Positions 1-64,000 of a stretch of 64,000 bases of DNA are shown one piece after another; position 1 is the first letter of the stretch, and every line of letters begins with the position of its first letter. The stretch is taken from NCBI RefSeq assembly GCF_006715565.1, contig NZ_VFNL01000001.1:3348001-3412000 (forward strand), read 5' to 3'. The DNA comes from Microbacterium sp. SLBN-154. Lineage in GTDB: Bacteria > Actinomycetota > Actinomycetes > Actinomycetales > Microbacteriaceae. Both the position numbers and the translations under genes were made by a program. A model generated the notes under the pieces. The model worked only from the letters and a program-made list of their open reading frames with translations, did not search any database and had not been told where the DNA came from.

Positions 1-2
1 CG

Positions 3-194
3 AATCCCCATCTCTCGAGCATCGGCGTCGACCCCATGATCTTCGGCGCTCACGCGATCGATGCTCTCGCCGAAGCCGTCGTCCGCAAGCGACGGATGAG
101 AACGCCCGGCTCCGTCGTATCCTTGCCGCCGACGCTGCACTCGCGGGAATCCACCGCGCAAGCCGCAAGAGGTGGCGGAGACGGAGGGATTTGA
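3..194 (+). CDS. LacI-family transcriptional regulator, C-terminal fragment (runs in from the left edge)
   Basis: The reading frame is open from the left edge to a TGA at 192-194. The translation includes SSIGVDPMIFGAHAIDALAE and then SVVSLPPTLHSRESTA. The second stretch matches the end of the LacI effector-binding domain, where a proline-rich 'PPTLhxREST' strand precedes the C-terminus. The start and the DNA-binding domain lie outside the window, so the target is unknown. The last seven codons run into the 3' end of the convergent tRNA-Ser gene, so the protein tail and the tRNA share DNA. The family call rests only on this tail. Confidence 0.6.
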   Translation, partial: NPHLSSIGVDPMIFGAHAIDALAEAVVRKRRMRTPGSVVSLPPTLHSRESTAQAARGGGDGGI

Positions 195-264
195 ACCCTC
201 GGTCCCCGTGAGGGGACTCCACCTTAGCAGGGTGGTGCACTAGGCCTGACTATGCGACGTCTCC
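173..264 (-). tRNA. tRNA-Ser (anticodon GCU), CCA encoded
   Basis: On the minus strand the acceptor arm GGAGACG (264-258) pairs with CGTCTCC (183-177), followed by discriminator G (176) and an encoded CCA (175-173). The anticodon loop CTGCTAA inside the stem CCACC/GGTGG gives anticodon GCU, reading AGC/AGU. The long variable arm (GTCCCCTCACGGGGAC) is typical of class II serine tRNAs. The T-arm is GAGGGTTCAAATCCCTC. The 3' end overlaps the last codons of the LacI fragment on the other strand. Confidence 0.97.
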
Positions 265-335
265 AGGCATCCGAGCAGAAACCCGGACGCGCTCAGCCAT
301 CATAACGGGTGCCGCGGGCGACACCGAAACCGAGC

Positions 336-1640
336 TCAGCCCGAGAGGTTGCCGGCCGAGCAGGTCTCCTGCGCGGCGGTCTGACCCTGGATCGAGTCCG
401 GCAGGACCGCCGCGGTCTCGGTCGGTGCCGGCTCGACGGGCGCGGCGCCCTCGGTGGGCTCCACGGGCTCGGTCGGCTCGGTGGGCTCGCCCTCCACAGG
501 CGCATCGGTCGGAGCGGGGTCGGCCGTGATGACACCACCGCTGAGGTTCGGGTCGCTCGTCAGCTGCAACGGCTGGTTGGCCTCGAGGGCCGCCCACAGC
601 TGCTCCGCGGCCGCCTCATCCGGCACCACGCGGTTCGCGTTGGAGGGGTCGTCGAAGACGGGATAGCGAACGAACACCATCTCCTCGAACGGCACGCCCT
701 GCACGGCGCGTGCGATCTGCACCATCGTCACCGGGTTGGTGAGGCTCTGCGAGGGGGTCACGTTGTCCACGACGGTGGTCGCCAGCCGCAGCAGCGTCGA
801 GGGGTTCGTCAGCACCTCCTCACTGACGAGCTTCCGCGCGAGCGATGACATGTACTGCTGCTGGTTGCTGATGCGGGCGAGGTCGCTGCCGTTCTCGAGC
901 CCGTACCGGGTGCGCAGGAACTGCAGGGCCTCCACGCCCTGGACGTTGCGAGGGCCGGCCGCCCAGTCGATACCGGTGTAGCGGTCGCGCATTCCCCCGT
1001 TGCCGATGCAGACGTCCACACCGCCGATCGCGTCGGTGATGTCGATGACGTTGCCGAAGCTGACCTTGGCGGCGAAGGGGATGCTCATGCCGCTCAGCTG
1101 CGACACCGTCTTCACCACGCAGTTGAGTCCCCCGTAGCCCCATGCGGAGTTGATCTGCTCGTAGCTCGACCCGCCCGTCTCGCTGCCGTCTTCACGCGTG
1201 CAGGAGGGGATCGACACCATGAGGTCGCGCGGGAACGAGATGACCGTCACCCGGCGCGGATTGTCGGAGATGTGAAGCAGCATGTTGACGTCGTTGAGCT
1301 GGCCCTCGGCGTCGGGTCCGGTGCAGCGGTCGCCGAACAGATACGCATACTCCGGCTCGCACTCGTCGGTGCCCACGAGCAGCAGGTTGACCCCACCCTC
1401 GATCGCCCCGATGTCGGGCGGAACCGACCCCTGACCCTCGAGCTCGACCGCGTCCGACGCGAAACTCGTCGTCAGGTCGTAGTAGGCGTAGGCGCTGACG
1501 CCGAGTCCCGAGACCAGGACGACCGCGACCACGATGCCGAGCATCTTCATCAGCGAGGCGAACGGATGCGGCGACCGCAGCCGGCCGTGTCGGGCGACCG
1601 TCTTGCGCCCGCGCGCACCGGCTCTGCTCGTCTGACTCAC
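336..1640 (-). CDS. LytR-CpsA-Psr (LCP) family cell-wall glycopolymer ligase
   Basis: LCP proteins transfer undecaprenyl-linked glycopolymers such as teichoic acid or arabinogalactan-type chains to peptidoglycan at the outer face of the membrane. The protein (434 aa) starts with a basic cytoplasmic segment, one membrane helix (about residues 34-53, MLGIVVAVVLVSGLGVSAYA) and then the LCP domain. Visible family motifs are INLLLVGTDE, DVNMLLHI, VISFPRDLMVSIP and GGVDVCIGNGG. The tail is rich in Pro, Thr and Glu and ends in a Cys-containing stretch. I chose GTG at 1640 because AGGA lies five bases upstream; a GTG four codons earlier is possible. The open frame continues upstream through a tRNA gene, which cannot be coding. 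It lies between two tRNA-Ser genes on the same strand. Confidence 0.9.
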   Translation of the reverse strand: MSQTSRAGARGRKTVARHGRLRSPHPFASLMKMLGIVVAVVLVSGLGVSAYAYYDLTTSFASDAVELEGQGSVPPDIGAIEGGVNLLLVGTDECEPEYAYLFGDRCTGPDAEGQLNDVNMLLHISDNPRRVTVISFPRDLMVSIPSCTREDGSETGGSSYEQINSAWGYGGLNCVVKTVSQLSGMSIPFAAKVSFGNVIDITDAIGGVDVCIGNGGMRDRYTGIDWAAGPRNVQGVEALQFLRTRYGLENGSDLARISNQQQYMSSLARKLVSEEVLTNPSTLLRLATTVVDNVTPSQSLTNPVTMVQIARAVQGVPFEEMVFVRYPVFDDPSNANRVVPDEAAAEQLWAALEANQPLQLTSDPNLSGGVITADPAPTDAPVEGEPTEPTEPVEPTEGAAPVEPAPTETAAVLPDSIQGQTAAQETCSAGNLSG

Positions 1641-1662
1641 TCGGGTCCTCACAGGTAGGAAG

Positions 1663-1747
1663 CGGAGGGTGTGGGATTCGAACCCACGGGACATCTCTGC
1701 CCACTGGTTTTCAAGACCAGCTCCATCGGCCGCTCGGACAACCCTCC
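1663..1747 (-). tRNA. tRNA-Ser (anticodon UGA), CCA not encoded
   Basis: On the minus strand GGAGGGT (1747-1741) pairs with ACCCTCC (1670-1664), with discriminator G at 1663. The anticodon stem CTGGT/ACCAG holds the loop CTTGAAA, giving anticodon UGA, which reads UCN codons. A long variable arm and the T-arm GTGGGTTCGAATCCCAC are present. Unlike the serine tRNA at 173-264, CTT and not CCA follows the discriminator. A candidate -10 (TAGACT, minus strand 1792-1787) lies about 40 bases upstream. Confidence 0.97.
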
Positions 1748-1938
1748 CGAACGCACGCCCTGCGGCATCCGCTCGAATCGGCGTCGAGTCTAGTCGACAG
1801 CGCCAACCCCTCATTTTTCCCATAGCGCCTGGCAGAGCCCTGGGAGGCGCGCCTGCCCGCCTCGCCGAGGTTCTCGACCACCGCCGGTCCGCTCTGCCAT
1901 GATGACCTCACCCGCGACCCGACGCGAAAGGTCCGACG

Positions 1939-3030
1939 ATGGCCGCGCACGACATCCCCGACACCCCTGAGATCCGTGCGACGCTTCAGCGCTCGCAGGA
2001 GGAGGGACTCGCCGCCCTCGGCCTGAAGTCCGACACCGTCGAGCCGTGGGAGGACGGGTACCGCGCTGCCGCAGCCGCCGATTCGACGTTCGAGTGGTGG
2101 TACTTCGACTGCCAGTTCGATGACGGCTCGACTCTCGTCGTGACGTTCTCGAACAAGCCGCACACCGACCCGTCCGGCCCGTTGACGCCGACCCTCCTGG
2201 TCATCCGTCAGCTGCCCGACGGCACCCGTCGGCACCTCGAGCCGACCTTCCCCGCCGGCGAGTTCGCCGCCGCCACCGACAGCTGCGACGTGCGCATCGG
2301 TCCGAGCCGGGTGACCGGCGACCTGCGCACCTACGACCTGCACATCGAGGCCGACGACATCGTCGCCGACGTGCATATCGATCGCGCGGCGCCGTCCTGG
2401 CGACCCGGAGCCGGCATCACCTACTTCGGACAGGCGAAAGACCGCTATCTCGCGTGGGTCGTGCCCGTGCCGTACGGGACGGCGACCGCGACGGTCACCG
2501 AGCACGGTACGACCCGGCAGCTGACCGGGAGCGCCTATCACGACCACAACTGGGGCAACCACCTCATGGGGTCTTTCCTCGACCACTGGTACTGGGGCCG
2601 TGCGCACGTGGGCGACTACACGCTCGTGTACGTGCGGATGACGACGAAGGGCCTCTTCGGCTTCGGTGAGGTCAACATCCCCACCTTCTTCCTGGCCAAG
2701 GGTGACCGCCTCATCACCGACGACCTCGTGCCGCTCCGGCTGACCACCAGCGGCGACGTGCCCGGCCCGGGCCATCAGTCCTATCCGACGCGCATGGAGT
2801 GGACCTGGCGAAGCGACCGCGGGTCGATCGCGATGACGGTGACCAACCCGACGCTGATCGAGTCGCTCGACATGAAGGTGCCCCGCCACGGCGTCGGCGC
2901 GCTGCTCCACGCGGGCGAGCACCCGATGTACTACGACTTCAACGCCGACGTGGATCTCGACATCCGCCTCGATGACCTCACCGACCACGTCACCGGACGC
3001 ACCCTCTACGAGAAGATGATGTTCCGCTGA
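1939..3030 (+). CDS. CrtC/AttH-like lipocalin-fold protein (carotenoid hydratase superfamily)
   Basis: The 363-aa protein belongs to the superfamily holding hydroxyneurosporene synthase (CrtC) and AttH, which have two lipocalin-like beta barrels. Characteristic motifs are FEWWYFDCQFDDGS near residue 50 and YHDHNWGNHLMGSFLDHWYWG near residue 200; the second is the signature block of the family. No signal peptide or membrane helix is visible, so it is probably cytosolic. No carotenoid genes lie nearby, so hydration of a carotenoid is not implied and the substrate is unknown. A GAAAGG Shine-Dalgarno lies a few bases before the ATG. It converges on the HAD phosphatase gene, with only 16 bp between the stops. 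Confidence 0.7.
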   Translation: MAAHDIPDTPEIRATLQRSQEEGLAALGLKSDTVEPWEDGYRAAAAADSTFEWWYFDCQFDDGSTLVVTFSNKPHTDPSGPLTPTLLVIRQLPDGTRRHLEPTFPAGEFAAATDSCDVRIGPSRVTGDLRTYDLHIEADDIVADVHIDRAAPSWRPGAGITYFGQAKDRYLAWVVPVPYGTATATVTEHGTTRQLTGSAYHDHNWGNHLMGSFLDHWYWGRAHVGDYTLVYVRMTTKGLFGFGEVNIPTFFLAKGDRLITDDLVPLRLTTSGDVPGPGHQSYPTRMEWTWRSDRGSIAMTVTNPTLIESLDMKVPRHGVGALLHAGEHPMYYDFNADVDLDIRLDDLTDHVTGRTLYEKMMFR

Positions 3031-3046
3031 AGGCCGAGCGGCCCGA

Positions 3047-3967
3047 TCAGAGCGCGCGGAGGATGGCGGCCACGCCGCCGGCCTGCACGGTGCTCGTGAC
3101 CTCGCCGGCAGCAGCCCGCACCTCGTCGGGCCCCTGCTCCATCGCCACGGCGCGGCCGCCGTGCTGGAGCGCCCACTCGAACATGCCGACGTCGTTGCGC
3201 CCGTCGCCCATCACGAGCACGCGCGACGGGTCGATGCCCAGCTCCTTGCGGACGAGCTCGAGCGCGGTCCCCTTGTCGACGCCCTGGGGTGCGACATCCA
3301 GCCACGCCGTCCAGCCGACCGCGTACGACACCTCGTTGAGCCCGACGCGCTCGACGAGCTCGATGAAGTCGTCTTCGCTGTCGCCGGGCGAGACCACGAC
3401 GACACGGCAGACCGGCTGCGCGACGAGCTCGTCGAACGACACCCTGCGGGCGCCGGCGAGGTTCCAGTCCTCGAGGTACTCGGTGTAGAGGCGGCTGCCG
3501 TCGGGCAGCTCGACCATGTACCGCGCGTCGGGGAGGTGCTCGCGCAGCAGGCGCAGCACCTCGGTGGCGTCGAAGGTCTCGGTGTGCCACCGCTCGTAAC
3601 GCACCTCATCGGCGTCGACGCGCTTCATCACCATCGCGCCGTTGGAGCAGACCACGTACTCGGGGGCGATGTCGAGGACACGGAGGATGCCTCGGGTGGA
3701 CTCCCAGCTGCGTCCGGTGGCGAGCATCACCTCGTGGCCGGCGGAGCCGGCATGCGCGACGGCGTCGACGACGCCGGGGCTGAGCGTCTCGTCTTCGAGG
3801 AGGACGGTGCCGTCGATGTCGAGCACGATGAGAAGGCGTTGGCCTGCGGCATCCGGTCGGTCGGGTCCCGTCGCGAGATCCTCGACGAGCTCGGCAGCCT
3901 CCTCCTGCTCGGTGCGTTCGATCTCGCCCGTGTCAGGGAGGCCGGTCTCGGCAGACTCGGCGGTCAT
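3047..3967 (-). CDS. HAD-superfamily hydrolase, Cof-type (IIB) phosphatase
   Basis: HAD phosphatases of this class dephosphorylate small metabolites, often sugar phosphates, through a phospho-aspartate. The 306-aa protein has motif I ([10 protein letters not shown]50 and D52), motif II in the CSNGA region and the late motif [10 protein letters not shown] near residue 255, with a cap domain between them as in Cof-type enzymes. The first 40 residues are acidic and probably disordered. The ATG overlaps the serS stop as ATGA (3967-3964), so it is translationally coupled to seryl-tRNA synthetase. The coupling might suggest a housekeeping or metabolite-repair role, but the substrate cannot be read from the sequence. 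Confidence 0.88.
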
Positions 3968-5238
3968 GACACCGGCTCGATGACCTCGAGGCCGCCGAGG
4001 TAGGGGCGGAGCACCTCGGGCACGACCACCGAGCCGTCGGCGCGCTGGTGGGTCTCGAGCATCGCCACGATCCACCGGGTGGTGGCGAGGGTGCCGTTGA
4101 GGGTCGCGACGAATTGCGTCTTGCCGCCCTCGTCGGCCGGCAGCCGGTGCCGGATGTTCAGGCGCCGCGCCTGGTACGTCGTGCAGTTGGAGGTCGAGGT
4201 CAGCTCGCGGTAGGCGTTCTGGGTGGGCACCCACGCCTCGATGTCGTACTTGCGTGCGGCGCTGGAGCCGAGGTCGCCGGCGGCGACGTCGATCACCCGG
4301 TACGACAGGCCGAGATCCTGCAGCATGCCCTCTTGCATGTCGGCGAGACGCTGGTGCTCGGCCTCGGCCTCATCGACGGTGGTGTAGACGAACATCTCCA
4401 GCTTGTTGAACTGGTGGACGCGGATGATGCCCCGGGTGTCCTTGCCGTACGAACCCGCCTCGCGGCGGTAGCAGGTCGACCAGCCGGCGTAGCGCTTGGC
4501 ACCCCGGGAGAGGTCGAGGATCTCGTCCATGTGGTAGCCGGCGAGGGGAACCTCGCTCGTGCCCACGAGATAGAGGTCGTCCTCCTCGAGGTGGTACACC
4601 TCGTCGGCGTGCTGACCGAGGAATCCGGTGCCGCGCATCACCTCGGGGCGCACCAGAGTCGGCGGCACGAGGGGCGTGAATCCGGCCTGCAGCGCGCGGT
4701 CGAGGGCGAGGGTCATGAGCGCGAGCTCCAGGCGCGCGCCGATGCCGGTGAGGAAATAGAACCGGCTGCCCGACACCTTCGTGCCGCGCTCCATGTCGAT
4801 CGCCCCGAGGAGCTCACCGAGCTCGAGGTGGTCGCGTGGTGCGAAGTCGAACGTCGGCGTCTCACCGTGCGTGCGGAGGGTCACGAAGTCGTCTTCACCA
4901 CCGGCGGGCACCCCGTCGATGACGATGTTCTCGATGCGCGCGAAAGCGGCGTCGGCGGCTTCCTCCGCGGCGGTCACGGCGTGCTGGGCCGTCTTGACGC
5001 GCTCGCTGAGTTCCTTCGCCTCGGCCACGAGGGCGGCCTTCTCGTCTTTGGGAGCCTGCGCCACCCGCTTGCCGTGCGCGTTCTGCGCCGCGCGCAGTTC
5101 CTCGAACGCGGTGATGGCGGCGCGGCGGGCGCGGTCGGCGTCGAGGGCGGCATCGACGGTGTCCGCCGACTCCCCCCGTGCCTCCTGCGAGCGCTTGACC
5201 AGCTCGGGATTGTCGCGGAGAAGCACGGGATCGATCAC
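3964..5238 (-). CDS. serS: Seryl-tRNA synthetase
   Basis: This enzyme charges tRNA-Ser with serine in the cytosol. The 424-aa length is normal. It has the N-terminal helical hairpin (about 1-110, [20 protein letters not shown] onward) that grips the long variable arm of tRNA-Ser, then the class II catalytic core. Visible core motifs include [33 protein letters not shown]-like [20 protein letters not shown] and [15 protein letters not shown]. The start is GTG at 5238 with TAGACT (5250-5245) exactly six bases upstream, predicting a leaderless mRNA. Two tRNA-Ser genes lie within 5 kb on the same strand. Confidence 0.98.
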
Positions 5239-5282
5239 GGAACGAGTCTAATCACCGGCCTCCCGGGTCCTAGTCTGAGTGC
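5239..5282. promoter_or_regulatory. Overlapping divergent leaderless promoters, serS and lipid kinase
   Basis: This 44-bp gap holds two -10-like hexamers in opposite directions: TAGACT on the minus strand (5250-5245) six bases before the serS GTG, and TAGTCT on the plus strand (5271-5276) six bases before the ATG at 5283. Both would start transcription at the first base of the start codon. No -35 match is evident for either. The two polymerase footprints would overlap. Confidence 0.55.
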
Positions 5283-6662
5283 ATGCCAGGGGGACAGAAC
5301 GACAACGAAGAGGCGCCCGACCGCGCCGACCCGCCGCACCCGTCCGATGCGGTGTACTCCGACGGCCCCGACGAGCCCGAGCTCGAGGCCGCCGACGAGG
5401 AGCTCGCCGAGCAGGCCGAGGAGATCGCGCAGGGTGACCTGCCGGAGGGCGACGCCATGGCGGGCGACCTTCTCGACGACGAGGAGATGGACAGCGGCGA
5501 GTCGTCTTCGGACGCCTCGGGCTCGACCGGCGCCCCCGACCCGACCGAGGCCGCCGCTCCCGACGACGTCATCCGCGAGCCCGACGACGTCGAGCCCGAC
5601 ACCACCGACGGCGAAGAGGGCGAAGCCCGCCGCGTGTCGGCGGAGGGCGAACCCGAGCCGATGGCCGACACCGAGGGGCGCCCGAGCCCGAAGGCGGCCC
5701 TGGTGTACAACCCCATCAAGGTCGACGCCGACGACCTGCGTGCACGCGTCGAGCGCGCCGCGAATGAGGCGGGCTGGTCGGAGCCGCTGTTCTACGAGAC
5801 CACGGTCGACGACCTCGGCGACGATGTCACCCGCCAGGCTCTAAAGGAAGGTGTGACCGCCGTGCTCGTCGCCGGTGGCGATGGCACCGTGCGCGCCGTG
5901 GCCGAGGCGATGACCGGCACCGGCGTTCCCCTGACGATCGTTCCGAGCGGCACCGGAAACCTCCTCGCCCGCAATCTCCTCCTCCCCCTCGACAACCCCG
6001 ACGCGATGATCCGGGCGACCTTCGACGGCGATTCGCTGGCGATGGATGTCGGCTTCGCCAGCCTCCGACGCCAGGACGGGAAGGTCGACGAGCACGCGTT
6101 CGTCGTCATGGGCGGCATGGGCCTCGACGCCGCGATGATCGCCAACACCAACCCCAAACTGAAGAAGCAGGTCGGCTGGGTGGCGTACGTCGACGGCGTG
6201 GCGCGGTCGCTTCCGGCCGCGAAGCCGTTCCGGCTGATGTACCAGCTGCCGCAGCGCCGCATCCACGCGGCGCGCGTGCAGAGCGTGCTGTTCGCCAACT
6301 GCGGGTCACTCCCGGCGGGACTCGAGCTCATCCCCGAGGCGTCGGTCGCCGACGGCAACCTCGACATCGTCTTCATCCAGCCCAAGGGCCTCCTCGGCTG
6401 GATCTTCGTCTGGCGCCGGGTCGCCTGGGACAACAGCTTCCTCCGGCGGTTCCGCAGCGGGCGGCGCGTGATGGCCCTGCGGACGAAGGACAACGCCGTG
6501 CGCTACTCGCGCGGCCTCGGCGTGGACCTGGCGACCTCCGAGCCCCACCCCGTGCAGCTCGACGGCGACGAGTTCGGCGAGGCCGCCCAGGTGCGCGTGC
6601 GACTGGAGCCCGCCTCGCTTTTGCTCGCCCTCCCCCGCGGGCACAAGGTCGAGGGGCTCTGA
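5283..6662 (+). CDS. Diacylglycerol kinase-family lipid kinase with acidic N-terminal extension
   Basis: The catalytic part (about residues 137-459) is a DAGK/NAD-kinase fold: KAALVYNPIKVD, the nucleotide-binding GGDGT (198-202), and VPSGTGNLLARNL about 25 residues later. Family members phosphorylate diacylglycerol, sphingoid bases or similar lipids at the inner membrane face. The first 136 residues are highly acidic (Asp/Glu/Pro/Ser-rich), probably disordered, and absent from most homologues. The ATG is the only start fitting the promoter TAGTCT six bases upstream. A shorter start near residue 60 (METMDS-like region) would remove part of the acidic tail but has no better signal. Confidence 0.87.
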   Translation: MPGGQNDNEEAPDRADPPHPSDAVYSDGPDEPELEAADEELAEQAEEIAQGDLPEGDAMAGDLLDDEEMDSGESSSDASGSTGAPDPTEAAAPDDVIREPDDVEPDTTDGEEGEARRVSAEGEPEPMADTEGRPSPKAALVYNPIKVDADDLRARVERAANEAGWSEPLFYETTVDDLGDDVTRQALKEGVTAVLVAGGDGTVRAVAEAMTGTGVPLTIVPSGTGNLLARNLLLPLDNPDAMIRATFDGDSLAMDVGFASLRRQDGKVDEHAFVVMGGMGLDAAMIANTNPKLKKQVGWVAYVDGVARSLPAAKPFRLMYQLPQRRIHAARVQSVLFANCGSLPAGLELIPEASVADGNLDIVFIQPKGLLGWIFVWRRVAWDNSFLRRFRSGRRVMALRTKDNAVRYSRGLGVDLATSEPHPVQLDGDEFGEAAQVRVRLEPASLLLALPRGHKVEGL

Positions 6663-6699
6663 CGGCCCCGGGCGGTCGGGCGAAGGCCAGGATGGGTGC

Positions 6700-8052
6700 A
6701 TGGCTGCGCCCTCGATCGTCTGGTTCCGCGACGACCTCCGCCTCGGTGACAACCCCGCGCTGCGGGCGGCGCTCGACCGGGACGCCCCCGTCATCGGCGT
6801 CTACGTGCTCGACGAGGACTCCGCGGGCGTGCGCCCGCTCGGTGGGGCAGCGAGGTGGTGGCTCCACCACTCGCTGACCTCGCTCGGCGACGACCTCGCC
6901 GCCAAGGGGGCGAGCCTCGTGCTGCGGCGGGGCGCGGCATCCGATGTCCTTCCCGCTCTCGTCGCCGACACCGGTGCCGGGGCCGTGTTTTGGAACCGGC
7001 GCTACAGCCTGCCGGAACGCGACATCGACGCCGATCTGAAGGCGAGCCTGCGCGAGGACGGTGTCACGGTCGAGTCGTTCGCCGCCTCGCTGCTGTTCGA
7101 GCCGTGGACGGTGAAGACCGGCGCCGGCAAGCCGTTCTCGGTCTACAGCCCGTTCTGGCGGGCGTGCCTGTCGCTGCCGGCGCCGCGGGCGCCGCTTCCC
7201 GAACCCCGCGAGGTGCCGGGATTCTCAGGACGCGTCGACTCCGACGATCTCGACTCGTGGGAGCTGCTTCCCACCGATCCCGACTGGGCGGGCGGGCTGC
7301 GCGAGCGGTGGACACCGGGCGAGGCGGCGGCGAAGCGTCGACTGAAGGAGTTCATCGCCGGCGACCTCGCCGGTTACGACCGGAGCCGCGACGAACCGGC
7401 GTCGGGGTCGACGTCGATGCTGTCGCCGCGCCTGCGCTGGGGCGAGCTCAGCCCGTACCAGATCTGGGATGCCGCGGTCGACGAGGGGAACCCGCGCCGG
7501 TTCCTCTCCGAGCTCGGCTGGCGCGAATTCGCCTGGCACACCCTGTTCCACCACCCCGACCTCGCGACGGTGAACCTCCGCCGCGAGTTCGACGCCTTCC
7601 CGTGGCCCCGGCTGAAGCCCTCGCACCTGCGGGCGTGGCAGCGGGGCGAGACCGGGGTCGCGCTCGTCGACGCCGGGATGAAGGAGCTCTGGGTCTCGGG
7701 TTGGATGCACAACCGGGTGCGGATGGTGACGGCGTCGTTCCTCATCAAGAACCTCCTCATCGACTGGCGCCGCGGCGAGGAGTGGTTCTGGGACTGCCTG
7801 GTCGACGCGGATGCCGCGAACAACCCCTTCAGCTGGCAGTGGGTCGCGGGATCGGGCGCCGACGCCGCACCGTATTTCCGGGTGTTCAACCCCGAGCTGC
7901 AGGCCGAGAAGTTCGATCCGAAGCGGGCGTACATCCGCAAATGGGCGCCCGAGCACGTCTCGGACGACGCCCCCGCGCCCCTCGTCGACCTCAAGGAGTC
8001 GCGCAAGGCGGCGCTCGAGGCGTACGAGGAGGTCAAGCGCGCGCCGCGCTGA
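6700..8052 (+). CDS. phr: Deoxyribodipyrimidine photolyase
   Basis: The enzyme uses blue light and reduced FAD to split UV-induced cyclobutane pyrimidine dimers. The 450-aa protein has the N-terminal antenna domain (IVWFRDDLRLGDNPAL at the start) and the FAD-binding domain. Visible in the latter are ELGWREFAWHTLFHHPD, WVSGWMHNRVRMVTASFLIKN and WDCLVDADAANNPFSWQWVAG, the hallmark of class I CPD photolyases. A cryptochrome-like sensory role cannot be excluded. CAGGAT (6688-6693) lies six bases before the ATG, so the mRNA is predicted leaderless. The ATG is 37 bp after the lipid-kinase stop. Confidence 0.95.
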   Translation: MAAPSIVWFRDDLRLGDNPALRAALDRDAPVIGVYVLDEDSAGVRPLGGAARWWLHHSLTSLGDDLAAKGASLVLRRGAASDVLPALVADTGAGAVFWNRRYSLPERDIDADLKASLREDGVTVESFAASLLFEPWTVKTGAGKPFSVYSPFWRACLSLPAPRAPLPEPREVPGFSGRVDSDDLDSWELLPTDPDWAGGLRERWTPGEAAAKRRLKEFIAGDLAGYDRSRDEPASGSTSMLSPRLRWGELSPYQIWDAAVDEGNPRRFLSELGWREFAWHTLFHHPDLATVNLRREFDAFPWPRLKPSHLRAWQRGETGVALVDAGMKELWVSGWMHNRVRMVTASFLIKNLLIDWRRGEEWFWDCLVDADAANNPFSWQWVAGSGADAAPYFRVFNPELQAEKFDPKRAYIRKWAPEHVSDDAPAPLVDLKESRKAALEAYEEVKRAPR

Positions 8053-8162
8053 GCCAGGCTGTCCCGAACTCCGGCAAAACCGCCCGCGAGAGCGGTGAGA
8101 GGGGGCCTGCGGGCCCGTCGAGACCAAACGTGCAGGAGCTGGGGACATCGCGCGGGCGGGAA

Positions 8163-8176
8163 TGCCCGAACGGGCA
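8163..8176. promoter_or_regulatory. Small inverted repeat upstream of the F420-reductase-like gene
   Basis: TGCCCG and CGGGCA flank a two-base centre (AA), 18 bp before the ATG at 8195. The placement between photolyase and the next gene suggests an operator or weak hairpin. No regulator is adjacent. A second weak hairpin (GGGCC...GGCCC, about 8102-8117) may end photolyase transcription. Confidence 0.3.
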
Positions 8177-8194
8177 CCTCGGTTGGCCCCACAC

Positions 8195-8836
8195 ATGACC
8201 ACCATCGGAATCATCGGCGCCGGACACATCGGCAGCCAGCTCGCCCGCGCATTCACCGGAGTCGGCTACGACGTCGTCATCGCGAACTCCCGCGGACCCG
8301 AGACCCTGAAGGATCTCGTGGACGAGGTCGGCCCGAAGCTCCGCGCCGCCACCGCAGAAGAAGCCGCCGAGGCCGCTGATATCGCCGTCGTGACGGTGCC
8401 GCTCAAGGCGATCGGCGCGATCCCGGTCGAACCGCTCGCCGGCAAGATCGTTCTCGACACCAACAACTACTACTTCGAGCGCGACGGGCACATCGAGGCC
8501 CTCGACCGGGGCGAGACCACGACCTCGCAGCTCCTTCAGGACCACCTTCCGACCTCGAAGGTCGTCAAGGCGTTCAACAACATCCTGTCCTCGCAGATCA
8601 CCACCGACGGCTCGCCCGCGGGAACACCGAATCGCCGGGCGCTGGGCACCGCGAGCGACTTCCCCGAGGCCGTCGAGACGATGACCCGCCTCTACGACGA
8701 GCTCGGATTCGACACCGTCAATGCCGGCCCGCTCAGCGAGTCGTGGCGTCTCGAGCGCGACCGCCCGGGGTACGGGCAGCGTCAGACCGCAGAAGAGATG
8801 CGCGAGAACCTCGCCCGCGCGAACCGCCTCCCCTGA
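8195..8836 (+). CDS. NADPH-dependent F420 reductase-like / NAD(P)-binding oxidoreductase
   Basis: The 213-aa protein starts MTTIGIIGAGHIGSQLARAF, a dinucleotide-binding GxGxxG Rossmann motif, followed by VVIANSRGPETL, the NADP-type second strand, and TVPLKAI, KIVLDTNNYY and VKAFNNILS. This pattern fits the F420:NADP oxidoreductase/YqeC family. True F420 use is not shown, and many relatives use other substrates. I chose the ATG at 8195 because the protein then starts directly with the first Rossmann strand; an upstream ATG at 8162 adds residues unlike the family. The luciferase-fold gene follows 17 bp later on the same strand, so they may be one transcript. Confidence 0.75.
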   Translation: MTTIGIIGAGHIGSQLARAFTGVGYDVVIANSRGPETLKDLVDEVGPKLRAATAEEAAEAADIAVVTVPLKAIGAIPVEPLAGKIVLDTNNYYFERDGHIEALDRGETTTSQLLQDHLPTSKVVKAFNNILSSQITTDGSPAGTPNRRALGTASDFPEAVETMTRLYDELGFDTVNAGPLSESWRLERDRPGYGQRQTAEEMRENLARANRLP

Positions 8837-8853
8837 TCGGAGCACCCTTCGGT

Positions 8854-9945
8854 ATGAGCATCACCCTGTCGGTCCTCGACCTCGTGCCGGTGCGCGCCGG
8901 TCAGACCAGCGCCGAGGCGGTCGCGGCATCCCTCTCCCTCGTCGAGACCGCGGAACGTCTCGGCTACGAGCGGTACTGGTTCGCCGAGCACCACAACATG
9001 CCGGCCGTCGCCTCGACGGCACCTCCGGTGCTGATCGCCGCGGCCGCGGCGCGCACCTCGCGGATCCGGGTCGGGTCCGGCGGGGTGATGCTGCCCAATC
9101 ACTCCCCGCTCGTCGTCGCGGAGCAGTTCGCCGCGCTCGAGGCCATCGCCCCGGGCCGCATCGACCTGGGCATCGGGCGGGCGCCCGGCAGCGATCCGGT
9201 CATCACACAGCTGCTGCGGATGTCGGGGACCACCAGCGACGTCGAACGCTTCCCCGATCACATCGGCGACATCCTGGCTCTCACCTCGCCCGACGGCGCG
9301 GCGATCCGCCTGACCTCCGGCAGCACGTACGAGGTGCGAGCGACCCCGGCTGCGCAGAACGCCCCCGAGGTCTGGCTGCTCGGCTCGAGCGATTACTCGG
9401 CGAAGCTCGCCGCCTCGCTCGGTCTGCCCTACGTCTTCGCCAACCACTTCTCCGGTGCCGGCCTCGAGCGGGCCCTGCAGCTGTATCGCGACCAGTATCA
9501 GCCCTCCGAGGCGCACCCGCAGCCGCGCACCTTCGTCACGGCCAACATCGTCGCGGCCCCGACCGCGGAGGAGGCGGAGGCGCGAGCCCTGCCGCAGCTG
9601 CGGATGATGGTGCGGCTGCGGACCAACCAGACCCTCACCCCGCTCGAGACCGTGGAAGACGCGCAGAGCGCGGCGCCGCTCGCTCCCATGGCCGATCAGA
9701 TCATGGCCGGTGCTCGCGCGACCTGGTTCGTGGGCACCGGCGATGACGTGGCGGCGGGCCTGGCCGATCTGGCCGCACGCGCGGGGGTCGACGAGGTGAT
9801 GGTGTCGCCGATCGCGGGAGCGTTCGCTTCAGAGCAGAGGGATGCCGCGGCGGGACGCACCCAGTCGCTCACGCTCCTCGCCGAGGCGATGGCGTCTCGC
9901 GCCGACGCGGCGTCGGCAGGAGCAGCGCCCGCGCTCACACGCTGA
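8854..9945 (+). CDS. Luciferase-like (LLM class) flavin-dependent monooxygenase, MsnO8/YhbW type
   Basis: A TIM-barrel flavin or F420 oxidoreductase of the bacterial luciferase family (363 aa). The start SITLSVLDLVPVRAGQTSAE, then YWFAEHHNMPAVAS, MLPNHSPLVVAEQFAALEAI and RIDLGIGRAPGSD are characteristic of the MsnO8/YhbW subgroup. The substrate is unknown. The ATG at 8854 was preferred over upstream in-frame starts because family members begin with the ISVLD strand. No clear ribosome binding site is visible, consistent with co-transcription behind the F420-reductase-like gene. The gene ends six bases before a very long hairpin. Confidence 0.87.
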   Translation: MSITLSVLDLVPVRAGQTSAEAVAASLSLVETAERLGYERYWFAEHHNMPAVASTAPPVLIAAAAARTSRIRVGSGGVMLPNHSPLVVAEQFAALEAIAPGRIDLGIGRAPGSDPVITQLLRMSGTTSDVERFPDHIGDILALTSPDGAAIRLTSGSTYEVRATPAAQNAPEVWLLGSSDYSAKLAASLGLPYVFANHFSGAGLERALQLYRDQYQPSEAHPQPRTFVTANIVAAPTAEEAEARALPQLRMMVRLRTNQTLTPLETVEDAQSAAPLAPMADQIMAGARATWFVGTGDDVAAGLADLAARAGVDEVMVSPIAGAFASEQRDAAAGRTQSLTLLAEAMASRADAASAGAAPALTR

Positions 9946-9950
9946 GCCCG

Positions 9951-10026
9951 GCAGCCTCGGAGATCGGCGCGCCCTCGGCCCATCCGGGGGGATGTGGGCC
10001 GAGGGCGCGCGGATCCCCGAGGCTGC
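9951..10026. terminator. Very long bidirectional hairpin between convergent genes
   Basis: Outer arms GCAGCCTCGG (9951-9960) and CCGAGGCTGC (10017-10026) and inner arms 9967-9982 and 9995-10010 (16 bp, GCGCGCCCTCGGCCCA and its exact complement) are all perfect. Between them GATC also pairs, giving a stem of 32 bp with two mismatches around a 12-nt loop. A second hairpin, TCGCGC-GAA-GCGCGA, follows at 10028-10042. It lies between the luciferase-like gene (+) and the MMPL gene (-), so it probably terminates both. There is no U-tract. Confidence 0.75.
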
Positions 10027-10049
10027 GTCGCGCGAAGCGCGAGGCCGGG

Positions 10050-12239
10050 TCAGCCCCCCGCCACGGCGGGTGCCTTCGACGGGTCACCAGAACCGACGTC
10101 CTCACCCGACGCCGCCGCGGCGGCCGCCCGGCGGCGCTCCACCTCGAGCGGGTCGGCGAACGCGTCCGCACCCTGCGCCGCCGCATCCGCGTCGCTGAGC
10201 TTCGGACGTCGCGGCCACCACACCCGGTCGCGAAGCAGGAATGTCAGCGCAGGCACGATGACCGTCCGCACCAGCAGCGTGTCGATGAGGACGCCGATGC
10301 AGACGATGATGCCGATCTGCGTGAGGGTGATCAGCGGCAGCACCCCGAGGACGGCGAACACTGCGGCGAGCAGGATGCCGGCGCTGGTGATGACGGCGCC
10401 GGTCGCGGCCAGCGCCCGGATCATGCCCTGCGTGATGCCGAGTCGGTCGGCCTCCTCCTTGGCCCGGGTGACGAGGAAGATGCTGTAGTCCACGCCGAGG
10501 GCGACGAGGAACAGGAAGCTGAACAGCAGCACGTTCGTGTCGATCGCGGGGAAGTTGAACAGCGGCGTCTGGAACAGCCACCAGCTCGCCCCGACCGCCG
10601 AGAAGAAGCTCACCACGACCGCGACGAGCAGCAGCAGCGGCGCGACGAGCGCCCGCAGCAGCACGACCAGCACGATGAAGACGAGCACCAGGATGAGCGG
10701 GATCACCAGCGCCTGGTCGCGGGCCTGCGCCTCGGCGACGTCGAGCGAGCGCGCGTCGAGTCCACCGACCAGGCCGTCGCCGGCGCCCACGTCGTCGAGC
10801 GCGGCACGCATCGCCGTGATGGCCGCATACGCCTCCGGGGTCTCGGCACTGGCGTCGAGGGTGACGTCGATGCGCGCGAGGTCGTCGGTCTCCTCGGCGA
10901 TCGCTGCGGCGTCGACCCCGTCGATGGTCTCGAGTTCTGCGACGGCCGCTTCGGCGTCATCCCTGCCCACGACGACCGTCGCGGGCGAGGTGGCCCCCGC
11001 CGAGAACGCGTCGGCGATGATCTCCTGACCCACGACCGCCTCGGGCTTGTCGAGGAAGCGGTCGTTCTGCGACAGACCGGTCTGCACGAAGAACACGCCC
11101 GAGGCGAGCGCGCCCAGCACGACGAATCCGCTGATCGCGACGATCGCGGGGCGGCGCGAGACGCCGCGCCCGAGCTTGCCCCAGGGGCTTCGCGAGATGG
11201 CGTCGCGCGACCCGAACCGCGGGATGTAGGGCCAGAACAGTCCTCGCCCGAACAGCACGAGGGCCGCCGGGAGCACGGCGAGCGCGAAGATCATCGCGAC
11301 CACGATCCCCACGGCGCAGGCCAGCCCGAGGGCGCGGTTGCCCGCCAGCTCGGCGAAGAGGAGCGTCGCGAGGGCCAGCGCGACGGTCGATCCGCTCGCG
11401 ATGATCGCCGGGCCGGCACCCCGCACCGCCCGCCGCATGGCTTCGCGGCGGTCCTCGTGAAGCCTCAGCTCGTCGCGGTATCGGGCGATGAGGAGGAGCG
11501 CGTAGTTCGTGCCGGCACCGAAGACGAGCACCGACAGGATGCCGGTGATCGACGGGTCGAGTTCGACGCCGACGGCGGCGGCGACGTTGCGTGCCACGAT
11601 GCCCGCCAGCGCGTCGGCGACGCCGATCACCGTCAGCGGCACGAGCCAGAGCCACGGGCTGCGATAGGTGATGAGGAGGAGGATCGCGACGACGATCACG
11701 GTGGTCAGGAGCAGCGTGATGTCGGCACCGGCGAACACCGCAGCGAGGTCGACCTCGAAGCCTTCGGGGCCGGTGAAGTACACGCGCACGTCGTCGCCGA
11801 GGTCGGCGGAGGCGGCATCCCGGATCTCCTGCGCACGCTCGGACTGCGCCTCGATACCGGTCTCGGGATCGAGCGGCACGATGACGAGGGCGACCCGCCC
11901 GTCATCCGAGACCTGCGCCGGCGGCACGAATCCATCGGGGGTGAAGTCGACCAGGTCGCCGAACACCTTGCCGTTGATGGTCTCCAGTGTCTCGGCGCTG
12001 AGCTCGTCGCCCTCGGCCTCGAACACCAGGAACGCCGAGGTGGTGTCGGCGCTCGGGAACTCGTCGAGCAGCTCGTCGACCTGCACCGACTCCGCGGAGT
12101 CGGGCAGCCCGACAGCTGGGGCGTTGTCGGACTCGCCGCCCGTTCCCCAGGCGAAGAGCGCCGCCGCCGCGGCGGCGGCCAGGACCAGCACGATCCACGA
12201 GGTCTTGGCTGCGGTGATGAAGCGCACGTACCCGTTCAT
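10050..12239 (-). CDS. MMPL-family (RND-type) membrane transporter
   Basis: A 729-aa proton-driven exporter-like protein of the MmpL/actinorhodin-transporter type. It has an N-terminal membrane helix (about 13-30, WIVLVLAAAAAAALFAWG), a large extracytoplasmic loop, a cluster of helices around residues 175-350, a second loop, and a second helix cluster near 515-700. The family motif GxxxDYSIFLVTR is seen in VALGVDYSIFLVTRAKEEAD. The first half contains GAGTNYALLLIARYRDE at the equivalent place. The cytoplasmic C-terminus is about 50 residues, Ala/Asp-rich. Substrates of such proteins are lipids or drugs. The divergent MarR gene 80 bp away suggests repression relieved by a toxic ligand. AGGAGA precedes the ATG. 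Confidence 0.93.
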   Translation of the reverse strand: MNGYVRFITAAKTSWIVLVLAAAAAAALFAWGTGGESDNAPAVGLPDSAESVQVDELLDEFPSADTTSAFLVFEAEGDELSAETLETINGKVFGDLVDFTPDGFVPPAQVSDDGRVALVIVPLDPETGIEAQSERAQEIRDAASADLGDDVRVYFTGPEGFEVDLAAVFAGADITLLLTTVIVVAILLLITYRSPWLWLVPLTVIGVADALAGIVARNVAAAVGVELDPSITGILSVLVFGAGTNYALLLIARYRDELRLHEDRREAMRRAVRGAGPAIIASGSTVALALATLLFAELAGNRALGLACAVGIVVAMIFALAVLPAALVLFGRGLFWPYIPRFGSRDAISRSPWGKLGRGVSRRPAIVAISGFVVLGALASGVFFVQTGLSQNDRFLDKPEAVVGQEIIADAFSAGATSPATVVVGRDDAEAAVAELETIDGVDAAAIAEETDDLARIDVTLDASAETPEAYAAITAMRAALDDVGAGDGLVGGLDARSLDVAEAQARDQALVIPLILVLVFIVLVVLLRALVAPLLLLVAVVVSFFSAVGASWWLFQTPLFNFPAIDTNVLLFSFLFLVALGVDYSIFLVTRAKEEADRLGITQGMIRALAATGAVITSAGILLAAVFAVLGVLPLITLTQIGIIVCIGVLIDTLLVRTVIVPALTFLLRDRVWWPRRPKLSDADAAAQGADAFADPLEVERRRAAAAAASGEDVGSGDPSKAPAVAGG

Positions 12240-12319
12240 CCGTCGTCTCCTGTGTCGATGAGAGGGATTTAATTAGAAAGACTAGATATGAGGAAGACTA
12301 GCGCAGTTATACTGTCACC
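12240..12319. promoter_or_regulatory. Divergent MMPL/marR control region with direct repeats
   Basis: This AT-rich gap contains two direct repeats, AGAAAGACTAG (12275-12285) and AGGAAGACTAG (12291-12301), 16 bp apart, which are likely MarR binding sites. TATACT (12308-12313) lies exactly six bases before the GTG of marR, predicting a leaderless transcript. On the minus strand AGGAGA serves the MMPL gene. The string ACTAGATA (12281-12288) recurs in the operator of the MFS gene at 40591. Confidence 0.5.
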
Positions 12320-12802
12320 GTGCACGCAGCGGATGTCCCGTCAGCGCCGGCACCTCCCGGCCCGCCCGCGTTCCGCGCGCCCACCACACTGCTGCGCGAG
12401 GTGCTCGACGTCACGGAGCTGTTCGAAGAGCGGATGCGCCGCGAGCTCACGGTGAATCCCACCGACCTCGAGGCGATGGAGCACCTGCTCATGGCCGGAC
12501 CACTCGCGCCCAGCGAGTTGGCCAAGCGTTTGGGCATCTCGACCGCCTCGACGACGACGGCCGTCGACCGGCTGGTCGCCCTCGGTCACGTCACGCGCGA
12601 GCCGCACCCCACCGATCGCCGCGGCGTCATGGTCGTCCCCACACCCGCGTCCCGCGCCCGAGCCCTCGGCATGCTGATGCCGATGATCCACGACGTCGAC
12701 CGCGAACTCGACGACTTCACCCCCGAGGAGCAGGAGGTCATCGCCCGCTACCTGTCACGGGTGATCGCGACCTACCGGGCTCACGCGGCGACGGCAGACT
12801 GA
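12320..12802 (+). CDS. MarR-family transcriptional regulator
   Basis: A 160-aa winged-helix regulator. After about 25 Pro/Ala-rich residues comes the MarR fold. The recognition part is LAPSELAKRLGISTASTTTAVDRLVALGHVTREPHPTDRRGV, with the conserved D-R of the wing (TDRRG). It faces the MMPL exporter across an 80-bp region with repeated sites, so it probably represses both genes and responds to an exported compound. The GTG start is set by the -10 TATACT six bases upstream; no ribosome binding site is visible. Confidence 0.9.
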   Translation: MHAADVPSAPAPPGPPAFRAPTTLLREVLDVTELFEERMRRELTVNPTDLEAMEHLLMAGPLAPSELAKRLGISTASTTTAVDRLVALGHVTREPHPTDRRGVMVVPTPASRARALGMLMPMIHDVDRELDDFTPEEQEVIARYLSRVIATYRAHAATAD

Positions 12803-12815
12803 GCCCCTGCGCGGC

Positions 12816-13790
12816 TCAGCCCTCGGGCTCTCCGCTGAGGAGTCCTCGCAGCCAGTCGCGCGCCTCGACGAAGACGTCGTCGGAGTACCGGTCGGGGTAG
12901 CGCACGACTGCGCGGTCGGCGCGCGGGTAGGAGCCGAGGAAGATGACCTTCGGGCTGAAGCGGCGAAGCCCCAGCAGCGCATCGGCCATCCGCTCGTCGT
13001 GGACGTGGCCGTCGGCGTCGATGACGAAGCGGTAGCGACCGAGCTCGTCGCCGATGGGACGTGAGGCGAGGAGCGAGAGATTGATCCCGCGGGTGGCGAA
13101 CTGCTCGAGCATCTCCAGGAGCGCCCCCGGGCGGTCATCGGGAAGCTCGACGATGAGCGATGTCTTGTCGGCTCCGGTCGGGTCGGGCGGCGCCACGGTC
13201 TTGCCGACCAGCACGAACCGGGTCACGGCATTGAGGTTGTCGCCGATCTTCTCGGCGAGGAGTTCGAGGTCGTGGTGCTCGAGAATCCCCGGCGGGGCGA
13301 TCGCGGCATCCGCATCGCTGGTGCCGTCCAGAAGACCCAGGGCGCTGGCGACGTTGCTGGATGCCGGGATGTGCGCGTGGGCGGGAAGGGTCCGTGTCAG
13401 CCACTGCAGGCACTGCGCGTACGCCACCGGATGCGCCGCGACGAGGGAGACGTCTTCGAGCCGCACTCCTCGGCGCCCGACGAGCACGAAGTCGACCGGC
13501 ACGAGGTACTCGCCGATGATCCGGAGCCCCGCAACGGTGGCGAGCGCATCCTGGGCGGTGGACACACCGCCGTCGACGGAGTTCTCGATCGCGATCATCG
13601 CCGCGTGCGCACGGCCGTCGATGACGTCGGACAGGGCCTCGCCGACGTTGTGCACGGGGCGCCAGATCTGCCCCCGGGCCTCGGGAACCTGCGCGAGCGC
13701 CGCCTCGGTGAAGGTGCCGGCAGGACCGAGGAAGCTGTAGGTCCGGCGGGTGGGAACGGATGCCTCGGTTCCGGCGGCGTCGGAAGTCAC
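12816..13790 (-). CDS. pheA: Prephenate dehydratase
   Basis: Converts prephenate to phenylpyruvate in phenylalanine synthesis. The 324-aa protein has the catalytic PDT domain (about 16-195), starting YSFLGPAGTFTEAAL, with IAIENSVDGGVS. A C-terminal ACT domain (about 208-290) follows, with SLIVELPDDRPGALLEMLEQF and the Phe-binding ESRP-like region seen here as LLASRPIGDELGRYRFVID. The first residue of that motif differs (ASRP), so feedback inhibition may be altered. The start is GTG at 13790, with TAGGCT seven bases upstream. A GTG at codon 12 (VPTRRTYSF) is an alternative. The frame extends far upstream but overlaps pgm. It converges on marR with 13 bp between. Confidence 0.92.
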   Translation of the reverse strand: MTSDAAGTEASVPTRRTYSFLGPAGTFTEAALAQVPEARGQIWRPVHNVGEALSDVIDGRAHAAMIAIENSVDGGVSTAQDALATVAGLRIIGEYLVPVDFVLVGRRGVRLEDVSLVAAHPVAYAQCLQWLTRTLPAHAHIPASSNVASALGLLDGTSDADAAIAPPGILEHHDLELLAEKIGDNLNAVTRFVLVGKTVAPPDPTGADKTSLIVELPDDRPGALLEMLEQFATRGINLSLLASRPIGDELGRYRFVIDADGHVHDERMADALLGLRRFSPKVIFLGSYPRADRAVVRYPDRYSDDVFVEARDWLRGLLSGEPEG

Positions 13791-13859
13791 GGCGTTCAGC
13801 CTAGCCACCCGGCATGTCAACCCGTGCGGGAGGTGGCTCGGTCGGGGCAGACTGGTGGC

Positions 13860-15500
13860 ATGACGCGCGCAGGAAAGCCCGCCGAGGCCTCCGACCTCAT
13901 CGACATCGACGCCCTCATCTCCGCCTATTACGATCGCAGACCCGATGCCTCCGTCCCCGCGCAGCGCGTGGCGTTCGGCACGAGCGGTCACCGCGGATCG
14001 TCGCTGAACACCAGCTTCAACGAGGACCACATCCTCGCCACCACGCAGGCGATCGTCGACTACCGGCGGATGGCGGGCATCGAGGGGCCCCTGTTCCTCG
14101 GGCGCGACACCCACGGCCTCTCCCTCCCCGCCGAGCGGAGCGCGATCGAGGTGCTGGTCGCCTCGGGGATCGACGTCCGCGTCGACGCTCGCGACTCCTG
14201 GGTCCCGACGCCCGCCCTCAGCCACGCGATCCTCGCGTACAACCGCGGGAGGAGCGCGGATGACCCCGGGCGGGCCGACGGCATCGTGGTGACCCCGAGC
14301 CACAACCCTCCCGCCGACGGCGGGTTCAAATACAACCCGCCGCACGGCGGACCGGCCGACACCGACGCGACCGGGTGGATCGCGAACCGCGCGAACGAGC
14401 TCATCACCGCGGGCCTCGAAGGAGTCGCGCGCACGAAGTACAGCGACATCGACGCCGACACGCTCGGAAGCTACGACTTCCGCGAGGAGTACGTGCGCGA
14501 CCTCGCCACCATCATCGACGTCGACGTCATCCGCTCGGCCGGTGTGCGCATCGGCGCCGACCCGCTCGGCGGCGCCTCGGTGGAGTACTGGGCGCGCATC
14601 GCCGAGATGTACGAGCTCGACCTCACGGTCGTGAACCCCGACGTCGATCCGACGTGGCGCTTCATGACCCTGGACTGGGACGAGAAGATCCGCATGGATC
14701 CCTCGTCCCCGTCGGCGATGGCCTCGCTCGTGGCCAAGCGCCACGACTACGACATCCTCACCGGGAACGACGCCGACGCCGACCGGCACGGCATCGTCAC
14801 CCCCGATGCGGGGCTGATGAACCCGAACCACTACCTCGCCGTCGCGATCGACTACCTCTTCTCGCACCGCGAGAACTGGCCCGCCGAGGCGAGAGTCGGC
14901 AAGACCCTGGTGTCGTCGATGATCATCGACAAGGTCGTCGCCGGGCTCGGCCGCAGCCCCTACGAGGTGCCGGTGGGGTTCAAGTGGTTCGTCCCCGGGC
15001 TTCTCGACGGCTCGGTCGCCTTCGGAGGAGAGGAATCGGCAGGCGCCTCGTTCCTCCGCAAGGACGGCACAGTGTGGACGACCGATAAAGACGGCATCCT
15101 GCTGTGCCTGCTCGCCGCCGAGATCCTCGCGGTCACCGGGAAGACCCCGTCGGAGCGCTACGCGGAGCTGGAGGCCGAGTTCGGGTCATCCGCCTATCAG
15201 CGCGTCGACGCCCCGGCGACCCCCGAGCAGAAGGCGAAGCTGGCGAAGCTGTCGCCCGACGCCGTCACGGCTACCGAGCTCGCCGGCGACCCGATCACCG
15301 CGAAGCTCTCGCACGCGCCGGGGAACGACGCGGCGATCGGCGGACTGAAGGTGCAGACGGCCGATGCGTGGTTCGCCGCACGACCGTCGGGCACCGAGGA
15401 CGTCTACAAGCTGTACGCCGAGTCGCTCCGCGGCGAGGAGCACCTTCGGCAGGTGCAGGAGGAGGCACGGGCGGTCGTTTCGGCGGCCCTCGACGGCTGA
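13860..15500 (+). CDS. pgm: Phosphoglucomutase (alpha-D-glucose phosphate-specific)
   Basis: Interconverts glucose 1-phosphate and glucose 6-phosphate. It is 546 aa, normal for this class. Motifs: FGTSGHRGSS (near 40), the phosphoserine loop TPSHNP with S147, the metal-binding loop GNDADADRHG (near 302), the sugar loop GGEESAGAS (near 386) and phosphate-binding ARPSGTEDVYKLYAES near the C-terminus. The ATG is fixed by CAGACT (13848-13853) six bases upstream. With galE, galT and galK downstream it completes the route from galactose to glucose 6-phosphate, although each gene appears to have its own promoter. Confidence 0.96.
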   Translation: MTRAGKPAEASDLIDIDALISAYYDRRPDASVPAQRVAFGTSGHRGSSLNTSFNEDHILATTQAIVDYRRMAGIEGPLFLGRDTHGLSLPAERSAIEVLVASGIDVRVDARDSWVPTPALSHAILAYNRGRSADDPGRADGIVVTPSHNPPADGGFKYNPPHGGPADTDATGWIANRANELITAGLEGVARTKYSDIDADTLGSYDFREEYVRDLATIIDVDVIRSAGVRIGADPLGGASVEYWARIAEMYELDLTVVNPDVDPTWRFMTLDWDEKIRMDPSSPSAMASLVAKRHDYDILTGNDADADRHGIVTPDAGLMNPNHYLAVAIDYLFSHRENWPAEARVGKTLVSSMIIDKVVAGLGRSPYEVPVGFKWFVPGLLDGSVAFGGEESAGASFLRKDGTVWTTDKDGILLCLLAAEILAVTGKTPSERYAELEAEFGSSAYQRVDAPATPEQKAKLAKLSPDAVTATELAGDPITAKLSHAPGNDAAIGGLKVQTADAWFAARPSGTEDVYKLYAESLRGEEHLRQVQEEARAVVSAALDG

Positions 15501-15593
15501 TCCGACGCGCCCCTCGGAACCGCGACGGACGCGCGAGCGGAGCGTACCGAATTCGTCTGCCCGCGTCGACCCCGTGGGGCATACACTGAGCCT

Positions 15594-16151
15594 GTGACCG
15601 AGAGCGTCGCACTTACCCGAGGTGCACCCACTCTCCACGACGTCGCCCGCGAAGCGGGGGTGTCGTTGGCGACTGCGTCGCGCGTTCTGAACGGATCGAA
15701 TCGCAAGGTCGCCGACAGCTACCGGGTGCGCGTGGAGGCGGCCGCGACGAAGCTGGGCTACACCGCCAACGTCGCCGCGCAAGCGATCGCGCGTGGCGCC
15801 TCGGCCATCACGGCGTTCATCGTCACCGACATGACCGATCAGAGGTTCGGCGAACTGACCCGCGCGCTGTCGCGCGAGACCGAGGCGGCGGGGCTGATCC
15901 TCACCGTGGCCGAGACGGGCGGCGACCCCGAGCGGGAGCGGAAGATCCTGCAGACTCTGCGCGGCCAGCGGCCCCAGGGGCTGATCCTCGGGGCCGGCGT
16001 GGCGGGGATCGAGGGGCCGGTCGCGGCGGAGATCAGCGCGTTGCAGGCCATGGGGACGAGGGTGGTCACGCTCGCCCCCGAGAGCGTCGACGACGACGCG
16101 GATGCCGCAGCCCGCGCCATCCGCGTGATCCGGAACCTCCCCGAGGACTGA
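15594..16151 (+). CDS. Half-length LacI-family DNA-binding protein
   Basis: The 185-aa protein has a full LacI headpiece: TLHDVAREAGVSLATASRVL, hinge region RVEAAATKLGYTANVAAQAI. It then has the first part of the effector domain (ITAFIVTDMTDQRFGELTRAL, QRPQGLILGAGV) and stops after AIRVIRNLPED. Full LacI proteins are 330-350 aa, so the second half of the sugar-binding domain is missing. Only 36 bp separate the stop from galE, and no continuation is visible in any frame, so this is a deletion or a naturally short form and not a simple frameshift. TACACT lies six bases before the GTG. It may regulate pgm, itself or galE, and may lack sugar response. Confidence 0.82.
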   Translation: MTESVALTRGAPTLHDVAREAGVSLATASRVLNGSNRKVADSYRVRVEAAATKLGYTANVAAQAIARGASAITAFIVTDMTDQRFGELTRALSRETEAAGLILTVAETGGDPERERKILQTLRGQRPQGLILGAGVAGIEGPVAAEISALQAMGTRVVTLAPESVDDDADAAARAIRVIRNLPED

Positions 16152-16187
16152 TCCGGCCTCCGCCACCACGTGGGGCAGGATGGAGCC

Positions 16188-17165
16188 ATGTCTTGGCTTG
16201 TCACCGGCGGAGCCGGCTACATCGGCGCGCACATCGTCAGAGCTCTGGATGCCGCGGGCCTTCCGCCCGTCGTCATCGACGACCTCTCCAGCGGTCACCC
16301 GGGATTCGTCCCCGACGGCGTCCCCTTCGTGCGCGGCAGCATCCTCGACCGCGAGCTCGTCGAGCGGACCCTCCGCGAGCACGCCGTCACCGGCGTCATC
16401 CATGTCGCGGGCTTCAAGTACGCCGGCGTCTCGGTGAAGCGGCCCCTGCACACCTACGCACAGAACGTCGAGGGCACGCGCATCGTCCTCGAGGCGATGG
16501 AGTCGGCGGGGGTGGCGAACCTCGTGTTCTCCTCCAGCGCCGCGGTCTACGGCACCCCCGACGTGCCGCTCGTCACCGAGGACCTCCCCAAGCGCCCCGC
16601 GAGCCCGTACGGCGAGTCGAAGCTGATCGGCGAGTGGCTGATCCGCGACCAGGCGGTCGCGACCGCCGAGACGGCCGCTCCCCTTCGCCACACCTCGCTG
16701 CGCTACTTCAACGTGGTGGGCTCCGGCGACCGCTCGACCTACGACACCTCACCCCACAACCTCTTCCCGCTGGTCTTCGAAGCGCTGATCGAGGGACGCA
16801 CGCCCCGCATCAACGGCGCCGACTACGACACCCCTGACGGCACGAACGTGCGCGACTACGTCCACGTCGCCGACATCGCCGCCGCGCACGCGGTCGCCGC
16901 GCAGCGTCTGGCCGCCGGCGATCCGGTCGAGGCCGCCTACAACCTGGGCTCGGGCGACGGCCTGTCGGTGCGCCAGATCATGGACGCCATGGCGCGGGTC
17001 ACCGGCATCGACTTCTCCCCCGAGATCGGCCCGCGTCGCGCCGGCGATCCCGACCGAATCGTCGCCACCGGCGAGCTCGCCGCCCGAGACCTCGACTGGC
17101 AGATGCGCTACAGCGTCGACGAGATGGTCCGCACGGGGTGGGAGGCCCGGCGCGCTGCCGACTGA
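16188..17165 (+). CDS. galE: UDP-glucose 4-epimerase
   Basis: Interconverts UDP-galactose and UDP-glucose with bound NAD in the Leloir pathway. The 325-aa protein has the N-terminal GGAGYIG (7-13), the catalytic pair Y141-xxx-K145 in SPYGESKLIGE, SSSAAVYG before it, and the galE-typical LRYFNVVGS and NLGSGDGLSVRQIMDAM. The ATG is set by CAGGAT (16176-16181) six bases upstream; a start at 16170 has no such support. It converges on the LacI gene with a 5-bp gap. Confidence 0.95.
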   Translation: MSWLVTGGAGYIGAHIVRALDAAGLPPVVIDDLSSGHPGFVPDGVPFVRGSILDRELVERTLREHAVTGVIHVAGFKYAGVSVKRPLHTYAQNVEGTRIVLEAMESAGVANLVFSSSAAVYGTPDVPLVTEDLPKRPASPYGESKLIGEWLIRDQAVATAETAAPLRHTSLRYFNVVGSGDRSTYDTSPHNLFPLVFEALIEGRTPRINGADYDTPDGTNVRDYVHVADIAAAHAVAAQRLAAGDPVEAAYNLGSGDGLSVRQIMDAMARVTGIDFSPEIGPRRAGDPDRIVATGELAARDLDWQMRYSVDEMVRTGWEARRAAD

Positions 17166-17170
17166 CCCGA

Positions 17171-18178
17171 TCAGCGCAGCGGAGCGGTGCTGTCTCGGAC
17201 CACGAGCGTCGGGGTAAGCGTCTCGACGACCGGCGGCGCGACGCCTGCCGACTCCACATCGTCGATAAGGACGGTGACGGCACGCGCGCCGAGGGCATCG
17301 AAGTCCTGCCGAACGGTCGTCAGCGGAGGACGGTACTGCGCAGCATCGGCGATGTCGTCGAATCCGACCACGCTGACATCACGCGGCACCTCCCGGCCGG
17401 CGTCGGCCAGGGCCCGCAGGGCGCCGAGCGCCATCTGGTCGTTCGCGACGAACACGGCAGTGGCGTCGCCGAGGCTGCCGGCGGCGGCATGACCGGATGC
17501 TGCGCTCCAGTCGCCGCGCACCGGGGCGACCGGCTCCATCCCGGCCTCGGCCAGGGCCTCCCGCCAGCCCCGCTCCCGCTCCCTGGCGGCGAACGAGTCG
17601 GACGGCCCGGCGATGTGCGCGATACGACGATGACCGAGGGAGAGGAGGTGAGCGGTCGCCTCGGAGGCGCCCGCCGCGTGGTCGGTCTGGACGACGTGCG
17701 CTCCCGACGGCTCTCCCGCACTCGATCGGCGCCCCACGGGCGCGTCGACGAGGACGAGGCGGAAGCCCGCGGCGGCGGGGACCGCCGCGGCGAACGGCGT
17801 CGCCTCGTTCAGCACGACGGCGCCGTCGACCCCCTGATCGGCGAGCCGCGCGAAGGCGTCGTCGGCCGATTCCGGCCCGGCCACCGTGGCGACGGCCAAG
17901 CCGTAGCCGCGCCCGGCGGCAGCCGCCGCCACGGCCTGCAGCATGCGGGAGTTCCCCACCGTGCCGAGGGTGGCCACGACGAGGCCGATCGTCTGGGTGC
18001 GGCCGGTGCGCAGAGCGCGCGCGGCGCGGTGCGGGCGATAGCCGAGCCGGGCCATGGCCTCCTCGACCCGCGACCGCGTGGCCGGATCCACCCGAGGGCT
18101 GGCATTGACCACCCGGGAGACGGTCTGGCCCGACACCCCGGCCGCCGCGGCCACATCGGCCATCGACACTCGACGCAT
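17171..18178 (-). CDS. LacI-family regulator, probable repressor of galTK
   Basis: A full-length (335 aa) LacI protein: headpiece VSMADVAAAAGVSGQTVSRVVN, hinge RSRVEEAMARLGYRPHRAARALRTG, and the periplasmic-binding-like domain ending TLTPTLVVRDSTAPL. I chose ATG 18178 (MRRVSMADV) because the family headpiece begins there and GGGAG sits six bases upstream; ATG 18217 adds 13 unusual residues and lies in an operator. It is divergent from galT, and two LacI-type operators lie between them. It therefore probably represses galTK and may control itself, with galactose or a derivative as inducer; the ligand is inferred from context only. Confidence 0.9.
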   Translation of the reverse strand: MRRVSMADVAAAAGVSGQTVSRVVNASPRVDPATRSRVEEAMARLGYRPHRAARALRTGRTQTIGLVVATLGTVGNSRMLQAVAAAAAGRGYGLAVATVAGPESADDAFARLADQGVDGAVVLNEATPFAAAVPAAAGFRLVLVDAPVGRRSSAGEPSGAHVVQTDHAAGASEATAHLLSLGHRRIAHIAGPSDSFAARERERGWREALAEAGMEPVAPVRGDWSAASGHAAAGSLGDATAVFVANDQMALGALRALADAGREVPRDVSVVGFDDIADAAQYRPPLTTVRQDFDALGARAVTVLIDDVESAGVAPPVVETLTPTLVVRDSTAPLR

Positions 18179-18216
18179 GCCCACTCCCACCCACACAACT
18201 CCGGCAATCCGGTTCA

Positions 18217-18261
18217 TGTTGACGTTACCACGGTCGTCGAGCTATCGTGTTGACGTGAACA
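18217..18261 (+). promoter_or_regulatory. galT promoter with two LacI-type operators
   Basis: The -35 is TTGACG (18219-18224) and the -10 TATCGT (18243-18248), with an 18-bp spacer. The predicted transcript begins at the GTG of galT (18255). Two 14-bp sites with the central CpG typical of LacI/GalR operators are TGTTGACGTTACCA (18217-18230), covering the -35, and TGTTGACGTGAACA (18248-18261), covering the transcription start and start codon. They are 31 bp apart, close to three helical turns, so cooperative or looped binding is plausible. Confidence 0.65.
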
Positions 18262-19460
18262 TGCAGGAGTTCGGCGCCTCCGACGGCGCGTCGACGACCC
18301 CCGATGCCGAGATCCTCACCGGCGGCGTCACCAAACGGTCGACCCGCCTCGCCGACGGGCGGGAGTTGATCTACTTCGACGATCCCGGCACGACGCTCGG
18401 CCCGGAGCGCTTCGTCGACGTGCGCGCTCTGGATCCGCGGCCTGAGACCGCGACCATGCGGCTGGACGTCCTGACCGGCGACTGGATCTCGGTGGCGGCC
18501 TCCCGCCAGAACCGCGCCTTCCTCCCCCCGGCCGAGCTCGACCCCCTCGCGCCGCAGACGCCCACCAACCCCTCGGAGATCCCCTCGCACTACGACGTCG
18601 CGGTCTTCGAGAACCGGTCGCCCTCCTTCGGTCCGGCCCTGAGCACCGCGCACGGCGACGCTCCCGCCGCCGTCGACCCGCCGCGCGGCCGGGAAGATCT
18701 CGCCGAGCTCTCGCTCGGCCGCACCCGCACCTCGGTCGGCCGCTGCGAAGTGGTGTGCTTCAGTCCGGCCCACGAGGGTTCGTTCGGCACCCAGTCGCCG
18801 ACCCGTGCGCGCACGGTGATCGAAGCCTGGGCCGACCGCACCGCCGCCCTCTCGGCCCTTCCGGGGATCGAGCAGGTCTTCCCGTTCGAGAACCGCGGCG
18901 AGGCCATCGGCGTCACCCTCGCCCACCCGCATGGGCAGATCTACGCCTACCCGTACGTCACCCCGCGCACCCAGCAGCTTCTCCGCTCGCTGGAGAAGGC
19001 CGGGCCCGACCTCTTCTCGCGCATCCTCGACAGCGAGCGGGCATCGGACCGCGTCATCCTGAGCGGTGAGCATTGGACAGCTTTCGTGCCCTTCGCGGCC
19101 CGCTGGCCGATCGAGGTGCATCTCCTCCCCCACCGCCACGTCGCCGATTTCGCCGACACGACGACGGCCGAGCGCGACGAGCTCGCCCCGCTGTACCTCC
19201 GCCTCCTCCGCGGCATCGACGCGCTGTACGACTCGCCCACCCCCTACATCGCCGCCTGGCATCAGGCCCCCGTCCACGTCGCCCGCGACAGCGCCCGCCT
19301 GCACCTCCAGCTGACCTCGCCGCGCCGCGCGGCCGACAAGCTGAAGTTCCTCGCCGGATCAGAGGCGGCGATGGGCGCCTGGATCGGAGACATCCCCCCC
19401 GAGACCGCCGCCGAGCGCCTGCGCGAAGCCGTGGCATCCATCCCCGAGGAAGCACTGTGA
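18255..19460 (+). CDS. galT: Galactose-1-phosphate uridylyltransferase
   Basis: Transfers UMP between UDP-glucose and galactose 1-phosphate. The 401-aa protein contains the active-site HPHGQI (H224 and H226; H226 would be the uridylylated histidine), plus RQNRAFLPP and the CEVVCFSPAHEGSF block. The C-terminal half has WPIEVHLLPHRHVADF and YIAAWHQAPVH. The GTG start is preferred over ATG two codons on because the -10 lies exactly six bases before it. The galK GTG overlaps its stop as GTGA. Confidence 0.95.
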   Translation: MNMQEFGASDGASTTPDAEILTGGVTKRSTRLADGRELIYFDDPGTTLGPERFVDVRALDPRPETATMRLDVLTGDWISVAASRQNRAFLPPAELDPLAPQTPTNPSEIPSHYDVAVFENRSPSFGPALSTAHGDAPAAVDPPRGREDLAELSLGRTRTSVGRCEVVCFSPAHEGSFGTQSPTRARTVIEAWADRTAALSALPGIEQVFPFENRGEAIGVTLAHPHGQIYAYPYVTPRTQQLLRSLEKAGPDLFSRILDSERASDRVILSGEHWTAFVPFAARWPIEVHLLPHRHVADFADTTTAERDELAPLYLRLLRGIDALYDSPTPYIAAWHQAPVHVARDSARLHLQLTSPRRAADKLKFLAGSEAAMGAWIGDIPPETAAERLREAVASIPEEAL

Positions 19461-20662
19461 CCGCTGCACCCACCGACGCCCTCGACCCGAAGCAGGCGGC
19501 GCTCGACGCCCTCGCCCGCCTGACCGATGTCGCGCCCTCCGGTGTCTGGTCGTCACCGGGCCGTGTGAACCTGATCGGCGAGCACACCGACTACAACGAC
19601 GGATTCGTGCTCCCGCTGGCGATCCCCCACCGCACCGTCGCCGCCGTCGCGCCGAACGGTGACCGCGTGCTGCGGGTCACCTCGACGTTCGCCGACGAGC
19701 CGGTCGCCGTCCCCCTCGCCGATCTCGGCGACCTGTTCCCACACTCCCGCGAGAGCATCATCGAGTGGGCGCGTTACCCCCTCGGCGTCGCCTGGGCACT
19801 GGGTGAGTCCGCCCCCGATGGCGCAGCGGCCCACGCGACCGGGCTCGACATCGCCATCGCGTCGAACGTGCCGGTCGGCGCCGGCCTATCGTCGTCGGCG
19901 GCGATCGAGGGCGCCGTCGCCATCGCACTGAACGATCTGTGGCAGCTGGGCCTCGACCGTCCCGCCCTCGCGCGCGCGGGACGACGCGCCGAGAACGAGG
20001 CGGTCGGCGCCCCGACGGGGATCATGGATCAGATGGCCTCGATCCTCGGCGCCGCCGACGCCGCGATCCTGCTGGACTGCCGCAGCCTCGAGGTCGAGGT
20101 CGTCGATCTCGGGTTCGATGCCGCCGGACTCACCCTGCTCGTGATGGACACCCGCGTGCAGCACTCGCACGCCTCGGGTGGGTACGGCGAGCGCCGCGCC
20201 TCCTGCGAGGCGGGTGCGGCGACGCTCGGCGTCGCATCCCTCCGCGATCTCGACATCGCCGACCTCACGCGCGCGGAGCGCGAGCTCGATGACGTCACCT
20301 TCCGTCGCGTCCGTCACGTCGTCACCGAGAACCAGCGGGTGCTCGATACGGTGCGGATGCTGCGGAGCGGCGGGCCGCGATCGATCGGCGACCTTCTCCT
20401 CGCCTCCCACGCGTCGATGCGCGACGACTTCGAGATCTCCGTCCCCGAGCTCGACACGGCCGTCGACGCGGCGGTCGGAGCCGGGGCGATCGGTGCGCGG
20501 ATGACCGGCGGCGGGTTCGGCGGAGCGGCGATCGCGCTGGTGGACCGCGATCGCGTCGCCGAGGTGTCCGATGAGGTGATGCGGTCCTTCGCCGGGCGCG
20601 GCTTCGCCGCACCGACGATCTTCCCGGTCACCGCCGCCGACGGGGCGCGCCGCGAGAGCTGA
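19457..20662 (+). CDS. galK: Galactokinase
   Basis: Phosphorylates galactose to galactose 1-phosphate with ATP. It is 401 aa, normal for the GHMP family. The galactokinase signature GRVNLIGEHTDYNDG is at about 35-49, the ATP loop NVPVGAGLSSSAAIEGA near 140, and the third GHMP motif ARMTGGGFGGAAIA near 350. The start is GTG overlapping the galT stop (19457-19460), so it is translationally coupled and co-regulated with galT by the LacI operators upstream. Confidence 0.97.
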   Translation: MTAAPTDALDPKQAALDALARLTDVAPSGVWSSPGRVNLIGEHTDYNDGFVLPLAIPHRTVAAVAPNGDRVLRVTSTFADEPVAVPLADLGDLFPHSRESIIEWARYPLGVAWALGESAPDGAAAHATGLDIAIASNVPVGAGLSSSAAIEGAVAIALNDLWQLGLDRPALARAGRRAENEAVGAPTGIMDQMASILGAADAAILLDCRSLEVEVVDLGFDAAGLTLLVMDTRVQHSHASGGYGERRASCEAGAATLGVASLRDLDIADLTRAERELDDVTFRRVRHVVTENQRVLDTVRMLRSGGPRSIGDLLLASHASMRDDFEISVPELDTAVDAAVGAGAIGARMTGGGFGGAAIALVDRDRVAEVSDEVMRSFAGRGFAAPTIFPVTAADGARRES

Positions 20663-21610
<948 letters not shown>

Positions 21611-21619
21611 CCGCTCGGC

Positions 21620-21649
21620 GGCGGCGCGTCACCGGGTGGGCGCGCCGCC
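21620..21649. terminator. Bidirectional terminator hairpin overlapping the GH3 stop
   Basis: GGCGGCGCG (21620-21628) and CGCGCCGCC (21641-21649) form a nine-bp GC-only stem around a 12-nt loop. The loop starts with the complement of the GH3 stop codon. It lies between the convergent hydrolase (+) and GH3 (-) genes. The stem on the GH3 side is inside its last codons, so on that side termination would trim the mRNA close to the stop. No U-tract is visible. Confidence 0.5.
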
Positions 21650-23920
21650 GTTCGCGGCGTCGATGAGCCGATCGATGTCCTCCGTGGTCACCGGATCTCC
21701 GCCGCCGAGCGCGCCCATGAGCCCGATCCGGCCGAGCGGGAACGCCTCGAGGATCCGCATCATGTCCACACCCTCGGGCATGATCGACCCGCTCGCATCG
21801 CCGCCCCCCATCATCCGGCCCATCGCCTGCTGCAAGAGGGGCCCGGCGATCGGATGCCGCAGGGCCTCGCCGAGGGATGTCGACCGTGACACCGGGACGA
21901 CGAGATCGTCGCCCGCGATGTCGATGACGGTTCGAGAGCGGATGTCGCGGCTCGACGCCCCGACCTCGACGGCGTATCGGCCGCCTTCGACGACCCATCC
22001 GTCGACACGGCGGTCCCAGTAGGCGAGGTCGCTTCGCCGCACGGCCAGCACCACCTCGCGGGTCTCACCCGGATCGAGCTCGACCGAGGCGAAGGCCTTC
22101 AGTTCACGCGGGGCACGCTGGATGGCCGAACCGGGAAGCGCGGTGTACCCCTGCACCACCTCGCGGCCGGCACGGGAGCCGGAGTTCGTCACGGTGACGC
22201 GCACCTCGACGTCGCCCGAGGGGGTGATCGCAGCGAAGCAGTCGCCGTAGGTGAACGTCGTGTACGACAGCCCGTGCCCGAAGGGGAAGGCCACCGGCAT
22301 CCTGCGGGCGTCATACCAGCGGTAGCCGACGAACAGGCCCTCGCTGTAGCGGACGTGCGAGAACTCACCCGGGAAGTCCAGGAACGCCGGGGTGTCCTCG
22401 AGCCGCAGCGGGATGGTCTCGGTGAGTTTGGCCGACGGGTTGACGTCGCCGAAGAGGATGTCGGCCGTCGCGCCGCCCCCGGCCTGTCCGAGGAGCCATC
22501 CCTCCAGGATCGCCGGCACCGCCTCGGCGAACGGCAGGGCGACCACACCGCCGTTGGAGAGCACGACCACGGTGCGCGGGTTCACCGCGAGCACCGCCTC
22601 GAGCAGGGCGAGCTGGTTCACGGGAAGGTCGATGTCGTCGCGGTCGTATCCCTCGGACTCCAGACGCGCCGGCACACCGAGGAACACCACGGCGACCTCG
22701 GCGGCGGCAGCCACCGCCACCGCCTCGGTGCGCAGCGACACCTCCTCCTCCTGCGCGACGTCGACCGCGGTGGAGAACCCTCGCGAGAACGCGACCTCTG
22801 ATGAGGCGGCCTGGCGGATGGCGTCGAGCGCGGTGTCCAGGCGCGTCGGATTGATCATCGACGAGCCGGCGCCCTGATAGCGCGGTGCCGCGGCGAACTC
22901 GCCGATGACCGCGAGCCGCGCGTCCTTCGCCAGCGGCAGCACGGGTGCGCCCTCGACGCTGTCGTTCTTGAGCAGCACGATCGAGCGTGCCGCCGCGTCG
23001 CGGGCCAAAGCGTGGTGTGCGTCGACGTCGAGGGGTCCGGTCGCGGTGCCCGCGGCATCCGTGACCTTCCGGACCAGATCGATGACGCGGCCGGCGGCGG
23101 TGTCGAGCACCGATTCGGGCAGCACGCCGTCGGTGACCGCGCGGACGATCTGAGCGTCGGTGATGCCGCCCGATGACGGCATCTCGAGGTCGAGGCCCGC
23201 GGCGATGCCCGCGACGCGCTCATTGACCGCGCCCCAGTCCGATACGACCAGCCCCTCGAACCCCCACTCGTCGCGGAGGACCGAGGTCAGCAGCCAGGGA
23301 TCTTCCGAGGCGTAGACGCCGTTGATGCGGTTGTAGGAGCACATCACCGTCCACGGCTGGGCGTCCTCCACGACGCGCTGGAAGCCACGCAGGTAGATCT
23401 CGCGGAGGGGTCGCGCATCGACGTCCGATGACGCCCGCATCCGGTCCTCCTCTTGATTGTTGGCGGCGAAATGCTTCAGTGACGCTCCGACTCCCTGCGA
23501 CTGGATGCCACGGACGATCGCGGCACCGAGCTCGCCGGAGACGATCGGGTCTTCGGAGAAGTACTCGAAATTGCGACCGCACAGCGGCGAGCGCTTGATG
23601 TTGACGCCCGGACCGAGGAGGACGCCGACATTCTCGATCGACGCTTCGACGCCGAGCGCCTCCCCGACCCGCCGGAGCAGGCCGACGTCCCACGAGGATC
23701 CGAGACCGACCGCGGGTGGGAAGCAGGTGGCCGGCACACTGTCGCCGATGCCGAGGTGGTCGCCGCTCCCCGCCTGCTTGCGAAGGCCGTGGGGCCCGTC
23801 GGTGAGCATGACGGGCGGAATGCCGACGCGCTCGACGGCCTCGGTGAACCAGAAACTCGCGCCACTGGTCAGCGCCGCCTTCTCTTCCAGGGTCAGGTCG
23901 GCCAGGGCGGGAAGGGTCAT
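21629..23920 (-). CDS. Glycoside hydrolase family 3 (beta-glucosidase-type)
   Basis: A 763-aa intracellular GH3 enzyme that removes terminal beta-linked sugars (glucose or xylose). It has the (beta/alpha)8 domain with KHFAANNQEEDRM and the nucleophile motif LVVSDWGAV (D228). The second alpha/beta domain follows, with VVVLSNGGVVALPFAEAVPAILEGWLLGQAGG, and the fibronectin-III-like C-terminal domain with FPFGHGLSYTTF. After it comes a Met/Gly-rich tail of about 90 residues. No signal peptide is seen, so it acts on imported oligosaccharides. The ATG overlaps the TetR stop (ATGA), placing it last in the four-gene operon. AAAGGA precedes the ATG. Confidence 0.93.
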   Translation of the reverse strand: MTLPALADLTLEEKAALTSGASFWFTEAVERVGIPPVMLTDGPHGLRKQAGSGDHLGIGDSVPATCFPPAVGLGSSWDVGLLRRVGEALGVEASIENVGVLLGPGVNIKRSPLCGRNFEYFSEDPIVSGELGAAIVRGIQSQGVGASLKHFAANNQEEDRMRASSDVDARPLREIYLRGFQRVVEDAQPWTVMCSYNRINGVYASEDPWLLTSVLRDEWGFEGLVVSDWGAVNERVAGIAAGLDLEMPSSGGITDAQIVRAVTDGVLPESVLDTAAGRVIDLVRKVTDAAGTATGPLDVDAHHALARDAAARSIVLLKNDSVEGAPVLPLAKDARLAVIGEFAAAPRYQGAGSSMINPTRLDTALDAIRQAASSEVAFSRGFSTAVDVAQEEEVSLRTEAVAVAAAAEVAVVFLGVPARLESEGYDRDDIDLPVNQLALLEAVLAVNPRTVVVLSNGGVVALPFAEAVPAILEGWLLGQAGGGATADILFGDVNPSAKLTETIPLRLEDTPAFLDFPGEFSHVRYSEGLFVGYRWYDARRMPVAFPFGHGLSYTTFTYGDCFAAITPSGDVEVRVTVTNSGSRAGREVVQGYTALPGSAIQRAPRELKAFASVELDPGETREVVLAVRRSDLAYWDRRVDGWVVEGGRYAVEVGASSRDIRSRTVIDIAGDDLVVPVSRSTSLGEALRHPIAGPLLQQAMGRMMGGGDASGSIMPEGVDMMRILEAFPLGRIGLMGALGGGDPVTTEDIDRLIDAANGGAPTR

Positions 23921-24525
23921 GAGGGGTCCTTTCGGGCAGAGAGGAGTCGGTCGAGAAGCCCGAGGATGCGCGCGTGATCGAGGTCGGGATCGAGGAGCCA
24001 CTGCGACTGCAGACCGTCGGAGGCGGCGATCACGAGGGCCGCGACCTCGTCGGGGTCGACGTCGTCGCGCATCCGGCCCGCCGCCTGGTTCTCACGCACG
24101 CGCGCAGCCAGGCCCTCGCGGAGACTCTCGAACCGCGCGGATACGAACGCCCGGGCGACGGGGCGGTCGTCTTCGAGGGCCGCGGCGACAAGGGTCGAGT
24201 AGAGCTGAACCAGACCCGGGATCTCGCGGTTGCGCTCGGCGGAATACCGCATCATCTCGGCCGGAGTGGTCTCGGGCGGCAGAGTCTCGGCGTCGTGGCG
24301 CTGCGACGCGCGGTACACCTCGACGAGCAGTTCCTCGAGAGACCCGAAGTAGTGGCGGAGGGCGGCGTGGGTCACCCCGACCTCGCTCGCGATCGCGCGG
24401 AGGCTCGTGCGGTCCGATCCTCGCTGCGCGAAGACCTCGATCGCGCGGTCCAGGATCTCCTGCCGCCGCGCGATGCCCTTCGGTGAGGCGCCCCGGCTCC
24501 CCGGCGACGCTGACTCCGCGGTCAT
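23917..24525 (-). CDS. TetR-family transcriptional regulator
   Basis: A 202-aa TetR protein with its helix-turn-helix at about 39-60 (TSLRAIASEVGVTHAALRHYF) and a ligand-binding C-terminal helical domain. I chose ATG 24525 (MTAESASPGS); the longer frame adds 41 Arg/Ser-rich shadow residues overlapping the upstream gene. It is the third gene of the minus-strand operon, four bases after the Gfo/Idh gene, and translationally coupled to GH3. The 24-bp palindrome upstream of the operon is its likely target, making it an autoregulator that senses a sugar-related ligand. Confidence 0.9.
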   Translation of the reverse strand: MTAESASPGSRGASPKGIARRQEILDRAIEVFAQRGSDRTSLRAIASEVGVTHAALRHYFGSLEELLVEVYRASQRHDAETLPPETTPAEMMRYSAERNREIPGLVQLYSTLVAAALEDDRPVARAFVSARFESLREGLAARVRENQAAGRMRDDVDPDEVAALVIAASDGLQSQWLLDPDLDHARILGLLDRLLSARKDPS

Positions 24526-24529
24526 CCGC

Positions 24530-25657
24530 TCAGAGGGTCCGGGCGAAGGGGTCGAAGTCCCCGTCGATGACGGGCACCGGGTCGACGGTGCTCTCCACGC
24601 GGACCGACTCGCCGGTCTCGATCGACTGCTCCGCCGACAGCATGACATCCAGGACGTGCAGCGCCAGGTCGCCGGACGCGACGTGCGGACGCCCGTCGGC
24701 GATCGCGCGCACCATGTCGAGCAGGCCGAGCCCGCGTCCCACGACGACGCCCTCCTGCTCGATGTCGATCCACTCCTGCTCGACGCTCATGCCGTCGCGC
24801 AGCACTCCCAGGGGCTTGACATAGGCGATGCGCCCGGCGAACTGGTTGGGGTCGGGCAGGATGATCGACCCCTCGGTGCCGTGCACCTCGAAGACGCCGG
24901 TGCGCTCGAGCGCCGAATCGAAGCTCAGCAGGCTCTGTGCCTGCTGGCCGCTGTCGAAGGCGGTGACCACCTGCACGGTGGTCGGGACCTCGACCGGGAA
25001 CGTCGCGCCGGCGTTCGGCCCGGTGTGGATGACGCGCTCGTCGCGCGCCTTCCGGCCGACCGCCGACACCCGGTCGACGGGCCCGAAGAGGCTGACGAGC
25101 CCCGTGAAGTAGTACGGGCCCATGTCGAGGAGCGGCCCGGCGCCCCTGGCGAAGAGGAACTGCGGTGCGGGATGCCAGAGGTCGGGCCCCTGCGTCTGGA
25201 ACACCGTCTGTGCGAAGAGCGGCTCGCCGATCACGCCCGCGGCGATCGCGCGCTTGGCGGTCTGGAACCCGGGGCCGAGAACGGTGTCGGGGGCAGAGCC
25301 GACCCGGAGCCCGGCGGCCGCTGCGGCGGCGAGGAGCTCGGCGGCACCGTCGCGATCGAGACCGATCGGCTTCTCGGTCCACACGTGCTTGCCGGCCGCG
25401 ATCGCACGCATCGACACCTCGATGTGCGCGGCGGGGATCGTGAGGTTCACGACGACCTGCACGTCGGGATCGGCCAGCACATCGTCGACGCCTCCCCAGC
25501 GGGCGACGCCGTGCTTGCGGGCCTGGGCCTCGGCGCGATCGACGAGGAGGTCGCCGACGATGACCACGTCCACGTCGGCGAAGGACTGCAGGTTCTCGAG
25601 GTAGGTGTCGCTGATGACCCCGGCGCCGATGACGCCGACGCCGACCGCGCCGCTCAT
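24530..25657 (-). CDS. Gfo/Idh/MocA-family sugar oxidoreductase
   Basis: NAD(P)-dependent dehydrogenase-type protein (375 aa). The Rossmann motif is VGVIGAGVISDTYLENL at the start, then VVNLTIPAAHIEVSM and the family motif WTEKPIG (near residue 95), whose Lys is catalytic. The C-terminal beta-sheet domain includes GPLLDMGPYYFTGLVSLFG and VFEVHGTEGSIILPDP. Family members oxidise sugars, inositols or related hydroxyl groups. Its start overlaps the stop of the isomerase-like gene by ATGA, and the two act together in many catabolic clusters. Confidence 0.9.
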   Translation of the reverse strand: MSGAVGVGVIGAGVISDTYLENLQSFADVDVVIVGDLLVDRAEAQARKHGVARWGGVDDVLADPDVQVVVNLTIPAAHIEVSMRAIAAGKHVWTEKPIGLDRDGAAELLAAAAAAGLRVGSAPDTVLGPGFQTAKRAIAAGVIGEPLFAQTVFQTQGPDLWHPAPQFLFARGAGPLLDMGPYYFTGLVSLFGPVDRVSAVGRKARDERVIHTGPNAGATFPVEVPTTVQVVTAFDSGQQAQSLLSFDSALERTGVFEVHGTEGSIILPDPNQFAGRIAYVKPLGVLRDGMSVEQEWIDIEQEGVVVGRGLGLLDMVRAIADGRPHVASGDLALHVLDVMLSAEQSIETGESVRVESTVDPVPVIDGDFDPFARTL

Positions 25658-26493
25658 CGGACGAACCCCCCGTCACGGAGGAAGGCGAGGCTGGCGGCGA
25701 TGTCGTCGAAGACGTCGCCCGGCGGGTTGTCGTACTCGATGACGGCGTAGCGGATCGCGCCCTCGCCGGCGCGGAGAGCCGCGGCCAGGGGCACGTCGCC
25801 GGTGCCGGCATGACGCTGCTCGAGCGTGCCCGATCCGAAGGCGGGAGCGTCGGGGGCGAAGGGATTGGATGCCGGGACGGCGCCGTCCTTCACATGCACG
25901 GCCGTCAGCCGTTCCCCCAGGCGCGACACGAGGGCGGGGACGTCCTGCCCGCCGGCGGCGGCCCAGTACAGGTCGAGTTCGAGGGCGACGCGGGAATCGG
26001 TGAGCGAGATGAAGCGCTCGTAGGCGGTGACGCCGTCGAAGCTCGCGACGAACTCCTGGGAGTGGTTGTGGTAGCCCACGGTCAGCCCGAAGGTCGCGGC
26101 AAGATCGGCGGCACGGTTCAGTCGCTCCGCGAGCTCGGCCACCGAGTCTTCGGTCAGCCAGCGCTCGACCGGCACGAAGGGGTCGAAGACGGTGTGCAGG
26201 CCGATCCGCGCGGCGGCCTCGAGCACGACCTCGGGCGCCGGGGTGGGAATGGCGCCGTCCGGCGTCCACAGCTCGTCGCTGAGGAGCGGCGCGTGCCCGG
26301 TCGGGGCGTCGAGGCCGCTCGCGTCGAGAGCTGCGCGGATCTCGTCGGGCCGGTCGACGAACGCGAACGCCTCGACATGACGCAGCCCGATCTCGGCGAG
26401 GCGGTCGAGTGACCGGCCGGGATCGGCGGTGAACTGCTCGGCCAGGGTGTACAGCTGGACCGAAGCTTCGGGCAGGGCTTCCGGATGCGCCAT
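25654..26493 (-). CDS. Sugar phosphate isomerase/epimerase (xylose isomerase-like TIM barrel)
   Basis: A 279-aa AP-endonuclease-2-fold protein: ASVQLYTLAEQF at the start, GLRHVEAFAF, TVGYHNHSQEF with metal-ligand His, ALELDLYWAAAGG and AVHVKDGA. Relatives epimerise or isomerise keto sugars and inositol derivatives using a divalent metal. It is the first gene of the operon with Gfo/Idh, TetR and GH3, which suggests degradation of a glycoside by hydrolysis followed by oxidation and isomerisation. GAGAGG precedes the ATG. A -10 TAGCCT (26550-26545, minus) gives a leader of about 45 nt. Confidence 0.85.
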   Translation of the reverse strand: MAHPEALPEASVQLYTLAEQFTADPGRSLDRLAEIGLRHVEAFAFVDRPDEIRAALDASGLDAPTGHAPLLSDELWTPDGAIPTPAPEVVLEAAARIGLHTVFDPFVPVERWLTEDSVAELAERLNRAADLAATFGLTVGYHNHSQEFVASFDGVTAYERFISLTDSRVALELDLYWAAAGGQDVPALVSRLGERLTAVHVKDGAVPASNPFAPDAPAFGSGTLEQRHAGTGDVPLAAALRAGEGAIRYAVIEYDNPPGDVFDDIAASLAFLRDGGFVR

Positions 26494-26553
26494 CGCGACC
26501 TCTCTTCTCTCGTCGATCTGTCGACCGATCGGGACGATGAGGTGAGGCTAGCG

Positions 26554-26577
26554 GAAAACCTCCATGTGGAGGTTTTC
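26554..26577. promoter_or_regulatory. 24-bp palindromic operator, probable TetR site
   Basis: GAAAACCTCCA (26554-26564) and TGGAGGTTTTC (26567-26577) are perfect inverted arms with a two-base centre. The site lies between the divergent minus-strand glycoside operon and the carboxylesterase, directly upstream of the minus-strand -10 (TAGCCT, 26550-26545), so binding would block that promoter. Its length and symmetry fit TetR-family operators, and a TetR gene is in the operon. A terminator is unlikely because no gene ends here. Confidence 0.65.
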
Positions 26578-26619
26578 TTCTCTGGGGCGGCGAACGACCG
26601 ACGCCGTACGATGACCAGC

Positions 26620-28100
26620 GTGAACGATGCGGTCATCACCCTCTCCTGCGGCGCGGTGCGGGGCCTGTGGCGGGGAGAGCCGGGCGACCCCGGATCATCC
26701 GCCGCGTTCCTCGGCATCCCGTTCGCCGAGCCGCCCGTCGGGGAGAGGCGCTTCAGCGATCCGGTGCCCGTGTCCCCGTGGGAGGGTGTGCGCGACGCCA
26801 CGGCATACGGTGCGACGGCTCAGCGCGGCGACACCGGGATCACGCTGATCCCCGAACCATCGGTCGAGGGCGACTCGACCCTGAACGTCAATGTCTTCAC
26901 CCCGCGCCCCGGCGACGCCGACGCCGCGCTCCCGGTGCTGGTCTACATCCACGGCGGCGGCTTCACCTCGGGGTCGCCGGCGAGCCCCTGGTACGACGGG
27001 CGCGCATTCAACCGCGACGGCGTCGTCACGGTCTCGCTCTCCTACCGCCTCGGTTTCGACGGATTCGGCGAGATCGACGGCGCGCCGAGCAACCGCGGCG
27101 TCCGCGACTGGCTGGCCGCGCTGGAGTGGGTGCAGCAGCACATCCGCGACTTCGGCGGTGATCCGTCTCGCGTGACGATCGCGGGTCAATCCGCCGGCGG
27201 CGGGGCGGTGCTGACCCTCCTGGGCATGCCGTCCGCCCAGCACCTCTTCCACGCGGCGTGGGCGCTCTCGCCCGCCCTCGGCGACATCGCGGCCCCGCTC
27301 GCCCGGGAGCGCTCGGACCGCCTCGCCGACCTCGCGGGCGTCGCCGCCACCCTCGAAGGGTTCCGCTCCGTCTCCGAGGAGCGGTTGCTCGCGCTGCAAC
27401 GGGATGCGGCGAAGGTGGCGTCGAGGGATCCGTTGGCGCCGCTGACCGGCATCCTCCGCGACGGACTCCCCTGGGGGCCCGTCGTCGACGGCGACCTCCT
27501 CCCCGGGCGACGATCGCGTCGCTTCGCGCCGGCGTGGGCGCAGAGAAGGCGCTCGTCGTCGGGGCCACCGACGACGAGTTCACGATGATCACCGACGGGC
27601 TTCGCGTACCGCTGCGGTTGATTCCGCCGATGCTCCTGCTGCGCCGGATCGGCGTCGACCGCGAGGTCATCGGGCCCTACCTCGCCGCGAACGGGTCGCA
27701 GCGGCGCAAGGGCGGGGCTGCCGTGATCGGACGCTTCATCAGCGACAGCATCTTCCGCTCGACCGTGGTGCGCGCCGCCGACGCGCGTGGGGAGGCAGAC
27801 ACCTGGGTGTACGCCTTCTCATGGCCGTCCCCGACGCGCAGATGGTCACTGCACTGCCTCGACGTGCCGTTCTGGTTCGACGGGCTCGACCTCGAGGGCG
27901 TCGCCGCCATCGCGGGCGACCGGCCGCCTCGCGCGCTCGCCGACGCCGTCCACGGCTCGGCGGTGGCTCTCGTCCGCGACCGCGACCCGGGCTGGCCGAC
28001 GTGGGCGAGCGCCCCGGGCACGGCGCGTGTCTTCGGCGGCCCGTCTTCGGCGCCCGACGTGGTGCGGGACGCCTTCGCGAGCGTCGCCGCGCTCGTGTGA
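26620..28100 (+). pseudogene. Carboxylesterase type B, disrupted by a one-base frameshift
   Basis: The first part (26620 to about 27507) encodes a type B carboxylesterase/lipase: FLGIPFAEPPVGERRF, NVNVFTPR, LVYIHGGGFTSGS, and the nucleophile elbow TIAGQSAGGGAVLTLL (S191). The second part (about 27505-28100) continues in the -1 frame with TIASLRAGVGAEKALVVGAT and DVPFWFDGL, where the catalytic His is part of the family block HCLDVPFWF. The junction is at CCCCGGG (27501-27507); one extra G would restore a protein of about 493 aa. It may be a sequencing error, a recent mutation or a pseudogene. GTG at 26620 has TACGAT seven bases upstream; ATG 26611 is an alternative. Confidence 0.8.
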
Positions 28101-28147
28101 TCCCGCGCCGCGCGGACATCCGGCCCCGCGCGGAGATCCGCGGGATC
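28099..28147. terminator. Bidirectional terminator between the esterase and an LLM gene
   Basis: GATCCCGCG (28099-28107) pairs with CGCGGGATC (28139-28147), and inside it CCGCGCGG (28108-28115) pairs with CCGCGCGG (28126-28133). This gives a 17-bp stem with a five-base bulge and a ten-base loop. The convergent genes end at 28100 and 28156. Confidence 0.6.
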
Positions 28148-28155
28148 GTGCGAGC

Positions 28156-29142
28156 TCAGCGCAGCGCCGGGATGACCTGACGCTCGAACTCGCTGACGCC
28201 TGAACGGTCGTAGGCGTGCTCGGGGAAGTAGTGGATGGCGTAGCCGAGACCACGTTCGCGGAGCGCCGCGAGGCGCTCGGCGACCTGCTCGGGCGTGCCG
28301 ACGAGGCCGCGGTCGGAGCGGTACTCGGCCATGAAGGCCGCCGTGCGGTCGCCCAGGTAGGGGGCGACACGCTGCTCGATGCGGTTCAGGCGCGCCGCGA
28401 CATCCTTCTCGTTCTCGCCGATGACGGTGTTGAAGTTTGCCGACCGCACGATCTCGGCCTGGTCGCGACCGAGGTCGTCGGCGTGGGCGCGCAGGATCTC
28501 GTCTTTGCGGGTGAACTCCTCCGGCTCGCTCGACCAGTTCGTGTACTGCGCGTACTTCGCCGCGATCTTGAGCGTCACCTTCTCGCCGCCGCCCGCGATC
28601 CACAGCGGGATCCCGCCCTCCTGCAGGGGCAGCGGGCGCACGAGCGCGCCATCGACGTCGTAGTGACGGCCGTGGAGCGTGGCGGTGCCGGTCGTCCAGG
28701 CCTGGCGCATGATCTCCACGCCCTCCTCGAGCATGCCGAGACGATCGCCGATCTTCGGGAACCCGTAGCCGTAGGCCCGCCACTCGTGCTCGTACCAGCC
28801 GCCGCCGATCCCCATCTCGGTGCGGCCGCCCGAGACGATGTCGACGGTGGCGGCGACCTTGGCCAGGTAGGCGGGGTTGCGGTACCCCATGCACGTGCAC
28901 ATCTGGCCGAGACGGATGCGGTCGGTCACCGCGGCGAACGAAGCCATCAGCGTCCATGCCTCGTGCGTCGCCTCGTCGCTCGGCACGGGGACGGTGTGGA
29001 AGTGGTCGTAGACCCACAGCGATTCCCACGGACCGCGGTCGGCGTGCTGCGCGAGCTCGCGCATCACCCGCCACTGATCGGCGGGATCGATGTCGACGAG
29101 GTCGTGGCGCCAGCCCTGGGGGATGAAGAGTCCGTATCGCAC
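28156..29142 (-). CDS. LLM class F420-dependent oxidoreductase
   Basis: A 328-aa luciferase-fold protein of the actinobacterial F420-dependent group. It starts RYGLFIPQGWRHDL, then ESLWVYDHFHTVP, GQMCTCMGYRNPAYLAKVAA, TVDIVSGGRTEMGIGGGWYEHEW and GGIPLWIAGGGEK. F420 use is inferred from the subfamily; the substrate is unknown. The GTG at 29142 is chosen because homologues start at the RYGLF strand and because TAGGCT (29155-29150) lies seven bases upstream. The first three bases of that -10 are the stop codon of the methyltransferase gene. Confidence 0.87.
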   Translation of the reverse strand: MRYGLFIPQGWRHDLVDIDPADQWRVMRELAQHADRGPWESLWVYDHFHTVPVPSDEATHEAWTLMASFAAVTDRIRLGQMCTCMGYRNPAYLAKVAATVDIVSGGRTEMGIGGGWYEHEWRAYGYGFPKIGDRLGMLEEGVEIMRQAWTTGTATLHGRHYDVDGALVRPLPLQEGGIPLWIAGGGEKVTLKIAAKYAQYTNWSSEPEEFTRKDEILRAHADDLGRDQAEIVRSANFNTVIGENEKDVAARLNRIEQRVAPYLGDRTAAFMAEYRSDRGLVGTPEQVAERLAALRERGLGYAIHYFPEHAYDRSGVSEFERQVIPALR

Positions 29143-29152
29143 GGGCCTCAGC

Positions 29153-30079
29153 CTACGGGAGCGGCTCCAGGGCGGCATCCGATCGGGCGACCTGATCGAG
29201 AGGAACGGATGTCACGAGTTCCGCGTCGGGGATGCGGCGGCGGATCACCTCGATCGCGGCGGGGTTGTCGTCGACGAGCACCGCATTCCTTCCGAGGGAT
29301 GCCGCGACGGCGGCGGTCGTGCCGCTCCCGGCGAAGAAGTCGAGGACCCGGTCGCCGGGGCGGCTCGACGCCTGCACGATGCGGCGGAGGATCCCCTCGG
29401 GCTTCTGCGTCGGATAGCCCGTCTTCTCCCTGCCGGTGGTGGGGACGATGGTGTGCCACCAGACATCCGTGGGGAGCTTGCCGCGCGCGGCCTTCTCGGG
29501 GGTGACGAGCCCGGGGGCCATGTAGGGCTCGCGGTCGACGCCGTCGGAGTCGAACCAGTACCGATCGGGGTCCTTGACGTAGACGAGGATCGTGTCGTGC
29601 TTGGTCGGCCAGCGGCGCCGCGTCTTCGCGCCGTAGTCGTAGGCCCAGACGAGCTCGTTGAGGAAGTTCTTGCGGCCGAACAGGGCGTCCATCAGCACCT
29701 TGGCGTAGTGCGCCTCGCGGAAATCGAGGTGCAGGTACAGCGTGCCGTCCGGCGCGAGGAGGCGCCAGGCCTCCTCCAGGCGTGGCTCGAGGAACCCCCA
29801 GTAGTCGTCGAACCGGTCGTCGTAGGTGCGGAGATCGCCCCGCAGCCGCTCGTACTCGCGCCCGTGGAACCCGCGCCGGACGACTCCCGCCGGAGCCTCC
29901 GGAGGGGTCGCGCGGGCACGCTCGACGCTGCGCTCCCGCATCCGTCCGGTGTTGAACGGCGGGTCGAGGTAGATCAGCGTGAACGACGCGTCGGGGAAGG
30001 TCCGGATCACGTCGAGGTTGTCACCGTGGTGCACGGTGACCGAGCCCCGCGGCGCTGCAGGCGGAGGCGGGGTGCTCAC
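29153..30079 (-). CDS. Site-specific DNA methyltransferase, beta class (N4-C or N6-A)
   Basis: Transfers methyl from SAM to an exocyclic amino group in DNA. Motif IV, LIYLDPPFNTG (DPPF at 39-42), comes before motif I, VLDFFAGSGTT (about 245-255), the order of the beta class (CcrM, HinfI-like). WWHTIVPTTGREKTGYPTQKPEGILRRI between them is the usual block before motif I. No restriction endonuclease or specificity subunit is near, so it is an orphan methyltransferase. Its GTG overlaps the lipoate ligase stop (GTGA). The 308 aa include an Arg-rich loop (about 45-75) that may help target recognition. The site cannot be read from sequence. Confidence 0.9.
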   Translation of the reverse strand: MSTPPPPAAPRGSVTVHHGDNLDVIRTFPDASFTLIYLDPPFNTGRMRERSVERARATPPEAPAGVVRRGFHGREYERLRGDLRTYDDRFDDYWGFLEPRLEEAWRLLAPDGTLYLHLDFREAHYAKVLMDALFGRKNFLNELVWAYDYGAKTRRRWPTKHDTILVYVKDPDRYWFDSDGVDREPYMAPGLVTPEKAARGKLPTDVWWHTIVPTTGREKTGYPTQKPEGILRRIVQASSRPGDRVLDFFAGSGTTAAVAASLGRNAVLVDDNPAAIEVIRRRIPDAELVTSVPLDQVARSDAALEPLP

Positions 30080-31125
30080 GGCACGCGGTGCAGCCAGGCC
30101 GAGGTGGCGAACTTGCTGTCGACGAGCGCCTGAGCGGCGGCGTACTCCTCGTCGGTGACCGAGCCCGGCTCGGCGCCGTAGAGCGTGGAGAAGGTCTCGA
30201 TGAAGCGCTCGATGATCGCCTCGCGGGGCAGGCCCGTCTGCCGCCGCAGCGGATCGACCCGCTTGGCGGCCGACGCCGTCCCCTTGTCGCTGAGCTTCTC
30301 GCGGCCGATGCGGAGCACCTCGGTCATGACCTGACCGTCCATGTCGTAGCTGAGGGTGGCGTGGTGGAGCACGCCGCCGTTGGCGAGCCGCTTCTGCGCG
30401 GCACCGCCGATCTTGCCCTCCGGGGAGGCGATGTCGTTCAGCGGCTGGTAGACGGCCTCGACGCCGAGCGACCGCAGCGCCTGCAGCACCCAATCGTCGA
30501 GGAAGGCGTACGAGTCGGCGAAGGTCATCCCCGCCACGAGGGAGGCCGGCACGTACAGCGAATACGTGACGATCGAGTTGGCGCCCATGAGCATCGCCCC
30601 GCCGCCCGAGATGCGTCGGACGACGTCGAACCCGTGGCGGTTCGCCCCCTCGGGGTCGACCTCGTTGCGGTACGACTGGAACGACCCGATCACCACGGCC
30701 GATTCGTTCCACTCCCACAGTCGCAGAGTCGGGCGGCGCCGACCGTCGCCGACGCGCTCGGTGAGCACCTCATCGAGGGCCAGGTTCATCCGGGGCGAGA
30801 CCGGGGCGTCGTGAACGACCTCCCAGTCGAAGTCGCGCCACCCGGGCGCGGTGACGAGGGCGCGGCGCACGGCCGTGCCCACCGCCTCCGGGGTGAAGCC
30901 GAGAAGCTGCGCCCCCTCGGGGAGCGCCGAGCGCACCGCGGCCGCGATGCCCGCGACATCCGTTTCGACGGGAAGCCCGGTGACGGCGGCGTCGATGAGG
31001 GGCAGCGCGTCGTCGGGCTCGAGGAAGAAGTCGCCGGCGAGGCGGAAGTCGGCGATGCGTCCGCCCTGCACCTCGAGGTCGACGACCACGAGTTTTCCGC
31101 CGGGGACCTTGTACTCGCCGTGCAT
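30076..31125 (-). CDS. lplA: Lipoate-protein ligase A family protein
   Basis: Attaches lipoate (or octanoate) to carrier domains of 2-oxoacid dehydrogenases and GcvH. The 349-aa protein has the ligase core from about residue 100: MNLALDEVLTERVG, RLWEWNESAVVIGSFQS, and the lipoyl-AMP loop VVRRISGGGAML. IASPEGKIGGAAQKRLANGGVLHHATLSYD supplies the conserved Lys. The first 100 residues (GEYKVPGGKLVVVDLEVQGG onward) look like the accessory domain that is C-terminal in E. coli LplA, so domain order is swapped. TAGGCT (31137-31132) is six bases before the ATG, so it is predicted leaderless. The DNA methyltransferase is coupled downstream. Confidence 0.85.
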   Translation of the reverse strand: MHGEYKVPGGKLVVVDLEVQGGRIADFRLAGDFFLEPDDALPLIDAAVTGLPVETDVAGIAAAVRSALPEGAQLLGFTPEAVGTAVRRALVTAPGWRDFDWEVVHDAPVSPRMNLALDEVLTERVGDGRRRPTLRLWEWNESAVVIGSFQSYRNEVDPEGANRHGFDVVRRISGGGAMLMGANSIVTYSLYVPASLVAGMTFADSYAFLDDWVLQALRSLGVEAVYQPLNDIASPEGKIGGAAQKRLANGGVLHHATLSYDMDGQVMTEVLRIGREKLSDKGTASAAKRVDPLRRQTGLPREAIIERFIETFSTLYGAEPGSVTDEEYAAAQALVDSKFATSAWLHRVP

Positions 31126-31134
31126 GGCCTCAGC

Positions 31135-31944
31135 CTATTCGCTGTCCGCTCCGCGTCGGCGTGCCCGCGCATGGCGCACGCGATCGACCGCTAGCGCGGC
31201 GATGCCGGCCGCGAGCGCAGCGAAGGCGAGTTTTCCGAGCCAGAGAACGATGACCTCGGCGCCGTCCGCGCTGCGTCCGTCGTCCGTGAGGAATCGGACC
31301 AGAGGAGCGAGGCCGCGGCCTGGATACGACGCTTCGGTCATCAGGGCGTAGGCGCCCATCAGCGAGGGCGCGGTCACCACGAGAAGCAGCGTCGGCGGTA
31401 CGACCCACCACGACCAGGAGACGGCCTGTCCGCGCCGATGCGCAGCGACCAGTCGGACAGCGGTCGAAACGGCGGTGACGACGATCGCCCCGAGCGACCA
31501 CCCCGCGCCGTAGGCGATGACCCACAGGCCGGCACCGAGCAGGATGAACACCAGTTCCCCCGCATCCGACACACCGGCGGCGATGCGAACGACCGTCCGT
31601 CCCAGAGCTGCGACGACGAAGAGACCAGCCGACCACACGGCATCCGACAGCGATCGCGGTCCCACCACCCGAAGCACCGCCGTCCCGGGATGCCGGCCGT
31701 CGTCGATGGTCACCGACTGCGCCAGCCCGGCCGACGAGCCGACCGGAACGGCACCCATGCGAAGCGACGAGACGACGGCGGCGAGCGCAAGAAGCAAGGC
31801 GGCGATGAGCAGCGCGGGATTGCTCCCCGGCTCCTCGGCCGGATCGATCACGAGGGTCAGGGCCAACGCCGCCAGAGCGCTCAAGATCACGACGGTGGCG
31901 CGCACCGCCCCCCATCGCGCCACAGCGTCAGTCGGAAAGAGCAT
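31135..31944 (-). CDS. Integral membrane protein of unknown function
   Basis: A 269-aa protein with about five to six hydrophobic segments: near 14-32 (VRATVVILSALAALALTLVI), 42-60, 100-120, 130-165 and 185-205, plus one near the C-terminus (VIVLWLGKLAFAALAAGIAALAVD), followed by a basic tail. No family is recognised. I prefer this frame over an overlapping 261-codon minus frame because it is strongly membrane-like while the other is Arg/Gly-rich shadow. ATG 31944 has TATCGT (31956-31951) six bases upstream, predicting a leaderless mRNA. It ends nine bases before lplA on the same strand; lplA's own -10 lies in this gap. Confidence 0.65.
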   Translation of the reverse strand: MLFPTDAVARWGAVRATVVILSALAALALTLVIDPAEEPGSNPALLIAALLLALAAVVSSLRMGAVPVGSSAGLAQSVTIDDGRHPGTAVLRVVGPRSLSDAVWSAGLFVVAALGRTVVRIAAGVSDAGELVFILLGAGLWVIAYGAGWSLGAIVVTAVSTAVRLVAAHRRGQAVSWSWWVVPPTLLLVVTAPSLMGAYALMTEASYPGRGLAPLVRFLTDDGRSADGAEVIVLWLGKLAFAALAAGIAALAVDRVRHARARRRGADSE

Positions 31945-32199
31945 CCCGCGACGATATCCGCTCACCTCGTCGCGCCGCTGCACCCGGCGCATTCAGCTTG
32001 GCGGCCCGCCGGCCTGCTACGGTTGTCGTGCGGCAGTTCCTTGCCGCTGCGTCGTCGTCACGCTTCCGCCTCCTGTGAGGCCACCGGCAGATTTCCCGAT
32101 CCGCCACACGACGAACGGCGAACCGATGCGCGATCCCGCGCCGTCGCCTCCTTCTGCTCTTCGCTCGCTTCGGAGCGCCGAGCCTCACCGAAAGCCTCC
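31945..32199 (+). promoter_or_regulatory. Long 5' leader of the DEAD-box helicase gene
   Basis: Apart from the minus-strand promoter at its left edge (31951-31956), this gap belongs to the helicase gene. TACGGT (32018-32023) is a likely -10, giving a leader of about 170 nt. The leader contains pyrimidine-rich stretches and a short ATG frame at 32125 that runs out of frame into the helicase. Long leaders are common on cold-induced helicase genes, where structure controls translation. No strong terminator or known riboswitch is evident. Confidence 0.35.
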
Positions 32200-33711
32200 A
32201 TGTCTTCTTTCACCTCCCTCGGCGTGCCCGAGAACCTCGCCGCCGTCCTCCTCGCCGACGGCAAGACCGAGCCCTTCGCGATTCAGCGCGACACGCTCCC
32301 CGACTCCCTCGCCGGCCGTGACGTGCTCGGCCGGGGCCGCACCGGCAGCGGCAAGACCATCGCGTTCGCGCTGCCACTGGTCGCCCGTCTCGCCGGCGGC
32401 CGCCGCGAGCCCCGTCGTCCGCGCGGCCTCGTGCTCGCGCCGACCCGCGAGCTCGCGACGCAGATCGCCGCGACGATCGCCCCGCTCGCCGCCACCGCGA
32501 ACCTCACCGTCACGACCGTCTTCGGCGGTGTCAGCCAGAAGCCCCAGGAGCAGGCACTGAACCGCGGCGTCGACATCGTCGTGGCCTGCCCCGGTCGCCT
32601 GGAAGACCTCATGAAGCAGGGCGTCATCCGGCTGGATGCCGTGCAGATCGCCGTGCTCGACGAGGCCGACCACATGGCCGACCTCGGGTTCCTCCCCGGA
32701 GTGACCCGCATCCTCGCCGCCACCCCGCAGGGCGGGCAGCGTCTGCTCTTCAGCGCCACGCTCGACCGCGGCGTCGACGCGCTCGTCCGCCGTTTCCTGC
32801 AGAACGAGGTGCGTCACGAGGTCGACGAGGAGAGCGTCCCCGCCGGCGTCATGACCCACCGCGTCTTCGTCGTGCCCTCCGACGGCAAGGCCGCACTCGT
32901 GCGCCACCTCGCGTCGGGTCGCGGGCGTCGCATCCTCTTCACCCGTACCAAGCACCAGGCCAAGAAGCTCGCCAAGCAGCTCACCGCCGCCGGCATCCCC
33001 GCGGTCGACCTGCATGGGAACCTCGGCCAGAACGCCCGCGAGCGCAACCTCGCCGCCTTCGGCGCCCCCGCCGACCAGGGCGGCGTGCGCGTGCTCGTCG
33101 CGACCGACGTCGCCGCGCGCGGTGTGCACGTCGACGAGGTCGAGCTCGTGGTTCACGTCGACCCCCCGGTCGAGCACAAGGCGTACCTGCATCGTTCAGG
33201 CCGAACCGCCCGCGCGGGCGCCGAGGGCGTCGTCGTCACCGTCGCGACACCCGACCAGCGTCGCGAGGTCGGCGATCTGCTGCGCAAGGCCCAGGTGACC
33301 GCACCCCTCGAGCAGGTCGCGGCGGATGACGCCACGGTCGCCGCGCTTGTGGGCACCGTTGCCGAGCACGTCACCCCGGCCCCGGTCGCGGCGGCCACCG
33401 GCCGCAGCGGCGGCAACAGCGGCGGCGGCGGCCGCGGCCGCTCGGGCGCCGGCGCGGCACGGACATCTGACGGCGCAGGTGGCGGTCGTGGTCGCTCTCA
33501 CGGACGCCGTCCGGCCGGCGAACGCTCGGCGCAGTCCGGCGAGCGCACCGCGGCGTCGACCGGCGGCGCGCGCGCAGGTCAGGCGGGCGCCCGATCGGGT
33601 CAGGCCGGCGGCAGCGCCGCCCGCACCCAGACGGGTCCCCGTTTCACCACCGGCAGCACCGTCGCCGACATCCAGCGCGGCACCCGCCGCCCGCGGCGCG
33701 CGCGCGGCTGA
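32200..33711 (+). CDS. DEAD-box ATP-dependent RNA helicase
   Basis: Unwinds short RNA duplexes, probably in ribosome assembly or cold adaptation. The 503-aa protein has Q motif FAIQRDTLPDSLAGRD, Walker A GRGRTGSGKT (about 45-53), APTRELATQ, LDEADHMAD (DEAD at 154-157), FSAT, and the second RecA domain with ILFTRTKHQAKK, ATDVAARGVHVD and HRSGRTARAG. From about 395 the tail is Gly/Arg/Ser/Ala-rich and low in complexity, typical of RNA-binding RGG-like extensions. The ATG follows AAAGCC with only a weak ribosome binding site. The frame extends upstream but the Q-motif region sets the start. Confidence 0.95.
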   Translation: MSSFTSLGVPENLAAVLLADGKTEPFAIQRDTLPDSLAGRDVLGRGRTGSGKTIAFALPLVARLAGGRREPRRPRGLVLAPTRELATQIAATIAPLAATANLTVTTVFGGVSQKPQEQALNRGVDIVVACPGRLEDLMKQGVIRLDAVQIAVLDEADHMADLGFLPGVTRILAATPQGGQRLLFSATLDRGVDALVRRFLQNEVRHEVDEESVPAGVMTHRVFVVPSDGKAALVRHLASGRGRRILFTRTKHQAKKLAKQLTAAGIPAVDLHGNLGQNARERNLAAFGAPADQGGVRVLVATDVAARGVHVDEVELVVHVDPPVEHKAYLHRSGRTARAGAEGVVVTVATPDQRREVGDLLRKAQVTAPLEQVAADDATVAALVGTVAEHVTPAPVAAATGRSGGNSGGGGRGRSGAGAARTSDGAGGGRGRSHGRRPAGERSAQSGERTAASTGGARAGQAGARSGQAGGSAARTQTGPRFTTGSTVADIQRGTRRPRRARG

Positions 33712-33733
33712 CCCCGCGGCGCGGCCGGCCCGC

Positions 33734-34600
33734 TCAGTCCCTCGAGGGGAAGCGCGGGTCGAGCCACGCCAGCAGGTCGGCACGCACCTCGGCCTGCATG
33801 ACCTCGTTGAAGATCTCATGCCGCGCGTCGGGGTAGACGAGGGTGGTGACATCGGCCAGCCCCGACCGTTCCCGATAGGCCGCGGCCAGGCGGTGCACGC
33901 TCCGCGGTCCGCCCACGGTGTCATCGCGGCCGACCATCAGCAGCACCGGGATGTCGTGACCCGCCGCCTGCGCGAGTCCGCGGCCCGGGCGTTCGAACAG
34001 CCGCGCCGAGTCGATGAGTCCGAAGAGCTTCCGCAGCGGCGTCGTGGTCGTCAGCGGATCGTCGAGGAAGTCACGACCGACCTCAGCGTCGGATGCGAGC
34101 CACTCGACCCCCGTCGCACCCTCCCCGGCCCACGGTGCGTTCAGATCGCCGGGGTTGAGCGAGCCGGGCCACATCAGCGCCGAGCCGCTGAGGACGAGGG
34201 CGTCGTAGGCATCGGGGTGGCGGTTGAGGAGCATCTGCGCGAGGAACGAACCCCACGAGTGCCCGAGCAGGATCAGCGGCAGGTCCGGGTGGGCGTCGCG
34301 GATGAGCTCGGTGAACTGCCAGACCGCGTCGCGCGTGGCCGGCATGCCCCCGGGACCGAGCCGGCCGAGTCGGGAGTGGTCGCCGTCGTGCTGCCGCAGG
34401 CCCGTGCGACCGTGTCCGCGGTGGTCATCGGCGTACACGGTGTACCCCGCGGCGGTGAGCGTCTGCGTCAGGCGCGTGTAGCGTCCGGCGTGCTCGCCGA
34501 CGCCGTGCAGCAGCTGGACGACGGCCCGAGGGGCGGACGTCTCGGCCGGGTGGACGTCGTAGACGATCGCGATGCCGTGTGCATCGATGAACTCGGGCAT
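33734..34600 (-). CDS. Alpha/beta hydrolase, monoacylglycerol lipase-like (serine aminopeptidase S33 fold)
   Basis: A 288-aa lysophospholipase or monoglyceride lipase-like enzyme: VVQLLHGVGEHAGRYTRL, DDHRGHGRTG, nucleophile elbow LLGHSWGSFLAQ (S115), acid in VLLMVGRDDTVGG and His in YPDARHEIFNE. The HGxGEH and GHSWGS patterns are typical of bacterial monoacylglycerol lipases. TAGGCT (34612-34607) is six bases before the ATG; this 15-base stretch is identical to that before the ATP-grasp gene at 55737. No signal peptide is seen. Confidence 0.85.
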   Translation of the reverse strand: MPEFIDAHGIAIVYDVHPAETSAPRAVVQLLHGVGEHAGRYTRLTQTLTAAGYTVYADDHRGHGRTGLRQHDGDHSRLGRLGPGGMPATRDAVWQFTELIRDAHPDLPLILLGHSWGSFLAQMLLNRHPDAYDALVLSGSALMWPGSLNPGDLNAPWAGEGATGVEWLASDAEVGRDFLDDPLTTTTPLRKLFGLIDSARLFERPGRGLAQAAGHDIPVLLMVGRDDTVGGPRSVHRLAAAYRERSGLADVTTLVYPDARHEIFNEVMQAEVRADLLAWLDPRFPSRD

Positions 34601-34659
34601 GCCCCGAGCCTAACGGCGGGTGTTCGCCGGCGCCTCGGATACGCCACCCACCCCGACCG

Positions 34660-34685
34660 TTAGCACAACTAATGAGCTATGCTAA
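34660..34685. promoter_or_regulatory. Promoter and candidate MarR operator for the marR-MFS operon
   Basis: TTAGCA (34660-34665) and TGCTAA (34680-34685) are inverted arms 14 bp apart. The left arm also forms TTAG-CACAA-CTAA (34660-34672). TATGCT (34678-34683) is a good -10 and gives a leader of about four bases before ATG 34694. The operator overlaps the -10, as expected for autorepression by the downstream MarR. Confidence 0.5.
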
Positions 34686-34693
34686 ATAAACGT

Positions 34694-35125
34694 ATGAGCG
34701 CATTCGAGAACCTGTCCGACGAGGCATCCGACTTCCGCATGGCGACCTTCCGCCTCGCCCGCAGGCTTCGCGCGGAGCGCGCGATCGACAGCATGAGCGA
34801 CGGTCAGTTCGCCGTGCTCGCCGTGCTCAAGATGTTCGGTTCGCACACCCTCGGCGAACTCGCCGAGCGCGAGCGGGTCACCGCACCCTCGATGAACCGG
34901 ACGGTCAACTGCCTCGAAGAGGCCGGATACCTCACCCGGACTCCGGATGACGCCGACCGACGCAAGGTGAACATCACTCTGACCCCCGCCGGCCGCGAGG
35001 TCGTCGAAGAGACCGTGCGCCGCCGCGACGCGTGGCTCGAGCAGGCTCTCGCGGAGTTGACGCCGGCCGAGCGCCGCCTTCTCGCCGAGGCCGCCGACCT
35101 CATGCGGAAGGTGGCCGACCGATGA
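34694..35125 (+). CDS. MarR-family transcriptional regulator
   Basis: A 143-aa MarR protein with the winged helix at about 45-100: TLGELAERERVTAPSMNRTVNCLEEAGYLTRTPDDADRRKVNITLT, including the DxRxxxxxLT wing. I chose ATG 34694 (MSAFENL); an upstream ATG at 34679 lies inside the -10. It is coupled by ATGA to the MFS exporter that follows, so it most likely controls its own operon in response to a compound the exporter handles. Confidence 0.92.
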   Translation: MSAFENLSDEASDFRMATFRLARRLRAERAIDSMSDGQFAVLAVLKMFGSHTLGELAERERVTAPSMNRTVNCLEEAGYLTRTPDDADRRKVNITLTPAGREVVEETVRRRDAWLEQALAELTPAERRLLAEAADLMRKVADR

Positions 35126-36486
35126 GCGCGATGTTCCGATCGTTCTCGATCTTCAACTATCGCGTGTGGTTCATCGGCGCGCTGGTGTCGAACATCGGCC
35201 AGTGGATGCAGGCCACCGCGCTCAGCTGGGTGGTGCTCACACAGCTGACCGACAACGACGCCGCGGCGATGGGCGTGACGATGGCCCTGCAGTTCGCACC
35301 CCCGCTGCTCCTCGTCGGCGTCACCGGCTGGGTCGCCGACCGGTTCGACCGGCGGAGACTGCTCGTGGTGACCCAGAGCCTTCTGATGGTGCTCGGCATC
35401 GTCATCGGCATCCTGCTCCTGGTCGGCGTGATGACCCTGTGGCTGATGTACGCCTTCGCGCTTGCGCTCGGTGTCATCGCCGCGTTCGACAACCCTGCCC
35501 GGCAGGCCTTCGTCTCCGATCTCGTCGCACGCGAGAACGCCTCCAATGCCGTGGCGCTGAACGCCGCGTCATTCAACGGCGCCCGGATGATCGGACCCGC
35601 CGTCGCCGGTATCGTCATCGTCGCCGTCGGCACCGGGTGGGTGTTCCTGCTCAACGGCGCCACCTTCCTCGCCATGATCGTCGCGCTGGCCCTCATCCGG
35701 CCGCACGAGCTCATCCCCCGGATCAAGGCGCCCGGCGCCTCGCGCCTCGCGGACGGCTTCCGCTACGTGGCCCGCCGCCCCGACCTCATCGTGACGTTCT
35801 CGATGGTGTTCCTGCTGGGCGCGTTCGGAATGAACTTCCCGATCTTCGCCTCGACCATGGCGCTGGAGTTCGGTCGGGACGCCGACGGCTACGGCCTGCT
35901 CAGCTCGATCCTCGCGATCGGGTCGCTGTTCGGCGCACTGCTGGCGGCACGCCGGGACCGGGCTCGCATCCGTGTCGTGATCGGCGGCGCGCTGCTGTTC
36001 GTGGTCGCCGCCGTCGTCTCGGCTTTCATGCCCGTCTACTGGTTGTATGCCGTGACGCTCATGTTCACCGGCTTCGCCGTCGTGACCATGCTGACCACCG
36101 CGAACGGATACGTGCAGACCACGACCGACCCGGCCCTCCGTGGTCGCGTGCTGGCTCTCTACATGGCGATCCTCATGGGCGGCACACCGGTCGGCGCGCC
36201 GATCGTCGGCTGGGTGGCCGCGGAGTTCGGCCCCCGCGCCGCGATCCTCCTGGGCGCAGGCGCGGGCTTCGTCGCTTTCGCGATCGGCGCCACCTGGCTC
36301 ATCGTCTCCGGTCGGCTTCACCGCCGCGAGAACGCCCGCTTCCGCCTGACGATCGATGAGACCCGGCCGCTGTCGGTGGTGCAGGCCTCGCCGGAGGAGT
36401 TCAGCGACGAAGTCGCCGAGACCACACCCATCACGCTGCCGATCGGCGACAAGCGCGGACCGGCCCCCGCCCGGCGCGCCGGCTGA
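35122..36486 (+). CDS. MFS exporter (MFS_3/EntS-like)
   Basis: A 454-aa major facilitator with 12 predicted helices, starting FNYRVWFIGALVSNIGQWMQATALSWVVL. Motif A is seen as GWVADRFDRRRLLV, and FDNPARQAFVSDLVARENASNAVALNAASFNGARMIGPAVAG is the block typical of the EntS/MFS_3 group, which exports drugs or siderophores. The tail after about 405 is hydrophilic and acidic. It overlaps the marR stop (ATGA). An inverted-repeat-free gap of 21 bp separates it from the convergent transporter gene. Confidence 0.9.
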   Translation: MSAMFRSFSIFNYRVWFIGALVSNIGQWMQATALSWVVLTQLTDNDAAAMGVTMALQFAPPLLLVGVTGWVADRFDRRRLLVVTQSLLMVLGIVIGILLLVGVMTLWLMYAFALALGVIAAFDNPARQAFVSDLVARENASNAVALNAASFNGARMIGPAVAGIVIVAVGTGWVFLLNGATFLAMIVALALIRPHELIPRIKAPGASRLADGFRYVARRPDLIVTFSMVFLLGAFGMNFPIFASTMALEFGRDADGYGLLSSILAIGSLFGALLAARRDRARIRVVIGGALLFVVAAVVSAFMPVYWLYAVTLMFTGFAVVTMLTTANGYVQTTTDPALRGRVLALYMAILMGGTPVGAPIVGWVAAEFGPRAAILLGAGAGFVAFAIGATWLIVSGRLHRRENARFRLTIDETRPLSVVQASPEEFSDEVAETTPITLPIGDKRGPAPARRAG

Positions 36487-36507
36487 CCCCGTCGGGGCGA
36501 AGTTCGA

Positions 36508-37956
36508 CTACCCGGTCACACCCACGAGATCGGCATCGCCCGCGGCATCCCGGATCACCCGCTCGCGGCGCACCTGGTGTCGGAAGAGGATCGTCACCGT
36601 GGCGGCGAGGAGGCACCCGCCCGCGATGATCGACAGCGTGGCGAAGAGGCCGAGCTCTGCCTGCAGGATCGGGAAGAAGAAGGTGCCGACCGCAGCGCCG
36701 GCCTTCCCCGCGGCGGCGGCGAAGCCCGCGCCCGCGCCGCGCACCTCGGCAGGGAACGCCGCCGTCGGCATGGCGAAGGTCGTGGCGTTGGGGCCGCCGT
36801 TCATGAACAGGTTGAACGCGGCGAACGCGAGGAAGATGACCGCCACCTGCGCCGGTGACGGCGCCACGAGCTGCGTCGATCCGAGCGCAACCAGCGCCAC
36901 CGCCATCACCACGAACCCCACCGACTGCATGAGGATGAGTCCCAGACGCCGGACCAGCAGGATGGCGGCGGCGAAGCCGACGATGAGGAACAGGTCGAGG
37001 ACGGCGGCGCCCTCGGTCGAGGTGATGTCGTCGGCGATGAACGGGCTGCTCGCAGAGGAGCTGAGCGCGAGTGCGGCGATGATCGTCGGAGTGAAGACAC
37101 CGACCCCGTAGGTGGCGATGTCCATGAAGAACCACGGCACCGTCGTGAGCGCGGTCGCCTTCCGGTACTCGCCTGCGAACAGTGCGCGCTTGCGCACGGT
37201 GGGCACGACCCCCGTCGCGCGCACGAGAACGGGATGATCCGCCGAGGGCGAGACATCCCGGATCTCCGTCTCGACGACCTGGCGCCCGGCGAACCGGCTC
37301 ATCACCGCGGCCGCCTCGAGGTATCTCGCCTGGGAAGCCAGCCAGATCGGGCTCTCCGGCACTCCCCGGCGGAGGACCACGATGATGACCGCCGGGACGA
37401 CGCCGGCCGCCAGCATCCATCTCCAGGCCTCGGGGTGCGGATCGAAGGTGAGGACGACGAGCCCGACGAGGGCACCCAGGAGCTGTCCCACGGCCTGGAA
37501 GCTGAATGCTCCGATCAACAGCCTCGGACGCATCCGCCCCGGTGAGATCTCGGCGACGTAGCTCGCTGCGATCGGGTAGTCGGCGCCGATCCCCACCCCG
37601 AGCAGGAACCGGAACGCGATCAGCCACCAGATATCGGGGGCGAAGGCGGACGCGACGGCGAAGACCACGAACATGCCGAGGTCGATGCGGAACGCCAGCT
37701 TCCGTCCAATGCGGTCGGAGAGCGGCCCCATGATCGCGGCGCCGAAGATGGCGCCCACCACTGCGACGCTGGTGAGAAGCCCCGTCTCGAGCGGGGTGAT
37801 CCCCCACTCGGCGACGATGAGCGGCACCGCGACACCGACGATGAAGAAGTCGAAGCCGTCGAGCATGATGCCCATGGCCGACAGCCACCACACCCGCCGA
37901 TGAAGGGGGCCGAATCTCAGCCGGTCGAGGAATCGGAGGGCCGCGCGCTCTCGCAT
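36508..37956 (-). CDS. MFS transporter, sugar/organic-acid symporter type
   Basis: A 482-aa protein with 12 helices: MGIMLDGFDFFIVGVAVPLI in helix 1, the motif GPLSDRIGRK between helices 2 and 3, GVGIGADYPIAASYVAEISPGRMRPRL, and RRGVPESPIWL after helix 6. The DGFD and PESPxWL features fit the metabolite:H+ symporter and sugar-porter-related groups, which import sugars, aromatic acids or phosphate. The substrate is not evident. CAGGAT (37968-37963, minus) is six bases before the ATG. Confidence 0.87.
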   Translation of the reverse strand: MRERAALRFLDRLRFGPLHRRVWWLSAMGIMLDGFDFFIVGVAVPLIVAEWGITPLETGLLTSVAVVGAIFGAAIMGPLSDRIGRKLAFRIDLGMFVVFAVASAFAPDIWWLIAFRFLLGVGIGADYPIAASYVAEISPGRMRPRLLIGAFSFQAVGQLLGALVGLVVLTFDPHPEAWRWMLAAGVVPAVIIVVLRRGVPESPIWLASQARYLEAAAVMSRFAGRQVVETEIRDVSPSADHPVLVRATGVVPTVRKRALFAGEYRKATALTTVPWFFMDIATYGVGVFTPTIIAALALSSSASSPFIADDITSTEGAAVLDLFLIVGFAAAILLVRRLGLILMQSVGFVVMAVALVALGSTQLVAPSPAQVAVIFLAFAAFNLFMNGGPNATTFAMPTAAFPAEVRGAGAGFAAAAGKAGAAVGTFFFPILQAELGLFATLSIIAGGCLLAATVTILFRHQVRRERVIRDAAGDADLVGVTG

Positions 37957-38058
37957 GCCCGCATCCTGCCGACCCGGCGTGGCCGCGAAGGGCTACGGCA
38001 CGTGAATGGGCGATGAACGTTGGCGCGCGTCGTGCCCAAGACTTGAGAGGATGTCGGG

Positions 38059-38973
38059 ATGCCCGACTCCAACGCGCCCGACCTCCCGCCCGCGCAGGGA
38101 GAGGCCGCCTCGGCGGGATCGACCGAGTCGAAGACCAAGGCGCCCTCGCGGATCCTCGTCATGATGCGCGATCCGTTCGTGCTGACGGTGACGGCGCTCG
38201 CCGTCGTCCTGAACGTCGTGGCGACCGTCTCGGCCGCGTCGGACGGCGAGGGCGACGGCCTCGCGGGCAACGGCATGTTCGCCGCGCCGATCATCGCGAC
38301 CCTTCTCGTGGTGCTGCAGGTGGCGTGGCGCCGGGACGGGCACATCGCCGACGCCTTCGTGAGGGCGATGGTGTACAGCGCCGCGGTGTCCTTGCTGTGC
38401 GCCCTCGCGAGCCTGGTGACGACCTGGGTGCCTGCCGTGGCGGAGGCGATGGCGGCCTCCCGCCGCCCGAGCGGCTTCCACTACTGGTTCGAAGAGCCGC
38501 ATCCGTTCGTCCTGCCCTTCTTCGGCGGCTGGCTGCTGGGCATGATCGCCGGGCTCGTCGGATGCCTGCTGGTCATCCTCTTCTTCGCCTACCGCCGCCC
38601 CCGTGATCTCGCGGCGGCGAACATGAACGACCTGGCGCCGGCCTACGCCACGCAGGTGCGCCGGGCGAACATCGCGCTGGCCTGGGTGCTGATCCTCGTC
38701 TTCCTCGTCCCTTCGCTCATCGTGTGGGGGTCCGGCGAAGCCGTGGGCCGATCGGTCCTCGAGGCCGCGCAGAACACGCTGCTGTTCTTCGCCTCCCCGG
38801 GGCGGTACGTCGCCGACGCCGCGTGGATCGTCGGCCTCGTGCTGATCCCTGTCGGAATCGTGCTCGTGGTGTTCATCGTGCTGACGCAGCGCGTCGACCG
38901 CGCCGCGCGTCGCGCGGCCGGGGTGCCGGTCGGACTGAGCGCGCAGGATGACGACGCGAAGCGTTCAGAGTGA
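38059..38973 (+). CDS. Integral membrane protein, unknown function
   Basis: A 304-aa protein with a hydrophilic N-terminus (about 35 residues) and six hydrophobic segments: near 40-60 (FVLTVTALAVVLNVVATVSA), 72-90, 108-126, 150-180, 200-222 and 252-277. No known domain is recognised. GAGGAT (38047-38052) lies six bases before the ATG but could also act as a Shine-Dalgarno. Its last nine bases overlap the convergent small gene at 38965. Confidence 0.7.
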   Translation: MPDSNAPDLPPAQGEAASAGSTESKTKAPSRILVMMRDPFVLTVTALAVVLNVVATVSAASDGEGDGLAGNGMFAAPIIATLLVVLQVAWRRDGHIADAFVRAMVYSAAVSLLCALASLVTTWVPAVAEAMAASRRPSGFHYWFEEPHPFVLPFFGGWLLGMIAGLVGCLLVILFFAYRRPRDLAAANMNDLAPAYATQVRRANIALAWVLILVFLVPSLIVWGSGEAVGRSVLEAAQNTLLFFASPGRYVADAAWIVGLVLIPVGIVLVVFIVLTQRVDRAARRAAGVPVGLSAQDDDAKRSE

Positions 38974-39264
38974 GATGAACCGGCCCCGTCCGAAGGGGAG
39001 GATCGGGGCGCGGTAGTGCAGCGTCGGCGGATCGGTCGGGTGCAGGACCACCCCTGCGTCACCGAACCGCCAGCCCCGGGCGAAGAGGTAGACGCCGAGC
39101 TCGACCGGCTCATCCGCCGCCACCTGCCAGGTGCCCGCACCCCACTGGACCGGCTGCCCACGGCCTCCGATCACCAGAGTCGGGCGGATGCCCGCCCACA
39201 GGGTCAGGGCCGGTCTGCCGAGGGTCAGCTGAATGCGCCGGGTGGCCGGCGGCGCGGCATCCAT
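38965..39264 (-). CDS. Small conserved-looking protein of unknown function
   Basis: A 99-aa soluble protein (for example RIQLTLGRPALTLWAGIRPTLVI in two segments, then VELGVYLFARGWRFGDAGVVL), probably all-beta. It starts three bases after the amidohydrolase stop, so it is very likely co-transcribed. No domain is recognised. The residue mix is unlike the Arg/Pro-rich shadow frames around it, which supports a real gene. Confidence 0.65.
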   Translation of the reverse strand: MDAAPPATRRIQLTLGRPALTLWAGIRPTLVIGGRGQPVQWGAGTWQVAADEPVELGVYLFARGWRFGDAGVVLHPTDPPTLHYRAPILPFGRGRFISL

Positions 39265-39267
39265 CCC

Positions 39268-40506
39268 TCAGGCCATCCACGAGCGCCGGCCGAAGCGCTC
39301 CCAGCGCTCCACGACGCGCGGCGCGGAATCGTCGCCTGAGGGCTCGAGCACCGGCGCGCCACCGATGAAGACCTGCTCGACGGCCGAGTCGACGTCGAGC
39401 GGATCGCCCGACCAGACGACGACGTCGCCGTCGAGCCCCTCGACGAGCGCCCCCACCCGATCATCCAGGCGGAGGATCGACGCAGGATTGACGGTGAGCG
39501 CCTCGAGCGCCGTCCGAGGGGCGAGACCTTCGCGGACGGCGAGGATCGCCTGCAACCGGATCTGCTCGATCGGCACGACGGGGTGGTCGGTGGTGATCGC
39601 GACCTTCACGCCCGCGGCGGCGATGAGCGCCAGGTTGCCGATCGCCCGGTCGCGCAGTTCGACCTTCGAGCGCGACGTCAGCATCGGTCCGAAGAGCACC
39701 GGGATGTCCTTCTCCGCCAGCACATCGGCGATCTTGTGCCCCTCGGTGCCGTGATTGACCACGAGGCGGTACCCGAACTCCTCCGAGAGGCGGATCGCCG
39801 TGGCGATGTCGTCGTGGCGGTGGCAGTGCTGGTCCCACAGCAGGTCGCCGTCGAGGACGGACGCCAGGGTCTCCTTGCCGAGATCGCGCTCGAACGGCTC
39901 ACCCTTCGTCGCGGCGGCCGCGCGCTTCTCGGCGTACGTGCGCGCCTCGACGAACGCCTGACGCAGCACCGCTGCGACCCCGAGGCGGGTGGAGGGCGTC
40001 TGCTTCTTCTCGCCATAGACGCGCTTGGGGTTCTCGCCGAGGGCGGACTTGACCGACACGTCGTGCGCCAGCACCTGCTCGTCGACCGTGCGCCCACCCC
40101 AGGTCTTCATGGCCACCGTGCGCCCGCCGATGGGGTTTCCCGATCCGGGCTTGATGACCGCGGTCGTGACCCCGCCGCGGAGCGCGTCGCGGAAGCCGAC
40201 CTCTTCGATGTCGATGCCGTCGAGCGCCCGGAACCGCGCGCCGTTGGGGTCGGTCATCTCGTTGGTGTCGTTGCCCGACCATCCCTCGCCGTCTTCGTGG
40301 ACACCGAGGTGGCCGTGGGCCTCGACGAATCCGGGGAGCACCCACTTCCCCGTCGCATCCACGACGCGGGCGCCGTCGGGAATGTCCGTCGTCGCGTCAC
40401 CGACGGCGGTGACGACGCCGTCGGTGATGACGACCGTCCCCCCGTCGATCGGGTCCCCGGCGACGGGGACGACGTAACCACCGGTGATCGCGAGTGCGTC
40501 AGACAT
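39268..40506 (-). CDS. Amidohydrolase family protein (imidazolonepropionase-like)
   Basis: A 412-aa metal-dependent hydrolase. The N-terminal beta-sandwich DALAITGGYVVPVAGDPIDG leads to the metal motif AHGHLG (H64 and H66). QHCHRHDDIATA (near 220) and VVNHGTEGHKIADVL (near 245) give the other His ligands, and VAITTDHPVVP gives the Asp (near 315). The C-terminus closes the sandwich with LDGDVVVWSGDPLDVDSAVEQVFIGG. Substrates of this group include cyclic amides and dipeptides; none is evident here. TAGGGT (40518-40513) is six bases before the ATG. GGAGG abuts the ATG too closely to act as a ribosome binding site. Confidence 0.9.
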   Translation of the reverse strand: MSDALAITGGYVVPVAGDPIDGGTVVITDGVVTAVGDATTDIPDGARVVDATGKWVLPGFVEAHGHLGVHEDGEGWSGNDTNEMTDPNGARFRALDGIDIEEVGFRDALRGGVTTAVIKPGSGNPIGGRTVAMKTWGGRTVDEQVLAHDVSVKSALGENPKRVYGEKKQTPSTRLGVAAVLRQAFVEARTYAEKRAAAATKGEPFERDLGKETLASVLDGDLLWDQHCHRHDDIATAIRLSEEFGYRLVVNHGTEGHKIADVLAEKDIPVLFGPMLTSRSKVELRDRAIGNLALIAAAGVKVAITTDHPVVPIEQIRLQAILAVREGLAPRTALEALTVNPASILRLDDRVGALVEGLDGDVVVWSGDPLDVDSAVEQVFIGGAPVLEPSGDDSAPRVVERWERFGRRSWMA

Positions 40507-40556
40507 CCCTCCACCCTAGGCGCGCGGCGCTGCGCCGCCGCCGCTCTCCGAAACAC

Positions 40557-40590
40557 TTGACGGGAGACAATCACTAGATAATCTAGCGAT
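40557..40590 (+). promoter_or_regulatory. Promoter and palindromic operator of the MFS gene at 40591
   Basis: -35 TTGACG (40557-40562), 16-bp spacer, -10 TAATCT (40579-40584), then six bases to the ATG, so the transcript should begin at the A of the start codon. A perfect 13-bp palindrome, CTAGAT-A-ATCTAG (40574-40586), covers the -10. No regulator gene is adjacent. Confidence 0.7.
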
Positions 40591-42243
40591 ATGGCAGATC
40601 TGTCGCACCGCCGGTGGGCGGGCCTGGTGTTCATCAGCATCGCGGTGTCGCTCATCATCGTCGACTCCACCATCGTCAACGTCGCCATCCCCGCGATCGT
40701 CGACGACCTCGGCATCTCCTCCACCGAGGTGCAGTGGGTCCAAGAGGCCTACACCCTCGTCTTCGCCGCGCTTCTGCTCGTCTTCGGCAGCGTCGCCGAT
40801 CGCATCGGCCGGAAGCGGATGCTGCTGATCGGCGTCGTCATCTTCGCCGCATCCTCGATCCTCGCCGCCCTGTCGACCTCGGGCGGCATGCTCATCGCCG
40901 CGCGCTTCGTCCAGGGTGTGGGCGGTGCGATGATCCTGCCGACGACCCTGTCGCTCATCAACGCCACCTTCCGGGGTCGCGAGCGGGGCATCGCCTTCGC
41001 GGTGTGGGGGTCGACCATCGGCGGCATGGCCGCCGTCGGCCCGCTCCTCGGCGGCTGGCTGACCACCGCGTTCTCGTGGCACTGGGCGTTCGGCATCAAC
41101 ATCCCCCTGGGCATCCTCATCTTCGTCGGCGTGATGGTCACCGTCGCCGAGTCGCGCGGCACCGACACGCGCCGCACCGACGCCGTCGGCGCCGTGCTCT
41201 CGGTGATCACGATGGCCGCGCTGGTGTTCGGCCTCATCGAGGGGCGCAACTACGGCTGGTGGACGACGGACGGCTCGATCGAGCTCGCCGGGGTCTCCTG
41301 GCCGTGGGACCTGTCCCCCGTCCCCCTCGCCCTCGCGATCGCGGTGCTCGGGCTCATCGCCTTCATCGCGTGGGGCCTGCGACGGCGGCGGCTGGGGCGC
41401 TCGACGCTCCTGAGCTTCGACCTCTTCCGCATCCCGTCGTTCCGCAACGGCAACATCGCGGCGACGATCGTCTCGCTCGGCGAGTTCGGCGTCATCCTCG
41501 CCCTCCCGCTCTGGCTGCAGTTCGTGCTGGGCTTCGACGCCCTGCAGACGGGGTTCATCCTCCTCGCGCTCGCGATCGGATCCTTCGTGGCAAGTGGCGT
41601 CGCGGGGGCCGCGAGCGGGCGCATCGCGCCGGTGTGGGTGGTGCGGGCGGGCCTCGTCGCCGAGATCATCGGCATCGGCGGGCTCGGGTTCGTCATCACG
41701 CCCGACGCGAATTGGGTGCTGCTGCTGCCCTTCCTCTTCGTCTACGGCCTGGGCGTCGGTCTCGCCACCGCGCAGCTGACCGGTGTGGTCCTCGCCGATG
41801 TGCCGGTCGCCGAGGGCGGCCAGGCGTCGGGCACGCAGTCCACGGCGCGCCAGGTCGGCGCGGCGCTCGGCATCGCGGTGCTCGGCACGATCCTCTTCAC
41901 CAGCACCTCCGCTGCCCTCACCGCCTCGCTCGATGACCAGGGTGTCCCGGCCGCGCAGCGCGACCAGGTCGTCTCGTCGGTGGTCGACAGCGCCGGGGGC
42001 GCGATCGCAGGCCTGCGCGCGAACCCCGAGACGGCTTCGATCGCGGATGCCGCGGCGCAGGCGTTCTCGGACGGCACCCGTTACGCGACGTGGGCGGCGG
42101 CCGGGTTCCTCGTGATCGGGCTGGCCGCCACGGCATCGCTGGGCAGCGGGGCCGGGGGAACCGTCGGGCGGTCACGCACCGAAGAGGTGGCCGGCGCAAG
42201 CCCTCCGGGCGATCGGGTGCCCGGGCCTACCGTGGAGACATGA
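40591..42243 (+). CDS. MFS multidrug exporter, DHA2 (14-helix) family
   Basis: A 550-aa drug:H+ antiporter of the EmrB/QacA type. Helix 1 has VSLIIVDSTIVNVAIPAI with the DHA2 motif D1, the loop is GSVADRIGRKRML (motif A), and motif C-like GGAMILPTTLSLINATF and AVGPLLGGWLTT follow. About 14 helices are seen. The tail after 515 is hydrophilic. The operator at its promoter implies control by an unlinked regulator. The stop overlaps the ATG of a 59-residue gene (ATGA). Confidence 0.92.
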   Translation: MADLSHRRWAGLVFISIAVSLIIVDSTIVNVAIPAIVDDLGISSTEVQWVQEAYTLVFAALLLVFGSVADRIGRKRMLLIGVVIFAASSILAALSTSGGMLIAARFVQGVGGAMILPTTLSLINATFRGRERGIAFAVWGSTIGGMAAVGPLLGGWLTTAFSWHWAFGINIPLGILIFVGVMVTVAESRGTDTRRTDAVGAVLSVITMAALVFGLIEGRNYGWWTTDGSIELAGVSWPWDLSPVPLALAIAVLGLIAFIAWGLRRRRLGRSTLLSFDLFRIPSFRNGNIAATIVSLGEFGVILALPLWLQFVLGFDALQTGFILLALAIGSFVASGVAGAASGRIAPVWVVRAGLVAEIIGIGGLGFVITPDANWVLLLPFLFVYGLGVGLATAQLTGVVLADVPVAEGGQASGTQSTARQVGAALGIAVLGTILFTSTSAALTASLDDQGVPAAQRDQVVSSVVDSAGGAIAGLRANPETASIADAAAQAFSDGTRYATWAAAGFLVIGLAATASLGSGAGGTVGRSRTEEVAGASPPGDRVPGPTVET

Positions 42244-42419
42244 GCGAGCACCACGACCGTCCCGACGAGCACGGCGACACCGACGAACCCCCTGTCGGCG
42301 AGACTCCCGGCGACGGGCCCGCCGGAGGCGACGAGAAGACCGAGAACCGCCTCGAGGCCGACAACGCCGTCGAGGAGGATCAGATCCGCGCCCTCGACCC
42401 CGACGCACCGACCGGCTGA
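42240..42419 (+). CDS. Small acidic protein of unknown function (59 aa)
   Basis: MSEHHDRPDEHGDTDEPPVG is followed by an Asp/Glu/Pro/Gly-rich stretch ending LDPDAPTG. It contains no Trp, Phe or Cys and is probably disordered. It overlaps the MFS stop by ATGA, and TACCGT (42228-42233) is exactly six bases before its ATG, so it could be made from its own leaderless mRNA as well as from the MFS transcript. No family is recognised. Confidence 0.6.
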   Translation: MSEHHDRPDEHGDTDEPPVGETPGDGPAGGDEKTENRLEADNAVEEDQIRALDPDAPTG

Positions 42420-42453
42420 CCCCCCTCCGGCGAGCCATGCCGGGCAGAGCCGC

Positions 42454-42470
42454 CGGGTGACGCTCACCCG
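42454..42470. terminator. Hairpin after the MFS/small-protein operon
   Basis: CGGGTGA (42454-42460) and TCACCCG (42464-42470) form a seven-bp stem with a three-base loop, 35 bp after the small protein's stop and 43 bp before the end of the convergent methyltransferase gene. It could terminate both. Confidence 0.5.
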
Positions 42471-42512
42471 CCTCGTTCTGTGACACCCGCACCACCGGTC
42501 GTGCATCCGTCA

Positions 42513-43202
42513 TCACGATCCGGTCGCGGAGGCGTCCTCTCCGGGCAACCGACCGACGGCCGTGACGATATGGCCCCCGCGCACCGTGACCTCCCGCACC
42601 GACCCGGGATCGGCGTCGCGCGCGACGAGTCGCCACGGCCGGGCCCGGATGTCCGCACCGCCCACAGCGCACGCGAGGCGCGCGAGCGGCGAGAAGATCC
42701 GCCAGCGCCCGGTCGGCGGCTGCATGTCCACGACGGCGAGCACCCCGTCCGGACGCACGAGATCCACCGCACGCGCCCACGCTTCCGTCGCGCCGTCTCG
42801 CATGACGCTCAGCGCATAGGTCGACAGCACCGCGTCGACACCGCCGGCACTCCCGGTGGCCGCGGCGACCCGTGCCCGAACGTCCCCGGCATCGAGGTCG
42901 GCCGCATCCGCCTCGACGAGGGTGACGTTCGACCATCCCTCGCGGCGCACCCTGCCCCAAGCGACCGCGAGCATGTCGGCGCTCCGGTCGACGCCGACGA
43001 TGTGGCCGGTCCTCCCGACGGCGGCGCGCACGAGCGGGAAGTTCAGCCCCGTGCCGCAACCGAGATCGAGCACGACGTCTCCGCTGCGCAGACCCATGAG
43101 TTCGATGCCGGCGACACGACCCGCCCGGTAGACCCAGCGCTCCCCCGACAGCACGTCGTATAAGCGAGCGCCGGCGCTGTAGCGGCGGAATGGCCTGGAC
43201 AT
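42513..43202 (-). CDS. Class I SAM-dependent methyltransferase
   Basis: A 229-aa methyltransferase of the UbiE/MenG-like small-molecule group: YDVLSGERWVYRAGR, SAM motif I VVLDLGCGTGLNFPLV (near 47-60), post-I acidic IVGVDRSADML, and motif II VDAVLSTYALSVM. ATG 43202 has GAGGAG upstream; the longer frame adds a basic shadow segment. The divergent flavoprotein starts 96 bp away. The methyl acceptor is unknown; a lipid is possible given the phosphatidyltransferase downstream. Confidence 0.87.
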   Translation of the reverse strand: MSRPFRRYSAGARLYDVLSGERWVYRAGRVAGIELMGLRSGDVVLDLGCGTGLNFPLVRAAVGRTGHIVGVDRSADMLAVAWGRVRREGWSNVTLVEADAADLDAGDVRARVAAATGSAGGVDAVLSTYALSVMRDGATEAWARAVDLVRPDGVLAVVDMQPPTGRWRIFSPLARLACAVGGADIRARPWRLVARDADPGSVREVTVRGGHIVTAVGRLPGEDASATGS

Positions 43203-43297
43203 CGGTTCTCCTCGAATCGGGCGGCGCGAGTCGAGCCGGTGACCTCGATGATGCCATCGGCGACCCACCCCTCGGGCCGCCGCGTAGGCTGACGCCC

Positions 43298-44779
43298 GTG
43301 ACCTCCCCCTCGTCTGGCCGCGCCCGCATCCTCTCCCCCGCCGAGGCGGCCGGTGAGTGGGATCTCGTCGTCATCGGCGCGGGGAGCGCGGGCCTCGTGG
43401 CCAGCCGGACCGCGGCCTCTCTGGGCGCACGCACCCTCCTCATCGAGGCCGCGCGGTTCGGCGGCGAGTGCCTCCACACCGGCTGCGTACCCTCGAAGGC
43501 CCTCATCGCGGCCGCACACGCGGCCCACACCGCCCGCACCGCGTCGCGCCTCGGCATCGAGGTCACCGGGGTCACCGTCGACTTCCCGCGGGTGATGGCC
43601 CGCGTCCGCGCCGCGATCGCGCACATCGAGCCCGTCGACGCCCCCGAGGCCCTGGTGGCCAAGGGCGTTTCTGTGCTCACCGGTCGCGCGCGGTTCACCG
43701 GTCCGACGCACCTCGAGGTCGCCGGACACCGCCTCCGGTTCCGCGACGCGGTCATCGCCACCGGCAGCCACCCGGTGACGCCCGACGTGCCCGGCGCCGC
43801 CGATCTGCCGGTCCTCACCAATGAGACCTTCTGGGATCTGCAGCGCCGGCCAGAGACCCTGCTCGTGCAGGGCGGCGGACCGATCGGATGCGAGCTCGCA
43901 CAGGCGATGGCGCGCCTGGGCACCCGCGTCACGCTGGTGCACCGAGGCGAGCGGATCCTCCCCCGGGAGGATGCCGCGGCGAGCCGGATCGTCCACGACG
44001 CCCTCGTCCGCGACGGCGTCGACGTCCGGGTGGACACCACGGTGACGGCGCTGACGCCTGCCGGACCCGCGGGTGCCGGCACCGCGCACCTCTCCGACGG
44101 AACGGAGGTCGCCTTCGATCGGATGCTCGCGGCGCTCGGTCGTCGTGCCGCCGTCGAGGGCCTGGGGATCGAAGAAGCGGGGGTGCGCCTCACGCCCGAC
44201 GGCGACGTCGACGTCGACCGCACGCTGCGCACCTCCAACCCGCGCATCCGCGCGGCCGGCGACGTGACCCCGCTGCCGCGGTTCACCCACACCGCGGGGT
44301 TCTTCGGCAGCACGGCGGCGACGAACGCCGTTCTCGGTCTTTCGCGCACGGTGGATGTCGCGGCCGTGCCGCGGGTGACCTTCACCGCCCCCGAGGTCGG
44401 CGCCGTCGGAGTCGCACCCGCCGATGCCCGCGCGCAGGGTCTGCGTGTCGTGACCAAGGAGCATGACGACGTCGACCGCGCCGTCGCCGATCACGACACC
44501 GCCGGGCACACCACGCTCGTCATCGACCGCCGCGGACGGCTGCGCGGCGCCTCCGTCGTCGGCCCCCGCGCGGGCGAGGTGCTCGGGGAGGTGACGACCG
44601 CGATCGCCGCGGGCGTGTCCGTCCGTGCCCTCGCGAGCACGATCCACGCCTACCCCACCTACGCCGATGCCGCCTGGAACGCCGCGATCAGCGCCGCGCA
44701 GGACGGCCTCGATCGCGGGATCGTCGGCCGCGGCATCCGATTCCTCCGGCGGCGGCACGCCCGCCGGGCAGCTCTCTGA
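43298..44779 (+). CDS. MerA-like pyridine nucleotide-disulfide oxidoreductase
   Basis: A 493-aa FAD flavoprotein of the mercuric reductase/lipoamide dehydrogenase family. FAD motif DLVVIGAGSAGLVAS (about 22-36), redox disulfide GGECLHTGCVPSKAL, NAD motif LLVQGGGPIGCELAQAMARLG, and dimer-domain APEVGAVGVAP are visible. At the C-terminus the HxHPT-E pair of lipoamide dehydrogenase is replaced by HAYPTYADA, so the catalytic His is Tyr, as in the MerA-like subgroup often found with TVP38 proteins. It lacks the N-terminal mercury-binding domain and terminal Cys pair of true MerA, so mercury reduction is unlikely. TAGGCT is seven bases before the GTG. Confidence 0.9.
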   Translation: MTSPSSGRARILSPAEAAGEWDLVVIGAGSAGLVASRTAASLGARTLLIEAARFGGECLHTGCVPSKALIAAAHAAHTARTASRLGIEVTGVTVDFPRVMARVRAAIAHIEPVDAPEALVAKGVSVLTGRARFTGPTHLEVAGHRLRFRDAVIATGSHPVTPDVPGAADLPVLTNETFWDLQRRPETLLVQGGGPIGCELAQAMARLGTRVTLVHRGERILPREDAAASRIVHDALVRDGVDVRVDTTVTALTPAGPAGAGTAHLSDGTEVAFDRMLAALGRRAAVEGLGIEEAGVRLTPDGDVDVDRTLRTSNPRIRAAGDVTPLPRFTHTAGFFGSTAATNAVLGLSRTVDVAAVPRVTFTAPEVGAVGVAPADARAQGLRVVTKEHDDVDRAVADHDTAGHTTLVIDRRGRLRGASVVGPRAGEVLGEVTTAIAAGVSVRALASTIHAYPTYADAAWNAAISAAQDGLDRGIVGRGIRFLRRRHARRAAL

Positions 44780-44789
44780 TCCGATCCGG

Positions 44790-45419
44790 TCAGCGCAGCG
44801 CCCGGTAGCCGACGACGATCCGCTGCGTCGCGCTCAGTCCGACGATCACCGCCCACGCCACGGCGATCTCGCCCGCCCAGAACGGCAGGATGAGCCACAG
44901 CGCGTGCACCGCGATGGTCTCGGTCGCCTCGGCGAGTCCTCCGAGGAACGACAGCGACCGTCCGTCGTCGATTCGACGATCGGCACGCTCGGCGATCGAG
45001 GAGAACGCCAGGAATGCCGTCCCGTTGATGTAGTAGGCGAGGAGCACCAGGAGAAAGGGCCACCACGGGGCCCCACCGGCGGTGGCCCCGATCGCCACGC
45101 CCACCACGGTCGCGCCGTACACGACGAAGTCGGCGGCGATATCGAGGAACCCGCCCGCGTGGGTGCCGCCGCGTTCCTGGCCGCGAGCGGCCGCTCGGCG
45201 GCGGGCGAGCGTGCCGTCGAGGCCGTCGACGACGCGCGAGACCAGCCAGAGCACCAGCGCCGGTATCCACAGCTGCAACGCCGCCGCCGCCGCGGAGGCC
45301 AGACCCAGCACGAGTCCGGCGACGGTCAGACGGTCGGGCGTGATCCCCGGCCGGTCGAGCATCGCCGCGAGGGCTTCGAGTGGGCGGGCGAGGCGGGGTC
45401 GGAGCGTCGCGTCAAGCAT
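44790..45419 (-). CDS. CDP-alcohol phosphatidyltransferase family membrane protein
   Basis: A 209-aa integral membrane enzyme that joins a CDP-activated lipid to an alcohol. The family signature DG-xx-AR...G-xxx-D-xxx-D appears as VDGLDGTLARRR...GGFLDIAADFV (about residues 61-95). The spacer between AR and the G is about 15 residues where eight is usual, because of an insert AAARGQERGGTHA. About five helices follow. ATG 45419 overlaps the VTT gene end by eight bases. The substrate alcohol is unknown; E. coli YnjF is a comparable protein in a comparable gene set. Confidence 0.85.
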   Translation of the reverse strand: MLDATLRPRLARPLEALAAMLDRPGITPDRLTVAGLVLGLASAAAAALQLWIPALVLWLVSRVVDGLDGTLARRRAAARGQERGGTHAGGFLDIAADFVVYGATVVGVAIGATAGGAPWWPFLLVLLAYYINGTAFLAFSSIAERADRRIDDGRSLSFLGGLAEATETIAVHALWLILPFWAGEIAVAWAVIVGLSATQRIVVGYRALR

Positions 45420-46176
45420 GCTCGGCCCCCCGTCCGCTCCGGTCCTCGAGGCCGGTCGTCGCTTCCTGTTCGGAGCCGGAGGGAGCATCGGATGCCGCGC
45501 CGGCGGCGCGCGCACGCACGCGGCGGCGCTGCACGACCACCCCGGCGGCCGCCCCGACGAGGGAGAGCGCGCCGAGAACCCCCAGAGCGACCCAGAAGAG
45601 CGGTCCTGCCTCGATGCCGAACGCGCCGAGCGCGACGTAGGCCGCCGTGCCCGGGATGATCCCGACCGCGGTCGCGGCGGCATAGGCGGGATACCTGACA
45701 CCGGTGAGGCCGGAGGCGTAGTTCAGGGCGGTGAACGGCACGACCGGCACGAGGCGCAAGCCCAGGATCGAAAGGAACCCCCGACGCTCGAACAGGTCGT
45801 CGATCGCGGCGGCCCGACGCCCCATCAGCCGCGCGACGGCGTCGCGTCCGAGCAGCCGCGACGCCCAGAACGCCAGCGTCGCCCCCAGGAGTGCCCCGGC
45901 GTAGACGGCGAGCACGCCGACGCCGAACCCCCACACCACGCCCGCGCCGATGCTCAGCACGCCCTTTGGCACAGGAGAGAGGGTGAGCAGCCCGTAGATC
46001 GCCGCGAACGCCGCGAGACCGGTCCACCCGAGGTCACCGAACAGGTCACGCAGGCCGTCGACATCGAGCGGGGGCAGCAGCAGTCCAACCGAAACCGCCA
46101 CGGCGACGAAGACACCGAGAGAGATCAACCGGATGATCGCACCCCGGGAAACGCTGCGGCGATTTCGCGTGATCAT
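45412..46176 (-). CDS. TVP38/TMEM64 (VTT domain, DedA-related) membrane protein
   Basis: A 254-aa membrane protein with helices near 13-34, 50-75 (TGLAAFAAIYGLLTLSPVPKG), 80-105 and 150-190. The VTT features are FERRGFLSILGLRLVPVVPFTALNYASGLTGVRYPAYAAATAVGIIPGTAAYVALG, i.e. the RxxPxxPF-N-xxG motif. VTT proteins scramble or transport lipids or ions. The cytoplasmic tail after 218 is Arg/Ala then acidic. GAGAGG lies before the ATG; TATCGT (46236-46231) is a likely -10. It overlaps the phosphatidyltransferase and so probably works with it on a membrane lipid. Confidence 0.87.
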   Translation of the reverse strand: MITRNRRSVSRGAIIRLISLGVFVAVAVSVGLLLPPLDVDGLRDLFGDLGWTGLAAFAAIYGLLTLSPVPKGVLSIGAGVVWGFGVGVLAVYAGALLGATLAFWASRLLGRDAVARLMGRRAAAIDDLFERRGFLSILGLRLVPVVPFTALNYASGLTGVRYPAYAAATAVGIIPGTAAYVALGAFGIEAGPLFWVALGVLGALSLVGAAAGVVVQRRRVRARAAGAASDAPSGSEQEATTGLEDRSGRGAEHA

Positions 46177-46267
46177 GCGCCTCTCGTCGTCTGTGCTCTC
46201 GTCGGGGTTTCGGTCGGTGTGGACCCGCTCACGATAGCCGAGGCCCGAACCTGGAAGGATCGCTGCA

Positions 46268-47506
46268 ATGAACCTCGTATCCCGCCGCCGGCGTCTCGCC
46301 GTCGCCGCCCTGGCGCTTCCGGCGCTGGCCCTCGCCGCCTGCTCCGCCCCTGCAGCCCCCGGCGGTGAGGTGCCCGACAGCTGGGATCAGGTCCTGGCCG
46401 ATGCCGAGGGACAGACCGTGCAGCTGTGGATGTACGGCGGAGACGATCAGGGCAACGCCTACGTCGACGACATCCTCGCCCCGGCGGTCGCCGAGTACGG
46501 CGTCACCCTCGAGCGGGTGCCCGTCACCGACACCCGCGACGCCCTGAATCGCGTGTTCACCGAGATCCAGGCCGGACGCGACGACGGCACCGTCGACCTC
46601 ATCTGGGTCAACGGCGACAACTTCCGCACCGGCAAAGAAGCCGACGCCTGGCTGTGCGGGTGGACCGATCTGCTGCCGAACATGGCGAACACCGATCCGC
46701 AGGACCCGCTGCTGCTGTCCGACTTCGGCACCGAGGTCGACGGGTGCGAGGCCCCCTGGCACAAGGCGCAGTTCACTCTCGTCTACAACTCCGACACCGT
46801 CACCGACGTCCCCACGTCGATGGCCGAGGTGCTCGAGTGGGCGGAGGCCAACCCCGGACGATTCACCTACCCCGCACCGCCGGACTTCACCGGTTCGGTG
46901 TTCGTGCGCGAGGTGCTCGCGAGCGTGTCGGGAGGAGCCGACGAGGTGCCCACCGCCTTCTCGCAGGAGGCGTTCGATGAGCTCACGCCGGCCCTGTACG
47001 ACCGCCTCGCCGATCTCGCGCCGAGCCTCTGGCGCGGCGGCGACACCTACCCCGCGAACGAGGCCGAGCTCGGACAGCTGTTCGCCGACGGTCAGGTCGA
47101 CATGATGATGACCTACGGCCCCGCCACCCTCACCGGACTCGTCGCGGACGGCACCTACCCCGCCGGGACGAAGGTGCTCGAACTCGCCGACGGCACCGTC
47201 GGCAATGCCAGCTTCCTCGGGCTCCCCGCCAACTCCAACGCCGTCGCCGGCGCGATGGTCGTCGCGAACGAGTCCCTGTCGGTTCAGCAGCAGGTCGCCA
47301 AGGCCGAGCCGGAGGTCTGGGGACAGTTCACCGTCCTCGACATCGAGAATCTGGAACCGGGCGATCGGGCGCTGTTCGACACGCTGCCCGCGTCGCCGGT
47401 GGTGCCCCCGTACGAGGTGCTGTCGCAGAACGCCCACGCCGAGCTCGCCGCCGAGTGGGTACCCGCCATCGACGAGGGTTGGCGCACCGAGGTTCTCGGC
47501 CGGTGA
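46268..47506 (+). CDS. ABC transporter substrate-binding lipoprotein (YnjB-like)
   Basis: A 412-aa secreted lipoprotein. The signal RRRRLAVAALALPALALAAC ends at the lipobox LAAC with lipidated C25. The mature part begins WDQVLADAEGQTVQLWMYGGDD and includes DLIWVNGDNFRTGKEADAWLCGWTDLLPN and TFTYPAPPDFTGSVFVRE-like FTYPAPPDFTGSVF, resembling E. coli YnjB, an orphan type related to thiamine and iron binding proteins. GGAAGGA lies eight bases before the ATG and CACGAT (46230-46235) is a possible -10, so this operon has a leader. The solute is unknown. The permease follows in GTGA overlap. Confidence 0.9.
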   Translation: MNLVSRRRRLAVAALALPALALAACSAPAAPGGEVPDSWDQVLADAEGQTVQLWMYGGDDQGNAYVDDILAPAVAEYGVTLERVPVTDTRDALNRVFTEIQAGRDDGTVDLIWVNGDNFRTGKEADAWLCGWTDLLPNMANTDPQDPLLLSDFGTEVDGCEAPWHKAQFTLVYNSDTVTDVPTSMAEVLEWAEANPGRFTYPAPPDFTGSVFVREVLASVSGGADEVPTAFSQEAFDELTPALYDRLADLAPSLWRGGDTYPANEAELGQLFADGQVDMMMTYGPATLTGLVADGTYPAGTKVLELADGTVGNASFLGLPANSNAVAGAMVVANESLSVQQQVAKAEPEVWGQFTVLDIENLEPGDRALFDTLPASPVVPPYEVLSQNAHAELAAEWVPAIDEGWRTEVLGR

Positions 47507-48381
47507 CGCTCACCCCGCTGGTCGCCCGTCCTGCGCAGTCCGCCCGGCACCGCCGGGCGGGCACGCTGATGGTGCTTCCGGCGGTGGCGGCGACCGCGCT
47601 CGTGGTCGGCGGTGGCCTGGGTGCGACCGTGCTGCAGAGCCTCGGGCTCCTGCCCATCGTCGGTGAGGCCGAGCTGTCGTTCGCGGCCTACACCCGCGAC
47701 CCCGCGGCGCTCTGGGCGGCGGTCGGCGTCTCGCTCTGGGTGGCCGGAGCCTCGACGCTCATCGCGGCCGTCGTCGGCATGGCCGCCGCGGTCGTGATCG
47801 TCTCGGGTCGCTGGGGCGGGCGCGTCGTGGCTGCGCTCGGCGCTGCGACGGTCACCGTCCCCCACCTGATCGGCGCCGCCGCGATCGGGCTGCTGCTCGC
47901 CGACGGAGGAATGCTCTCGCGGATGCTGGGGGTTCCTCCCGAAGCCTGGCCGGCGTTCGTCGGCGGACCCCTCTGGGCCGCCGCCATCGCCGAATTCGCG
48001 TGGAAGGAGTCCGCCTTCATCGCGCTCGTGGTCACGGGCACCCTCGCCACGCGCATCGCGCGGTACGACGAGAGCGCAGCCCTCCTCGGAGCAGGACGCT
48101 GGCAGCGCTTCCGCCGGGTCTTCCTCCCCCTCACCACGCCGACGCTGCTGATCTGCTCGGCGATCAGCTTCGTCTACGCGCTGGCCTCCTACGAGGTGTC
48201 GTGGCTCCTCGGCCGCACCTACCCCGAGCCGCTTCCCGTCCTCGCGGTCCGCCTGTTCCAGGGTGTCTCGCTGGACTCGCGGCCCGACGCCGCCGCCGTC
48301 GCCGTCGTCACCTCGGCGATCGCGCTGGGCGTCGTGGCCGGCACCTTCGCGCTCCTGCGGCGGACGGCGGTGTGGCGATGA
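47503..48381 (+). CDS. ABC transporter permease 1 (YnjC-like, first half)
   Basis: A 292-aa inner-membrane subunit with about six helices: TLMVLPAVAATALVVGGGLGATVLQ in helix 1 and the permease coupling loop YDESAALLGAGRWQRFRRVFLPLTTPTLL (the EAA loop, with G at the conserved site, near 185-213). GTG overlaps the binding-protein stop. It pairs with the next gene; in E. coli YnjC both halves are one protein. Function: path for the solute delivered by the lipoprotein. Confidence 0.9.
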   Translation: MTLTPLVARPAQSARHRRAGTLMVLPAVAATALVVGGGLGATVLQSLGLLPIVGEAELSFAAYTRDPAALWAAVGVSLWVAGASTLIAAVVGMAAAVVIVSGRWGGRVVAALGAATVTVPHLIGAAAIGLLLADGGMLSRMLGVPPEAWPAFVGGPLWAAAIAEFAWKESAFIALVVTGTLATRIARYDESAALLGAGRWQRFRRVFLPLTTPTLLICSAISFVYALASYEVSWLLGRTYPEPLPVLAVRLFQGVSLDSRPDAAAVAVVTSAIALGVVAGTFALLRRTAVWR

Positions 48382-49262
48382 GCGCGGGGCCGGCCTCGAG
48401 CGGATCGACCCTGGTCGTCTCGCACGGCGCCGGGCGGGCGGTGCGGCTGGCCACCGGCATCCTGCTCATCGTGTGGTTCGCCCTTCCGTTCCTGCCGCTC
48501 GTGCTCTGGGCCGGCGCCGACCGCTGGTCGTTCCCGTCGCCGCTCCCGACCGCGTGGGGCACCCGGGGTCTCGTCGCGGCGGAGGGGTTCGGTGCGGTTT
48601 CCGCATTCGTCACCTCCACCGTCCTGGCGGTGACGGTCGCCGCGATCGCCACCCCGCTCGGCGCTCTGGCCGCCCGCGCTCTCACCTTCGGCAGCGTGCC
48701 CTGGCCGCGCGCCGTCGCAGCGCTGCTTCTGTCGCCGATCGCGCTGCCGCCGTTCGCCGCGGTGCTCGGGGTCAACGTGGTGCTGCTGCGCACCTACGTG
48801 CCCCCGGTCGCCGGCACCGTGCTGGTGCTGGTCGTCCTCGCCCTTCCGTACACCGCGTTCGTGATGCGGACCGCATACGGCGCCTACGACATGTCCTACG
48901 AGGAGAACGCACGACTGCTCGGGGCGTCGCGGCGCGACGTGCTGCTGCGCGTGCAGGTGCCGCTGCTGGCCCCCGCCTTCGCCCGCGCGGCTTTCCTGGC
49001 GTTCCTCGTGGCCTGGAGCGACTACCTCGTCACCGTCATCGTCGGCGCCGGTGAGCTGGTGACACTCCCCCTCGTCGTCGCAGGCGCGGCGGCCGCCGTC
49101 GGGAACGACGCCGCGGTGGCTGTGATGTCGCTCGCGGCGATCATCCCGCCCATCGTCCTTCTGCTGGCAACGGTGTCGCTCGGGCGCCGGCGGTCGACGC
49201 CGACCGCCGCCACGCCCGCCGCAACCGCCATCCCGCCCACCCCGGAGAGGATTCCGGCATGA
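48378..49262 (+). CDS. ABC transporter permease 2 (YnjC-like, second half)
   Basis: A 294-aa permease with about six helices. The EAA-type loop is SYEENARLLGASRRDVLLRVQVPLLAPAFARAAF (about 175-208). The end is a Thr/Ala/Pro-rich tail after 275. ATG overlaps the first permease stop (ATGA), and its own stop overlaps the ATPase ATG, so all four importer genes are translationally coupled. Confidence 0.9.
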   Translation: MSAGPASSGSTLVVSHGAGRAVRLATGILLIVWFALPFLPLVLWAGADRWSFPSPLPTAWGTRGLVAAEGFGAVSAFVTSTVLAVTVAAIATPLGALAARALTFGSVPWPRAVAALLLSPIALPPFAAVLGVNVVLLRTYVPPVAGTVLVLVVLALPYTAFVMRTAYGAYDMSYEENARLLGASRRDVLLRVQVPLLAPAFARAAFLAFLVAWSDYLVTVIVGAGELVTLPLVVAGAAAAVGNDAAVAVMSLAAIIPPIVLLLATVSLGRRRSTPTAATPAATAIPPTPERIPA

Positions 49263-50410
49263 CCGCCTCACTCACCCTCGACGCCGTCTCCAAGCGCTTC
49301 CGCGGCGCGCCGACGACGGCGGTCTCGGACGTCACGCTCCACGTGGCGGCCGGGTCGTGCACCGCCGTCCTCGGCCCGAGCGGATCGGGCAAGAGCACGC
49401 TGCTGCGGCTCGTGGCCGGGCTGGAAGCCCCCGACGGCGGGCGCGTGCTGATCGACGGCCACGACGTGGCGGGTGTTGCCGCTGAGCGCCGCGGCGTCGG
49501 GATGGTCTTCCAGAAGTCCCTCCTCTTCCCCCATCTGTCGGTGCTCGACAACGTCGCGTTCTCGGCGCGGGTGCAGGGTGAGTCGCGCCGCGCAGCCCGA
49601 ACCCGTGCGGCCGAGTTCCTCGAGATGGTGCAGCTGCGCGGTTTCGGAGCACGCCGGGTCGACGAGCTCTCCGGCGGGCAGGAGCAGCGCGTGGCGATCG
49701 CCCGGGCGCTCGCCGCGGAGCCGGCGGTGCTCCTGCTCGATGAGCCCTTCAGCGCCCTCGACCCCGCGCTCCGCGCCGACATGCATGCGCTCCTGGACGA
49801 ACTGCGCCTGACCGTCGGCCCCACAATCCTGCTCGTCACACACGATCGAGACGAGGCCTCGAGGGTCGCCGACCGCATCGCCGTCCTCGACGGCGGCGTG
49901 CTGCAGCACGAGAGCGATATCGCCGGGGCGTACCGCGCGCCGTCGTCGGTGCGGGTCGCGGAGCTGATGGGGGCGCGGAACCTCGTCCCCGGCGTCATCA
50001 CCGGCGGGGTGCACACCAGCGCCCTCGGCGAGATCCCGGTCCCGGATGCATCGGTGTGCGGCCCCGCGGTGCTCGTCGTCCGGCAGGAGGATGTGCAGGT
50101 GCGGCGTTCCGCGGAGACGCCGACGTCGCGGCATCCGCTCACCGGGCCCAGTCTGCCGGGCTTCCGTGCGGATGACGACGGGCGGGCGCCCCTCGCGGTC
50201 GAGACCGTCGCACCCGCACGGGCGGCGGGCCAGCGATGGACGGGGACGGTGGAGTCAGCCCGCGCCTCCGGCGCCCGCATGGACCTCACCATCCGCGTGA
50301 CCCCGACCGTGCTGCTCCACGCCGAGGTCACGGCCGCCGGAGCACCGCGGCTCGGCGAGCGCGTCGAGCTCGCCCTCCCGGTCGGCGCGGCGCACGTCGT
50401 CGCCGCCTGA
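49259..50410 (+). CDS. ABC transporter ATP-binding protein (YnjD-like)
   Basis: A 383-aa importer ATPase: Walker A GPSGSGKST (39-47), Q-loop VFQKSLLFPHLSVLDN, signature LSGGQEQRVAIARALA, Walker B VLLLDEPFSALDP and switch His in LLVTHDRDEA. After residue 235 is a regulatory domain of the molybdate/sulfate (TOBE) kind (LMGARNLVPGVI, then a second OB-like part ending VELALPVGAAHVVA). The fused regulatory domain suggests control by substrate or a signal. It closes the importer operon; tandem repeats follow. Confidence 0.93.
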   Translation: MTASLTLDAVSKRFRGAPTTAVSDVTLHVAAGSCTAVLGPSGSGKSTLLRLVAGLEAPDGGRVLIDGHDVAGVAAERRGVGMVFQKSLLFPHLSVLDNVAFSARVQGESRRAARTRAAEFLEMVQLRGFGARRVDELSGGQEQRVAIARALAAEPAVLLLDEPFSALDPALRADMHALLDELRLTVGPTILLVTHDRDEASRVADRIAVLDGGVLQHESDIAGAYRAPSSVRVAELMGARNLVPGVITGGVHTSALGEIPVPDASVCGPAVLVVRQEDVQVRRSAETPTSRHPLTGPSLPGFRADDDGRAPLAVETVAPARAAGQRWTGTVESARASGARMDLTIRVTPTVLLHAEVTAAGAPRLGERVELALPVGAAHVVAA

Positions 50411-50425
50411 CGCCTCTCGCGGCGC

Positions 50426-50598
50426 GCCTCACCTGTCACAGAGAGCGCCACCTCGCGCAGATTGCGACAACCGAGCACCCGTCCCCCGCGCCATCCACGC
50501 TTCACCTGTCACAGAGGGCGCCACCCCGCGCAGATTGCGACAACCGAGCACCCGTCCCCCGCGCCATCCACGCCTCACCTGTCACAAAGAGCGCCGCT
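50426..50598. repeat. 73-bp tandem repeat, two full copies and a partial third
   Basis: Copies at 50426-50498 and 50499-50571 differ at only about four positions. A partial third copy (50572 to about 50598) matches for roughly 25 bases with two or three changes and then diverges. Each unit contains CACCTGTCACAGAG and GCAGATTGCGACAACCGAGC. No hairpin spans a unit. It sits between the ABC ATPase gene and the convergent radical SAM gene; the rest of the gap (50599-50694) shows no gene. Confidence 0.85.
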
Positions 50599-50694
50599 CC
50601 GGGCCTTATGCGGCAGGCGAGCGGTTGACGGACGGCGACGACGGCGCAGTGCGGGATCGGCGGGGGCGCGGAACATCAGGCGCCGGCGCAGGCG

Positions 50695-52176
50695 TCAGGC
50701 GCCGGCGCGGCCGGTGCTGCGCACCGGCGTCAGACCCGACGGGCGGGAGACGACCGACGGCGAGACCGCACCGGCAGCACCGGCGCCGACGAGCGGCAGC
50801 ACGCGACGCAGCTCGACGTTCTCCAGCGGGTCGAGCACGCTGTGCTGGACGCATGCGGGCACCAGTCGGCCGTCCTCGGGGTGCGCCATGGCGTACATGC
50901 ACGACCCGAGCCGCTCCTGCGTCTCCTTGAGCACCGGGTCGTCGGAGACGACGCCCTTCTCCATGAGATCCCACGCCGGCGCCACCTGCTCGGCGTCCAT
51001 GAAGTTGTGAACGACGAACGTCTTGAACGACAGCTTCCCGCGTCGGGCGGCACGGAGGATCCGGCGAAGACCGCCCGCGCGCCGCACGACCCGGCGGGCG
51101 AGCCCGATGAGGGGCGGGATGTCACCGGGGTGCGCGAGCGCGGCGCGAGCGACCTTGATGGCGAGCACCGGCTTCGGCACGTCGCCGAACACCATCCCGC
51201 CGTGGTGGGCGAGGAATCGGTCGCGGGCGGCGATGTCCTTCGGGTCCTCGGGGTCGAGCAGCGGCGCGAAGACGCCGCCCACCCGCACCCCGACCGTGGA
51301 CCGGTTGCAGCGGGGGTCGCCGAACTGCGTCGCCTGCCAGGGCAGCTTCTGCCCGGCGCCCTTCTCGATGCGCTCCCAGACCTTGTCGATCGTGACCTCG
51401 CCGAAGTCCTCCCGCCAGCGCCGGTCGTCGCCGATGAAGGCGGCGGGCTGGAACGACATCATGTCGTACGGCATCTCCAGCACGGCGCGCGTGACCTCTT
51501 CGACCTCGTCGACGTTGGAGGGCGTCACCGTCATGTTGTGCGCGAGGTAGCGGTTCACCCCGTGGTCGCGCTTGAGATCGACGAACATCCGCGCGAACTC
51601 CTCACGGAACGGGTGGAGTTCCGCCTCGCTGCGGGGTCGCACCGCCCCGCGACGGCCGCGCATGAGCGAGTCGAAGTGGGCCGCGAACGACACCTTGTCG
51701 AATCGCGGACGACCCTCGTCATCGAGAACGACGTCGAGGAGGTAGTCGTAGTCGAAGTCGCCGTGGGTCATCGACATGGGCTCGCGCCCCTGCGCGCGCA
51801 TCGCGAGCAGCGCTGCGGCGTGGTCGGCTGCCGGAAGGAGGCTGACCTCGCCGCCGATCAGCTGCGCGTGGGCGCGCGGGCCCCGGATGCGACGGAGGTA
51901 CCGCATCTGCTCGTCGACGTTGTCGACGGTGTGCGCGCCGTCGATGCGCACCTTGTTCGCATCGGCGGAGTGGTAACACGGCGAGCAGGTGAGGTTGCAC
52001 TTCGGGAAGACGCCGTGGGTCCCCTCGCATCCGACGGCGCAGCGACCGAGCAGCTGATTGTCGGTCTGCGCATGCGGCGGAAGCTCTCGCCAGCGCTTCT
52101 CCAGCGCGGCCTTGGACTCGGGATGGATCGGGCGCGTGGCCAGCTCGAACTCGCGCAGACTCTGCCGGAAACTCAT
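50695..52176 (-). CDS. Radical SAM domain protein
   Basis: A 493-aa enzyme with the radical SAM cluster motif PKCNLTCSPCYHS (C60, C64, C67), two further Cys just before (C46, C50), and a SAM-binding-like IGGEVSLLPAADHAAALL. Near the C-terminus GSCMYAMAHPEDGRLVPACVQHSVLDP holds more Cys that might bind an auxiliary cluster. Relatives modify RNA, peptides or cofactors; the substrate is not identifiable. ATG 52176 has AGGGTGG upstream. The transglutaminase/ATP-grasp operon ends 119 bp upstream on the same strand. The frame continues upstream as Arg/Gly shadow. Confidence 0.87.
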   Translation of the reverse strand: MSFRQSLREFELATRPIHPESKAALEKRWRELPPHAQTDNQLLGRCAVGCEGTHGVFPKCNLTCSPCYHSADANKVRIDGAHTVDNVDEQMRYLRRIRGPRAHAQLIGGEVSLLPAADHAAALLAMRAQGREPMSMTHGDFDYDYLLDVVLDDEGRPRFDKVSFAAHFDSLMRGRRGAVRPRSEAELHPFREEFARMFVDLKRDHGVNRYLAHNMTVTPSNVDEVEEVTRAVLEMPYDMMSFQPAAFIGDDRRWREDFGEVTIDKVWERIEKGAGQKLPWQATQFGDPRCNRSTVGVRVGGVFAPLLDPEDPKDIAARDRFLAHHGGMVFGDVPKPVLAIKVARAALAHPGDIPPLIGLARRVVRRAGGLRRILRAARRGKLSFKTFVVHNFMDAEQVAPAWDLMEKGVVSDDPVLKETQERLGSCMYAMAHPEDGRLVPACVQHSVLDPLENVELRRVLPLVGAGAAGAVSPSVVSRPSGLTPVRSTGRAGA

Positions 52177-52232
52177 TGGTCCACCCTGCCGTGTCGTCGT
52201 CGTCACGTTCGGCGCCACGGCGCGAGAACGCG

Positions 52233-52278
52233 GAGGCGATCTCCGCCTCGAAGGTGTTTCGTCGCGATCCGCGGATCG
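52233..52278. terminator. Hairpin and palindrome between the transglutaminase and radical SAM genes
   Basis: GAGGCG (52233-52238) and CGCCTC (52244-52249) form a six-bp stem with loop ATCTC. CGATCCGCGGATCG (52265-52278) is a perfect 14-bp palindrome. They lie in the 119-bp gap. The first may end the upstream operon, the second may be an operator for the radical SAM gene. Neither has a U-tract. Confidence 0.35.
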
Positions 52279-52295
52279 GATCGACGCCCTGATGG

Positions 52296-53141
52296 TCACA
52301 TCTCCCGCGTGATGGTGACCTTCACGTTGAGCTGGCTCTTGAACGGCCCCGCGTACACCCCGCGCAGGGGCGGCACGTCGTTGTAGTCGCGGCCCCGGCC
52401 GACGAGCACGTGGCGATCGCCGATCTCGATGTTGTTCGTGGGGTCGAATCCGTGCCAGTCGCCGGCGAACCACTCCACCCAGGCGTGCGACTCGCCGGTG
52501 ACCGCGACACCGACCTCCGCGTCGGGCCGGGGGTGCAGGTAGCCCGAGACGTAGCGCGCCGGGATCCCCACTTCGCGGAGGGCACCGAGTGTGATGTGGG
52601 TGATGTCCTGGCACACGCCCTTGCGCGCCGTCCACGCATCGCTCGCCGTGGAGTGCACCCCGGTGACGCCGTGCATGTACTCGACGGCGTCGCCGACGGC
52701 GATGGAGATGGCGTGGGCCGCCTCGCCGGGATGGGTGTGCGCGGCGGCGATCGAGCGGGCGAGCTCGGCCACCTCCGGGTGCGGGCGGGTGCGTGCGGTC
52801 TGGCCGAGCTGCTCGATGGTCGCCACCGAGGCAGCTGCCTCATCGCCGAGCCCGTGCCAGGTGAGGGGCGTGTGCGCGATCGGACGCGACCGCACCTCCA
52901 CGAGCGAGCGCGCGGTGATCTGCAGTGCCGCGTGCGGCGAGAGGACATCGAACGACGCCACACGCGTGCCGAAGTAGTCGACGTAGTGATTGACGGATGT
53001 GGACGGCTCGATGTCCAGCGAGGAGTTCAGGACGAACTGGCTGTCGGTCGATCCCGGCAGCATTCGCGCCTCGTTGTAGGACGCCGAGACGTTCCCCTGG
53101 TAGGAGAAGCCGGTCGAGTGCTCGATGCGGAGGCGCTTCAC
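52296..53141 (-). CDS. Transglutaminase-like cysteine protease/amidase
   Basis: A 281-aa protein with the bacterial transglutaminase N-terminal beta domain (1-90, RIEHSTGFSYQGNVSASYNEARM) and a papain-like transglutaminase core. Catalytic triad: KGVCQDITH (C177), ESHAWVEW (H219) and FDPTNN (D233). Bacterial members usually hydrolyse or ligate isopeptide or peptide bonds rather than cross-link proteins. The ATG overlaps the alpha-E stop (ATGA). It ends the ATP-grasp/alpha-E/transglutaminase operon. Confidence 0.92.
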   Translation of the reverse strand: MKRLRIEHSTGFSYQGNVSASYNEARMLPGSTDSQFVLNSSLDIEPSTSVNHYVDYFGTRVASFDVLSPHAALQITARSLVEVRSRPIAHTPLTWHGLGDEAAASVATIEQLGQTARTRPHPEVAELARSIAAAHTHPGEAAHAISIAVGDAVEYMHGVTGVHSTASDAWTARKGVCQDITHITLGALREVGIPARYVSGYLHPRPDAEVGVAVTGESHAWVEWFAGDWHGFDPTNNIEIGDRHVLVGRGRDYNDVPPLRGVYAGPFKSQLNVKVTITREM

Positions 53142-54070
53142 GAGATCTCCCCGATCCAGCTCGGCTCGGCCTGCGTGGGGAAGAACCGCGACTTGATCGC
53201 CTCGGATGCCTCACGCGTCACTTTCTGCACGCGCTGCATGTGATGCGGAAGCTCGTTGAGGATCTCGCTGACCGGCCGGTACTCGAGGTCGTTGCGGATG
53301 CGCCCGAGCGCGCGGAGCACCGTGTTGGAGTGCCCCACACGGTCGGCGCGGGGATCGATGGCACTCATGCATTCCTCTGCGAGCTGGATGGAGTAGATGA
53401 TCGAGCGGGGGAACAGCCGGTCCAGCAGCAGGAACTCGGCGGCGTTGCGCGCACTCGGCATGCCCCGGTAGGTGCGCAGGTACGCCTCGTAGGCACCGCA
53501 CGAACGCAGGATGGTCGTCCAGGACGGACCGGATGCCTCGGTCAGCGACCTCGTCGCGAGCAGGCGCGCGGTCATGTCGGTGCGCTCGATGCTGCGCCCG
53601 AGCGTGAAGAACTGCCAGGCCTCGTCGCGGCTGGTCGAGGAGTCGACGACGCCCACGGCGAGGGCGGCGCGCTCGCGCACCCACTGGAAGAACTCGTGCA
53701 CCTTGTCGCGCTGGAGGCGCCGCGGCATCCGGGCACTGGTGGTGTTGAGGGTCTCCCACAGTTCGGTGGAGACGATCTCGCGCGCACGGCGGGCGTTCTC
53801 GCGGGCCGCCGAGATCGAATAGGCGATGCTCGCGGGGTTCATCCGGTCGACGGCAAGACGCTGCAGCACATCATCGCGACCGACCCGGTCTGCGCCCTCG
53901 AGCGGGTAGGACCCCATCACGCTCAGCAGAGAGCGGCAGGCGGTGTCCTCATCGATCCAGGGGTCTTCGAGAAGGAGCTGGAGGTGCACGTCGAGGATGC
54001 GCGCGGTGCCGTCGGACCTCTCGATGTACCGCCCGATCCAGAACAGTGACTCGGCGATGCGGCTCAGCAT
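53138..54070 (-). CDS. Alpha-E domain protein
   Basis: A 310-aa all-helical protein of the alpha-E family: MLSRIAESLFWIGRYIERSDGTARIL at the start (W11 and R18 conserved), NARRAREIVSTELWETLNT, and RSIERTDMTARLLATRS. The function is unknown, but it is nearly always next to a circularly permuted ATP-grasp and a transglutaminase. Its start overlaps the ATP-grasp gene end by seven bases, so the two are coupled. Confidence 0.92.
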   Translation of the reverse strand: MLSRIAESLFWIGRYIERSDGTARILDVHLQLLLEDPWIDEDTACRSLLSVMGSYPLEGADRVGRDDVLQRLAVDRMNPASIAYSISAARENARRAREIVSTELWETLNTTSARMPRRLQRDKVHEFFQWVRERAALAVGVVDSSTSRDEAWQFFTLGRSIERTDMTARLLATRSLTEASGPSWTTILRSCGAYEAYLRTYRGMPSARNAAEFLLLDRLFPRSIIYSIQLAEECMSAIDPRADRVGHSNTVLRALGRIRNDLEYRPVSEILNELPHHMQRVQKVTREASEAIKSRFFPTQAEPSWIGEIS

Positions 54071-55737
54071 GCGTCATCCCTCCCCTGCTGCTGCTGCTCC
54101 TGCTGCTCGGTGCGCGTGCGCGGGCGGTCCTGGGGCGAGTGGGTCACCTCGTCCTGCTCGTCGTAGATGATCGGGATGGCGGCCGTGACCGTGGCCGCCT
54201 GATCGGCGACGAGCCCGGCCAGGCCGGCCCCCTGCCCGTACTCGACGTGCGAGGGCGCGGAACCACCGACGATCCAGGTGTCCTTCGAGCCGCCGCCTTG
54301 GCTGGAGTTGACCACGAGCTGCCCCTCCGGAAGCGCCACACGGGTGAGCCCGCCGGGGAGCACCCAGACATCCTCGCCGTCGTTGACAGCGAAGGGCCGG
54401 AGGTCGGCGTGACGGGGACGCATCCCGTCCTCGACGAGGGTGGGGATGGTCGACAGCATCACCACCGGCTGGGCGATCCACCCGCGCGGGTCGGCGAGCA
54501 GTCGGTGGCGGAGCGCCTCGAGCTCGGCCGGGGAGGCGTCGGGGCCGACGACCAGGCCCTTCCCGCCCGAGCCGTCGACAGGCTTGACCACGAGCTCGTC
54601 GAGCCGGTCGAGCACCTCCTCGAGCGCACCCGGATCTTCCAGCCGCCAGGTGTCGACGTTCTTCAGGATCGGCTCCTCGGCGAGGTAGTACCGGATCAGG
54701 TCGGGCACATAGGTGTAGATCAGCTTGTCGTCGGCAACCCCGTTGCCCACCGCGTTGGCGATCGTGACGTTGCCGAGCCGCGCGGCGAGCATGAGCCCGG
54801 GAGCCCCGAGCATCGAGTCGGCGCGGAACTGCAGCGGGTCGAGAAAGTCGTCGTCCACCCGGCGGTAGATGACGTCGACGCGCTTGGGTCCGCGGGTGGT
54901 GCGCATGAACACCTTGCCGCCGATGCAGAGCAGGTCGCGCCCCTCGACGAGTTCGACGCCCATGAGTCGGGCGAGGAGGGTGTGCTCGAAGTACGCCGAG
55001 TTGTACACACCGGGGGTCAGCACGACGACGTTCGGCTCTTCGACCCCGGGCGGGGCCGAGGCCCGCAGCGCCGCGAGGAGCTTGTTGGGGTACTCCCCGA
55101 CCGGCCGCACCCGCATCGAGACGAAGAGCTCGGGAAGGGTCTGGGCCATCACGCGGCGGTTGGAGATGACGTACGACACACCCGACGGGACGCGCACGTT
55201 GTCTTCCAGCACGCGCATCTCGCCGTTCTCGTCGCGGATGAGGTCGATCCCCGAGACCTGGATGCGCACGCCGTTGGCGCTGTGGATGCCGGCGGCCTGC
55301 CGGTAGAAGTACTGGGATGACGCGATGAGACGCGCCGGGAGGACTCCGTCGCGCACGCAGTGCTGATGACCGTACGCGTCGTCGAGGAACGCCTCGAGCG
55401 CGCGCACGCGCTGCTTCACCCCCGCTTCGATGCGCGACCATTCGTCGAAGGCGATGATGCGCGGCACGGCGTCGAGAGGGAAAGGCCGTTCTTCACCGGC
55501 GAAGTCGAAGGTCACGCCCTGGGCGAGATACGAGCTCGCGAGCGATTCGGTGCGTCCGCGCAGCTCTTCCTGGGTCATCTGCGCCAAGGCCTGATGGAGC
55601 TCGCGATAGGCCTCCCGCGACTCCGCCCCCGCCGACCCGTTCCGCGACATCGCGAACATCTCGTCGAACGGGGCGACACCCGCGGGCGACCGGCGGGGCG
55701 TCAGCGTGGCACCGTAGCCGTCGAACAGGTCACCCAT
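54064..55737 (-). CDS. Circularly permuted ATP-grasp family protein
   Basis: A 557-aa ATP-dependent carboxylate-amine ligase of the circularly permuted type 2 group. Visible are FDEMFAMSRNGSAGAESREAYR near the N-terminus, LIRDENGEMRVLEDNVRVPSGVSYVISNRR, LTPGVYNSAYFEHTLLARLMGVELVEGRDL, VIYRRVDDDFLDPLQFR, VKPVDGSGGKGLVVGPDA and VNSSQGGGSKDTWIVG. The C-terminus is Gln-rich (EQQEQQQQG). ATG is six bases after TAGGCT (55749-55744). The group is predicted to form peptide bonds, with the transglutaminase removing or transferring the product; substrates are not known. Confidence 0.93.
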   Translation of the reverse strand: MGDLFDGYGATLTPRRSPAGVAPFDEMFAMSRNGSAGAESREAYRELHQALAQMTQEELRGRTESLASSYLAQGVTFDFAGEERPFPLDAVPRIIAFDEWSRIEAGVKQRVRALEAFLDDAYGHQHCVRDGVLPARLIASSQYFYRQAAGIHSANGVRIQVSGIDLIRDENGEMRVLEDNVRVPSGVSYVISNRRVMAQTLPELFVSMRVRPVGEYPNKLLAALRASAPPGVEEPNVVVLTPGVYNSAYFEHTLLARLMGVELVEGRDLLCIGGKVFMRTTRGPKRVDVIYRRVDDDFLDPLQFRADSMLGAPGLMLAARLGNVTIANAVGNGVADDKLIYTYVPDLIRYYLAEEPILKNVDTWRLEDPGALEEVLDRLDELVVKPVDGSGGKGLVVGPDASPAELEALRHRLLADPRGWIAQPVVMLSTIPTLVEDGMRPRHADLRPFAVNDGEDVWVLPGGLTRVALPEGQLVVNSSQGGGSKDTWIVGGSAPSHVEYGQGAGLAGLVADQAATVTAAIPIIYDEQDEVTHSPQDRPRTRTEQQEQQQQGRDDAC

Positions 55738-55832
55738 GCCCCGAGCCTAGTCGGGGGCGTGTTGCCGCAGTGTTTCGACCCGGCCGGAGCCGACGTCGCT
55801 AGGCTGAGCGGCACCTCGACCGGAAGGACGCC
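55738..55832. promoter_or_regulatory. Divergent promoter region between the two ATP-grasp genes
   Basis: TAGGCT on the minus strand (55749-55744) gives a leaderless mRNA for the permuted ATP-grasp gene. TAGGCT on the plus strand (55800-55805) gives a leader of about 21 nt with GGAAGGA (from about 55821) before ATG 55833. Two promoters about 50 bp apart could share regulation. No palindrome is evident. Confidence 0.5.
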
Positions 55833-57044
55833 ATGCGCATCCTCGTCACCAGCTCCCGCAACACCTTCGCGCTGGATCTCATCCGCAAGCTCGGGAGCAT
55901 CGGACACACCGTCTACGCCAGCGACACCTACGGCGGCGCGGTCGGCAGCCACTCACGGTTCGCCGCCGGCCACCTGGTGACTTCGTCGCCGCGCTTCGCC
56001 ACCGACGCCTTCATCACCGAGGTGTCGGACTTCGTCGCCGCGCACGAGATCGAGGTGATCATCCCCACCTTCGAGGAGGTCTTCTACCTCGCCGCGCGCC
56101 AGGACGATCTGCCCGAGGGTGTCCGCGTGCTCACCGGCACATTCGGCGATCTCGCGCGCCTCCACGACAAGGCGAGCTTCCAGCGGCTCGCCGAGGAGGC
56201 GGGTGTCCCCATCCCCGAGACGGTGGTGGTCACCAGCGACGAGGAGCTCGTCGAGACCATCGCCCGCTTCCCCCGTTACTTCGCCCGGGCGGCGTTCTCA
56301 CGCGGCGGCGTGGGCCTGCTGACCAACACCGGTCCGCTCGCCGGCAAGACGCCGGTGGACGAGTGTCATCCCACCCCCGAGCAACCCTGGCTCGTGCAGC
56401 CCTTCGTCGACGGGCCGATGGTGTGCTCGTACAGCATCATCGTCGACGGCCGCGTGACAGCCCACACGACGTATGTGGCCGCGGAGCAGTGGGCGCACAG
56501 CACGGCGATCGCCTTCCTGGCCGTGGACAGCACCGACACCCTCGGCTACGCCCAGCGCATCGTCGACTCCCTCGATCCCGGGTTCACCGGCCAGCTGTCG
56601 TTCGACTTCGTCGACCACGGCGACGGACTGCGCATCATCGAATGCAACCCGCGACCCACCAACGGCGTCATCCTGCTCGATGCCGCCGATGTCGGTCGCG
56701 CCCTCACCGGCGACGTCGACGAGCCCGTCGTCGCCGAGCCCGGCGCAGAGCGGGAGATCACCCTCGCGGTGGTCGCCGACTGCTTCGCCGAACCGCTGTC
56801 GCACCTGCCGACGTCGCTGCACGACCTGCTGCACGTGAAGGATGTCGGAAGCGGCTGGCACGACAGCCTGGCGATGATGTGGAGCCCCGCGACCATCGTC
56901 CACGGGGCGAAGATCCAGCACGGTGACCGCAAGGAGATCCTCGCCGCTCTCGGCGACGACATCGTGTGGAACGGCGAGCCGATCGACGGGATGAGCTCCG
57001 CCGACGCCGCCGCCCTCGACGCGGTCCACGCCGGTCGGGTCTGA
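55833..57044 (+). CDS. ATP-grasp ligase (carbamoyl-phosphate-synthase-like fold)
   Basis: A 403-aa ligase: pre-ATP-grasp Rossmann part RILVTSSRNTFALDLIRKLG at 2-21, IPTFEEVFYLA, DKASFQRLAEEAGVPIPETVVV, then the ATP-grasp module with YFARAAFSRGGVGL, WLVQPFVDGPMVCSYSIIVDGRV, and metal-binding GLRIIECNPRPTNGVILLDAA (E and N ligands). The C-terminal 130 residues are less conserved. It makes an amide or thioester from a carboxylate and ATP, substrate unknown. It faces the permuted ATP-grasp operon across 95 bp, making a link likely but unproven. Confidence 0.9.
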   Translation: MRILVTSSRNTFALDLIRKLGSIGHTVYASDTYGGAVGSHSRFAAGHLVTSSPRFATDAFITEVSDFVAAHEIEVIIPTFEEVFYLAARQDDLPEGVRVLTGTFGDLARLHDKASFQRLAEEAGVPIPETVVVTSDEELVETIARFPRYFARAAFSRGGVGLLTNTGPLAGKTPVDECHPTPEQPWLVQPFVDGPMVCSYSIIVDGRVTAHTTYVAAEQWAHSTAIAFLAVDSTDTLGYAQRIVDSLDPGFTGQLSFDFVDHGDGLRIIECNPRPTNGVILLDAADVGRALTGDVDEPVVAEPGAEREITLAVVADCFAEPLSHLPTSLHDLLHVKDVGSGWHDSLAMMWSPATIVHGAKIQHGDRKEILAALGDDIVWNGEPIDGMSSADAAALDAVHAGRV

Positions 57045-57053
57045 CTCGGGCGT

Positions 57054-58229
57054 TCAACGACCGAGGAGTCCCTCCGCGCGCGACATCGCCTCGAGCAGGG
57101 CCGGAAGGCGCGCACCCGCGCCGCGGCGCGGAAGCCGCTCGAGCACGCCGCTCTCGTCGGGGAGGCGGTGCTGCATGCCACGCACGAGCCGGCGGACGGC
57201 GTTCAGGAGCGCGACCGGGTGGGTGTCCAGCGCGCTGTGTCCGTTCTCGAGCGTGACGAGCACGGCGTCCCGAGCTCTCCGCGCGGTCCGCTCGGCGATC
57301 GCGGGCGGGGTGCGGAGGTCTCGGGTGCCGCTGAGGACGACCAGGGGCCAGGGGAAGGCGGGGGTGAGCGCGGGAAGGTCGTAGGGCTCCCCCGCGAACG
57401 CGGGGAACCGCGGCGCGAGCGGGGCGTAGGTCGAAGCCGGGTCGAGCGGCAGGCCGTCGAGCGGCGCTCCGTAAGCGAGCTCGCGGAAGGCGATCACCCC
57501 GGCCAGGTCGAATTCGTACACCCCGGGGATACGGGCGATGTCCTCGTCGCGCGTCGCGTAGGCCGAGAGCGCTCGCCAGGTCAGCGGCGGTCCGCGCCGC
57601 ACCCGCCGGCGCGCAAGTGCGGCGGCCAGCTCGAGCCCCGCCAGCTCGTACGCCGCGCGGACCACGTCGAGCACCGACCGCTCATCCTCACCGCGGTCCA
57701 CGAGCGTGCGCACATCTGCCGAGAGCGCGTCACCCGCGTCCCAGAACAGTCCCCGCACGCGCTCCCGCTCGATCGCGAGGTCGGCCGTGGACTGCAGGGG
57801 CGAATCCAGCAGCATCCGCTCGACACGGTCGGGATGGCGCACGCCGAACGCGGACGCCAGATAACTGCCGTACGACGAGCCGACCAGGACAGCGCGTTCG
57901 ATGCGTTCGTGGTCGAGGACCGCAGCGACGTCGTCGAGCACCGCCAGGATGCGCATCGCCGACGGCGGAAGGGCCGCTCCGGCGAGGTCGGTCCGCGAGA
58001 GGCCGACGCCACGGTGCTCGACCATGACGACGTCCAGCCCGCCGCCCGCGGCGATCCGGCGGACGCTGCGGTAGGGACGGACCGAGGCGAGGCCCGGGCC
58101 GCCCGGAAGGATGACGACCGGCGTCGCGCCCCGGGGCCCCGAGCGCACGTAGGTGAGGTCGAAGGCCGGCGCATCCGAGGTGTCGGGGCGCCGCACCGTC
58201 TCGATGCGTTCGCCGTGCCGTGCCGCCAT
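57054..58229 (-). CDS. Alpha/beta hydrolase, proline iminopeptidase-like (S33)
   Basis: A 391-aa protein: VVILPGGPGLASVRPYRS (GGPG oxyanion motif), VEHRGVGLSRTDL, nucleophile elbow VLVGSSYGSYLAS (S119), and late His in LENGHSALDTHP. The GGPG and DHRGxG-like motifs fit S33 peptidases, which cleave N-terminal proline or other small amides. ATG 58229 has GAAAGAG a few bases upstream; ATG 58247 (six codons earlier) is possible. The two-way neighbours are an ATP-grasp gene (converging, 9 bp gap) and the GH16 terminator; if the ATP-grasp genes make a peptide, this peptidase could act on it. Confidence 0.83.
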   Translation of the reverse strand: MAARHGERIETVRRPDTSDAPAFDLTYVRSGPRGATPVVILPGGPGLASVRPYRSVRRIAAGGGLDVVMVEHRGVGLSRTDLAGAALPPSAMRILAVLDDVAAVLDHERIERAVLVGSSYGSYLASAFGVRHPDRVERMLLDSPLQSTADLAIERERVRGLFWDAGDALSADVRTLVDRGEDERSVLDVVRAAYELAGLELAAALARRRVRRGPPLTWRALSAYATRDEDIARIPGVYEFDLAGVIAFRELAYGAPLDGLPLDPASTYAPLAPRFPAFAGEPYDLPALTPAFPWPLVVLSGTRDLRTPPAIAERTARRARDAVLVTLENGHSALDTHPVALLNAVRRLVRGMQHRLPDESGVLERLPRRGAGARLPALLEAMSRAEGLLGR

Positions 58230-58267
58230 GGGGCTACTCTTTCGCATCCGGATGCCGCGGCGAAACG

Positions 58268-58311
58268 CCGAGGGCGCCACGCCGTCGGGAAGACCGGCGC
58301 GACGCCCTCGG
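58268..58311. terminator. Terminator hairpin after the GH16 gene
   Basis: CCGAGGGCG (58268-58276) and CGCCCTCGG (58303-58311) form the outer stem; CGCCG (58280-58284) and CGGCG (58295-58299) form an inner stem. The minus-strand GH16 gene stops at 58318, seven bases before the hairpin, so it most likely ends that mRNA, and the following gene on the same strand starts at 58229. Confidence 0.7.
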
Positions 58312-58317
58312 ATCGCC

Positions 58318-61300
58318 TCAGACCTCGGAGCCTCCGAGATCACGTCGACGCGCGAATCGACGCAGGGCCAGGACCAGACCCGCCAGCAGCAGGGTCAGAC
58401 CGGCAGCGACCGCCGCCCACGGCCCCTCGACGCCGGTCGCGCCCAGGACGCCTCTCGGACCCTCGCCGGCCGCGGGCTGGCCGGGAGCGCCGGCGCCGGG
58501 CACGCCGGGCTGGCCGGCGCCGGGGTCGGTTCCCGGGTCGGGGCCGGGGTCGGGGCCCGGATCCACACCCGGGACGGGGTCCGTGATCTCCGTCAGCACC
58601 TGCAGGCGGTCCACAGCCACCGCCTCCGCTCCATCGGTCGACAGGCGGTAGCCCGAGACCGACGTCAGCTGCAGTCCGTCGTCAGGCGCACCCGCAGGCT
58701 GCTCGTCGCTGCGCTCGAAGGCGTCGAAGGGCACCTCGACGTATCGCCAGCCGGCGACGTCGTCGGTGAACGAGGCACGGAACCGTTCCGCGTCATCCGG
58801 GGCCTGATAAACCCGCAGGTAGTCGACCTTGAGCTCCTGCGGGAACGTCAGATCAGCACCCAGCGGCCCACCGAAGTTGCCTCCGACGGCCATGTTCATC
58901 AGGAACGTGAATGCGTGCTCGTACACCCACTCCGAGGGCGCCACGTCCTCGGGCGTGGCGGTGTGGAAGAGGATCTCCTCGCCGTCCTCGAGCTGGACGT
59001 ACCAGCGGATCTCCTCGGGCTCCCACTCCACCGCGAAGGTCAGCCAGCGATTGCTGAGGTCCTCGCCGAAGTCGTAGGTCTGGCCGTAGGCGTTCCCACC
59101 CGAGTACCCCGGACCGTGGATCGTTCCGAAGATCTCGTCGGGAAGCTTTCCAACGTACTCCATCACGTCGATCTCACCCGTCTGCGGCCATCCGACGTCG
59201 CGGAAGTCGTTTCCGAGCGACCAGATCGCCGGCCAGATCCCCGGCTCCCCATCGGGCATCTGCGCCCGCGCCTCGATGCGACCGTGGAGCGCTTCGACCT
59301 TGCCCTCGGTGATGAGGCGAGCAGAGGTGAACTCGCACGGTCCGTACCAGCACTCCAGGCCCAAGGCCGCAGGGTCTTCCACGGCACGCGTGGTGATGAC
59401 CATGTTGCCCTCACCGTCGTGCGCAGCGTTCTCGGTCGAGTCGGTGTAGTACTGCAGCTCGTCGTTGCCCCAGCCCCAGCCTCCCGTCTCGTAGGTCCAC
59501 CAGCGCTCGTCTGCGGGCGTCCCTGCCGGAGCGTCGAACTCGTCCGACCACGCCAGCTCCCAGCCCTCGGGCCCGACGCGCTCGGCCGTGCCGTCGTCGA
59601 GGCCCACCGTCACCGTTCGCCCGTCACCGGCGCCCTGGTACCAGAACCCGAGACCCTCGCGGGCCGACCAGTCCTGCGACTGCTCGAGTTCGCGAGCGAA
59701 CCCGCCCGTGCCCTCGATGTCGAGCACGTTCTCGAACGACGACTGGCCCTCATAGGCACCGTCGTCGCCCGCGGCGATCTCGCGCGTTGAGATCTCCGCT
59801 TCGCCGGTGGGACGCAGCAGACCCGCGCCCGACTCGAAGTCCTCGAGCATGCCGTCGGGGGCGACGTCGGTGTCGGTGATGCTCACCCGTCCGATCGTCG
59901 ACATCCCGAGCTCGGCTCCCACGGGCTCGGACAGGCGGATGACGAACGTCTCGTCGACCTCGGCCTTGTCGTCGTCGATCGTCGCGACCTCGATCACGGC
60001 CGACTGCTCACCTGCCGGGATTGTGACCGTGCCGCGGGTCGGGACGAAATCGCGGTCCGCCGTCGCCGGCAGGTCCTCGGTCGAGGTGCGGTACTCGGCG
60101 ACCTCGGTCGCGTACGCGACCGTCACGTCCTCCTCCGACACCCGCGACAGCCGCAGCTCCGCCGCGGCGGTGTCACCCTCTGCCACGATGAAGGTCGAGC
60201 GGGCGAAGTTCAGCTGCAGCGGACGGTTGGCGTCGGACTGACCGACCAGGGTCAGATCGTCGAGTCGGATGACGGGGGTCACGGGTGTGGAGGTCTGCTC
60301 AACACCGATGCCGAACCCGTGCACCTCGGTCAGGGTGAGGCCGTCATCGGGCGCACCGTTGCCGATGTTCTTGCGGGCGAAGTCCTCGAACGGCAGCTCG
60401 ATGAACCGCCACCCGGTGAAATCGTCGACGAACTGCACCGAGAACCGCTCGGCGTCATCCACCGTCGAACCGGGGTTGCGGTTGTCGAGCAGATCGACGA
60501 ACATCGGCGCACCCGAGTTCGTGCCCTGCATCCAGAACCCCACCCCTCGGTAGGCCGACCAGTCCTGCGGCACCCACGAGGTCCCATCGGTGAAGTTGTC
60601 GATCACCACAGCCCACGACGACGTGTCGAAGCCCAACTGCAGCACGTCATTGCCCTCGGCAGCACCCGGACGCGTCGCATCCGCCACCCGCTCGATCGAG
60701 GGCACATTCCCCGCACCCTGCGCCGCGAACCACCCCAACGGCGGCACCGCCGCCGGATCCCCCAACACCAACTCCGCCTCGAAATCCTCCACCGTCTGCT
60801 GGTACTCCACCAGTGCGATGTCGTCGAGTCGGATGACGGGGGTGACGGGTGTGGAGGTCTGCTCAACGCCGATGCCGAACCCGTGCACCTCGGTCAGGGT
60901 GAGGCCGTCATCGGGCGCACCGTTGCCGATGTTCTTGCGGGCGAAGTCCTCGAACGGCAGCTCGATGAACCGCCACCCGGTGAAATCGTCGACGAACTGC
61001 ACCGAGAACCGCTCGGCGTCATCCACCGTCGAACCGGGGTTGCGGTTGTCGAGCAGATCGACGAACATCGGCGCACCCGAGTTTGTGCCCTGCATCCAGA
61101 ACCCCACCCCTCGGTAGGCCGACCAGTCCTGCGGCACCCACGAGGTCCCATCGGTGAAGTTGTCGATCACCACAGCCCACGACGACGTGTCGAAGCCCAA
61201 CTGCAGCACGTCATTGCCCTCGGCAGCACCCGGACGCGTCGCATCCGCCACCCGCTCGATCGAGGGCACATTCCCCGCACCCTGCGCCGCGAACCACCCC

Positions 61301-62361
61301 AACGGCGGCACCGCCGCCGGATCCCCCAACACCAACTCCGCCTCGAAATCCTCCACCGTCTCGGTCAGGAGCGAGAGGGGCGCCGCGGGGGCGGCGTCGT
61401 CGTCGCGGATGGTGATCGTCGCGGTCGAGACACCGAGATCGGCACCCGACGGGGTCGCGAGCGACACGGTCAGTGTGCGGTTGCCGTTGACGAGCTCGTC
61501 GGCGGTGGTGGCCACCTCGACGTCGATGCTCGTGGTCCCCGCGGGGATCGTGAGCGTCTCGGCGACCGCGGTGTAGTCGGCGCCCGCGATCGCGGTGCCG
61601 TCGGCGGTGACGACCTCGACGGTCACAGGACCCTCGGCCGCGCGGCTGAGCGAGACCGGGAGGACGGCTGTCTCACCCTCGGTGACGCTCGTCGCGGTGC
61701 GGTCGAACCCGACGGTTGCGGCGACCGGTCCGTCGGAGGAGAACAGCGAGATGGCGTCCATCTTCACGGTCGCCGCTCCCGCATTCGCCGGGAACAGCAG
61801 ACCGCGCACGAAGTCGAGATCGAGCGTGCCGTCGTTGGGAGCCCCAGAGTCCTGGTAGTCCGACGCGTAGGCGAACGCCGACCATGGGAGCTTCACGAGG
61901 TTCCAGCCGGCGCCCACCGGCACGACGGTGTCCCATCGGTCGGAGACGCCGGGGTCGGCTGCGGCGGCATCCATGATCTCGACCTGGATGCTCGAGGCGG
62001 TCCCGTCGCCGTGCATCCAGAACTGCACGCCGTCGTAGGCCGACCAGTCGAGCGCCGGCATGTCTGCGGCGCGCTCGAATCCGACACCGCCGAACGCGCC
62101 GGCGGCGGTCACGTCGAAGCCGTAGCTGAGTACGTGGGTGTTCGGCCCGGAATCGGGGTACGACCCCGTGCCGGCGTCGGCGATGGTCTGCACCCCCGCT
62201 CCGGCCGATCCCCACTGGATGTGGTCGGAGGTTCCGGATTCGAAGTCGCGGAAGGTCTCGGTGGACTCCGCCGCATGGGCGGCGGGGGAGACACCGGTGA
62301 GGAGAAGGGCCACGGCGGCGGCCGTGGCACTCGCACGAAGAAGGGGGGCATGGCGAGGCAA
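58318..62361 (-). CDS. Secreted, wall-anchored multidomain GH16 beta-glucanase
   Basis: A 1347-aa exported enzyme predicted to cleave beta-1,3-glucans (laminarin type). Order: signal peptide (1-30, ending SPAAHA); carbohydrate-binding beta-sandwich (about 33-212); Calx-beta (216-325); two near-identical CBM copies (334-514 and 522-702); Calx-beta (715-832); a CBM first half (839-934); the GH16 catalytic domain (about 935-1186); the CBM second half (1187-1258); a Pro/Asp/Gly-rich linker; LGATG (1306-1310), a hydrophobic helix and a basic tail RRFARRR. Catalytic GEIDVMEY has E1063, D1065 and E1068, the ELDxxE-type set. The start is set by the signal peptide, with AAGGA upstream. It stands alone, with no glycan transporter adjacent. 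Confidence 0.92.
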   Translation of the reverse strand: MPRHAPLLRASATAAAVALLLTGVSPAAHAAESTETFRDFESGTSDHIQWGSAGAGVQTIADAGTGSYPDSGPNTHVLSYGFDVTAAGAFGGVGFERAADMPALDWSAYDGVQFWMHGDGTASSIQVEIMDAAAADPGVSDRWDTVVPVGAGWNLVKLPWSAFAYASDYQDSGAPNDGTLDLDFVRGLLFPANAGAATVKMDAISLFSSDGPVAATVGFDRTATSVTEGETAVLPVSLSRAAEGPVTVEVVTADGTAIAGADYTAVAETLTIPAGTTSIDVEVATTADELVNGNRTLTVSLATPSGADLGVSTATITIRDDDAAPAAPLSLLTETVEDFEAELVLGDPAAVPPLGWFAAQGAGNVPSIERVADATRPGAAEGNDVLQLGFDTSSWAVVIDNFTDGTSWVPQDWSAYRGVGFWMQGTNSGAPMFVDLLDNRNPGSTVDDAERFSVQFVDDFTGWRFIELPFEDFARKNIGNGAPDDGLTLTEVHGFGIGVEQTSTPVTPVIRLDDIALVEYQQTVEDFEAELVLGDPAAVPPLGWFAAQGAGNVPSIERVADATRPGAAEGNDVLQLGFDTSSWAVVIDNFTDGTSWVPQDWSAYRGVGFWMQGTNSGAPMFVDLLDNRNPGSTVDDAERFSVQFVDDFTGWRFIELPFEDFARKNIGNGAPDDGLTLTEVHGFGIGVEQTSTPVTPVIRLDDLTLVGQSDANRPLQLNFARSTFIVAEGDTAAAELRLSRVSEEDVTVAYATEVAEYRTSTEDLPATADRDFVPTRGTVTIPAGEQSAVIEVATIDDDKAEVDETFVIRLSEPVGAELGMSTIGRVSITDTDVAPDGMLEDFESGAGLLRPTGEAEISTREIAAGDDGAYEGQSSFENVLDIEGTGGFARELEQSQDWSAREGLGFWYQGAGDGRTVTVGLDDGTAERVGPEGWELAWSDEFDAPAGTPADERWWTYETGGWGWGNDELQYYTDSTENAAHDGEGNMVITTRAVEDPAALGLECWYGPCEFTSARLITEGKVEALHGRIEARAQMPDGEPGIWPAIWSLGNDFRDVGWPQTGEIDVMEYVGKLPDEIFGTIHGPGYSGGNAYGQTYDFGEDLSNRWLTFAVEWEPEEIRWYVQLEDGEEILFHTATPEDVAPSEWVYEHAFTFLMNMAVGGNFGGPLGADLTFPQELKVDYLRVYQAPDDAERFRASFTDDVAGWRYVEVPFDAFERSDEQPAGAPDDGLQLTSVSGYRLSTDGAEAVAVDRLQVLTEITDPVPGVDPGPDPGPDPGTDPGAGQPGVPGAGAPGQPAAGEGPRGVLGATGVEGPWAAVAAGLTLLLAGLVLALRRFARRRDLGGSEV
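60257..60797 (-). repeat. 541-bp internal repeat, copy B (second in the protein)
   Basis: Matches 60821-61361 at an offset of 564 bp (188 codons). I find only about three substitutions by eye. It encodes GH16 protein residues 522-702, a carbohydrate-binding domain beginning VEDFEAELVLGDPAAVPP. The offset is a multiple of three, so the reading frame is kept. Confidence 0.93.
60821..61361 (-). repeat. 541-bp internal repeat, copy A (first in the protein)
   Basis: Encodes residues 334-514 of the GH16 protein. Differences from the other copy include one base at about 60843 (G/C), one at 60868 (G/A) and one near 61084 (T/C). Near identity at synonymous sites means a recent duplication or gene conversion. 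Confidence 0.93.
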
Positions 62362-62424
62362 CGTGACGTCCTTGTCGATCGGAAACGGCGGCGTTCAGCC
62401 GGGCGAGCACGCGGATTGTGGGGG

Positions 62425-62454
62425 GGAGGCGCTTTCTCGGCACGAGCACCGTAG
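62425..62454 (-). promoter_or_regulatory. Promoter and possible LacI-type operator of the GH16 gene
   Basis: TACGGT on the minus strand (62454-62449) is a likely -10, with an 80-nt leader to ATG 62361. Just downstream, GGAGGCGCTTTCTC (62425-62438) is an imperfect palindrome around GCGC, similar in style to LacI/CelR-type operators that control glucanases. No LacI gene is adjacent. The rest of the gap to 62551 shows no gene. Confidence 0.35.
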
Positions 62455-62551
62455 GCAGAACGGTTGCGCCTCGTCAACCCGAGATCGTCGTCAGCCTTCC
62501 GTCGCCCCCGGCGCGGAGCCCTGGAGTGTGGAGCACCTTAGGCTCGAGAAC

Positions 62552-64000
62552 GTGGCGAAGACCGATCGCGCGAGAACCCGGGACGGATGGCTCGCCGCGG
62601 CGGCCGGCGCCGTTGCGGCGCTTCTCGGTGCGGGCCTGGGTGAACTCTCCGCAGCGCTGATCGCGCCGTCATCCAGTCCCTTCGCCGCCATCGGCGGTGC
62701 GCTCATCGACGCCGCTCCCCCCTGGGCGAAAGACACCGCGATCGCGTGGTTCGGCACGGCCGACAAGATCGCCCTGCTCACCGGGATCGCCATCGTGCTG
62801 CTCGTCGTCGCCGCAGTCGCCGGTCTTCTCGAGCGACGCCGCCGGCCGGTCGGGGTGGCGATCGCCGTCGCCCTCGGCGTCGTCGGCGCCGCTGTGGCGC
62901 TCACCCGCGCCGACGCCGGCCCGCTGTCATGGCTTCCCTCGCTCATCGCCGGCGCCACGATGGCCGTGACGCTGCGGACGCTGGTGCGGATGCTGCCCGC
63001 GCGGCCGATCGCCCGATCAGACGCGCCGCCCCCGGATGCTCCGCTCGACAACCCTGCGCAGATGGACCGCCGGCGTTTTCTCGCCTGGACGGGAGGCGCC
63101 GCCGCGATCGGACTCGTCGCCGTGCTCGGCGCGACGCTGGTGAGCGGCGGCAGCCGTGCGGTCGCGGCGATCCGCGCGGCGCTTCGGCTGCCGCAACCGG
63201 CTGTCGCGGCATCCCCTGTTCCCGCCGGCGCCGAACTGAACATCTCGGGGCTCGCGGACGTGATCACCCCGAACGAGTCGTTCTACCGCATCGACACCGC
63301 ACTGGTCGTCCCCCAGGTCGATCCGGCCGACTGGTCGCTTCGCATCCACGGACTCGTTCAGAACGAGGTCACCCTCACCTGGGACGAGCTCGTCGCGCTT
63401 CCCCTCGAAGAGGGGTACGCCACGATGTCGTGCGTGTCGAACGAGGTCGGCGGAACCCTCATCGGCAACGCGCTGTGGCTCGGGTATCCGATCCGCGAAC
63501 TGCTCTCCCGGGCCCGCCCGACGGCGGACGCCGACATGGTGCTCTCACGGTCGATCGACGGGTTCACGGCGTCGACGCCGCTGGAGGCGCTCACCGATCC
63601 CGGACGATGGTCGATCCTCGCCGTCGGCATGAACGGCGAGCCCCTGCCCCTCGAGCACGGGTTCCCGGTGCGGATGGTCGTACCGGGCCTGTACGGCTAC
63701 GTCTCGGCGACGAAGTGGGTCGTCGACCTCGAGGTCACCCGGTTCGACCGGGCGACCGCATACTGGACCGACCGCGGGTGGTCCGAGCGCGGTCCGGTCA
63801 AGCTGCAATCGCGCATCGACGTGCCGCGTCCCGGTCAGGGGTTGAGCGCGGGCGACACCGTCATCGCGGGTGTCGCCTGGCAGCCGCACGTCGGCGTCTC
63901 GCGTGTGGAGGTGCAGGTCGACGACGGGCCCTGGGAGGAGGCGACCCTCGCCACGGCCATCTCGGATGACACGTGGGTGCAGTGGAGTCTGCCGTGGCGG
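62552..64000 (+). CDS. Membrane-anchored molybdopterin-dependent oxidoreductase (sulfite oxidase family), 3' end outside window
   Basis: Open from GTG 62552 to the right edge (483 codons). It has four N-terminal hydrophobic segments (about 13-34, 71-88, 97-114 and 120-136), then a soluble sulfite oxidase-type domain. NISGLADVITPNESFYRIDTA is followed by the molybdenum-coordinating Cys in ATMSCVSNEVGGTLIGNALW (C294), LVLSRSIDGFT-like VLSRSIDGFTAST, LPLEHGFPVRMVVPGLYGYVSATKWV and the start of the dimerisation domain (VSRVEVQVDDGPWEEA). It probably faces outward and oxidises a small inorganic or sulfoxide substrate; the partner is unknown. TAGGCT is seven bases before the GTG. It is divergent from GH16. 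Confidence 0.88.
   Translation, partial: MAKTDRARTRDGWLAAAAGAVAALLGAGLGELSAALIAPSSSPFAAIGGALIDAAPPWAKDTAIAWFGTADKIALLTGIAIVLLVVAAVAGLLERRRRPVGVAIAVALGVVGAAVALTRADAGPLSWLPSLIAGATMAVTLRTLVRMLPARPIARSDAPPPDAPLDNPAQMDRRRFLAWTGGAAAIGLVAVLGATLVSGGSRAVAAIRAALRLPQPAVAASPVPAGAELNISGLADVITPNESFYRIDTALVVPQVDPADWSLRIHGLVQNEVTLTWDELVALPLEEGYATMSCVSNEVGGTLIGNALWLGYPIRELLSRARPTADADMVLSRSIDGFTASTPLEALTDPGRWSILAVGMNGEPLPLEHGFPVRMVVPGLYGYVSATKWVVDLEVTRFDRATAYWTDRGWSERGPVKLQSRIDVPRPGQGLSAGDTVIAGVAWQPHVGVSRVEVQVDDGPWEEATLATAISDDTWVQWSLPWR

What the first reader, a model, noticed from the sequence alone, without database searches (positions are those of the whole stretch)
50695..57044. Radical SAM, transglutaminase, alpha-E and two ATP-grasp ligases side by side: candidate peptide-making or peptide-tagging system
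Seen: a coupled operon of circularly permuted ATP-grasp (54064-55737), alpha-E (53138-54070) and transglutaminase (52296-53141), with a radical SAM enzyme 119 bp downstream and a conventional ATP-grasp ligase divergent from the first gene; an S33 peptidase-like gene follows. Known: the permuted ATP-grasp, alpha-E and transglutaminase trio recurs widely, was predicted by comparative genomics to form and cut amide bonds, and lacks a firm assigned product. Inference: the added radical SAM and second ATP-grasp genes give a ligation, modification and cleavage set. No small precursor peptide gene is visible, so the substrate would be a free metabolite, a cofactor or an unlinked peptide.
Basis: partly seen in the sequence, partly recalled or inferred. 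Interest (0 to 1): 0.75.

Follow-up and report, generated by a model that had tools for sequence, protein, structure and literature searches.

The report
Two neighbouring gene modules, not one
The supposed peptide-making cluster is two unrelated gene sets lying side by side: a widespread three-gene amide-bond module of unknown product, and a movable nine-gene block whose radical enzyme resembles an archaeal membrane-lipid synthase and may help make an unusual membrane lipid.

The parts
54064..55737 (-). circularly permuted ATP-grasp ligase (trio gene 1)
   Evidence: CP_ATPgrasp_2 532 bits, CP_ATPgrasp_1 495 bits; in 40 of 40 phylum trio loci read
53138..54070 (-). alpha-E protein (trio gene 2)
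   Evidence: PF04168 286 bits; in 138 of 217 Microbacterium genomes
52296..53141 (-). transglutaminase-like protein (trio gene 3)
   Evidence: PF01841 and PF08379 above cut-offs; found in 37 of 40 phylum trio loci read
55833..57044 (+). second ATP-grasp protein (PRK06849-like), divergent neighbour of the trio
   Evidence: NF005315 211 bits, below the equivalog cut-off 406; within 3 kb of alpha-E in 18 of 21 genomes that have it
57054..58229 (-). alpha/beta hydrolase convergent with the second ATP-grasp
   Evidence: Abhydrolase_1 63 bits; found in 11 of 21 ATP-grasp2 loci, including both where ATP-grasp2 lies away from the trio (window; some stretches are short, L121 ends at the gene)
50695..52176 (-). 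Tes-like radical SAM enzyme, end gene of the nine-gene block
49259..50410 (+). ABC transporter ATPase (YnjD-like)
   Evidence: ABC_tran 128 bits; with the rSAM in 28 of 30 loci
48372..49262 (+). ABC permease B
   Evidence: PF00528; 27 of 30 loci
47503..48381 (+). ABC permease A
   Evidence: PF00528; 27 of 30 loci
46268..47506 (+). YnjB-family substrate-binding protein
   Evidence: NF008633 440 bits, cut-off 203; 27 of 30 loci
45412..46176 (-). VTT/TVP38 (DedA superfamily) membrane protein
   Evidence: PF09335 91 bits; 26 of 30 loci
44790..45419 (-). CDP-alcohol phosphatidyltransferase, YnjF relative
   Evidence: PF01066 34.6 bits, cut-off 22; DxxDGxxAR...GxxxDxxxD motif (motif recalled); E. 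coli YnjF 34% over 218 columns, E 1e-28; 25 of 30 loci
43298..44779 (+). MerA-like FAD disulfide oxidoreductase with CxxxxC
   Evidence: PF07992 and PF02852; CLHTGC at residue 58; 25 of 30 loci
42513..43154 (-). SAM-dependent methyltransferase, outer end of the block
   Evidence: Methyltransf_25 55 bits; 19 of 30 loci
42464..52295 (.). extent of the block absent from close relative G463 (L111)
   Evidence: L111 12640 aligns to window 42463 and L111 12662 to window 52296

Best explanation
Two independent modules meet at the 119-base gap between 52176 and 52296. (A) The CP-ATP-grasp/alpha-E/transglutaminase trio is the widespread amide-ligation module, here without its Anbu peptidase, with a genus-limited ATP-grasp (and often an alpha/beta hydrolase) as divergent neighbour. 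(B) The rSAM is the end gene of a nine-gene block that is gained or lost as a unit and is an elaborated actinobacterial form of the E. coli ydjXYZ-ynjABCDF type of cluster. Most likely working (inferred): the YnjBCD-type importer takes up a small polar compound; the YnjF-type phosphatidyltransferase joins it to CDP-diacylglycerol; the Tes-like rSAM uses SAM-derived radicals to modify or join alkyl chains of that or a related lipid, with the methyltransferase adding a methyl group; the VTT protein redistributes the lipid across the membrane; and the MerA-like flavoenzyme supplies thiol/disulfide reducing power. Shown: gene content, conservation as a block, separate inheritance from the trio, Tes-like predicted fold. 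Inferred: every substrate and reaction.
Against: Foldseek alone was weak and Tes is not among its 50 listed rows (best E 8.9e-4, DesII); sequence similarity to Tes is marginal (18.5 bits, cut-off 450). The Tes rubredoxin ligands are missing, so a Tes reaction is not implied. Four of 9 distant rSAM loci show no block partner (several stretches are short), and in L105 the only partner is a MerA-like gene 5 kb away. L053 carries the rSAM with no partner within 10 kb. L105 has the rSAM directly after a gene that NCBI names 'arsenosugar biosynthesis glycosyltransferase', which could mean head-group chemistry. The permeases' best NCBIfam matches are molybdate, phosphonate, sulfate and glucose permeases, all far below cut-off, and E. 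coli ynjE is listed as a molybdopterin synthase sulfurtransferase, so the imported solute may be an oxyanion. 15 of 16 rSAM genomes also have alpha-E (hypergeometric P 0.006, not corrected for ancestry), so a loose link to the trio is not excluded. No substrate is known.
Confidence: 0.75

Rival explanations
1. One reading: rSAM, trio and second ATP-grasp form one ligation-modification-cleavage system.
For: Adjacency in the window, G498, G617, L047 and G543/L049; 15 of 16 rSAM genomes also have alpha-E.
Against: The adjacency is one lineage; 12 of 16 rSAM genomes do not have it beside alpha-E; trio in 2 of 30 named loci; none of 40 phylum trio loci with the rSAM; block absent as a unit beside an intact trio in G463.
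Confidence: 0.04
2. The block makes a modified head group (for example a sugar- or metalloid-bearing phospholipid): the rSAM acts on the imported small molecule before the phosphatidyltransferase attaches it.
For: TIGR04283 glycosyltransferase (212 bits, cut-off 182) directly before the rSAM in L105, and TIGR04282 plus TIGR04283 in the YnjBCD cluster of L102; the methyltransferase has weak similarity to arsenite methyltransferases (50 bits, cut-off 263).
Against: No TIGR04283 gene above cut-off in the window's genome; the methyltransferase has only two cysteines, one in all 17 relatives aligned and one in 82%, whereas ArsM enzymes have a set of cysteines (recalled); nearest fold is a lipid-tail enzyme.
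Confidence: 0.25
3. The block is an uptake and redox or detoxification system, perhaps for an oxyanion; the phosphatidyltransferase and VTT genes only adapt the membrane; the rSAM makes a small cofactor.
For: MerA-like enzyme with CxxxxC; permeases' nearest families include molybdate and sulfate permeases, all far below cut-off; E. coli ydjXYZ-ynjABCD is in the table of operons directly activated by FNR, with ynjE as a molybdopterin enzyme (PMC3688515 passages).
Against: A phosphatidyltransferase of this type lies near the importer genes in 6 of 7 chosen loci outside Actinomycetota and 6 of 20 within, too consistent in the first group for a bystander.
Confidence: 0.2
4. The second ATP-grasp extends the trio: two ligases act in sequence on one product.
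For: 18 of 21 adjacent, all 21 with alpha-E (P 4e-5, not corrected for ancestry).
Against: None of 40 trio loci from other genera has it; in G622 and G576 it lies away from the trio but next to the hydrolase; 117 of 138 alpha-E genomes lack it.
Confidence: 0.35

Closest known systems
CP-ATP-grasp / alpha-E / transglutaminase ('Anbu operon') module
   Same: Same three families, order and overlap; proposed in print for peptide ligation or tagging (passages of PMC6376114 and PMC5666114; Iyer 2009 itself not held)
   Different: No proteasome-fold (PF00227) match anywhere in this genome
E. coli ydjXYZ-ynjABCDEF cluster
   Same: YnjB-family binding protein, ABC importer, YnjF-type phosphatidyltransferase, YdjX-type VTT protein
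   Different: Window has rSAM, MerA-like enzyme and methyltransferase; no YdjY, YnjA or YnjE match in the window at E 1e-3; YnjC is one long permease, here two
Tetraether lipid synthase Tes/GDGT-MAS (7TOM)
   Different: No N-terminal rubredoxin ligands; 18.5 bits against an equivalog cut-off of 450; profile match to the PDB sequence not significant (E 0.69; motif region 9.9 bits, C-terminal Cys pair -2.2 bits)
TrsS radical SAM (seleno)protein (NF045646)
   Same: Best NCBIfam hit by E-value (1.2e-5)
   Different: 24.1 bits against cut-off 490; match limited to 57 residues around the motif

Membership tests
CP-ATP-grasp/alpha-E/transglutaminase module | three families adjacent in one coupled operon | tested here: met
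   Pfam scores above cut-offs and overlapping ORFs
CP-ATP-grasp/alpha-E/transglutaminase module | accompanying Anbu peptidase (four-gene form) | tested here: not met
   no PF00227 match at E 1e-3 in the whole genome
RiPP / peptide modification system | conserved precursor peptide gene beside the rSAM | tested here: not met
   no called gene lies between rSAM and its neighbours (60 aa minimum); the rSAM-ATPase gap is 45 bases or less in 13 of the 23 loci where it was measured. Chance ORFs of 20-58 aa overlap the window's gaps; an unlinked precursor was not sought
Tes/GDGT-MAS | fold with rSAM core and C-terminal cluster domain | tested here: inconclusive
Tes/GDGT-MAS | CX3CX2C radical SAM motif | tested here: met
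   Cys60/64/67 invariant in 19 sequences
Tes/GDGT-MAS | N-terminal rubredoxin site C-x2-C-x20-C-x2-H | tested here: not met
   first Cys is residue 46; Tes ligands from PMC9433317 passages
Tes/GDGT-MAS | curated equivalog score | tested here: not met
   NF045702 18.5 bits, cut-off 450
Tes/GDGT-MAS | C-C coupling of lipid tails | not testable with these tools
   needs enzymology or lipidomics
YnjBCD/YnjF/YdjX-type cluster | YnjB-family binding protein with ABC importer | tested here: met
   NF008633 440 bits, cut-off 203
YnjBCD/YnjF/YdjX-type cluster | YnjF-type phosphatidyltransferase and YdjX/Z-type VTT protein | tested here: met
   YnjF 34%, E 1e-28; YdjX 28%, E 3e-18
YnjBCD/YnjF/YdjX-type cluster | YdjY, YnjA and YnjE as in E. 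coli | tested here: not met
   no tblastn match at E 1e-3 in the window
Arsenosugar biosynthesis | TIGR04283 glycosyltransferase in the genome | tested here: not met
   none over cut-off, best 55.5 bits against 182
Arsenosugar biosynthesis | ArsS radical SAM (TIGR04167) in the genome | not tested

The most novel reading that the evidence does not exclude
Mesophilic Microbacteriaceae carry a movable nine-gene pathway in which a Tes-like radical SAM enzyme cross-links or otherwise rebuilds the tails (or head) of a phospholipid made from an imported head group: a new class of bacterial membrane lipid, and a first functional handle on the ydjXYZ-ynjABCDF type of cluster of E. coli, Bacillota and some plasmids.
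Probability: 0.25. Interest if true: 0.8.

Novelty: new variant of a known kind. Interest (0 to 1): 0.5.

Why it matters
It removes a false link between a radical SAM enzyme and the trio, so nobody searches for a radical-modified peptide here. In exchange it points to a conserved gene block that ties a Tes-like radical enzyme to a phospholipid-forming enzyme, a scramblase-like protein and a YnjB-type importer. Related importer/phosphatidyltransferase clusters occur in E. coli, in Bacillota and on at least one IncC plasmid. My searches turned up no assigned function for the importer or phosphatidyltransferase genes (of the four papers listed two were opened, for passages only; ynjE alone is called a molybdopterin enzyme). 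Close strains that differ by this block (window against G463) make it testable by lipidomics.

Tried and rejected
One radical-modified peptide system: rejected on co-occurrence, the empty site and the absence of a linked precursor gene.

The first rSAM model (9 sequences, pLDDT 62.7) gave no usable fold match; a second with 19 sequences (pLDDT 78.2) did. Foldseek's own ranking of that model does not show Tes in its 50 listed rows; the Tes match comes from the VIA-align second look at Foldseek's 1000 best chains.

Arsenosugar pathway as the main reading: suggested by TIGR04282/04283 neighbours in distant loci but not supported in this genome.

Sequence search of the PDB with the binding protein, rSAM and second ATP-grasp found no significant match.

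Selections and dropped rows. The rSAM scan uses six exact peptide patterns and finds close relatives only; of 21 genomes with YnjB over the cut-off, 19 were read (own and the split G238 left out); seven of the 30 listed plasmid-collection hits were opened, chosen for spread; some reference proteins come from three of those same loci; of 12 genomes with an rSAM match, the own genome and two with fragments (G237, G259) are not among the nine neighbourhoods; of 42 non-own genomes with alpha-E, 40 loci were fetched. Rows in the rSAM tree: one truncated row (L074) dropped.

Gene maps in scripts come from a home-made codon-usage caller; the presence tables use tblastn instead. The 40-locus trio survey rests on called genes (blastp, E 1e-6). 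Distances between genes were compared by eye from the printed coordinates.
Full report
WHAT IS THERE. The trio (54064-55737, 53138-54070, 52296-53141, minus strand) overlaps end to start and scores well above Pfam cut-offs. The rSAM gene most likely starts at 52176, not at the longest-ORF start, giving 493 aa and a 119-base gap to the trio. The divergent ATP-grasp (55833-57044) resembles the uncharacterised PRK06849 family. The gene after it is an alpha/beta hydrolase.

THE rSAM DOES NOT BELONG TO THE TRIO. A pattern scan of genome contigs found 30 loci with close rSAM relatives, mostly Microbacteriaceae. By tblastn, the trio is in the stretch (up to 10 kb each side) in 2 of 30 (L047, L049) and the second ATP-grasp in 1 of 30. 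In contrast the ATPase is there in 28, the binding protein and both permeases in 27, the VTT protein in 26, the phosphatidyltransferase and the MerA-like gene in 25, and the methyltransferase in 19 of 30. L063, L067 and L074 are cut by contig ends, L055 has extra genes in between; L053 is a real exception with no partner within 10 kb. In 217 Microbacterium genomes searched with each protein, alpha-E is in 138, the rSAM in 16, the second ATP-grasp in 21. The rSAM is beside alpha-E in 4 of 16 (own, G498, G617, G543), elsewhere in 11, and one genome lacks alpha-E. All nine block genes are found together in 14 of the 16; one is cut by its contig end and one is an rSAM fragment without the block. 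In the rSAM tree the window, L112, L113, L047 and L049 (taken to be the same contig as in G543, by length) form one well-supported clade (100/94), so the adjacency most simply arose once.

EMPTY SITE. G463 has a trio 96-99% identical and the second ATP-grasp 96-97% identical, but its DNA runs from just past the small gene next to the MFS transporter (window 42463) to the transglutaminase end (window 52296) with 21 bases between the two alignments; all nine block genes are missing from the 20-kb stretch, and the rSAM was not found elsewhere in that genome (one search lists no match for it). In L116 and L121 the transglutaminase gene also lies next to a related MFS gene (71-72%) without the block. 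The block is therefore a unit, gained or lost as one, next to the trio.

WIDER PHYLUM. A profile of the rSAM found it in 12 of 396 genomes of the phylum; in nine of these the neighbourhood was read. At 49-57% identity at least one of the importer genes, the phosphatidyltransferase, the VTT protein or the MerA-like enzyme is in the stretch in 5 of 9 (L099, L100, L105, L106, L107; in L105 only a MerA-like gene), and the trio in 0 of 9. In L105 the rSAM directly follows a TIGR04283 glycosyltransferase. Conversely, of 296 genomes, 43 have alpha-E; in 40 loci fetched, the CP-ATP-grasp and alpha-E are present in 40, the transglutaminase in 37, and a relative of this rSAM or of the second ATP-grasp in none.

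WHAT THE BLOCK IS. The binding protein belongs to the YnjB family (440 bits, cut-off 203). An E. coli record shows ydjX-ydjY-ydjZ-ynjA-ynjB-ynjC-ynjD-ynjE-ynjF in a row, ynjF on the other strand; YnjF matches the window's phosphatidyltransferase at 34% (E 1e-28) and YdjX its VTT protein at 28% (E 3e-18). Of seven YnjB loci chosen outside Actinomycetota, six have a phosphatidyltransferase of this type within 8 kb, five a VTT protein and three a MerA-like gene. Of twenty YnjB loci from 19 genomes of the phylum, eight have a MerA-like gene within 8 kb, six a phosphatidyltransferase and six a VTT protein; several others sit with sugar, nucleoside-hydrolase or kinase genes, so the transporter family is broader than this pathway. 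Published work says COG0398 VTT proteins lack UndP-flippase residues, resemble eukaryotic phospholipid scramblases in the substrate region, and are most commonly fused, when fused, to disulfide oxidoreductase domains (PMC10127716, section 7 read), which fits the VTT/MerA pair here; that the window's VTT protein is of COG0398 is inferred from its similarity to YdjX. E. coli ydjXYZ-ynjABCD is in the table of operons directly activated by FNR, and ynjE is there called a molybdopterin synthase sulfurtransferase (PMC3688515, passages). The permeases are nearest, at low scores, to molybdate, phosphonate, sulfate and sugar permeases, so an oxyanion substrate cannot be excluded.

HOW IT PROBABLY WORKS. 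Import of a polar compound, attachment to CDP-diacylglycerol, radical modification of the lipid, redistribution across the membrane, with a flavoenzyme for redox. Gene content and co-inheritance are shown; the chemistry is inference. I put about 0.4 on the rSAM acting on a lipid tail, 0.25 on head-group chemistry.

THE TRIO. It is the known module. In Y. bercovieri the operon's ATP-grasp protein releases phosphate from ATP, but no specific interaction among the operon proteins and no Anbu peptidase activity were found, and the authors state that the proposed roles are unconfirmed (PMC6376114 passages). Here no Anbu-type (PF00227) gene was found in the genome. The second ATP-grasp is within 3 kb of alpha-E in 18 of 21 genomes that carry it; in G516 about 8 kb of other genes lie between it and the CP-ATP-grasp; in G622 and G576 it is elsewhere, next to the alpha/beta hydrolase. 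All 21 carriers have alpha-E (P 4e-5 without correction for ancestry). It may be an accessory ligase or merely a neighbour.

VERDICT. Observation confirmed; single-system interpretation not supported for the rSAM, open for the second ATP-grasp. The more interesting object is the nine-gene block. I found no paper describing it (searches; the library holds only open-licence PMC papers).

Noticed in passing
50425-50595: A 73-base tandem repeat, 2.3 copies, 93% matches, between the convergent rSAM and ATPase genes; this gap is 284 bases here but 45 bases or less in 13 of 23 measured loci.
   Followed up: partly
L049 / L114: Contig JASDDH010000035.1 is labelled Planococcus but its trio is 78-89% and its rSAM 85% identical to the window's, and a contig of the same length (28,258 bases) is in a genome of the window's genus (G543): the record is probably mislabelled.
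   Followed up: partly
L083, 1712-10457: An IncC plasmid of E. coli (CP063738) carries a YnjBCD importer, phosphatidyltransferase, VTT and MerA-like genes; binding-protein matches of the same coverage and identity appear in Salmonella and Citrobacter plasmid records. A mobile form of the module without rSAM annotated in the stretch.
   Followed up: no
L084, L088, L092: YnjB-type importers sit with an IU-type nucleoside hydrolase and an APH/choline-kinase-like gene (domains scanned in L084; L088 and L092 by similar sequence), hinting at nucleoside-like ligands in that lineage.
   Followed up: no
L105, 1883-3709: A fusion of a calcineurin-like phosphoesterase with an Rv1681-like radical SAM domain stands two genes before the rSAM; L107 has a gene with a similar start.
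   Followed up: no
L151, L154: A 252-256 aa gene between alpha-E and transglutaminase in some distant loci looks like the Anbu peptidase (recognised by eye from its start, not scanned).
   Followed up: no
58318-62361: Very long protein with CBM11, Calx-beta and GH16 domains.
   Followed up: no
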